From a virus, in IMG/VR virus record IMGVR_UViG_3300022843_001042, positions 1 to 26,887 of that record: 26,887 bases of DNA. One strand, 5' to 3'. Of the stretch, positions 1-26,887 are shown piece after piece. Position 1 is the first letter of the stretch, and the number at the start of each line of letters is the position of its first letter. The notes below the pieces were generated by a model. It made no database searches and was not told the origin of the DNA. It worked only from the letters and a program-made list of their open reading frames with translations. The position numbers were made by a program, and so were the translations under genes.

Positions 1-651
1 TCGAACACCTATTTGTACTGGTTTTGGTTCTGTAGGTAAGTCATATTTTTCAGCTAATTCTTTACCAAAGTCAATACCTGATTTGCCTACACCAAATATA
101 AGTTTATCATATTTTATTGTTTCTTTTGGAGTATTCCAATCACAATACAATTCTTGATTATCAAAATCAATTTCAGTTACTTTAGTTTCCCAAATAAATT
201 CTACACCACCTTCTACTAAGAAATCATACCAATTTTTACCTATTTCATGTAGATAATCTGTACCAACGTGCCATACAGGGAATAATCTTAACCCAAAATA
301 GGGTTTAATAAAATCAGGTTCTGTTTGGGGGTCCGAACATTGTACCTCTTCTGGTTTTGGGTGGAAGCGTTTGAAGTTAGCTATAACTTGATCAAATAAA
401 CCCATTGCTTTTTCTTCACCACAATATTTACTTAATTGACCTCCAATTGATGTGTGGTAAGTTAACTTGCCGTCTGACCAGCCACCGCAACCTAAGAAAC
501 CTGTCATTACCTCACTATACTTTCGTTTATGTGGGTTTTTACCCATATCAATAATAGTAATTTTACCTTTAAAACCTTCATCAACCAACTTGGTAGCAGC
601 AGCAACATTTGCCACGCCTGATCCGACCATTACTATCTTTTGATTTTTCAT
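1..651 (-). CDS. FAD-dependent dehydrogenase, COG2509-like (C-terminus outside window)
   Basis: I translated this directly; it reads open from ATG at 651 to the window edge, giving 217 residues. Residues 6-19 (IVMVGSGVANVAAA) are a Rossmann dinucleotide-binding loop of the GxGxxxxxxA type, followed by an acidic end of beta-2 (IIDMG, 33-37). Residues 56-63 (CGGWSDGKL region) match the GGxxSDGKL signature of the uncharacterised FAD-dependent dehydrogenases of COG2509. Residues 188-217 (VGKSG, then KPVQIGVR) match the later VGRSG and DIGVR blocks of the same family. Family members are about 450-550 residues, so roughly half is missing because of the window edge, not because of damage. Substrate unknown. 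It lies directly after a homing endonuclease gene and a broken copy of its own 5' end, so it is probably the surviving copy of a gene once coupled to the 83-residue gene at 1472-1723. Family assignment is fairly sure; biological role in a phage is not. Confidence 0.8.
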   Translation of the reverse strand, partial: MKNQKIVMVGSGVANVAAATKLVDEGFKGKITIIDMGKNPHKRKYSEVMTGFLGCGGWSDGKLTYHTSIGGQLSKYCGEEKAMGLFDQVIANFKRFHPKPEEVQCSDPQTEPDFIKPYFGLRLFPVWHVGTDYLHEIGKNWYDFLVEGGVEFIWETKVTEIDFDNQELYCDWNTPKETIKYDKLIFGVGKSGIDFGKELAEKYDLPTEPKPVQIGVR

Positions 652-674
652 ATTTATTTTTATTTAATTTTTAT

Positions 675-1304
675 TTAATTTTTATATTCCCACTTATAAC
701 CTAAAGCGGTTTTTTGTCTCCCCAATATACAATCTTTTATCTGGGAAGACAAATTACTCGTTTTTCCTGTTTGTTCTTTTAACCATAAAGCCGCTTGACC
801 CTTACTTTCCCATTCTTTAATAAAATTTCCTTTTAAATCCTTTTGTAATAAGGGTTTGGCTTGTTTTAGTTTTGCTTTTTTTATGTTTTCTATATGTTGT
901 TCTGTGAAGGGTTTAGGTATCCCTTTTTGAGATTTAGACATTTTACTCTTAACTTCGGGGGTATAGTATTGAGAGTGGTTTATTAAAGATTGACTTATAT
1001 TTTTACCGCGTGTGGGGTGGTTTGAAATAGCGTCTCTACGCTTTTTAGTATCCCACTTAGAATCCCATTGGGTAGGACCACCACCACCTTTATTTTTATT
1101 TTCCAAATCAAAACCCCAAGAAATAAACTGTTCTATCCAATAACATTCCCAAAATTTCCAGTGTTCATCTGCGGATTCTTCTAGTATTAATTGTGTAATG
1201 TCCTTTCCAAATTTATGTTTATGATGGTTTAATCTTTTTTTGGGATTTATAGACTTTCCCACATAAAATGGTATATTATTTTTCTCTAAAAGATAAATTT
1301 TCAT
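675..1304 (-). CDS. GIY-YIG homing endonuclease with NUMOD1-like C-terminus
   Basis: The protein of 209 residues begins MKIYLLEKNNIPFYVGKS: IY and YVG form the GIY-YIG core, followed by INPKKRLNHH with the expected arginine helix. The central region (KPFTEQHIENIKKAK) resembles the NUMOD3-type DNA-binding repeats of such enzymes. The C-terminus (LLQKDLKGNFIKEW ... ALGYKWEYKN) is a NUMOD1-type DNA-binding module ending in the usual GYxWxY. Such enzymes cut an intron-less or gene-less allele and copy themselves in by repair. In-frame ATG codons exist at 1340 and 1325, but they lie in sequence that seems to derive from the interrupted FAD gene, and the domain starts at 1304, so I prefer 1304. It sits between the broken and the intact FAD gene copies, which suggests that its insertion made the duplication. 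Nuclease class is secure; activity is inferred. Confidence 0.85.
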   Translation of the reverse strand: MKIYLLEKNNIPFYVGKSINPKKRLNHHKHKFGKDITQLILEESADEHWKFWECYWIEQFISWGFDLENKNKGGGGPTQWDSKWDTKKRRDAISNHPTRGKNISQSLINHSQYYTPEVKSKMSKSQKGIPKPFTEQHIENIKKAKLKQAKPLLQKDLKGNFIKEWESKGQAALWLKEQTGKTSNLSSQIKDCILGRQKTALGYKWEYKN

Positions 1305-1355
1305 AGGTTTAATTTTATTATACATATGTAAAAGTCCCATCAGACCAACCCCACA

Positions 1356-1475
1356 CTAAATGGAATTACCCATATCAATAATAGTAATTTTACCTTTAAA
1401 ACCACTATCAATTAGCTTAGTAGCAGCGTTTACATTTGCTACACCTGCTCCAACCATTACTACATTTTTATTCAT
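1356..1475 (-). pseudogene. Truncated 5' copy of the FAD-dependent dehydrogenase gene
   Basis: ATG at 1475 opens a 39-residue frame (MNKNVVMVGAGVANVNAATKL then IDSGFKGKITIIDMG) that is clearly homologous to residues 1-37 of the protein at 1-651, including the Rossmann GxGxxxxxxA loop. It then ends NSI-stop at 1356. A stretch of 36 bases from about 1368 is identical to the corresponding part of the intact gene near 541-577. Just downstream, in another frame, the DNA around 1325-1350 encodes GWSDG, the next signature of the FAD family, so a deletion or frameshift seems to have removed the intervening 20 or so codons. The ATG overlaps the stop of the 83-residue gene (ATGA), the typical spacing of a once-coupled gene pair. 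It could be expressed as a 39-residue peptide, but I see no reason to expect a function. Confidence 0.8.
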
Positions 1476-1723
1476 ATTGTATCCTTATTTAAAAAATCTC
1501 TTAATATTACTGCTTTTTCATAATATTCATTATCTATAGCAAATTCTAGCATATCTCTTACCATGTTATCTAACATACGAGTATCGTTTGGGAGTTCTGC
1601 TGAAAGTTTAACTATAAGTGGTATTTTAAATCCACGTTGTTCCATTTCAAATATACTCTTTAAAGTAAGATTACTATTTTCATATTCTTTTCTCTGATCT
1701 TTAGTTAGTATTTTTTGATTCAT
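1472..1723 (-). CDS. Small protein of 83 residues with UVR-like C-terminal helix pair
   Basis: I do not recognise this as a named phage gene. The protein is charged and predicted mostly helical. Its last 20 residues (NEYYEKAVILRDFLNK) resemble the UVR motif of UvrB/UvrC and Clp adaptors, which has the form of E-x-A-x-x-LRD-x-I/L, so a protein-contact role is possible. It is the first gene after a predicted terminator-promoter junction, with the -7 box centred about 35 bases upstream of its ATG. Its stop codon overlaps the ATG of the broken FAD gene copy, which suggests that the pair was once translationally coupled. The UVR resemblance is short and should be treated as a hint only. Confidence 0.65.
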   Translation of the reverse strand: MNQKILTKDQRKEYENSNLTLKSIFEMEQRGFKIPLIVKLSAELPNDTRMLDNMVRDMLEFAIDNEYYEKAVILRDFLNKDTI

Positions 1724-1756
1724 ATCATTATTCCGTTATATTTTTATCTATATGTT

Positions 1757-1786
1757 AATATACGAAAAAAAAGTGTGGCATCCAAA
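1757..1786 (-). promoter_or_regulatory. Predicted Bacteroidetes-type promoter
   Basis: Read on the minus strand: TTTG (1786-1783), exactly 20 bases, then TATATTAA (from 1762). The same TTTG-N20-TATATT arrangement is found at 18981-19010, 19390-19419 and 24042-24071. Here the -33 element lies in the loop of the terminator hairpin that ends the upstream operon, so transcription seems to stop and restart in the same 35 bases. It would drive the 83-residue gene starting at 1723. Confidence 0.55.
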
Positions 1787-1796
1787 AGATGCCACA
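1764..1796 (-). terminator. Rho-independent terminator
   Basis: Perfect 9-bp stem TGTGGCATC / GATGCCACA (1774-1782 with 1788-1796), 5-base loop. On the minus strand the stem is followed by C and then eight T residues (1772-1765). It ends the transcript of the operon whose last gene is 1876-2241. It is the clearest intrinsic terminator in the window. Confidence 0.85.
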
Positions 1797-1875
1797 GATA
1801 TCGTATTTATTTTTAAATCGAATAGGCTATGAATCTATTCTGTAAGTTTTTAGTTTTTATTACTTATAAAGAGTT

Positions 1876-2241
1876 TTATAATATAAAAAGTTGAATATTA
1901 ATTTTATATTGATCTAATTCCTCATAGAACCATTCTTCAAAATCTTCCCATACTCCTCTTTCTTCTTCGTCTTCCCATTCATCTTCAAACAACTCCTTAC
2001 ATGTTTCTAATAATTCTGGTCCTGTTCCTTTGTATAAGTAGGGTTCATTATTATCAATAAAAATCATTAATTGTAATTTACTAGATTCAAAATCTGAGAT
2101 TATTGGTGATATTTGGGTACCACTTTTATTTTCTTCTACTTGTCCAAAATCCCCAGCATCCATACGATCTTCTAAATCATCATCAGGTTGTGCTGTTTCT
2201 CCTTCTACCAAGTATTTTCTAAATGTATTTAATTCTTTCAT
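1876..2241 (-). CDS. Acidic phage protein with capsid-targeting-like N-terminus
   Basis: This protein of 121 residues is unrecognised. Residues 1-13 (MKELNTFRKYLVE) form a short basic-amphipathic helix ending in L-V-E, then G. The first 13 codons and the leader are nearly identical in DNA to those of the next gene upstream (2255-2668), although the remainders of the two proteins are unrelated. The body is strongly acidic, with runs such as EDEWEDEEERGVWEDFEEWF. In T4 a similar N-terminal sequence ending in (L/I)-x-E directs internal proteins into the prohead and is removed by gp21, so this may be a packaged internal protein; that is inference. It is the last gene of its operon, before the terminator at 1764-1796. 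Confidence 0.7.
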   Translation of the reverse strand: MKELNTFRKYLVEGETAQPDDDLEDRMDAGDFGQVEENKSGTQISPIISDFESSKLQLMIFIDNNEPYLYKGTGPELLETCKELFEDEWEDEEERGVWEDFEEWFYEELDQYKINIQLFIL

Positions 2242-2262
2242 ATCTTTATTTTATTTATTTTA
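2213..2262 (-). repeat. Duplicated leader plus N-terminal tag, copy 1
   Basis: Fifty bases that match 2640-2689 at 47 positions. On the minus strand they hold an A/T-only leader (AAATAAATAAAATAAAGAT) directly before ATG and the first codons MKELNTFRKYL. The leader has no Shine-Dalgarno sequence, as is usual in Bacteroidetes. The pair looks like a movable expression-and-targeting module. Confidence 0.8.
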
Positions 2263-2668
2263 TTTGGGATAATTTGATCTTTATTTTTTCTCCATTTGAA
2301 GATACACTATATAGGTCATAATTGAAATCTCTTAATTCAAAGTAGGGATATATAGCCCCATCATATGGTTCTTCTAATTTAATATCATATTTACCTATTT
2401 TGAATTTCTCTCCGTCTCTTTTGATATCGTGAGTATTTTTTATTTTTTTAGACGCTTTACCTCCAGCATATACCTTATCCCCGGATTTAATTGAAAATTC
2501 ATCTTTATCTTGAAAGGTTTTAGACCCGTATTTTTTCAAAATACTATATATTCTATCAACACCTTGTTTTTTTATATCGTTAAATTTGATATAGTAATGA
2601 TCTGCTGTTTTTTCTTCTTTTGATATATCTTCTGCTAAATATTTTCTAAATGCTGTTAATTCTTTCAT
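2255..2668 (-). CDS. Phage protein with capsid-targeting-like N-terminus
   Basis: This protein of 137 residues begins MKELTAFRKYLAE|D, the same tag as its neighbour at 1876-2241 and closely similar to [10 protein letters not shown] in the gene at 6704-7153. After the tag comes a lysine-rich body (pI clearly basic) rich in beta-strand-forming residues, for example GDKVYAGGKASKKIK and DGEKFKIGKYDIKLEEPY. I find no catalytic motif. A DNA-binding internal protein would fit the basic charge, but nothing shows it directly. Its gene follows the small cysteine-rich peptide gene by 19 bases and shares its transcript. Confidence 0.7.
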   Translation of the reverse strand: MKELTAFRKYLAEDISKEEKTADHYYIKFNDIKKQGVDRIYSILKKYGSKTFQDKDEFSIKSGDKVYAGGKASKKIKNTHDIKRDGEKFKIGKYDIKLEEPYDGAIYPYFELRDFNYDLYSVSSNGEKIKIKLSQIK

Positions 2669-2689
2669 ATCTTTATTTTATTTATTTTA
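2640..2689 (-). repeat. Duplicated leader plus N-terminal tag, copy 2
   Basis: Partner of 2213-2262, with 47 of 50 bases identical; the three differences lie in codons 4-6. The identity ends soon after the L-A-E tag, so only the leader and tag were duplicated. The leader also overlaps the stop codon of the cysteine-rich peptide. Confidence 0.8.
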
Positions 2690-2752
2690 ACAATTACAAC
2701 AAGAACAGTCACAAGACGTCCCACAGTTACATACTTTGTAGTTACATTTCAT
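2687..2752 (-). CDS. Cysteine-rich micropeptide, 21 residues, metallothionein-like
   Basis: ATG at 2752 to TAA at 2687 encodes MKCNYKVCNCGTSCDC followed by SCCNC. Eight of 21 residues are cysteine, arranged C-x4-C-x-C-x3-C-x-C-x-CC-x-C. Such dense CxC and CC spacing is typical of metallothioneins and other metal-cluster peptides, and no signal peptide is present, so a reduced, metal-binding cytoplasmic or virion peptide is more likely than a disulfide-rich secreted one. The gene fills the gap between two clear genes in the same orientation, with an A/T-rich leader like theirs. The gene 3133-3753 starts with a related MCKCGCNTCK. It is too short for statistical support; the cysteine content is the argument. 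Confidence 0.5.
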   Translation of the reverse strand: MKCNYKVCNCGTSCDCSCCNC

Positions 2753-2758
2753 ATTAAT

Positions 2759-2779
2759 TTATTTTTTTAGTTCTTTCAT
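2759..2779 (-). other. Vestigial start MKELKK-stop
   Basis: ATG AAA GAA CTA, two lysine codons, TAA. It has the same first four residues as the two tagged genes downstream (MKEL) and sits 12 bases after the stop of 2792-3121. It may be a relic of the duplicated tag module or a short leader peptide whose translation reaches the start of the cysteine-rich peptide. Confidence 0.3.
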
Positions 2780-2791
2780 ATTGTTATTCTA

Positions 2792-3121
2792 TTACCAAGC
2801 TTTACAAGACCAATATCTTGCCATTGTTTTAGGTCCTGGTGAGTCACAGTTAAATCGGGATCTAAATGCTTTTCTACGTTTAGGGTTTGATTTTCTAATG
2901 CTCATAGTTGGACGTTTTGCAGACGAACCACCATGTCCAAAATTTACTTTTTTTACTTTAATAGAACCATCAGCATTTTTCTTACCTGAGTTGACATATA
3001 CTTTAAATTTTTTACTATCACCACGTGAGGGTTTATTTAATGTAACAGTTTTACCTTGGTACTTTGCTTCCGTAATATTTTCATCAATGATTTCCATTTC
3101 TAATAATTCATTAATTTCCAT
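2792..3121 (-). CDS. Conserved phage protein with C-terminal RYWSCKAW motif
   Basis: This protein of 109 residues is in two parts. The N-terminus (MEINELLEMEIIDENITEAKY) holds an I-T-E|A site like the T4 prohead-protease site. The C-terminal half is very basic: VKKVNFGHGGSSAKRP, then NPKRRKAFRSRFNC, then SPGPKTMARYWSCKAW. A C-terminal block with RRKxFRxRxNC ... PGPKTxARYWSCKxW is, from memory, widespread in T4-like marine and freshwater phages, usually in uncharacterised virion-type proteins. The conserved Cys pair (about residues 92 and 106) and the basic patch could bind metal or DNA. It follows the gene at 3133-3753 by 11 bases. Function unknown; reality of the gene is near certain. Confidence 0.85.
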   Translation of the reverse strand: MEINELLEMEIIDENITEAKYQGKTVTLNKPSRGDSKKFKVYVNSGKKNADGSIKVKKVNFGHGGSSAKRPTMSIRKSNPKRRKAFRSRFNCDSPGPKTMARYWSCKAW

Positions 3122-3132
3122 ATCTACTTCAT

Positions 3133-3753
3133 CTACTTCAGTGGTTTTTTTTTTAAGGATTCTGTGGGTTCTTCGAAATTAGATTCTTTCATAGGTACAC
3201 AATTATCAACGGTTTTACCACCTTTCTTTTTTGTGCCTGCTAATTTATACCCTTTCCAACATGCTTTTCCATCTATTCCCTTAAGTTTTTCATCTATTTT
3301 ACCTTTTGCTTTAGCTTTTCTAACTAAAGAATTCCAATTAGATAAATCATATTCGTCCCAAGGTTCAACTTCCATTTTATTAAATGTCTTTTCTTGACCT
3401 TTTACAGGTTTAGAATTTAGATAATGTATCTCATTTTGGGTTAATGAAAAAAATTTATTTACTTGATCTTGAGTCGGTAATTCATATTTTTCATCCATTT
3501 CACCTTCATTTAGATACGTTTTTATTAACTTTATATCACCTTCACTTAAATCTAATATATTACGAGAATACATTTTTTTAGCTTCTTTAATTAGAAGTGC
3601 TTTGGATTTTAAGTCAAGTTGTGATTCATATAATGGTATATTCTCATCAATATGAAATTGTAAGTTTTTAGATAACAGGGATTTTAATTTACTTTTAGTA
3701 AGTAAAGGTCCTGTTATTTTTGTTTTGCAAGTATTACATCCGCATTTACACAT
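3133..3753 (-). CDS. Conserved phage protein with N-terminal Cys cluster and CWKGY/NCVPM C-terminus
   Basis: This protein of 206 residues begins MCKCGCNTCK, four cysteines in nine residues that may bind zinc or another metal. The middle is a charged helical region with IKLIKTYLNEG. The C-terminal 50 residues hold KIDEKLKGIDGKACWKGY, GTKKKGGKTVDNCVPM, a cassette I recall from many T4-like phage virion-type proteins (xCWKGYxxxGxKxKxGKxVxNCVP), where it appears as a detachable tail on different bodies. No enzymatic motif is visible. It lies four bases from the nuclease gene at 3758-4858 and is surely co-transcribed with it. Confidence 0.8.
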   Translation of the reverse strand: MCKCGCNTCKTKITGPLLTKSKLKSLLSKNLQFHIDENIPLYESQLDLKSKALLIKEAKKMYSRNILDLSEGDIKLIKTYLNEGEMDEKYELPTQDQVNKFFSLTQNEIHYLNSKPVKGQEKTFNKMEVEPWDEYDLSNWNSLVRKAKAKGKIDEKLKGIDGKACWKGYKLAGTKKKGGKTVDNCVPMKESNFEEPTESLKKKPLK

Positions 3754-3757
3754 ATCT

Positions 3758-4858
3758 TTATATTTTTATTCTAGGTACTAAATCTGAGGGTCTTTGAACT
3801 GTTAGTTCAGTGCCTATAGCATTAATAAAGCTATTACCTTCATAATATTTAAAATTTCCTTTATTATCTGATATCATAAAACCATCAAACTGATGTTCTT
3901 CAAAGTAATCTTTAGCTAAATTCTTAGCTAAGTCTACAATAAACTTATCGGATTCGAATTCCTTCCCCGTAAAGTAAGAACTTATATCCATTGATAATTT
4001 ATTTTTATACCAGAAATTGATTTTATCTGATATTTTTTCGATTATTACCTTATTATCTATACCGAAGTTTAATGCCGATTGGTAAAGAGTATTAACCTTA
4101 AAAGGCCAAGTAGTACCCTTGGGAGTTATTAAATTTTTAATTTCTTCTTTTTGGTCTTTATCCAGATCTAAAGTATCAACTAATTTTATTAGGTTCTGTA
4201 TATACTCAGCTGATTTTCCTCTTACAACATATGAAGGTACTACTAATGCCCCCGAAGCTCCAGTTCTAGATTTTAATTCAACTTCTTTACCATCTATATT
4301 TAAATCCCCTTTATCCTTAGCTTTTGACACATTATTAAAAAATACGGATAAAAAGGCTTCACCTGGTCCTAAAGAAACGGTCCCTTGAATAGAATCCTTC
4401 ATATCACCATATAAAGATATTAATTCGGAGTTACTAAAACCCTGTATTTGATCAAAATAATTTGGGTTGGTTATGTCAAATTTAGGTGGGTTTTCTGCTA
4501 TTTTAGAAAATTCCCCAGTTTTACCCATATCTGATAAAAGTGATTGAAAAAATAATATATCTTTATTACTTAAATTTTTAGATGATAAGTGATCCTTCAT
4601 TGAATTACCAAACCCAACATTTTTGGTATACTTAGTAATCTGTTTTAATTCATTAGCGTTAGATATATTCTTTATAAAGCTAACTAGGTTTGCTCTTAAC
4701 TCTTCAATATCTTCTTCTACTTCTTCTTCTTTAATCTTATATTTATATCCTTCTACTATATCAAATAAGAATTTTTTATCTGAAGGATCGTTCATATCCG
4801 GGTAACCTTTAGGAAATCTCCAACTATTTTCTTTTAATATTTTATCAAATACATCCAT
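3758..4858 (-). CDS. Predicted PD-(D/E)XK-type nuclease with tag-like N-terminus
   Basis: This protein has 366 residues. A nuclease core can be placed at 163-200: GPGEAFLSVFF supplies the helix-1 glutamate (E167), then GDLNIDGKEVELKSRTG gives D185 and E194-x-K196, the D-x(n)-(E/D)-x-K signature of restriction-endonuclease-fold enzymes, with a basic/Gly segment (SRTGASGA) after it. The region before it (40-160) is helical and acidic. The C-terminal third has no motif I know. Residues 1-11 (MDVFDKILKE|N) end in L-x-E like the tags of the neighbours, so it may enter the capsid. It precedes 3133-3753 by four bases and follows 4860-5309 by one. An endonuclease that acts on host or rival DNA on infection, or one in genome processing, are both open. 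The fold call is by motif only. Confidence 0.6.
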   Translation of the reverse strand: MDVFDKILKENSWRFPKGYPDMNDPSDKKFLFDIVEGYKYKIKEEEVEEDIEELRANLVSFIKNISNANELKQITKYTKNVGFGNSMKDHLSSKNLSNKDILFFQSLLSDMGKTGEFSKIAENPPKFDITNPNYFDQIQGFSNSELISLYGDMKDSIQGTVSLGPGEAFLSVFFNNVSKAKDKGDLNIDGKEVELKSRTGASGALVVPSYVVRGKSAEYIQNLIKLVDTLDLDKDQKEEIKNLITPKGTTWPFKVNTLYQSALNFGIDNKVIIEKISDKINFWYKNKLSMDISSYFTGKEFESDKFIVDLAKNLAKDYFEEHQFDGFMISDNKGNFKYYEGNSFINAIGTELTVQRPSDLVPRIKI

Positions 4859-4859
4859 A

Positions 4860-5309
4860 TTATTGTTCTATGTCGATGTCAACATCAACTTCTTCTTCAT
4901 CAGTTAAGTCGTCGGTTTCTTCTACCTCTGTTACTTCGGCTCCACTTTTTGGACCGTATTGCAATATACGACTAATAGCTTGAGAGGCATATTCTTCTTC
5001 ATCTAAATTTAGTAAATAATATTTTTTGCCTGCTACTGTTGCTACCCAACTACGAGTACCATATGTTAATAAAAAGGATTCACCATTTAAAAGAACAATT
5101 CTAAAGGTTGATGGTTTAGGTGAAACCCAATCAATTCTTTCTAAGAACGAATCAAACTCATGAGTCATTAAATTAACTATAATATCCTTTAATTCAGGAA
5201 ATTTAGTTAATTCATCATAAGCTTGTGAAGCATCATCAGCCTTTGATTTTTCACCTATTACTGTAAAAGCTAAGGCTCGTATTTTTTCTTTTAGTTCGGA
5301 TTTAGTCAT
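4860..5309 (-). CDS. Hypothetical phage protein with acidic tail
   Basis: This protein of 149 residues is not recognised. Residues 1-60 are helical (KSELKEKIRALAFTVIGEKS), residues 65-110 are beta-rich (TFRIVLLNGESFLLTYGTRS, then VATVAGKKYYLLNL), and the last 25 residues are almost all acidic (EEVDVDIDIEQ at the end). A small alpha/beta domain with a disordered acidic tail is typical of phage scaffold- or core-associated proteins, but this is not evidence for one. Codon use and spacing match the neighbours, and the next start is one base away from its stop. Confidence 0.65.
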   Translation of the reverse strand: MTKSELKEKIRALAFTVIGEKSKADDASQAYDELTKFPELKDIIVNLMTHEFDSFLERIDWVSPKPSTFRIVLLNGESFLLTYGTRSWVATVAGKKYYLLNLDEEEYASQAISRILQYGPKSGAEVTEVEETDDLTDEEEVDVDIDIEQ

Positions 5310-5330
5310 TATTTTCGTTTAAATTATATT

Positions 5331-6695
5331 TTAAACTTTATCTTTAGATTCAGTAAATTCTTCTTCGTCTACCAAATGGGACATCCATGATGAATCTATT
5401 TTATACCCATCCAACCAGTCTTTTAGTTCAGCAGGGGAATCTCTCTTGATAGTAGTAATAGCATTTTGATCATATATACTAGCACCCTTCTTCATTATAT
5501 CCATTTCCCATTTATTCCCACTTTTTTGAATATCGTATTGCTTACCAGTATTACTATCTTTATAAGATGATGAGTTATCTTTGGTAGTTTCAGATATTGC
5601 TTTTTTAATTTCACCACCTTTATTATATATGTTTGTAGCTTTAGTATCGCCTGTTCCTTTATTGTAGGATACACTATATTGAGGTCTATCCATTATGTCT
5701 GTTCCGGATTTTGTGATAACACCTGGGTGGCCTAGGTATGTTACCTTGTCTCCTACTTTAAATTCTAACCCTGAAGCTTCTTCTAGGTCTTCTTTTACTA
5801 TTTCACCAATGACATCAATAACTTCATCTGTATCATACCCATTTGAATCTGCCCAATCTTGGAACCTATCGAAGTCTCTTTTTGGTAAAACATAATAAGT
5901 ATCCCCACCGTCTTTTTTATAACCTAAGTTTCTAGAAAGACTTTCATCAGATAAGAATTTATCATCTAAATCTCCATCGTCTAATGTGAACGTAATGGTA
6001 TTAATGTCTTTATATAATGTTGAGTTACCTTCATTTAACCCATCATAGTTTTGTTTTCTTAATACTTGCGTAACAGCGTAGACAGCATCCTGTAATGAAT
6101 AATCGTATCTATCTGCTAATTTTCTTATAAATCCATTTACTAGTCTATCTAATTCGGGGTTTACATTTTCTTTTATATTATGTTCTGACTCCATAAGCTT
6201 ATCTATTATAGATACTCTTTCATTCAAGTCTAACATTGCATCCATTTTGCCTACATTTTCCTGACCATCTAAATAGTCATACGCACCCTGTATATAGTCT
6301 TTAGCTTTAATTATCTTAGATTGCCACCAATTTGGAAAATCCACTTCCATATTACCCTCGTACTTATCTAAAGTCTTATATAACATTATTGATAACTTAA
6401 TAGTTCTATATAATTCAGCCTTTAGCATTCCAGGTTCATTATCCTGATGACCAACATCTAAATCTTCACTCATGGAATCTTTTCGGGTTAATGAGGCTTG
6501 AATTAATTCTTTTATTCTATCTTTGTTCATATTTTCAACTTTTGTTTTGGCTTTTTTGGTTGCTATACCATACATGACTTTTTCAGCATCTTTACCATAC
6601 TTTTTAACTAAATTACGCTTATTGGATAGCAAACCTTTAAGTATTACTTCACGTGAATCTCGTTCTCTTTCGGTGAGTTTACGTTCGTTAACCAT
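5331..6695 (-). CDS. Multi-domain conserved phage structural-type protein
   Basis: This protein of 454 residues is made of recurring phage modules. Residues 10-50 contain [20 protein letters not shown], a block I recall from many T4-like phage proteins of the head gene region. Residues 85-150 contain [15 protein letters not shown], then [18 protein letters not shown], another widely shared block. Residues 183-220 ([20 protein letters not shown]) are a further helix pair. Residues 315-345 ([20 protein letters not shown]) look like an SH3/KOW-type barrel. The C-terminus ends [11 protein letters not shown]. Residues 1-9 ([10 protein letters not shown]) carry a weaker L-x-E tag. It is most likely a virion or prohead-core component; the domains fix no enzymatic role. 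Confidence 0.75.
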
Positions 6696-6703
6696 AGTTA
6701 TCG

Positions 6704-7153
6704 CTATCTGTTTCCTACCACGTATTCACGTGTGAAAAACGTAATAGTATTACCAATTTGATCCGTTAATTTATCATTTCCTAAAGCATTAGCGGTATCC
6801 AATGCTGTTTTTAAAGAATCCTGGATTAGCTCTTCTTCTGGTGTTAAACTAGTTTCATATTCCTTTCTTGGTGCATCTTCATCTTCAATTTCTATATCTT
6901 CATCCCTATCTGTGGCACTATCGTCCATGTCATCGTTAACATCTTCATCTTCATCCTCTTTTAGGGATAATTCTGCTAATATATCTTGTTTGATTTTTGC
7001 TTTTAATTCTGATACTTTCATTTTTGTAGATAATAGGTTACTTTCGTTACCCATTTTTCCTTCTACTTTTATTTTGGAATCTTGTTTTTTTAAGGTATTA
7101 AGGGTATGTAGTTTACCCTCTGCAAGATATTTACGTAGGTCAAAATTGTCCAT
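6704..7153 (-). CDS. Acidic prohead-core-like protein with capsid-targeting-like N-terminus
   Basis: This protein has 149 residues. Residues 1-12 ([13 protein letters not shown]) match the tag of the genes at 1876 and 2255. A helix follows ([20 protein letters not shown]), then an Asp/Glu tract (residues 66-95) and a conserved C-terminal block, [20 protein letters not shown] then [15 protein letters not shown], which I recall from many T4-like phages. Tag, acidic low-complexity middle and helical end resemble T4 head-core proteins such as gp67/gp68 in style, but I cannot show homology. It overlaps no neighbour; it ends eight bases before the start of 5331-6695. Confidence 0.75.
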
Positions 7154-7248
7154 TATTTGTGTTTTTAATTAGTTTTTGTTTAAAATGTTCAGTTATAAAT
7201 ATTAAAAATTTTTTAAAAATTACCTTTTTTACTAATATATTAGTTTTA
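7154..7248. other. A/T-only spacer after the LRR array
   Basis: Ninety-five bases separate the last LRR gene from the head-type genes, the longest gap in 7-16 kb. It holds a weak A/T inverted repeat (TTAAAAATTTTTTAAAAATTA, centred near 7210) that could end or slow transcription, and AATATTTATAA on the minus strand near 7190, resembling sequence found before the genes at 13859-14653 and 14686-15840. No gene and no clear -33/-7 promoter are seen. Confidence 0.35.
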
Positions 7249-7779
7249 TCATTTTATATAAATTTGACCTTTTACTCCAGGTACCATTTGTTTGATTTGT
7301 TCTTTACTATATTTTTTAGAGATGGGGGTATTATATAAATCAAGATCACCTCCTACTATTAAACCTTGGGGTAGGGAGGTTATTGGTGTATTTCTTAAAT
7401 TAAGATTACCTCCTACTGTTAAACCTTGAGGTAGGGAGGTTATTTTAGTCCCAAATAAATCAAGAAAATCTCCTACTGTTAAACCTTGAGGTAATGAGGT
7501 TATTTTGGTATTTCCTAAATAAAGAGAACCTCCAACAGTTAAACTTTGTGATAATGTGGTTATTTTAGTATCTTCTAAATCAAGATAACCTTCTACTCTT
7601 AAACCTTGAGGTAGGGAGGTTATTGGGGTACCTCCTAAATCAAGATCACCTTTACTACCATCCTTTATATACTGTTGGATTTTCTTTTGCGTAGCAATTA
7701 AAAAGTTCTTAGAGCGTTCTTCAGGGGAACGTCTGGTGGTTAATATTTTATTTTCTAGTAGGTCTATTAATTTTATCAT
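7249..7779 (-). CDS. LPx-type leucine-rich-repeat protein, paralogue 7 (5 repeats)
   Basis: This protein of 176 residues has the shared family layout. Residues 1-13 are MIKLIDLLENKIL, a tag with L-L-E|N. Residues 14-45 are a basic helical cap (RRSPEERSKNFLIATQKKIQ, then YIKDGSKG). Then follow five 20-residue repeats of the form LPQGLxVGGxLxLxxTxITS, and the tail KKYSKEQIKQMVPGVKGQIYIK. The repeats fit the bacterial LPx subclass of LRR (IpaH/YopM-like, 20-22 residues). One repeat reads LSQSL instead of LPQGL. Its ATG shares its A with the stop of the upstream paralogue (TAATG). It has one residue more at its end than the family formula of 75 + 20n. No catalytic domain is present, so binding is the likely task; the ligand is unknown. 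Confidence 0.85.
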   Translation of the reverse strand: MIKLIDLLENKILTTRRSPEERSKNFLIATQKKIQQYIKDGSKGDLDLGGTPITSLPQGLRVEGYLDLEDTKITTLSQSLTVGGSLYLGNTKITSLPQGLTVGDFLDLFGTKITSLPQGLTVGGNLNLRNTPITSLPQGLIVGGDLDLYNTPISKKYSKEQIKQMVPGVKGQIYIK

Positions 7780-8366
7780 TATGTATAAATTTCACCTTTC
7801 ACACCAGGCACCATTGTTTTAATTTGTTCTTTACTATATTTTTTAGAGATGGGGGTATTAGTTAAACCAAGAAATCTTCCTACTTTTAAATCTTGGGGTA
7901 GGGAGGTTATTGGGGTATCTCTTAAATAAAGATTACCTCCTACTGTTAAACCTTGTGGTAGGGAGGTAATAGGAGTATATGATAAATAAAGATCACTTCC
8001 TACCGTTAATCCTTGGGGTAGTGAGGTTATGGGGGTATTACTTAAATAAAGAGAACCTCCTACTTTTAAACCTTGAGGGAGGGTGGTTATTTTAGTACTA
8101 CCTAAATTAAGATCACCTCCTACTGTTAAGCCTTGAGGTAGGGAGGTTATTGGGGTACCAGATAAATCAAGATAACCTTCTACTCTTAAACCTTGAGGTA
8201 GGGAGGTTATTGGGGTACCAGATAAATCAAGATCACCTTTACTACCATCCTTTATATACTGTTGGATTTTCTTTTGAGTAGCAATTAAAAAGTTCTTAGA
8301 GCGTTCTTCTTTGGAACGTCTAGGGACTAGTATTTTGTTTTCTAAGAGATCTATTAGTTTTATCAT
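7779..8366 (-). CDS. LPx-type leucine-rich-repeat protein, paralogue 6 (6 repeats)
   Basis: This protein has 195 residues: tag MIKLIDLLE|N, helical cap (VPRRSKEERSKNFLIATQKK), six repeats and the tail KKYSKEQIKTMVPGVKGEIYT. Its cap differs from the others by SKEER in place of SPEER. Repeats 4 and 5 (SDLYLSYTPITS and NLYLRDTPITS) are nearly those of repeats 4 and 5 in paralogue 2 at 11078-11848, and 66 bases at 7965-8030 are identical there, so repeats have been exchanged between the two genes. The last repeat is irregular (KVGRFLGLTNTP). Start and stop are both shared as TAATG with neighbours, so the array is translated as one coupled chain here. Confidence 0.85.
   Translation of the reverse strand: MIKLIDLLENKILVPRRSKEERSKNFLIATQKKIQQYIKDGSKGDLDLSGTPITSLPQGLRVEGYLDLSGTPITSLPQGLTVGGDLNLGSTKITTLPQGLKVGGSLYLSNTPITSLPQGLTVGSDLYLSYTPITSLPQGLTVGGNLYLRDTPITSLPQDLKVGRFLGLTNTPISKKYSKEQIKTMVPGVKGEIYT
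7965..8030. repeat. 66-bp block identical to 11447-11512
   Basis: Every one of 66 bases matches the block at 11447-11512, about 3.5 kb away in another paralogue. Ordinary units of the array share framework but not the variable codons, so this is a sign of recent exchange or duplication. The match ends where the two differ (gggggta against tggggta). Confidence 0.85.
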
Positions 8367-8773
8367 TATATATAAATTTGACCTTTTACTCCAGGTACCA
8401 TTTGTTTGATTTGTTCTTCACTATATTTTTTGGAAAGTGGGGTATTAGATAAATTAAGATCACCACCAACTTTTAAATCTTGAGGTAGGGAGGTTATTTT
8501 GGTATTATATAAATCAAGAAAACCTCCTACTTTTAAACCTTGGGGGAGGGAGACTATTAGGGTATTAGATAAATCAAGATAACCTCCTACTTTTAAACCT
8601 TGAGGGAGGGAGGTTATTGGAGTATTTTCTAAGTTAAGATCACCTTTACTACCATCCTTTATATACTGTTGGATTTTCTTTTGAGTAGCAATTAAAAAAT
8701 TCTTAGAGCGTTCTTCAGGGGAGCGTCTGGTGGTTAATATTTTATTTTCTAGAAGGTCTATTAATTTTATCAT
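8366..8773 (-). CDS. LPx-type leucine-rich-repeat protein, paralogue 5 (3 repeats)
   Basis: At 135 residues this is the shortest member: tag MIKLIDLLE|N, helical cap with TTRRSPEERSKNFLIATQKK, only three repeats, and the tail KKYSEEQIKQMVPGVKGQIYI. An unusual residue V replaces T at the end of repeat 1 (NTLIVS). Three repeats plus the cap may be near the minimum for a stable solenoid, so it could be a contracted copy. It begins at the stop codon (TAATG) of the inserted WCTTY gene at 8773-9522. Confidence 0.85.
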   Translation of the reverse strand: MIKLIDLLENKILTTRRSPEERSKNFLIATQKKIQQYIKDGSKGDLNLENTPITSLPQGLKVGGYLDLSNTLIVSLPQGLKVGGFLDLYNTKITSLPQDLKVGGDLNLSNTPLSKKYSEEQIKQMVPGVKGQIYI

Positions 8774-9522
8774 TATGAAATTCCTATAATATAGGTATAT
8801 TCTTTTATATCACTCTTTGAAATTTGTTTATCTAACCCATCATACCCATCAATTTTTCCATTATCTAATACCGCCAAAGCAACAACTACTAAATTCTTCC
8901 AGGTTTTTGGAAATTTATCTTGAAGTTGTTTTAACATTTGCTCTGATTTTACTTTAATATAATAAAAAGTTACATTATTTGTATAGTAATAATCATTAAA
9001 GTGATCGGGGGCTTTATAAGTTGTACACCATGAGGAATCTTTTCCACCATCACTACAGTCTCTAAATGCAAATTGGGATAATCCAAGCTTACGGGATGCC
9101 TCATGGGTATGAGGAGTCATTATTAGTAGGTCTGCAGTGTCTACTACCGTATCGTAATCTGATTCTAGGTCTTTGGTAGATACATTTTCTCCTGAGTTAT
9201 TAATACCATCAACTTCATCTTGTAAATCTTTAAATAATTTGAATTGATATACATCTTTAGTTTTTGCTTTACCTTTTTCTAAAAATGTATTAAATTCTTC
9301 AATTGTGTTTCGTAGCTCATCTAAATCAGTAACTTGTTTATTAACCCATTGTTTTGCCATCCAACCTACATACTTTCGGGTTGGTGATGGGTCTATATCA
9401 ATTAAAGCTTTTAGTTCGTCTTGGGTTAATTTACCTGAGTCGATATACTGTTTTGCCTGTTTTACGTTTTCTAAAATTGAATGTTTGTTTTCAATTAGAA
9501 GTTTTGGATTGTTAAATTTCAT
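8773..9522 (-). CDS. Conserved phage protein with SSWCTTY motif, inserted in the LRR array
   Basis: This protein of 249 residues is unrelated to the LRR genes on either side. Its C-terminal half holds RDCSDGGKDSSWCTTYKA, a fully hydrophobic beta segment (YYYTNNVTFYYIKV) and WKNLVVVALAVLDNGKIDGY. The 'x-WCT-x' block occurs in many uncharacterised large-phage proteins that I recall only as a family, without known function. Residues 1-12 (MKFNNPKLLIE|N) again end in L-I-E. A vestigial LRR start (ATG GTA AAA CTA ATA TAA, 9532-9549) lies directly upstream, so the gene seems to have entered between an LRR start and its body, or been placed at an array junction. C175 or the neighbouring Ser/Asp could be catalytic, but no known triad can be drawn. 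Confidence 0.75.
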   Translation of the reverse strand: MKFNNPKLLIENKHSILENVKQAKQYIDSGKLTQDELKALIDIDPSPTRKYVGWMAKQWVNKQVTDLDELRNTIEEFNTFLEKGKAKTKDVYQFKLFKDLQDEVDGINNSGENVSTKDLESDYDTVVDTADLLIMTPHTHEASRKLGLSQFAFRDCSDGGKDSSWCTTYKAPDHFNDYYYTNNVTFYYIKVKSEQMLKQLQDKFPKTWKNLVVVALAVLDNGKIDGYDGLDKQISKSDIKEYTYIIGIS

Positions 9523-9531
9523 TTTGTTATT

Positions 9532-9549
9532 TTATATTAGTTTTACCAT
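9532..9549 (-). other. Vestigial LRR-gene start (MVKLI-stop)
   Basis: ATG GTA AAA CTA ATA TAA repeats the first five codons of the LRR genes (MIKLI) with one change. It follows an LRR 3' end (GSIYL-stop) at exactly the spacing seen before 10475, so it marks the former beginning of an LRR gene whose place is now taken by 8773-9522. Confidence 0.6.
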
Positions 9550-9556
9550 TATATGT

Positions 9557-10084
9557 TTATAAATATATACTACCTTTTACTCCAGGCACCATTTGTTTAA
9601 TTTGTTCTTCACTATATTTTTTGGAAAGTGGGGTATTAGATAAATCAAGAAAACTTCCTACTTTTAAATCTTTAGGTAGGGCGGTTATTTCAGTATCATA
9701 TGAATAAATACCACCTCCTACTGTTAAACCTTGAGGTAGGGTGGTTACTTTAGTACCATATAAATTAAGATTACCTCCTACTGTTAAACCTTGAGGGAGG
9801 GAGGTTATTAGGGTGTTTTGTAAATCAAGGTAACTACCTACTTTTAAACCTTGAGGGAGGGAGGTTAATTTAGTACCCATTAAATTAAGATCACCTCCTA
9901 CTGTTAAGCCTTGAGGTAGGGAGGTTATTGGGGTATTTCTTAAATCAAGATCACCTTTACTCCCATCCTTAATGTATTGTTGAATTTTCTTTTGAGTAGC
10001 AATTATATAATTCTTAGAGCGTTCTTCAGGAGAGCGTCTAGGGACTAGTATTTTATTTTCTAAGAGATCTATTAGTTTTATCAT
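9557..10084 (-). CDS. LPx-type leucine-rich-repeat protein, paralogue 4 (5 repeats)
   Basis: This protein of 175 residues has tag MIKLIDLLE|N, cap (VPRRSPEERSKNYIIATQKK), five repeats and the tail KKYSEEQIKQMVPGVKGSIYL. Repeat 4 is the most diverged of the array (GGGIYSYDTEITA), losing both leucines of the L-x-L strand; it may break or bend the solenoid. The last repeat starts LPKDL. The ATG overlaps the stop of the inserted gene 10081-10455 (ATGA). A spacer of 34 bases, holding the vestigial LRR start, separates its stop from the next gene. Confidence 0.85.
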   Translation of the reverse strand: MIKLIDLLENKILVPRRSPEERSKNYIIATQKKIQQYIKDGSKGDLDLRNTPITSLPQGLTVGGDLNLMGTKLTSLPQGLKVGSYLDLQNTLITSLPQGLTVGGNLNLYGTKVTTLPQGLTVGGGIYSYDTEITALPKDLKVGSFLDLSNTPLSKKYSEEQIKQMVPGVKGSIYL

Positions 10085-10455
10085 TTTACAATTTTAAAGT
10101 TTTTACCTTTATATTTTTCTTCTTTTGCTTTAGATAATGCTTCTTCTTCAGATCTTGCTTTTACCATAATATAGTCATCATCATAATTATCGTCTCTATA
10201 TACCCAGTATTGTACCTCATATTCTTTTTCCTCTGATTCGTTTAAATTATTAAAATTTAATTCAGTAAGAGAGGATGCAATAGAAAATCTTAATAGGGAT
10301 TTATCCCTAGGTGTTTGGAAGTAGTCTGGGAAGTCATTTGTTAGTTGATTATAAATAATGTTAACCTTCTGTTTGGCTTTTAAATCTTCATCGCTCATAT
10401 TACTCTCTAAAATACGATTAGTATTCCAAGAATGTACATCAAAATTATCTTTCAT
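10081..10455 (-). CDS. Small phage protein with tag-like N-terminus, inserted in the LRR array
   Basis: This protein of 124 residues is not related to the LRR family. The first 18 residues, MKDNFDVHSWNTNRILE|S, have the I-L-E site and resemble starts such as FD-x-x-x-W/L-x-x-N-R of other phage internal proteins. The C-terminal 45 residues (YEVQYWVYRDDNYDDDYIMV then KARSEEEALSKAKEEKYKGK) form a beta-beta-alpha unit of a kind common in phage small proteins: two strands, then a helix carrying the E-A-L-x-K-A-K pattern. The function is unknown. Its ATG overlaps the stop of the vestigial MIKLITL frame upstream, and its own stop overlaps the ATG of the next LRR gene. Confidence 0.75.
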   Translation of the reverse strand: MKDNFDVHSWNTNRILESNMSDEDLKAKQKVNIIYNQLTNDFPDYFQTPRDKSLLRFSIASSLTELNFNNLNESEEKEYEVQYWVYRDDNYDDDYIMVKARSEEEALSKAKEEKYKGKNFKIVK

Positions 10456-10475
10456 AGTGTTATTAGTTTTATCAT
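10452..10475 (-). other. Vestigial LRR-gene start (MIKLITL-stop)
   Basis: ATG ATA AAA CTA ATA ACA CTA TGA keeps the first five codons of the LRR tag and then runs into a stop that overlaps the ATG of 10081-10455 (ATGA). It lies directly after the LRR stop at 10483. As at 9532-9549, an LRR start was left behind when another gene took its place. Confidence 0.65.
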
Positions 10476-10482
10476 TATATGT

Positions 10483-11070
10483 TTATAAATATATACTACC
10501 TTTTACTCCAGGTACCATTTGTTTAATTTGTTCTTTAGTGGATTTTTTAGAAAGGGGTGTATTTCTTAAATTAAGATCACCTCCTACTGTTAAGCCTTGA
10601 GGTAGGGAGGTTATTTTAGTATTATATAAATAAAGATCACCTCCTACTGTTAATCCTTGAGGTAGGGAGGTTATTTCACTATTATTTAAATAAATATAAC
10701 CTCCTACTTTTAAACCTTGAGGTAGGGAGGTGATAGGGGTATTACTTAAATAAAGATTATCTCCTACTGTTAAGCCTTGAGGTAGGGAGGTTATTTTGCT
10801 CCCATATAAATTAAGAGTACCTCCTACTTTTAAACCTTGAGGTAGGGTGGTTATTAGGGTATTATTTAAGCTAAGATTACCTCCTACTGTTAAACCTTGA
10901 GGTAGGGAGGTTATTGGTGTACCTGCTAAATTAAGACCACCTTTACTTCCATCCTTTATATACTGTTGAATCTTCTTTTGAGTAGCAATTAAAAAGTTCT
11001 TAGAACGTTCCTCAGGGGAGCGTCTAGGGATTAATATTTTGTTTTCTAGTAAATCTATTAATTTTATCAT
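10483..11070 (-). CDS. LPx-type leucine-rich-repeat protein, paralogue 3 (6 repeats)
   Basis: This protein of 195 residues starts at the MIKLIDLLE tag at 11070; a longer reading from 11097 would add nine residues from another gene's 3' end and is unlikely. The cap contains IPRRSPEERSKNFLIATQKK. Six repeats follow, ending KKSTKEQIKQMVPGVKGSIYL, where KKST replaces the usual KKYS; the same variant tail is in paralogue 1, so tails have also been exchanged. Repeat 4 has an isoleucine at the first strand leucine (GGYIYLNNSEITS). It is eight bases from the stop of paralogue 2, and the gap again repeats ATGATAAA, a duplicated start. Confidence 0.85.
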   Translation of the reverse strand: MIKLIDLLENKILIPRRSPEERSKNFLIATQKKIQQYIKDGSKGGLNLAGTPITSLPQGLTVGGNLSLNNTLITTLPQGLKVGGTLNLYGSKITSLPQGLTVGDNLYLSNTPITSLPQGLKVGGYIYLNNSEITSLPQGLTVGGDLYLYNTKITSLPQGLTVGGDLNLRNTPLSKKSTKEQIKQMVPGVKGSIYL

Positions 11071-11077
11071 TTTATCA

Positions 11078-11848
11078 TTATAAATATAATATTTCACCTT
11101 TTACTCCAGGCACCATTTGTTTAATTTGTTCTTCACTATATTTTTTAGAGATGGGTGTTTTCTCTAAATCAAGATTACCTCCTACTATTAAATCTTGGGG
11201 TAGGGAGGTTATTTTAGTATTATATAAATTAAGATTACCTCCTACTTTTAAACCTTGAGGGAGGGAGGTTATTTTAGTACCCATTAAATTAAGATCACCT
11301 CCTACTGTTAAGCCTTGAGGTAGGGAGGTTATTTTAGTATTATATAAATAAAGATTACCTCCTACTTTTAAATCTTGAGGTAGGGAGGTTATTGGGGTAT
11401 CTCTTAAATAAAGACTACCTCCTACTGTTAAATCTTGAGGTAATAAGGTAATAGGAGTATATGATAAATAAAGATCACTTCCTACCGTTAATCCTTGGGG
11501 TAGTGAGGTTATTGGGGTACTAGTTAAATAAATATAACCTCCTACTTTTAAACCTTGAGGTAGGGAAGTTATTGAAGTATCTCTTAAATCAAGATAACCT
11601 CCTACTGTTAAGCCCGGAGGTAAAAAGGTTATTTTAGTATTACCTAAATCAAGAGAACCTCCTACTGTTAAACCTTGAGGTAGGGAGGTTATTGGGGTAC
11701 CAGATAAATCAAGAGTACCTTTACTTCCATCCTTCATGTATTGTTGGATTTTCTTTTGAGTAGCAATTACATAATTCTTAGAGCGTTCTTCGGGAGAACG
11801 TCTAGGGACTAGGATTTTATTTTCTAAGAGATCTATTAATTTTATCAT
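11078..11848 (-). CDS. LPx-type leucine-rich-repeat protein, paralogue 2 (9 repeats)
   Basis: At 256 residues this is the longest member: tag MIKLIDLLE|N, cap VPRRSPEERSKNYVIATQKK with QQYMKDGSKG, nine repeats, tail KKYSEEQIKQMVPGVKGEILYL. One repeat reads LPPGL, and another ends LLPQDL after ITP. The inserted residue in GEILYL explains why it is one residue longer than 75 + 20n. It shares 66 identical bases (11447-11512) with paralogue 6. Its 5' half resembles paralogue 1 in the cap; its central repeats resemble paralogue 6, which makes it look like a mosaic. Start is TAATG with the upstream stop. Confidence 0.85.
   Translation of the reverse strand: MIKLIDLLENKILVPRRSPEERSKNYVIATQKKIQQYMKDGSKGTLDLSGTPITSLPQGLTVGGSLDLGNTKITFLPPGLTVGGYLDLRDTSITSLPQGLKVGGYIYLTSTPITSLPQGLTVGSDLYLSYTPITLLPQDLTVGGSLYLRDTPITSLPQDLKVGGNLYLYNTKITSLPQGLTVGGDLNLMGTKITSLPQGLKVGGNLNLYNTKITSLPQDLIVGGNLDLEKTPISKKYSEEQIKQMVPGVKGEILYL
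11447..11512. repeat. 66-bp block identical to 7965-8030
   Basis: Partner of the block at 7965-8030, in direct orientation. Homologous recombination between the two would delete or duplicate everything from paralogue 2 to paralogue 6, including the two inserted genes. Confidence 0.85.
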
Positions 11849-12555
11849 TATGTATAAATTTCACCTTTTACTCCAGGTACCATTTGTTTAATTTGTTCTT
11901 TAGTGGATTTTTTAGAAAGGGGTGTATTTCTTAAATCAAGATCACCTCCTACTGTTAAATCTTGGGGTAATGAGGTTATTTTGCTCCCATATAAATCAAG
12001 ATCACCTCCTACTGTTAAACCTTGTGGTAGAGAGGTTATTGGAGTATTCCTTAAATCAAGATCACCTACTACTTTTAAACCTTGGGGTAATGAGGTTATT
12101 TTGGTATTACTTAAATAAAGATAACCTCCTACTTTTAAATCCTGAGGTAGGGAAGTTATTTTAGTACTATTTAAATCAAGATAACCTCCTACTGTTAAGC
12201 CTTGGGGTAGGGTAGTTATTAATGTACCCCCTAAATAAAGATCACCCCCTACTTTTAAATTATTAGGTAGGGAGATTATTTTAGTCCTAAATAAATCAAG
12301 AGAACCTCCTACTGTTAAACCTTGGGGTAATGAGGTTATTGGGGTACTATTTAAATTAAGATCACCTCCTACTTTTAAACCTTGAGGTAATGAGGTTATT
12401 GGGGTATTTTTTAAATTAAGACCACCTTTACTTCCATCCTTCATGTATTGTTGAATCTTTTTTTGAGTAGCGATTACATAATTCTTAGAGCGTTCTTCAG
12501 GGGAGCGTCTAGGGACTAAAATTTTATTTTCTAATAGATCTATTAGTTTTATCAT
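11848..12555 (-). CDS. LPx-type leucine-rich-repeat protein, paralogue 1 (8 repeats)
   Basis: This protein of 235 residues is the first of the array in transcription order: tag MIKLIDLLE|N, cap VPRRSPEERSKNYVIATQKK, eight repeats, tail KKSTKEQIKQMVPGVKGEIYT. Repeat 3 begins LPNNL and repeat 6 has KVVGD for KVGGD. The gene starts one base from the stop of 12557-13129, with no room for a promoter, so the array is read from upstream. No signal peptide or membrane segment is present in any member, so these are cytoplasmic or virion-internal proteins. Confidence 0.85.
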   Translation of the reverse strand: MIKLIDLLENKILVPRRSPEERSKNYVIATQKKIQQYMKDGSKGGLNLKNTPITSLPQGLKVGGDLNLNSTPITSLPQGLTVGGSLDLFRTKIISLPNNLKVGGDLYLGGTLITTLPQGLTVGGYLDLNSTKITSLPQDLKVGGYLYLSNTKITSLPQGLKVVGDLDLRNTPITSLPQGLTVGGDLDLYGSKITSLPQDLTVGGDLDLRNTPLSKKSTKEQIKQMVPGVKGEIYT

Positions 12556-12556
12556 T

Positions 12557-13129
12557 TTATTTTTTTAAACTGTTTAAATACTCAATTACTGATTCAACAT
12601 GTTCATTTACCTGGTCTTCATTTATGTTGCCTCTCCATTTTTCTATATCTCCTGCTTCTGTGATGAAATTGTTATTTTCCGATAATTTATCTTTAACGTA
12701 TTCTTTAAAATCTTTAATTTTATTATCGATTTCACTATTAATTATATCACGTTTATATTCTTCAAACTTACCTGTTCTTTTCAATTCATCTTCAAACTTA
12801 ATAACACATTTAAAGCAGGTTTTATGTATTTTAAAAAATTCTTTATCATTTCTATTATTCATTAAATCTTTACAATTTGGACAAAATAAAGGCATATTGT
12901 GTAATTTTTTTGCTTTGTCTAGTTTTGTAATGTTTTGTTTAATACCATCAATAATTGTCCAAGAACGGTCATCTGCTTCCCAAACGTCACCCTCTTTATA
13001 AAATTTTTCTGCTGGGGTATATCCTACGCTGGTTTCTGTTTTATCGCCATACTTGCCCTTAACAAGATTTCTCATTCTTTCTACATCTCTCTTTTCAAAC
13101 TCCCGGTTTAAACCTGCTATCTTACTCAT
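12557..13129 (-). CDS. Conserved phage zinc-binding protein, function unknown
   Basis: This protein of 190 residues begins MSKIAGLNREFEKRDVERMR, NLVKGKYGDK, a block I recall as conserved in T4-like marine and freshwater phages. A second block is EGDVWEADDRSWTIIDGIKQ. Two CxxC pairs, FCPNC (about 83-86) and CFKCV (about 105-108), are spaced as in a treble-clef or zinc-ribbon site, suggesting zinc binding. The C-terminus is helical. The ATG overlaps the stop of the HAD gene (ATGA). It has no L-x-E tag at the N-terminus, in contrast to most neighbours, so it may act in the cell and not in the virion. Confidence 0.75.
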   Translation of the reverse strand: MSKIAGLNREFEKRDVERMRNLVKGKYGDKTETSVGYTPAEKFYKEGDVWEADDRSWTIIDGIKQNITKLDKAKKLHNMPLFCPNCKDLMNNRNDKEFFKIHKTCFKCVIKFEDELKRTGKFEEYKRDIINSEIDNKIKDFKEYVKDKLSENNNFITEAGDIEKWRGNINEDQVNEHVESVIEYLNSLKK

Positions 13130-13857
13130 AAGCTTAATTTTTGTAACTGTTTTATTGTATCTTGTGTATTAATATGTAATATTCCAATCCCCCCTGCAGC
13201 TTCCCACTGATCTATATTAACTTGTCGATCGTCTATTAATATTGAATCCGGTGTTGCTAGTTCTTGTTTTTGTTTAGCATAACGTAATATTAATTTTGTA
13301 CCGGGTATTTTATGTTTTACCCACACATGTTTTCCTATTCTAGAGGATTCATCACGTGATGGGGCTGATAGTAATAGTGGGGTATATGGTTTTAGATAAT
13401 CCCATAATCTTTGCCCATCAGGCATCCATTTTAAACCTGCCCAAAAACCCACACCTGCTACTTTAATAGGATCCCAAAAATCATCTCCTTTTTTAAATTC
13501 ACCTTTTAAATCAACACCAGTTAATTCTTCATAGCCTCGTTCAAAGTCGGCTAATACTCCGTCCATGTCACAATAAATTTGATATTTGGGTTTTTCTTCA
13601 TTTAAATTCATAACTTCCATAACATGTTTTATTAACCTAAAGTGGTCTTTACCTTTATTTTCATTTAAACTATCAGTCCAATTCCTAAATGTCATTGTAC
13701 CTTTTAAATTAGCTTCGGCTTCAATATCGTTTAAATGGTCGTCTTCCATTGTATTTGTACCATAGAAGGATTCCAATAATAATTTACTTAACCACTTCCT
13801 TTCTAATTTTGGGTAGGTTTTGAATAATTTTTGTATATATTTATATTGATGGTTCAT
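13126..13857 (-). CDS. HAD-superfamily 5'(3')-deoxyribonucleotidase-like protein
   Basis: This protein of 243 residues carries HAD motifs. Motif I is YCDMDGVLADF (D97 nucleophile, D99), motif II LLLSAPSRDES (S164), a basic region with K185 and K195 for motif III, and motif IV ILIDDRQVNIDQW (D209, D210), followed by the family's AAGGIGILH end. The nearest known type is the 5'(3')-deoxyribonucleotidase (NT5C) family, which removes phosphate from nucleoside monophosphates; in phages these may tune nucleotide pools. Residues 1-85 are an extra N-terminal extension, rich in charged helices, which holds LLLE|S near residue 29 and is absent from ordinary family members. It precedes 12557-13129 with an ATGA overlap. 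Confidence 0.8.
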   Translation of the reverse strand: MNHQYKYIQKLFKTYPKLERKWLSKLLLESFYGTNTMEDDHLNDIEAEANLKGTMTFRNWTDSLNENKGKDHFRLIKHVMEVMNLNEEKPKYQIYCDMDGVLADFERGYEELTGVDLKGEFKKGDDFWDPIKVAGVGFWAGLKWMPDGQRLWDYLKPYTPLLLSAPSRDESSRIGKHVWVKHKIPGTKLILRYAKQKQELATPDSILIDDRQVNIDQWEAAGGIGILHINTQDTIKQLQKLSL

Positions 13858-13858
13858 T

Positions 13859-14653
13859 TTATTTTTTAATATTAGTATATCTAAAACCCTTATAAAATAT
13901 AGATTTATTTATGATTTTTCTAAGTTTTGTAGTTCCTAAAACACCACTACCTTCAAAACTCATAAATGAGGGGTAAATATTGATTAATTCTTCGTTTATA
14001 TTATATTGATATATAGCTTTAGTTTTGATTTTTCTTATTTTATCTTTATACTCTTGTGAGCGTTTCTCCCCCTCTCTAGAGTTATGAGTTTTTATTCTTC
14101 TCTCAACCGTCCATTCTAGTCCTCTTTTTTTTGTAATATAACAAGGGATTTTTTGTTTTATTGTTCCTTTTTTATATAACCATTGATATCCATAGGTTGA
14201 TTTATATTTACCTCTAGCACAATCATTAATATTATTTGATGTTCCTTTATTAAATTGTTTAATGGCATCACTTGCCCCCTTATATTCCTTAATAAAATCT
14301 CCATTTAAAGAATATTGTAATATTGATTTCATAGAGTTAACTCTTCTTAATTCTTCACTTTCTTTACTTAATTCTCCACCATCACCCCCTAAAGTTAAGT
14401 TTAAACCATTAATAGCACTCTTTAAGGTCAGAATATGATGTATTTCTTTTTTATTTAATTCCTCAAACCTACATTCTTCGATTATACTAAATTCATGTTT
14501 TTCAGGTCCATATTTTTTTAAACTATTATATAATTTTCTTTGTTGATGACAATGTTGCATTTTATTATAAGAACTAAATCTACCCTCAATATTTTTACTT
14601 TTTCCTATATAAATTTTACCTTTTGGGTTTGTAATTTTATAAATTCCTACCAT
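13859..14653 (-). CDS. GIY-YIG homing endonuclease with two NUMOD1-like modules
   Basis: This protein of 264 residues opens with MVGIYKITNPKGKIYIGKSK (GIY at 3-5, YIG at 15-17), then the conserved R25 and the catalytic-helix region EFSIIEECRFEELNKKEIHH. Two NUMOD1-type DNA-binding units follow: ILQYSLNGDFIKEYKGASDA with YGYQWLYK, and AIYQYNINEELINIYPSFMS with YKGFRYT. It lies one base before the HAD gene and about 30 bases after 14686-15840, and splits what would otherwise be one operon. No intron ends or disrupted host gene are visible here, so it seems to be a free-standing insertion. A run of A/T sequence with AATATTTATAATAAA upstream may give it its own promoter. Confidence 0.9.
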   Translation of the reverse strand: MVGIYKITNPKGKIYIGKSKNIEGRFSSYNKMQHCHQQRKLYNSLKKYGPEKHEFSIIEECRFEELNKKEIHHILTLKSAINGLNLTLGGDGGELSKESEELRRVNSMKSILQYSLNGDFIKEYKGASDAIKQFNKGTSNNINDCARGKYKSTYGYQWLYKKGTIKQKIPCYITKKRGLEWTVERRIKTHNSREGEKRSQEYKDKIRKIKTKAIYQYNINEELINIYPSFMSFEGSGVLGTTKLRKIINKSIFYKGFRYTNIKK

Positions 14654-14685
14654 ATGTCTTTTATTATAAATATATAAAAGATATT

Positions 14686-15840
14686 TTATGTTGTCCTCCT
14701 CACGAAATCTTTGTAAGCTCTTAACATAATTCCTCCACCTTGATATGCTTCTTTTTCTAGTTTTTCTAATTCCTTATTTTGGGTATCGGTGGTTTGTATG
14801 TTACCTAACCTACCTTCTAGATATTGAATATGATGAATCATTTCATGAGCATAAGAAGAGACGATATCAATAGGATGTCTACCTTCTGTATATAATACAA
14901 TAGTTTGATTATTAGGGTTATAATACGCGGTTTTACCGAGAAAATTCCGGGCATTGTCACTATCCCCATCTACAAATTTAACTTTAGGTAAAGGTTCAAT
15001 ATTATAACCTTTATCTAACATATGTTGGGTTAATTGCTTTATTTTATCTAACACATCAATATCTTTAGAATATGAAGCATTTTCGTTTAAAAAAGGAGTA
15101 TTATCATGGTAACATTTATGACAAAGAAATAAATCATCCCCACCATCTTTTATGTTCCAAGACCAACTACAGTTATCACATTCTATCTTTTTCCCAACAA
15201 TAGCTTCTTTTACCTTATTATAGCCAGACCCATAAGGAGCAGCTTTTCCATCTTCGGGTTTGTTTTCTTGTATTTTATTTGCTACCCAATTGTATACTTG
15301 CTCCTTTTCTTCATCCGATAGTTCTTTTGGTAGAGAAGGGATAAATTTTTCTAATGATATTTTAGAAGCATTTCTTGCAGCCGTACCCGATATACCTCCT
15401 TGAGTCACTATAACTCGTAAATCCATATTAGGGTATTTGTCTAGTGAAGTGGTTCGACTTGATATGTCTTTAAAATCTTCATCATTACCTTCCCTAGCTC
15501 CTATAATCCATAGTACTTCCTCTTCAGGGTTTTCTTTAGCATAATTATATATAGCTTGAATTGGTGGTTTAGGGCTTAATTTAATATTAACTTTAATAGA
15601 TAAGTATTGTTTATATAAATCCCATATCAGTAAAGATTCTGATGGTGAAATGCCATCTCTATCTTTACCTCCTATTAATATAATAAATTCATCTATATTA
15701 GGGTTTTCTTGTAAAGCTTGTTTAACTACTTCAAAATGACCTAAGGTAGGGGGTTTAAAACCCCCACCATATACCGCTACTACTCTCCTTTTTTCTTCTT
15801 CAGGAAGTAAGTGTTTTATCATTTCATTAACTAAACTCAT
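14686..15840 (-). CDS. Nucleotidyltransferase / zinc-ribbon / HExxH three-domain protein
   Basis: This protein has 384 residues in three parts. Residues 18-160 form a nucleotidyltransferase of the HxGH type: YGGGFKPPTLGHFEVV (H35) and ISGTAAR (150-156), which stands for the ISSTxxR motif of NMN/FAD/pantetheine-phosphate adenylyltransferases. Residues 218-245 are a zinc ribbon, CDNC ... CHKC (C221, C224, C240, C243). Residues 328-370 hold SSYAHEMIHHIQYLEG, an HExxH metallopeptidase site (H332, E333, H336), with EKEAY downstream as a possible third ligand. The N-terminus (HLLPE|E) also bears an L-x-E site. Nucleotide transfer plus possible proteolysis in one phage protein is notable. The actual substrates are unknown. 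Confidence 0.8.
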   Translation of the reverse strand: MSLVNEMIKHLLPEEEKRRVVAVYGGGFKPPTLGHFEVVKQALQENPNIDEFIILIGGKDRDGISPSESLLIWDLYKQYLSIKVNIKLSPKPPIQAIYNYAKENPEEEVLWIIGAREGNDEDFKDISSRTTSLDKYPNMDLRVIVTQGGISGTAARNASKISLEKFIPSLPKELSDEEKEQVYNWVANKIQENKPEDGKAAPYGSGYNKVKEAIVGKKIECDNCSWSWNIKDGGDDLFLCHKCYHDNTPFLNENASYSKDIDVLDKIKQLTQHMLDKGYNIEPLPKVKFVDGDSDNARNFLGKTAYYNPNNQTIVLYTEGRHPIDIVSSYAHEMIHHIQYLEGRLGNIQTTDTQNKELEKLEKEAYQGGGIMLRAYKDFVRRTT

Positions 15841-15878
15841 AAAAGTGTTTATTATAAATATTAGTAAAACAGTTTAAA

Positions 15879-16661
15879 TTACATATATGAATATGCTAAT
15901 TCAGATAACTGCTTATTTACTCTTATATCTTCGGGCATAGAATTAATACCTGGCATATGGTTACCTCTTAAATCTACTAAGCGATTTGATTGTGTTAAAT
16001 TTTCTTGTATTCTGTTAAACACAGTCCATAAGCTATTTCCTTTATCTTCATCCCTTACTACGTTTAGTAGTTGATTAGGATTAAAATTATACTTATCACC
16101 ATCGCGTATTTTAGCGGATTGAGCAGCCATCTTAAACATCAGGTCGTTTGTTAAATCTTTTTGTTGTAAGCTTTGAAAATCTTTAATAACACTTTGGGTT
16201 TTAATGTTTAAACTTGCAAGTATTTCATTTAATTTATAATAATCTTTAGATGTATGGTTTATATTTTGACATTGAATAGTATCTCTTGCTATTGCACCAT
16301 TACCACATACCATTCTATATACTCCTAAATTTAAGGATAAAGGAGATTTACCATTACTAGAATTTGTAATAGTAAGATTAGAGATAGCTTCGGTTTGGCC
16401 TTTAATATCTAGCACATTAAAATCAGGATGTTCCATCTTGATAGTATGATTATCTATTTGGCGTGTTTTTTTACTTAAATTTTGATAAGATCCTTTGATT
16501 TTCCAACCTTCTTTTCTAAGATTATCAATAACATCTAAAGTTTCTATTTGGTACTCCTTAGAAGATATTTTTTGGTGGTTTCTGTAATTTTTATCTAGTG
16601 AAGGTGTAAACGCTATTAACTTATTTACATTATCATCTAATGGTATAAAATTTGCTCTCAT
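15879..16661 (-). CDS. DUF932 family phage protein
   Basis: This protein of 260 residues matches the DUF932 / phage-plasmid-like family by pattern: SPLSLNLGVYRMVCGNGAIA (the nearly invariant NGxxxxxxVCxNG-type block) in the middle and NSLWTVFNRIQENLTQ near the end, where DUF932 proteins have a conserved W and N-x-x-Q-E. Family members occur in plasmids and phages near recombination or anti-restriction genes, but none has an established function that I can cite. No catalytic motif is seen. Its ATG overlaps the stop of the 44-residue gene 16658-16792 (ATGA), so the two are probably coupled. Confidence 0.8.
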   Translation of the reverse strand: MRANFIPLDDNVNKLIAFTPSLDKNYRNHQKISSKEYQIETLDVIDNLRKEGWKIKGSYQNLSKKTRQIDNHTIKMEHPDFNVLDIKGQTEAISNLTITNSSNGKSPLSLNLGVYRMVCGNGAIARDTIQCQNINHTSKDYYKLNEILASLNIKTQSVIKDFQSLQQKDLTNDLMFKMAAQSAKIRDGDKYNFNPNQLLNVVRDEDKGNSLWTVFNRIQENLTQSNRLVDLRGNHMPGINSMPEDIRVNKQLSELAYSYM

Positions 16662-16792
16662 AACTGTGTATATATTGGTTTAACATTTCCTTTTTTATCT
16701 ACAACATAACTAGTTGGATTTCGTAAATTTTGTTTTTTATTCCATTTACCTTTTAAGGTATTAGGACTTGAATTATTTGAACAGTTCCCCAT
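16658..16792 (-). CDS. Small basic protein of 44 residues coupled to the DUF932 gene
   Basis: ATG at 16792 to TGA at 16658 encodes MGNCSNNSSPNTLKGKWNKK, QNLRNPTSYVVDKKGNVKPI, YTQL. The stop overlaps the DUF932 start as ATGA, the same coupling used by real gene pairs in this genome, and it fills an otherwise empty 142-base gap. About one quarter of residues are Lys or Arg. No motif is recognised. Coupling and fit are the only support. Confidence 0.55.
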   Translation of the reverse strand: MGNCSNNSSPNTLKGKWNKKQNLRNPTSYVVDKKGNVKPIYTQL

Positions 16793-16803
16793 ATTATTTG
16801 TTT

Positions 16804-17595
16804 TTATATATTAGGATAGGTATAGTGAATTTTATTTTCATAAAATGAAAAATACATTTTAAAATCTTTATCACAATCTCTATTTTTAGAAAAGTGCATA
16901 CTTCTTTCTAAACCATCTTTTGATCTTTCAATATGACACATAGCATCAGTCATATGTTTTAAACGATTAGAACCAGCAAAATCACCAGCTTTTGTTTGTT
17001 GTTGAATATTTATAAAAGCGGTATAATACTCTCCTATATTCTGACCTTTTTTATTTTTATCTTGTAATCCGAGTAACCATAGTTCAGCTGCTCCCATTGT
17101 ACATTTTTCAACATCTCGATACATATCTAACACTTCTGCTAGTGAATCTATAGCTATAACATCATATCCCAAATTAAAAACATACTCTAAAGTACTTTTT
17201 ACATCTTCAGAATAATTTTTTAAAAATAAAGTTTGAACACAATCAAATTGTGGCATTCTTTTACAATATTTGTAATAAGCTATTTCATCCATTTCTCCAC
17301 TTACAAATAAACATTTATATCCTTGTAATGTAAACGAAGATAACATGTCAAGTACCAGTGTAGATTTACCTGATCCTGGTCCTCCTGTGAATATCATGTT
17401 AGTAGCAGGCATTAAGCCTCCTTCTGTAGAAAGGATTTGGTCAACTTCTGTGCTTGTTTTTAGAGGATGGAATAGTTCATCCTTAAAGATTAATTGGTTT
17501 CCTCTAACCAATTTAATATTGTTTGAATTAAATCCCTTAGATTGTGTAACTTTACGTTTTCTACCTCTAGTTTCTACTTTTAAATCAATACTCAT
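16804..17595 (-). CDS. RadA/RecA-like P-loop ATPase
   Basis: This protein of 263 residues has a Walker A motif at 71-79 (GGPGSGKST), a following 'FVSGEMDE' segment as in RadA/Sms, where YVSGEES contacts DNA or nucleotide, a Walker B at 145-151 (DVIAIDS), and a later motif with INIQQQTKAGDFAGSNRLKH. It begins with a basic region (RGRKRK) and has no zinc finger or Lon-like domain of full RadA. It could be the phage recombinase, a DNA repair ATPase or a helicase loader. T4 UvsX has a different P-loop, so I do not name it. Its start follows a hairpin-containing promoter at 17612-17665. Its neighbours (DUF932, kinase, RecB-like nuclease, primase) fit a DNA-metabolism role. Confidence 0.8.
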   Translation of the reverse strand: MSIDLKVETRGRKRKVTQSKGFNSNNIKLVRGNQLIFKDELFHPLKTSTEVDQILSTEGGLMPATNMIFTGGPGSGKSTLVLDMLSSFTLQGYKCLFVSGEMDEIAYYKYCKRMPQFDCVQTLFLKNYSEDVKSTLEYVFNLGYDVIAIDSLAEVLDMYRDVEKCTMGAAELWLLGLQDKNKKGQNIGEYYTAFINIQQQTKAGDFAGSNRLKHMTDAMCHIERSKDGLERSMHFSKNRDCDKDFKMYFSFYENKIHYTYPNI

Positions 17596-17611
17596 AACCT
17601 TTATTGTTTTA

Positions 17612-17632
17612 ATGTTCGAATCTTACGAACAT
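17612..17632 (-). promoter_or_regulatory. Hairpin in the 5' leader of the RadA-like gene
   Basis: ATGTTCG / CGAACAT, 7 bp, with a 7-base loop, lies between the predicted -7 box at 17636-17641 and the ATG at 17595. Nothing like a T tract follows. It could hold a regulator or protect the transcript. It is the only such leader hairpin in the window. Confidence 0.4.
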
Positions 17633-17635
17633 GTG

Positions 17636-17665
17636 AATATACAACATATCCACGCGGTATCCTAA
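17636..17665 (-). promoter_or_regulatory. Predicted promoter, weak -33 element
   Basis: TATATTCAC as -7 box (from 17641) with TTAG in place of TTTG at the 20-base spacing. The -7 context GTATATTNACA matches the boxes at 1757, 18981, 19390 and 20064. It would drive the RadA-like ATPase gene. The -33 half also belongs to the inverted repeat 17658-17690. Confidence 0.4.
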
Positions 17666-17690
17666 TTTTTTCGCATATATTTTTAGGATA
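17658..17690. repeat. Inverted repeat over gene end and promoter
   Basis: TATCCTAA (17658-17665) and TTAGGATA (17683-17690), perfect 8-bp arms, 17-base A/T-rich loop. One arm is the end of the kinase gene (its stop codon), the other overlaps the -33 element of the next promoter. It may be an operator, or a terminator stem with an unusually long loop. Confidence 0.4.
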
Positions 17691-18480
17691 AAAATTGTTT
17701 TATTTTAGATTGTGCTTCTTCTTTAGACATTGAATTGGATATAAAGTTATTAACTACATTATCACTTAATAAATCTTGTATTTCAGCACTCATTTCTACC
17801 TTCTGTTGATCAGATCTTTTTTGTTGTGAGGGTGTTTTTTCTTTAGTACCTGTTGGATTAAATGGGGTAAGGTATTTGCTTATAATGTCATTAATATCTT
17901 TTAGTTTATTGTTATCTAACGTATTAGACACCATAACATAGTTGTCTCCAAATAATTCTTTATAAGGAAGATAATTTTTAGTTACATCTAACCAGGTACG
18001 CATTACTATAGCAGGGGCTAGACTTCTATCTTCACCTCCTGATTTTTCGAATCTATCTTGATTTTGTTGTAATGATCTTTCTAGATCTGTATAGACATAG
18101 AGCATCATAACATTATACCCCGTTTCTTCTAATTCTAATTTTAATATGTTGGTTTGTTTATAAGAGGCAGCTGTTCCATCTAATATAAAAGATTGTTTAC
18201 CTTCAATTGTAGATGCAATATCTCCTTTAAAATCTTTATTAGCCGCCGCCATAGATATAGCTTGTTGGCTTCTTTCTTCAGGTGTTGCATTTTTTAAATC
18301 TAGGGATATATTTGCCTTTTTAAGTAAGTCAATGTATCTATTATCTAAGTTTAGTATTTTTAATCCACCTAGATCTAAACCTTTTAAAATAGAACCCTTA
18401 CCTGCACCCGGTGCTCCAGCTAATATAATAGCTTTGGGGTTACCCTGTACTTCTTTTAATAATTGTACTAAACTTACCAT
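17683..18480 (-). CDS. P-loop kinase (zeta-toxin/polynucleotide-kinase-like)
   Basis: This protein of 265 residues has a Walker A motif at 21-30 (AGAPGAGKGS) and a hydrophobic strand before it (KAIILAG). Then come a DNRY segment (LNLDNRYIDLLKKAN) that may be a substrate-binding loop, and LDGTAASYKQ, the adenylate-kinase/zeta-toxin-style second strand with Asp. MMLYVYTDLERSLQQNQDRF provides the likely lid with arginine. The C-terminus (230-265) is a charged helical tail. The type is close to zeta toxins and phage polynucleotide kinases, but I see no motif fixing the substrate. The first 10 residues (MVSLVQLLKE|V) again hold L-K-E. It lies 29 bases after 18510-18767. Confidence 0.7.
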   Translation of the reverse strand: MVSLVQLLKEVQGNPKAIILAGAPGAGKGSILKGLDLGGLKILNLDNRYIDLLKKANISLDLKNATPEERSQQAISMAAANKDFKGDIASTIEGKQSFILDGTAASYKQTNILKLELEETGYNVMMLYVYTDLERSLQQNQDRFEKSGGEDRSLAPAIVMRTWLDVTKNYLPYKELFGDNYVMVSNTLDNNKLKDINDIISKYLTPFNPTGTKEKTPSQQKRSDQQKVEMSAEIQDLLSDNVVNNFISNSMSKEEAQSKIKQFLS

Positions 18481-18509
18481 TATTTAAATATTTTATTATA
18501 CATATTTAA

Positions 18510-18767
18510 TTAAAAAGGCAAATCGCTATTAACACCGGTTTCCATTTTAAATTGGCGATTATGGTGGTTGTGTTCAGAATAAACTCTTAAGTTTAAATAA
18601 GCACCGTATGAAGAATAATCCCCAATATAAGAGGTATCTGTTTTAATATCCTTATCCCAGTAAAAACAAAAATCATACTCCTCTTGTGTTAAATACTCTT
18701 GAGTATTCATAATGGTTTCAAATCTCTTAAACTCTTGCTCTTGAAAATAAATTTCTTCTTCTGACAT
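18510..18767 (-). CDS. Hypothetical protein of 85 residues
   Basis: The protein is acidic at the N-terminus (MSEEEIYFQEQEFKRFETIM) and rich in aromatic residues in the middle (YDFCFYWDKD, SYIGDYSSYGAYLNLRVYSE), then has HNHHNRQF, a histidine cluster, before VNSDLPF. I do not recognise it. The His cluster could bind metal, but the spacing is not that of a known site. It starts five bases downstream of the 60-residue membrane protein gene and is likely read from the same promoter at 18981-19010. Confidence 0.6.
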   Translation of the reverse strand: MSEEEIYFQEQEFKRFETIMNTQEYLTQEEYDFCFYWDKDIKTDTSYIGDYSSYGAYLNLRVYSEHNHHNRQFKMETGVNSDLPF

Positions 18768-18772
18768 AACCC

Positions 18773-18955
18773 TTATTTTTTAATTCCGAATAAAAACATA
18801 CACCCTCCAAAAAACATAGTAAATGCAAACCCCATTTCTGTGGTGGAGTTCGAAAATGGGATGTAACTTTGAATTTCTCCTATTATGGTAAGAAAACTTA
18901 AACCAAAGGAACATACTACACATAGCAGCATTTTAAAATCTATTTTATTTATCAT
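18773..18955 (-). CDS. Small membrane protein, two transmembrane segments
   Basis: This protein of 60 residues has two hydrophobic segments: MLLCVVCSFGLSFLTIIG (about 9-26) and MGFAFTMFFGGCMFLFGI (about 40-57), joined by a polar loop (QSYIPFSNSTTE). The basic N-terminus MINKIDFK and C-terminal KK suggest both ends are cytoplasmic. A reading from 19009 would add 18 residues from the promoter repeat; the same 18 residues appear before 19152-19364, which shows that they come from the shared leader DNA. ATG at 18955 is 26 bases from the -7 box, as in the other two copies. It may act on the host envelope or on superinfection; no homologue is recalled. Confidence 0.65.
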   Translation of the reverse strand: MINKIDFKMLLCVVCSFGLSFLTIIGEIQSYIPFSNSTTEMGFAFTMFFGGCMFLFGIKK

Positions 18956-19071
18956 AACCTTTATTTTTTTATTATGTGTAAATATACGAAGGCTGCCTGC
19001 GGCAGCCAAATTTTTATACCATCATGGTTTAAGTAGGTAAATTTATTTACGCTTATTTAATTTATATAGTT
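18953..19071 (-). repeat. Promoter repeat, copy A (119 bp)
   Basis: Copy A matches copy B at 19362-19480 along the whole length with few differences, and its first 55 bases match copy C at 20036-20090. It spans the start codon of one gene, the promoter and the 3' end of the gene before it. This is the footprint of tandem duplications of gene plus promoter, after which the coding parts diverged or were replaced. Confidence 0.85.
18981..19010 (-). promoter_or_regulatory. Promoter with dyad in the spacer, copy A
   Basis: TTTG at 19010-19007, N20, TATATTTAC from 18986. The spacer is almost filled by the dyad GGCTGCC-GCA-GGCAGCC (18991-19007), 7 bp with a 3-base loop. It lacks a T tract, so it is not a normal terminator, and its place suggests a repressor operator between the -33 and -7 elements. 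It drives 18773-18955, whose ATG is 26 bases from the -7 box. Confidence 0.65.
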
Positions 19072-19138
19072 CATTGTATATACCTGCAAGCAGGATATTA
19101 AGAGGTAAAAATACAATCCACAGTTCTAGTAAAGTCAT
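19043..19138 (-). CDS. Membrane micropeptide, 31 residues
   Basis: ATG at 19138 encodes MTLLELWIVFLPLNILLAGI then YNELYKLNKRK, stop at 19043. One hydrophobic segment (about 3-20) is followed by a basic tail, the usual shape of phage single-span peptides that stay in the inner membrane. The last nine residues also survive as a relic (KLNKRK-stop) at the same place in copy B (about 19452-19480), directly after 19484-20038, which supports that this frame is or was a real gene. The gene sits between 19152-19364 and the promoter at 18981. Too short for statistics. Confidence 0.45.
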   Translation of the reverse strand: MTLLELWIVFLPLNILLAGIYNELYKLNKRK

Positions 19139-19151
19139 AATATTAATTTAG

Positions 19152-19364
19152 TTAGTTAAATTGTAACATCTTATAAATGGACCATATCTTCAAAGTATTA
19201 ATTCTTCTTTTATCATCATCTGTATAAATGTCTGAGCTCATTAAGGTAGTATAAGCTTGTAGGCCCACTGACATCCACCCCTTTTGATTTAAATATCTTT
19301 TCTCTCTATCAACTTCAAATTTAATTGATTTACCATTGAACTTAAATTTAACTATTTGTCCCAT
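19152..19364 (-). CDS. Hypothetical protein of 70 residues
   Basis: The protein begins MGQIVKFKFNGKSIKFEVDR, a beta-hairpin of basic character, followed by helices (MSVGLQAYTTLMSSDIYTDD, KRRINTLKIWSIYKMLQF). I do not recognise it. ATG at 19364 is chosen over an upstream ATG at 19418 because the extra 18 residues are translations of the shared promoter repeat. Distance from the -7 box is 26 bases, like its two sister promoters. Probably an early host-takeover protein, by context only. Confidence 0.6.
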   Translation of the reverse strand: MGQIVKFKFNGKSIKFEVDREKRYLNQKGWMSVGLQAYTTLMSSDIYTDDDKRRINTLKIWSIYKMLQFN

Positions 19365-19480
19365 AACTTTTATTTTTTTATTATGTGTAAATATACGAAG
19401 GCTGCCTGCGGTAGCCAAATTTTTATACCATCATGGTTTAAGTAGGCAACTTTATTTACGCTTATTTAATTTATTTAGTT
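19362..19480 (-). repeat. Promoter repeat, copy B (119 bp)
   Basis: Colinear with 18953-19071 and of the same length. It carries a relic of the 31-residue peptide's 3' end (about 19452-19480), though here the gene in front is 19484-20038. One base of the hairpin differs from copies A and C. Confidence 0.85.
19390..19419 (-). promoter_or_regulatory. Promoter with dyad in the spacer, copy B
   Basis: TTTG at 19419-19416, N20, TATATTTAC from 19395. One arm of the dyad has a substitution (GGTAGCC for GGCAGCC), leaving a mismatch in the 7-bp stem. If a regulator binds the dyad, this copy should bind less well than A and C. It drives 19152-19364. Confidence 0.6.
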
Positions 19481-19483
19481 TAA

Positions 19484-20038
19484 TTATTTTAACGAGCTTC
19501 TATACCTGTAATGTAAACACTGAATATCACCTCCGCATAAGGTTCCGTAGGTAACAAATTGCTTACCATCAACAAACGCACTTACCTCAGCACCATCACT
19601 ACCTTTTCTAATTACAATATTAGTTGCAACCATATCATTGGTTAAGTGTTTTGCCAAGGCACGCTGTAGCTTAAACATATTAGATGCTATAAAGCTCTCC
19701 ATATATTTTTCCTCCCAATTAAGACGTAACTGGCTCTCTAAGGTAGAGACGTAGAATGTTAAATTACCATTGTTTCTAATTGCACTATATGCATCCTTTT
19801 CGGTATAGGTAATAGGTAAGTCGTAACTGCTACCACCCCACCTCTTATGTTCGGTCATATAAACAAACTTCTTTATACCGTCATAATGACATACCTCACC
19901 GTATCTTATTACTTCCCCATTTTCCTTAATCCATTCCTGGTATTTAACAAAACAAGCTTTCATATCATTGACTTGCTTGGTAGCTAAATCTGTAACAATC
20001 ACTTTAGCCTCTTCTGAAATTCTATTTAATGCGTTCAT
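19484..20038 (-). CDS. Hypothetical protein of 184 residues
   Basis: I do not recognise this protein. It has an N-terminal helix (MNALNRISEEAKVIVTDLAT), a mixed middle with KKFVYMTEHKRWGGSSYDLP, a helical part (MESFIASNMFKLQRALAKHL), and a beta-rich end (VATNIVIRKGSDGAEVSAFV, DGKQFVTYGTLCGGDIQC). The alternation of helix and strand with no catalytic motif suggests a single domain. It is not tagged at the N-terminus. ATG at 20038 is 26 bases from the promoter copy C. Context suggests an early protein. Confidence 0.65.
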   Translation of the reverse strand: MNALNRISEEAKVIVTDLATKQVNDMKACFVKYQEWIKENGEVIRYGEVCHYDGIKKFVYMTEHKRWGGSSYDLPITYTEKDAYSAIRNNGNLTFYVSTLESQLRLNWEEKYMESFIASNMFKLQRALAKHLTNDMVATNIVIRKGSDGAEVSAFVDGKQFVTYGTLCGGDIQCLHYRYRSSLK

Positions 20039-20090
20039 AACCTTTATTTTTTTATTATGTGTAAATATACGAAGGCTGCCTGCGGCAGCC
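20036..20090 (-). repeat. Promoter repeat, copy C (55 bp, partial)
   Basis: The first 55 bases match copies A and B; identity ends exactly at the outer edge of the dyad GGCAGCC (20084-20090). The breakpoint at the dyad suggests that the hairpin was an end of the duplication or recombination. Confidence 0.8.
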
Positions 20091-20093
20091 TAC
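20064..20093 (-). promoter_or_regulatory. Promoter with dyad in the spacer, copy C
   Basis: TATATTTAC from 20069, perfect dyad GGCTGCC-GCA-GGCAGCC (20074-20090), but GTAG in place of TTTG at the -33 position because the repeat ends there. Either another base run serves as -33, or this copy is weak or uses a phage factor that needs only the dyad and -7 box. It would drive 19484-20038. Confidence 0.5.
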
Positions 20094-20118
20094 TTTGTAC
20101 GTATAAATCTTTTATTAA

Positions 20119-20898
20119 TTATGCTTTTCTTTTGGAGGTAGTTTGAAATGTTGAAGTATAAGGTGTTAATTTTGGGTTTTCTAAATGAAATAAGGCCTTA
20201 ACATGGTTAAATATATCTAAATTTTCTTTTTGAGTGCGAGGTGATTCATATACCTCCCAATTTTTACCCTTTAAACGTTTTCCTGATTTATCTTCACCTC
20301 TAGATTTAGACTTTAACCATAAAACCCCTACACGATCAATTTTCTTACCAAAACATTCTTCGTAACACTGAGCATATACCGCTCCTTGTAAATCGTAGGT
20401 TGTTTGTAAGTGGTTTGATGTTTTAAAGTCAATAATCCAACGTTCGGTTTTACCATTAAATTCCAACTCACATACTAAGTCACATGTTCCTGCTATTTGG
20501 AGGATGTCGGAGAATAGGTGGACTTCCGCCTCTATTAGGGTTGGGTTATAGGTTTCCCAAAAGTCAACAAATCTAAGAAACATTTGCCAAACATGGGCAG
20601 GCATCTTAGGGTTACCATTTTCTTTTAAAAATGAAATTTCTTTACCACTCAGCCACTCTTCAATCATTTCATGAACTAGGGTACCTTCTTCAGCTGCTTT
20701 TTTAACAATCCACTCAGCACTATATCCTACTTTTTTAAGCCAATCTTCAAAATACTTACCTTTAGGGTAAAAACTTAAAACATGGGTTACAGAAGGATAA
20801 TATTTACTGTTACGTCTATAATATCTAGAATCAGGCATTGTAACTTGTTGGTAATCACTTGATATTTCTAGTAATCTTTTGTACGATTTTTTTATCAT
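20119..20898 (-). CDS. RecB-family PD-(D/E)XK nuclease
   Basis: This protein of 259 residues shows the RecB-nuclease motif order. EEGTLVHEMIEEWL gives the early His (H76), LIEAEVHLF the Glu (125), IAGTCDLVCEL the Asp (D140), WIIDFKTS the D157-x-K159 core, and LQGAVYAQCYEE the Q171/Y175 helix (QxxxY). Such enzymes include Cas4 and phage exonucleases. No Cys cluster of a Cas4 iron-sulfur site is visible, so it is a plain RecB-like exonuclease. Its ATG overlaps the primase stop (ATGA). Its N-terminus MIKKSYKRLLE|I also has an L-x-E site, which for a replication-type protein warns that such sites can arise by chance. A role in DNA recombination or host DNA degradation is likely. Confidence 0.85.
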   Translation of the reverse strand: MIKKSYKRLLEISSDYQQVTMPDSRYYRRNSKYYPSVTHVLSFYPKGKYFEDWLKKVGYSAEWIVKKAAEEGTLVHEMIEEWLSGKEISFLKENGNPKMPAHVWQMFLRFVDFWETYNPTLIEAEVHLFSDILQIAGTCDLVCELEFNGKTERWIIDFKTSNHLQTTYDLQGAVYAQCYEECFGKKIDRVGVLWLKSKSRGEDKSGKRLKGKNWEVYESPRTQKENLDIFNHVKALFHLENPKLTPYTSTFQTTSKRKA

Positions 20899-21830
20899 AT
20901 TGATAGTTTTTGTTCCATTAAATCATAGTAAGTTAATGGAAGGGTTTTTTGAATTAATTTTGTAAAACCCTTAAAGCCTAAATCGCTCGGGTCCTTATCT
21001 TGCATGTCTACAAGATAAACTTCTTTACCTTCTGCCATTAATTTTTCACAGAATTTTAAGGCTTGTTTTATTGCGTCTTTATCTAATGCTATATAAATTT
21101 TATCTACTACTGATGTTACTATTTTTTTCATTAAGTTATTCTGTATGTTTTTCCCTAATAAAGGAATTACATTTCTTTTTATGGCTAGGGCATCAAATAA
21201 CCCTTCACACAATATAATAGGTACATTCCAATTAATCATATGTTCATTAGGTATAATATCCCTTGACACCTGAGGATTTCTGTAGCTAACGTATGGGTCT
21301 TTTTCAAATGAGCGAGCAATAAAGTAATTTAATTTACCATCTACATCATAGGTAGGAATTATTATCATGTTTTTATAAAACCCTGTTTTACAATAACCTA
21401 TATTATACTTAAGTATATCATACTTATCTACATTCCTATTATTTAAATATGAAAGAGCATGTCGTGCCATGATATCATTAAGATCAACATTGTGTAAACT
21501 AATATATTCCTCAGGCATAATAACGTGTAGGGGATCTACCTTTTCATGGTAGTTTATGTAGTTTACTTCTTTACTTAGTGTTTTAGCTTCATTAATTTTA
21601 TCTTGTGATGCTCCCGCTTGTCTAAATAACAAGCTAATTGATTTGCCTTTTTTCCCACATACCCAACAATGCCAAGGATTATTTCCATCGGTATTTTCAG
21701 AAAAGTTAATTTCTAGTTTGGGTTTATGGTGACTGCAATAAGGACAATTATAAGCCATATTACCCCTAGCAGTCTTTTTACCAGTACCCAATATTGAATT
21801 AACTAATGTGACTAATAAATGGTTAATCAT
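20895..21830 (-). CDS. DNA primase, DnaG-type (zinc finger plus Toprim)
   Basis: This protein of 311 residues has an N-terminal zinc finger with YNCPYCSHHKP (C29, C32) and PWHCWVCGKKG (C55, C58), as in CHC2-type primases. The RNA-polymerase core follows. The Toprim domain shows PIILCEGLFDALAI (E209) and IYIALDKDA (D250, D252), with DKDPSD at 278-283. It makes RNA primers for lagging-strand synthesis with the phage helicase, which is not in the window. At 311 residues it is shorter than host DnaG because it lacks the helicase-binding C-terminal domain, as T4 gp61-like enzymes do. Four-base overlap with the RecB-like nuclease gene implies coupled production. Confidence 0.9.
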   Translation of the reverse strand: MINHLLVTLVNSILGTGKKTARGNMAYNCPYCSHHKPKLEINFSENTDGNNPWHCWVCGKKGKSISLLFRQAGASQDKINEAKTLSKEVNYINYHEKVDPLHVIMPEEYISLHNVDLNDIMARHALSYLNNRNVDKYDILKYNIGYCKTGFYKNMIIIPTYDVDGKLNYFIARSFEKDPYVSYRNPQVSRDIIPNEHMINWNVPIILCEGLFDALAIKRNVIPLLGKNIQNNLMKKIVTSVVDKIYIALDKDAIKQALKFCEKLMAEGKEVYLVDMQDKDPSDLGFKGFTKLIQKTLPLTYYDLMEQKLSI

Positions 21831-21902
21831 GCTTTAAATGTTGTTGTTTATGATAATATATAACTCCTTTTTGGCTTAGCCTAGTTATATCTAACATGTT
21901 GC
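21831..21902. other. Spacer before the primase, weak promoter-like sequence
   Basis: On the minus strand TATATTAT (from 21860) lies 30 bases upstream of the primase ATG at 21830, but at the 20-base distance the bases are CTAG, not TTTG. A short dyad GGCT-A-AGCC lies near 21872. A weak promoter is possible; I would not rely on it. Confidence 0.3.
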
Positions 21903-22376
21903 TCAAAAAGTATGATATATACCAATAAAATCACTAGTAAACATACGACCCGCTATGTTATCATTCCAATATGAATTTGGTGTCTCTAAGACCTCTAGTT
22001 TAAAAAGATATTTTGTTTCCAAATAGGTTAGGTGTTTTTTATTAAAAGCAAACTCAAGTATTTCTTTTGTGAAATTGTGTTTACCTTCTTCTTTTATAAA
22101 TTTAATAAGTATTTTATTAGACCCACAGTAGGTTTTCCAATCTGATTCCTCAATTACTAGTTTTTTAGAAGGTAGTTTTCCTCTTGTTTTTAGAGATTTT
22201 CTTTCTTCTTTTAATATTTCTAGTTCTTTCTTACCCAACCTTTTATTGCGTTGAGTAAAAAAGTTTTTTCTACCAATATATATTTTGCCTGTAGGTGTGT
22301 GAGTTATCTTGTATACAAACCCAAAATCTCCATCATTAAGGGTAGTAAATTCTTTGTTTTTGTATATCCAATTCAT
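21903..22376 (-). CDS. GIY-YIG homing endonuclease, Seg-like
   Basis: This protein of 157 residues carries FVYKITHTPTGKIYIGRKNF (GIY-type FVY and YIG), followed by a lysine-rich linker (TRGKLPSKKL) and ESDWKTYCGSNKILIKF, a block found in phage Seg-type enzymes. LTYLETKYLFKLEVLE provides the catalytic glutamate region and NDNIAGRMF the usual end. It has no NUMOD module, unlike the other two GIY-YIG genes here, so it belongs to a different lineage. It sits next to the primase gene, a common target for such elements because conserved replication genes make good homing sites. Confidence 0.85.
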   Translation of the reverse strand: MNWIYKNKEFTTLNDGDFGFVYKITHTPTGKIYIGRKNFFTQRNKRLGKKELEILKEERKSLKTRGKLPSKKLVIEESDWKTYCGSNKILIKFIKEEGKHNFTKEILEFAFNKKHLTYLETKYLFKLEVLETPNSYWNDNIAGRMFTSDFIGIYHTF

Positions 22377-22417
22377 AACTTTATATTTTAAATGTGATAA
22401 TACATATTAACAATCTA

Positions 22418-22981
22418 TTACAAACCCATATCTCTTATATTTTCAGCAATTATCTCTTTAAAATTTTGTGGTATACTATCTAATTTTCCTAACTCTAAAA
22501 ATATAAATTTAGATTGTTCCCTTTTACCTATATACCACCCAGTGAAGGCAAGTTGGAAGTCAAATACAAAATCCCCAGGATACCCCACATCATAAGGTAG
22601 AGGTGAACTATTAGATATTTTAGTTTTACCTAAACATGCATACATATAGGATGTCATCCATTCTTTCCTGTTACTATACCATATACTTAGGTGATAATAA
22701 GCTTCAGGTCTATGTGGGGAATAGATGATAGCAGCTTGAAGTTGTCCCTTTTCGAATTCAGGTCTTCTTGTAATAGTATTTATTTGTTTCCATGTTTTTA
22801 AAAAACACGTATAAGCCATTTTAGGGTTACTATCATATAATAACTCAGCTGCTCTTAAGAAATAAGAATGAGCCGTTGCCCCCTGACCTATCTTTTCATA
22901 TTCTTCTCCTAAACTGGCATTAACATATGCATCTTGTGGGTTTTGAATATAACTATGTAATTGTTTTTTTAGTTCTTTCAT
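22418..22981 (-). CDS. TPR-like protein paired with the glycosidase-like gene
   Basis: This protein of 187 residues from ATG 22981 is built of helix pairs with TPR-like residues: ASLGEEYEKIGQGATAHSYF, LRAAELLYDS, PEAYYHLSIWYSNRKEWMTS, and KREQSKFIFLELGKL. I prefer 22981 because it gives the ATGA overlap with the gene upstream; an alternative ATG at 22990 would add MGG. In bacteria, from memory, TPR units of this kind are found fused to or beside glycosyltransferase and glycosidase-like proteins of the type encoded by 22978-24012, which supports a joint task in glycan modification. It has no export signal. The catalytic partner would be its neighbour. Confidence 0.7.
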   Translation of the reverse strand: MKELKKQLHSYIQNPQDAYVNASLGEEYEKIGQGATAHSYFLRAAELLYDSNPKMAYTCFLKTWKQINTITRRPEFEKGQLQAAIIYSPHRPEAYYHLSIWYSNRKEWMTSYMYACLGKTKISNSSPLPYDVGYPGDFVFDFQLAFTGWYIGKREQSKFIFLELGKLDSIPQNFKEIIAENIRDMGL

Positions 22982-24012
22982 TCCTCCCATTCTAATTTAT
23001 CTAATAAACTCACAGGCATTTTCAAAACATAAGCCGCATTATCCTGAAAGCCATATGTTATTATAAAGTGATTATCTTTAATAGCTAACCCCGTATTAAA
23101 TTCTATCATAGAATCCATAAACTTAAATTGTTTAGAAATAGATTTTAAATTCCAATTCTTATCCCAAACTAAAAATCTATGGTAATAATGAGCATCTTTA
23201 TGTCCTCCAGGGTGGAAATAAAAGTCTACCTCATGTGTTATGCAAATTCTATCACCTTCATTACCTAGAGGTATTACTTGTGAACTTCCTCTAATACCTA
23301 AAGGACATTCAAATTTTTCTTCTTTATTAACTACGGTTGTACTAGATAACTTATTTAAAACCCCATTTGTAACCACTTCGGTGGTTTTATCTTCTAAATT
23401 TACTTTAACTATCTCAAGGGGGTTTGGCCATCTAACAAAATGAAAAGGCAAATCTGTAATGGGCATCCAATTTTTTTCTAAATAAGTATCTTTAGTAGGA
23501 GGTTCAATCCTATCCCTAGTTAATTCGATTGCACTATTTTTATACCAATCAACCTCACAAAGTTCCATTCTACCTTCACCATTAGGCTTTACATCTCTTC
23601 TTACCCCACACATATAGAATTTACCAGCCCATCTCATTACTCTGGCATCTTCTAAACCATGAAAGTCCCATATGGGAGGAATATCGTTTTTAGATGTATC
23701 TACTTTTTGATAACTTTCTACTTCTAATGTGTCATTATTTAGTTTACATAAATAATTTCCAGTTATTAAGTGAACATCATCTTCGGGATTTAAGTATGAT
23801 AATACCCCCCATTTACAGTAAAAGTTTTGGTTAAATTCCGAGTGATATAATACGTAATGAACATGTCTTATATTGGCTAATATATCTCCATTATCGTCTA
23901 TAAACACGGATACATTACACAAGCCAGTCCCCCCAGTTAATTCACTAGGTATTATGAGTGGAGATATTATTCCACCATTATCTAAAACTATTTTGGCTAA
24001 ATTATTTATCAT
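22978..24012 (-). CDS. Beta-propeller glycoside-hydrolase-like protein (GH43/GH130 style)
   Basis: This protein of 344 residues has the alternating short strands of a five-bladed propeller. The segment WDFHGLEDARVMRWAGKFYM is close to the GIEDPR motif of GH130 enzymes, in which the aspartate coordinates phosphate or sugar. Other conserved-looking blocks are EKNWMPITDL, FHFVRWPNPLEIVKV, GIRGSSQVIP and FGFQDNAAYVLKMPV. I recall such proteins in phage and bacterial surface-polysaccharide loci, often annotated as glycosyltransferase- or glycosidase-related. It may modify host polysaccharide, or be a lectin-like part of a tail structure. The catalytic acid cannot be assigned. The gene follows its own promoter at 24042-24071 and overlaps the TPR gene. 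Confidence 0.7.
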   Translation of the reverse strand: MINNLAKIVLDNGGIISPLIIPSELTGGTGLCNVSVFIDDNGDILANIRHVHYVLYHSEFNQNFYCKWGVLSYLNPEDDVHLITGNYLCKLNNDTLEVESYQKVDTSKNDIPPIWDFHGLEDARVMRWAGKFYMCGVRRDVKPNGEGRMELCEVDWYKNSAIELTRDRIEPPTKDTYLEKNWMPITDLPFHFVRWPNPLEIVKVNLEDKTTEVVTNGVLNKLSSTTVVNKEEKFECPLGIRGSSQVIPLGNEGDRICITHEVDFYFHPGGHKDAHYYHRFLVWDKNWNLKSISKQFKFMDSMIEFNTGLAIKDNHFIITYGFQDNAAYVLKMPVSLLDKLEWEE

Positions 24013-24260
24013 TAAAACTTATAGATTTGTTTCCAATATATAATATACTAAAAGTTTTTAGAAAAACCAAATGTTTTAAGTGGGATTTTGGGAAATTTAA
24101 TGTTATAACTTACATAATACTAAAAATACATACTTCATTATTAACAAAGAGTAAATAAGTTATATAACATATTTAACGGTAAATTAATGATGTATAGCGT
24201 GTTTTTTTAAAATACCTCTTCACCACCATCACTGTAGCTAATGCTAATATTGTTTTAAAG
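24013..24260. other. 248-base gap before the glycosidase-like gene
   Basis: The gap holds the promoter at 24042-24071 and nothing that looks like a gene. Right after the 24261-24734 stop, the same frame reads on as NNISISYSDGGEEVF after two stop codons, which could be the relic of a longer C-terminus or of a neighbouring gene. No intrinsic terminator is seen. The rest is A/T-rich sequence without repeats. Confidence 0.5.
24042..24071 (-). promoter_or_regulatory. Predicted Bacteroidetes-type promoter
   Basis: TTTG (24071-24068), exactly 20 bases, TATATTAT from 24047. It lies 30 bases upstream of the ATG at 24012 in a 248-base gap. It has no dyad in the spacer, in contrast to the three repeat-borne copies. 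Confidence 0.6.
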
Positions 24261-24734
24261 TTAAGCGTCAATTACTTTTGTAGTTCCAAATTCTTTTTGT
24301 AACTTTTCTTTAAGCTTGTCATAAGCAAAAGTGAATATACATTTATCTTCTAATTGGCTGATGTCAGGAACTTCTACTGTGATAGTTTGTTCCACCATTT
24401 CATTAAATTCTTTAGTTTCTGTAACTGTTTCGCCTTCTTCATTAGTATAAGACACTTCTCTTGATACTACTCCAGGTACTAAAATAGCTTTAGATACTTC
24501 TTTTGTAAGACTTATTCTAAAATCAGCGCCCACTTGATTGCTTTGTGTAGGTTTTTTTATCTCTTTAGACATTACTGTCGTAGGTTGAAGAATTGAATCT
24601 TCCTTAGACATAAAAGTTTCTAAAGTAAAATCAGCATATCCCATTTTTGATATACTGTAGTGTATGATTCTTACGTAAGCTTCAGAAGTTAATCCGTCTA
24701 CTGTTCCAATTTGTTTATTTATTAATAGTCCCAT
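24261..24734 (-). CDS. Phage structural-type protein of unknown function
   Basis: This protein of 157 residues starts MGLLINKQIGTVDGLTSEAY, VRIIHYSISK, a beta-strand-rich opening with conserved-looking G and Y residues that I associate with small tail-fibre accessory proteins of flavobacterial phages. The middle has a two-strand acidic loop (SYTNEEGETVTETKEF), and the C-terminus is a helix (FTFAYDKLKEKLQKEFGTTK). No enzymatic motif. It follows the 85-residue gene by 29 bases and is part of the fibre operon. Confidence 0.65.
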   Translation of the reverse strand: MGLLINKQIGTVDGLTSEAYVRIIHYSISKMGYADFTLETFMSKEDSILQPTTVMSKEIKKPTQSNQVGADFRISLTKEVSKAILVPGVVSREVSYTNEEGETVTETKEFNEMVEQTITVEVPDISQLEDKCIFTFAYDKLKEKLQKEFGTTKVIDA

Positions 24735-24763
24735 TTTATTTATTTATTTAATTTTTGTTAATT

Positions 24764-25021
24764 TTATCTTCTACCTGGCCCAAAAAATACAGGTTCTTCT
24801 TCAAATTCTCCGGGTCCTGGTCCTGGTTCTGTAATTACAGGCTCATGCTCGTACCCTCTAAATCCTAATAAAGTATTTTCTGTTTGAAAGTCAGAACTAA
24901 ATCCTTCGGGATTAGCGTCAACAAAAGCTCCCATTAAAGTTCTTTCTGATGTGTCAGGTCCTCCGTATACTTCTGTACATACATCAGAAAACTTAATTGT
25001 GTCATTTGTTGTTACTGGCAT
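24764..25021 (-). CDS. Small protein with IKFSDVCTEVYG motif and Pro/Gly tail
   Basis: This protein of 85 residues has a compact N-terminal part (NDTIKFSDVCTEVYGGPDTS, then TLMGAFVDANPEGFSSDF and LLGFRGYEH). I recall this I-x-FSDV-x-x-E-x-Y ... LxxFRxY pattern in many short flavobacterial-phage proteins next to fibre genes. The tail (EPGPGPGEFEEEPVFFGPGR) is proline-, glycine- and glutamate-rich and probably extended. Its ATG shares one base with the stop of the fibre gene, so it is made together with the fibre and may be its tip, cap or adhesin. The role is inferred from position. Confidence 0.65.
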   Translation of the reverse strand: MPVTTNDTIKFSDVCTEVYGGPDTSERTLMGAFVDANPEGFSSDFQTENTLLGFRGYEHEPVITEPGPGPGEFEEEPVFFGPGRR

Positions 25022-26887
25022 TAGATTCCTAGTTTATTCATTATTAATTCTAGCTTTGCTTTCAACATTTCATTTTCTGACTTTAGGTAAGCTATTTCTG
25101 CCGAGTGTAAATCCCCGTAAGAAACTGATTTCATTCCTTTACTATCTGTTCTGACAAACTCAGGATGATTTACTTCAAGTTCTTGAGCAATTACTCCAGT
25201 CCTTGTTTGTTTGGTATCATCATCTGTAAAGTTAAATGTTTTATAGTTAGAATTTATTTTAGTAGTTACAAACGTTTTAATGTTTTCTTTTAATCTGATG
25301 TCAGAAGAACCTATAAAGTCAGTTGCTGTTACTGTACCTTCAACAGTTAAACTATCGGTAAATAAAGGTAAGTTTCCTACGCTTTGTAAAGCCCATCTGT
25401 AACTCCCTCCTCTTAAAACTTTTATAACGTCACCCCATCCACTAATTGCATTTTGTTCAAAAACAGCATTTGAAACTTTTATATCATTAGTTGTAGTATT
25501 ACCTCTGTTTGTAACAGTTTGCAAAGTTTCTGATGTAAATGATGAATTACCTGAATGCCAAACCTGATAAGGTGTACCCCAAGTAGTTGAATTAAAGTCT
25601 TGTTGTAGTATGTGCAGTTGAGGAATCCCACCACCCTTACTAAAAGCTAATGCACTAGATAATTTAACATCCGATCCCGTATATGAACTCATATATAAAA
25701 CATCATTCCAACTTGAACCTCCTACAATTCCTAAGTTAGCAGAACTAAGCATTGCTAGTTTTAGTTTTCCAGCTCCGAATATAGTGTTGTTGGGTTTTTC
25801 TGTACCACCACTTACGTAATAACCCCCTAAAAAATTAGTTGCATCGTTGTAATTTCTGTGGTTATAGAAAAAGCCGTTTGAACCACCTAATAACAAAGAA
25901 TTTGAAGCTGTGGTTGCGGTAGTTCCGGTTGTTCCTTGAGTACCCGTTGAACCAGTTGATCCTGTGGAACCCGTAGTTCCTTGAGTACCAGTTGATCCTG
26001 TGGTTCCTGTTGTTCCTTGAGTACCTGTTAAACCAGTTGATCCTGTGGTTCCTGTTGTTCCTTGAGTACCTGTTGCTCCTGTATTTCCTGTTGTACCTTT
26101 AATTCCTTGTACACCAATAGCTCCTGTTGTTCCTTGAGTACCTGTTGCTCCTGTGGAACCCGTAGTTCCTTGAGTACCAGTTAAACCAGTTGATCCTGTG
26201 GTTCCTGTAGTTCCTTGGGTACCTGTAGTTCCTTGAATACCTGTTGCACCGGTTGAACCCGTAGTTCCTTGAATACCTGTTGCACCGGTTGAACCCGTAG
26301 TTCCTTGAATACCTGTTGCTCCTATGGTTCCAGTTGTTCCTTGAGTACCATTTGCTCCTGTTGCACCAGTTGAACCCGTTGTACCTTGAGTCCCAATGGC
26401 TCCAGTTGTACCTTGAGTACCAGTTGATCCTGTTGCTCCTGTATTTCCTGTTGTACCTTTAATTCCTTGTACACCAATAGCTCCTGTTGTTCCTTGAGTA
26501 CCAGTTGCTCCTGTTGTTCCGGTTGTTCCTTGAGTTCCAGTTGTTCCTGTTGCTCCTGTAGTTCCGGTTGCTCCTTGAGTACCTGTTGCTCCTGTTGCAC
26601 CGGTTGAACCCGTTGTTCCTTGCACACCAATAGTTCCGGTTGCTCCTTGAGTACCTGTTGCACCTGCTATACCTTGAGTACCAGTTGCTCCGGTTGAACC
26701 CGTTGTTCCTTGAGTACCTGTTGTTCCCGTTGTACCTTGTACTCCTATAGTTCCAGTAGTACCTTGAGTACCTGTTGCTCCTTGAGTTCCAGTTGTTCCT
26801 TGAGTTCCAGTTGTTCCTTGAATACCTGTTGTACCGGTTGAACCAGTTGTTCCTTGAGTACCTGTTGTTCCTGTTGTACCCTGAGTA
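25021..26887 (-). CDS. Collagen-like tail fibre with C-terminal S74 chaperone (N-terminus outside window)
   Basis: The frame is open to the window edge, so at least 621 residues are present and the true start is beyond 26887; GTG at 26625 is an internal codon. The first ~320 residues are collagen-like G-x-x repeats dominated by GTTG, GATG and GTQG triplets, which form a triple helix. A mixed beta region follows ([34 protein letters not shown]). The last ~115 residues are an S74-type intramolecular chaperone: [12 protein letters not shown], where the Ser before D and the following Lys make the self-cleavage dyad, then [34 protein letters not shown] and a coiled coil. The chaperone folds the trimer and is cleaved off. 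It is a receptor-binding fibre or appendage of the virion. Confidence 0.9.
25910..26887 (-). repeat. Collagen-coding G-x-x DNA repeat
   Basis: Nearly 1 kb of 9-base-based repeats (a short reading of tacctgttg, ccagttg and similar) encoding glycine triplets. It offers many sites for slippage and recombination, so its length may vary between virus populations and may be mis-assembled. All three frames are open over long stretches, which makes false genes appear (for example around 26322-26663 in another frame). Confidence 0.85.

What the first reader, a model, noticed from the sequence alone, without database searches (positions are those of the whole stretch)
7249..12555. Seven tandem LPx-LRR paralogues, 42 repeats: candidate variable recognition system
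Seven genes share one layout: a tag (MIKLIDLLEN), a helical cap, n repeats of 20 residues and a fixed tail. The framework of the repeat is nearly invariant, while the codons around the L-x-L strand and after T differ from unit to unit. In LRR proteins of the LPx class these lie on or beside the concave ligand face. So many paralogues in a compact phage genome suggest that variety itself is selected, much as in arrays of recognition modules. Ligand, and whether the target is a host protein, defence factor or rival phage, are unknown.
Basis: partly seen in the sequence, partly recalled or inferred. Interest (0 to 1): 0.82.

Follow-up and report, generated by a model that had tools for sequence, protein, structure and literature searches.

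The report
Phage array of head-tagged variable binders
A T4-like virus of bacteria carries seven side-by-side genes for small, fast-diversifying binding proteins, each starting with what looks like the short address label that such viruses use to pack proteins into their heads for delivery into the host, so the virus may inject a whole set of variable binders with its DNA.

Summary
In detail: seven paralogues, 42 full 20-residue repeats, LPX-class LRR fold (pLDDT 93.7; Foldseek to SspH1/IpaH LRR domains). Variation sits at repeat positions 1, 3, 5, 6, 8: pN/pS 2.2 (95% 1.75-2.83), and 2.6 (1.94-3.48) in 374 further units, against 0.33-0.35 for the framework. The array changes by recombination: a near-identical contig has an eighth gene that is exactly E's first 335 nt joined to F's last 323 nt, where unequal crossover would put it.

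MIKLIDLLE|N has the grammar of a T4 capsid-targeting sequence. Over codons 1-10 pN/pS is 0.015. Fifteen non-LRR proteins in eleven groups share it, and another lineage puts its own tag on the same LRR body and on at least six other proteins. Relatives encode the gp21 protease and gp23; in one, an LRR domain is fused to a protein between gp20 and gp21. Best reading: packaged internal head proteins, ejected into a probably Bacteroidota host, with a diversifying binding face. Packaging, ejection and targets are inferred, untested.

The parts
7249..7779 (-). LRR paralogue A, 176 aa, 5 full repeats
7779..8366 (-). LRR paralogue B, 195 aa, 6 full repeats
8366..8773 (-). LRR paralogue C, 135 aa, 3 full repeats
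9557..10084 (-). LRR paralogue D, 175 aa, 5 full repeats
10483..11070 (-). LRR paralogue E, 195 aa, 6 full repeats; its near-identical copy in contig G001 is the 5' parent of the extra chimeric gene X there
11078..11848 (-). LRR paralogue F, 256 aa, 9 full repeats; its identical copy in G001 is the 3' parent of gene X
11848..12555 (-). LRR paralogue G, 235 aa, 8 full repeats; AlphaFold2 model pLDDT 93.7, PDB matches to LPX LRRs
7750..7779 (-). tag of A (MIKLIDLLEN), putative capsid-targeting propeptide, cut expected after LLE
   Evidence: cleavage inferred
8337..8366 (-). tag of B
   Evidence: cleavage inferred
8744..8773 (-). tag of C
   Evidence: cleavage inferred
10055..10084 (-). tag of D
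   Evidence: cleavage inferred
11041..11070 (-). tag of E
   Evidence: cleavage inferred
11819..11848 (-). tag of F
   Evidence: cleavage inferred
12526..12555 (-). tag of G
   Evidence: cleavage inferred
8773..9522 (-). 'WCT' partner protein, 249 aa, N-term MKFNNPKLLIEN; frequent companion of the LRR genes; distant relative of a PA5oct protein annotated as structural by mass spectrometry
10081..10455 (-). 124-aa ORF inside the array; only a sub-threshold DUF4288 row (E 0.0065) and no PHROG below 0.01; role unknown
6704..7153 (-). neighbour with a tag-like N-terminus [13 protein letters not shown]; similar N-termini next to the terminase in cultured phage immuto
   Evidence: similarity of N-termini read by eye
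3758..4858 (-). neighbour with tag-like N-terminus MDVFDKILKE|N
2255..2668 (-). neighbour with tag-like N-terminus MKELTAFRKYLAE|D
   Evidence: by eye
1876..2241 (-). neighbour with tag-like N-terminus MKELNTFRKYLVE|G
   Evidence: by eye
17683..18480 (-). ATPase-like protein with tag-like N-terminus MVSLVQLLKE|V

Best explanation
The seven genes encode internal head proteins of a T4-like phage (close to the Far-T4 group; host probably Flavobacterium or another Bacteroidota). The first 9-10 residues (MIKLIDLLE) are a capsid-targeting propeptide: they dock each protein on the prohead core and are cut after Leu-x-Glu by the gp21-type prohead protease, leaving cap plus LRR inside the head. On infection the mature LRR proteins are ejected with the DNA and bind host proteins through the concave face built from repeat positions 1, 3, 5, 6, 8, most plausibly defence factors, as IPI* of T4 does for the GmrS/GmrD nuclease. 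Because the targets vary, the face is under diversifying selection and the array is reshuffled by unequal crossover and paralogue recombination, while tag, cap and framework stay fixed. The neighbouring WCT protein (8773-9522) is a conserved companion with its own tag-like N-terminus. Shown by sequence or model: fold, variability pattern and selection, tag constraint, tag sharing and tag replacement, gp21/gp23 in relatives, recombination. Inferred: packaging, cleavage, ejection, target class.
For: (1) Tag: pN/pS 0.015 over codons 1-10 (pS 0.52) against 0.13 for the cap and 0.44 for the tail. (2) Tag shared by non-LRR proteins: 16 of 931 non-redundant proteins without detected LRRs score >=10 bits at the N-terminus (15 after dropping one capped LRR relative), against 2 of 2971 internal-Met windows, Fisher 3.5e-8; the 15 fall into 11 groups by BLASTP of the bodies, Fisher with 11 is 6.5e-6, and 13 of the 15 have hydrophobic-x-Glu within residues 5-12. 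(3) Tag replacement: in G015 the homologous LRR protein, the homologous WCT protein and six other ORFs begin MK(S/N)KDxxLLE(E/Q)AY. (4) Grammar: T4 ipII and ipIII share MKTYQEFIAE (ipI differs); ten residues of IPIII suffice, residues 4 and 7 matter for targeting, 8 and 10 for processing (PMC9026906, passages). (5) Protease and capsid: Peptidase_S77 in 8 of 22 and 4 of 6 LRR/WCT-bearing records, Gp23 in 7 of 22 and 3 of 6; of the 8, six hold tagged LRR genes. gp23 N-termini carry L(L/I)ES in 7 of 7 and gp21 N-termini carry LxE within 21 residues in 9 of 9 that I looked at. (6) Head linkage: in G013 a tagged LRR gene lies between gp20 and gp21, and a conserved protein of that interval carries a C-terminal LRR domain. 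(7) The WCT partner matches a PA5oct protein annotated as structural by ESI-MS/MS. (8) Diversifying selection. (9) Recombination.
Against: No experiment shows packaging, cleavage or ejection. The window has neither gp21 nor gp23, and most fragments lack them too (14 of 22 without S77). Two of the 8 S77-bearing records (G021, G022) hold LRR proteins without the tag. In G004, G005 and G035 the LRR genes lie far from the head genes in the contig. LxE is a weak motif: the general N-terminal signal is 67 of 432 proteins against 23.5 +- 4.7 internally, so single tag calls can be wrong and LxE in gp21/gp23 could partly be chance. Of 107 complete LRR ORFs, 14 did not pass my cap filter, some with other N-termini; of the 93 that did, 84 have hydrophobic-x-Glu ending at residue 9 or 10, 8 elsewhere before the cap, 1 none. 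A relative of the repeats in temperate Edwardsiella phage Edno5 has no such tag and lies near the integrase and RecT. pN/pS pools non-independent units, and recombination can inflate it. Targets are unknown; the defence library scanned for F and WCT gave nothing, which says little about counter-defence.
Confidence: 0.62

Rival explanations
1. The proteins are head-core or internal structural filler: tagged and packaged, but the LRR body serves assembly or DNA packing; variation is drift plus paralogue recombination.
For: Tag and head linkage as above; loss of T4 IPIII slows head assembly (PMC9026906, passages).
Against: pN/pS above 1 at the expected LRR binding face in two sets of units; drift would not spare the framework and favour five surface positions.
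Confidence: 0.15
2. Intracellular effectors made during infection, not packaged: diversifying LRR binders of host factors whose N-terminal helix docks on a phage scaffold other than the prohead core.
For: LRR fold and selection; untagged LRR relatives exist in the temperate phage Edno5 and in G021 and G022.
Against: Tag resembles the Leu-x-Glu N-termini of gp21/gp23 and sits on other proteins in two lineages; LRR domain fused to a gp20-gp21 interval protein.
Confidence: 0.14
3. Surface or tail-associated recognition proteins for host receptors, or superinfection-exclusion proteins.
For: One vibriophage LRR-like ORF in a tail module has been proposed for host recognition (PMC10945359, passages).
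Against: The array does not lie beside the tail-fibre gene in the window; the tag fits head proteins.
Confidence: 0.04
4. Neutral expansion of a recombinogenic repeat; the array reflects slippage and crossover without function.
For: Exact unequal-crossover product, gene-number change between near-identical contigs.
Against: Seven intact ORFs, tag pN/pS 0.015, framework pN/pS about 0.3-0.4, face above 1.
Confidence: 0.03

Closest known systems
T4 internal head proteins IPI/IPII/IPIII with capsid-targeting sequence
   Same: About ten N-terminal residues, hydrophobic 4/7/8 and Glu near 10, shared by different bodies; phage family with S77 protease; IP bodies are diverse and, for IPI, anti-restriction (PMC3012670 passages)
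   Different: Bodies are LRR arrays with seven recombining paralogues and pN/pS above 1 on one face; the T4 record lists three ip genes; packaging not yet shown here
LPX-class bacterial LRR domains (SspH1, IpaH family, Leptospira LRR proteins)
   Same: 20-residue LPX-type repeat and fold
   Different: No E3-ligase domain found by Pfam in the two paralogues scanned; phage genes with a capsid-type tag
LRR proteins of double-stranded DNA viruses, including phages
   Same: Phage LRR genes are not new: PMC10945359 (passages) reports one in a vibriophage and cites a 2021 survey of LRRs from dsDNA viruses (Matsushima et al.; title seen only in that reference list, not read)
   Different: No capsid tag, paralogue array or selection is described in the passages I saw
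Variable lymphocyte receptors of jawless vertebrates (recalled; one designed VLR scaffold is among the Foldseek rows)
   Same: LRR modules with a variable concave face
   Different: Germ-line phage paralogues changed by crossover; no somatic assembly; no common origin claimed
PcfJ-like domain proteins
   Same: One LRR relative (L030) is fused to a Pfam PcfJ domain, E 1.7e-11; the WCT model has weak PcfJ rows, E 0.16 and 0.44
   Different: None of 31 WCT members reaches Pfam PcfJ at 0.01

Membership tests
T4-type capsid-targeted internal proteins | Short N-terminal propeptide sequence ending in Leu/Ile-x-Glu (sequence only) | tested here: met
   84 of 93 capped LRR proteins have hydrophobic-x-Glu ending at residue 9 or 10; 92 of 93 somewhere before the cap
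T4-type capsid-targeted internal proteins | Same propeptide on otherwise different proteins of the same phage group | tested here: met
   15 of 930 non-LRR proteins (11 groups) against 2 of 2971 internal controls; MKSKDQ-type tag on LRR, WCT and six other ORFs of G015
T4-type capsid-targeted internal proteins | Phage encodes gp21 (S77) prohead protease and gp23 | tested here: met
   Met in relatives, not in the 27-kb window: S77 8 of 22 and 4 of 6 LRR/WCT-bearing records; Gp23 7 of 22 and 3 of 6
T4-type capsid-targeted internal proteins | Protein found cleaved inside the virion | not testable with these tools
   Needs virion mass spectrometry; indirect only: WCT relative in PA5oct annotated ESI-MS/MS
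T4-type capsid-targeted internal proteins | Ejection into the host with the DNA | not testable with these tools
   No sequence test available
LPX-class LRR | 20-residue repeat with LPxxL and LRR solenoid fold | tested here: met
   Pfam LRR_4 over cut-off in F (31.4 against 27), just under in G (25.2); G also just reaches DUF5649, 25 against 25
IpaH/SspH-type secreted LRR E3 ligases | Novel E3 ligase domain after the LRR | tested here: not met
   F and G are 256 and 235 aa, all tag, cap, repeats, tail; Pfam at E 0.1 finds no ligase domain in these two
Diversity-generating retroelement targets | Reverse transcriptase with template repeat | tested here: inconclusive
   RVT_1 in 0 of 14 records at E 0.1, but the records are fragments; template repeat not sought

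The most novel reading that the evidence does not exclude
A virion-borne binder repertoire: the phage packs a set of seven or eight paralogous LRR 'receptors' with hypervariable faces and injects them together, so that one particle can engage several host defence proteins at once, while unequal crossover and selection keep renewing the set; the WCT protein is the constant partner.
Probability: 0.33. Interest if true: 0.9.

Novelty: new variant of a known kind. Interest (0 to 1): 0.74.

Why it matters
T4 internal proteins are known to be diverse and to carry a shared address label, and IPI is an injected anti-restriction protein (passages). Here the packaged cargo would be a modular, selectable binding scaffold present as a family within one genome, which makes the idea of injected anti-defence repertoires directly testable: tag, expected cut site, variable positions and partner are all named. 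It also suggests a sequence rule for finding candidate packaged proteins in Far-T4-like phages.

Tried and rejected
Bacterial origin: an alignment scan of genome contigs found 88 pattern stretches, none a relative by tblastn. LRR_8 in the window alone: no match. Diversity-generating retroelement: no RVT_1 in 14 records, suggested to me by NAT codons at position 3. Known anti-phage systems: no row for F or WCT; a weak UzuA row for the neighbouring 15879-16661 ORF. WCT fold by VIA-align: best Z 3.6, nothing usable; the model itself is only pLDDT 72. WCT Pfam: scattered weak rows only. Literature, held open-access library only: 'capsid targeting' with 'leucine-rich' holds 0 papers; the 12 papers listed of 33 holding three of four terms (LRR, T4-like, internal protein, capsid) show 0 occurrences of leucine-rich repeat; the search for LRR with phage genome, LRR protein and bacteriophage holds 3 papers, of which I read passages of one; the 10 listed of 55 show nothing on this by title.

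Results against my reading: LRR genes are far from head genes in three contigs; 14 of 22 LRR records have no S77 match, and two of the eight that have one bear untagged LRR proteins; the 15 tag-sharing proteins are not all unrelated, they make 11 groups, and two of them (one group) lack Leu-x-Glu near residue 10; one of the two internal control hits may be a mis-set start, not checked; 7 of 75 LRR loci have over 2 kb on both sides but no WCT motif, and 21 of 80 WCT loci show no LRR in the locus under a strict pattern (G036's capped protein escaped it); some LRR proteins have other N-termini (L022, L028, L108, L167). The Foldseek match of the WCT model to PA5oct has a TM-score of only 0.22.
Full report
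The observation. The seven genes, the tag, the cap, the repeat and the tail are all there. Segmentation gives 5, 6, 3, 5, 6, 9 and 8 full repeats (42) plus a half repeat each. The window is a virus record of 26,887 bases. Two other genes, 8773-9522 and 10081-10455, lie among the seven.

Fold. AlphaFold2 on gene G, in an alignment of 32 rows, gives pLDDT 93.7; the first ten residues average 56, the repeats 94-99. Two short strands recur in every 20 residues. Foldseek against the PDB returns LPX-type LRR domains among its best rows (SspH1, IpaH1.4, IpaH2.5, Leptospira LRR proteins; E mostly 1e-6 to 1e-4, TM up to about 0.65), the top row being a chain of a flagellar motor entry. I could not read coordinates, so the statement that positions 1, 3, 5, 6, 8 form one face rests on LRR geometry and on the strand assignments, not on a measured surface.

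Selection. In 195 distinct units from the 12 contigs asked, entropies are 2.6, 2.4, 3.5, 2.3 and 1.6 bits at positions 1, 3, 5, 6, 8; 1.1, 1.2 and 1.6 at 14, 15, 17; and at most 0.94 at the rest. Residues at 1 and 3 are mostly D, Y, N; at 5 S, R, Y, N, E. For unit pairs up to 10 nt apart, pN/pS is 2.19 (bootstrap 1.75-2.83) at the five positions and 0.35 (0.29-0.42) at the other fifteen; in 374 further distinct units from the wider set the figures are 2.62 (1.94-3.48) and 0.33 (0.27-0.40); window units alone give 1.81 (1.21-3.03) and 0.28 (0.19-0.44). Pairs are not independent, and the two sets are related. As contrast, pN/pS is 0.17 for the WCT neighbour across six contigs, and 0.13 for the cap, 0.44 for the tail and 0.015 for the tag across the seven paralogues.

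Recombination. Contig G001 (66,131 bases; two blocks at 99.6 and 99.8% identity to the window) has eight LRR genes. The extra gene X, between F and E, matches E over its first 335 nt and F over its last 323 nt without a mismatch. That is the duplication product expected of an unequal crossover between E and F. The junction carries k-mers found neither in the window nor in the parents (12 at k = 21, 43 at k = 51), so an assembler would need reads with this junction; a chimeric read cannot be excluded. In G002 one gene begins with a unit series close to that of G and ends with units and a tail like those of E.

The tag. An N-terminal hydrophobic-hydrophobic-x-Glu signal is enriched in these phages: 67 of 432 non-redundant proteins against 23.5 +- 4.7 (maximum 40 in 200 draws) in internal windows. 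A score matrix from 27 distinct LRR tags finds 16 of 931 non-redundant proteins without detected LRRs at 10 bits or more (one is a capped LRR relative, leaving 15), against 2 of 2971 internal-Met windows (Fisher 3.5e-8). By BLASTP of their bodies the 15 form 11 groups; with 11 the Fisher value is 6.5e-6; 13 of the 15 have hydrophobic-x-Glu within residues 5-12. In one genome, G036, MINLLDILQE and MIKLINILSE open two genes directly after the LRR gene MIKLLDILRE, and MIQLKDILNE another 18 kb on. In G015, a different lineage, the homologous LRR protein (7120-7779), the homologous WCT protein (7789-8565) and six other ORFs begin with MKSKDQxLLEEAY or a near variant; G030 has six such ORFs and five with MNKDQxLLEEAY. 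I did not test whether those other bodies are mutually unrelated; by eye most look so. The body is thus kept and the label is changed to that of the phage. This is what capsid-targeting sequences do in T4: ipII and ipIII share MKTYQEFIAE. The review PMC9026906 (passages) says that ten residues of IPIII suffice, that residues 4 and 7 carry targeting and 8 and 10 processing, and that the CTS may be how T4-like phages bring varied proteins into the head. PMC3012670 (passages) calls the IPs a highly diverse set of defence proteins with only the CTS conserved. PMC5694885 (passages) gives 10-20 residues as the propeptide length in T4.

Head context. LRR/WCT-bearing records hold the S77 prohead protease in 8 of 22 and 4 of 6, and Gp23 in 7 of 22 and 3 of 6; six of the eight hold tagged LRR genes, G021 and G022 untagged ones. 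gp23 has L(L/I)ES near its N-terminus in 7 of 7 and gp21 has LxE in its first 21 residues in 9 of 9 examined. gp20 and terminase are named by resemblance to the annotated genes of phage immuto, by eye. In G012 and G022 LRR genes directly precede the terminase; in G013 one sits between gp20 and gp21, and the conserved protein of that interval, whose N-terminus is homologous to proteins of five other contigs and of immuto, ends there in an LRR domain 68-78% identical to other LRR proteins. In G004, G005 and G035 the LRR genes lie far from the head genes within the fragment.

Relatives and host. The gp23 of G005 is 68% identical to Flavobacterium phage immuto (host Flavobacterium sp. LMO8), 51% to a Microcystis phage and 37% to Rhodothermus phage RM378. 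Gene order around the window's NMNAT-like, nucleotidase and primase genes resembles immuto, by eye. Far-T4 phages have been linked in silico to marine Bacteroidetes (PMC7198788, passages). Only four phage records matched the LRR protein at 1e-5, none of them immuto. The host is therefore probable, not shown.

The WCT partner. A WC(T/S)T motif protein accompanies 48 of 75 LRR loci, and 59 of 80 WCT loci hold LRR repeats; many loci are cut short by contig ends. It is a distant relative of PA5oct EST35_0205 (tblastn 3e-3; profile 1.7e-10 in a local set, over the N-terminal part only; Foldseek 1.8e-3 with TM 0.22), which its record annotates as a structural protein by ESI-MS/MS. In G021 a 908-residue protein joins a WCIS-bearing region to a long LRR series of about 18 units (I read the link by eye, and the 29-row profile did not list it). 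In L030 an LRR series follows a PcfJ domain. What this protein does is open.

Verdict. The array is real, unusual and under selection on one set of positions. I put 0.62 on internal, ejected head proteins with a diversifying binding face, and one third on the bolder form, an injected repertoire against several host defences.

Noticed in passing
window 18952-19016, 19361-19425, 20035-20099: Three 95-100% identical 65-nt leaders (on the minus strand a G+C-rich hairpin, an AT-rich stretch, then the start codon) before three small minus-strand genes; a 20-nt core also occurs 3 times in G001 and once in G002. Possibly a shared promoter or leader.
   Followed up: partly
window 25021-26886: Collagen-like tail fibre gene with strong PHROG tail-fibre matches, running off the window.
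   Followed up: no
window 675-1340, 13859-14653, 21903-22376: ORFs with GIY-YIG-like beginnings; 675-1340 matches a PHROG homing endonuclease. The others were read by eye only.
   Followed up: no
L025 6589-9315 (G021 24415-27141): 908-aa protein: nucleotidyltransferase-like start (by eye), WCIS motif region, then about 18 LRR units.
   Followed up: partly
L030 6905-7840: PcfJ domain (Pfam E 1.7e-11) fused to an LRR series.
   Followed up: partly
G015, G030, G029 (L058-L061, L219-L222, L208-L218): Other phage lineages with their own shared tags (MKSKDQxLLEEAY; MNKDQxLLEEAY) on many small ORFs; G029, 217 kb, has tag variants together with gp21 and gp23.
   Followed up: partly
G005 1-2036, G004 48463-49499, G001 63356-63721: Paralogues of a short protein (MKEYKV..NLEGQLHREDGPA) in the same phages, tandem in G005; another possible variable family.
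   Followed up: no
window 15879-16661: ORF with a PHROG 12094 match and a weak PADLOC UzuA row.
   Followed up: no
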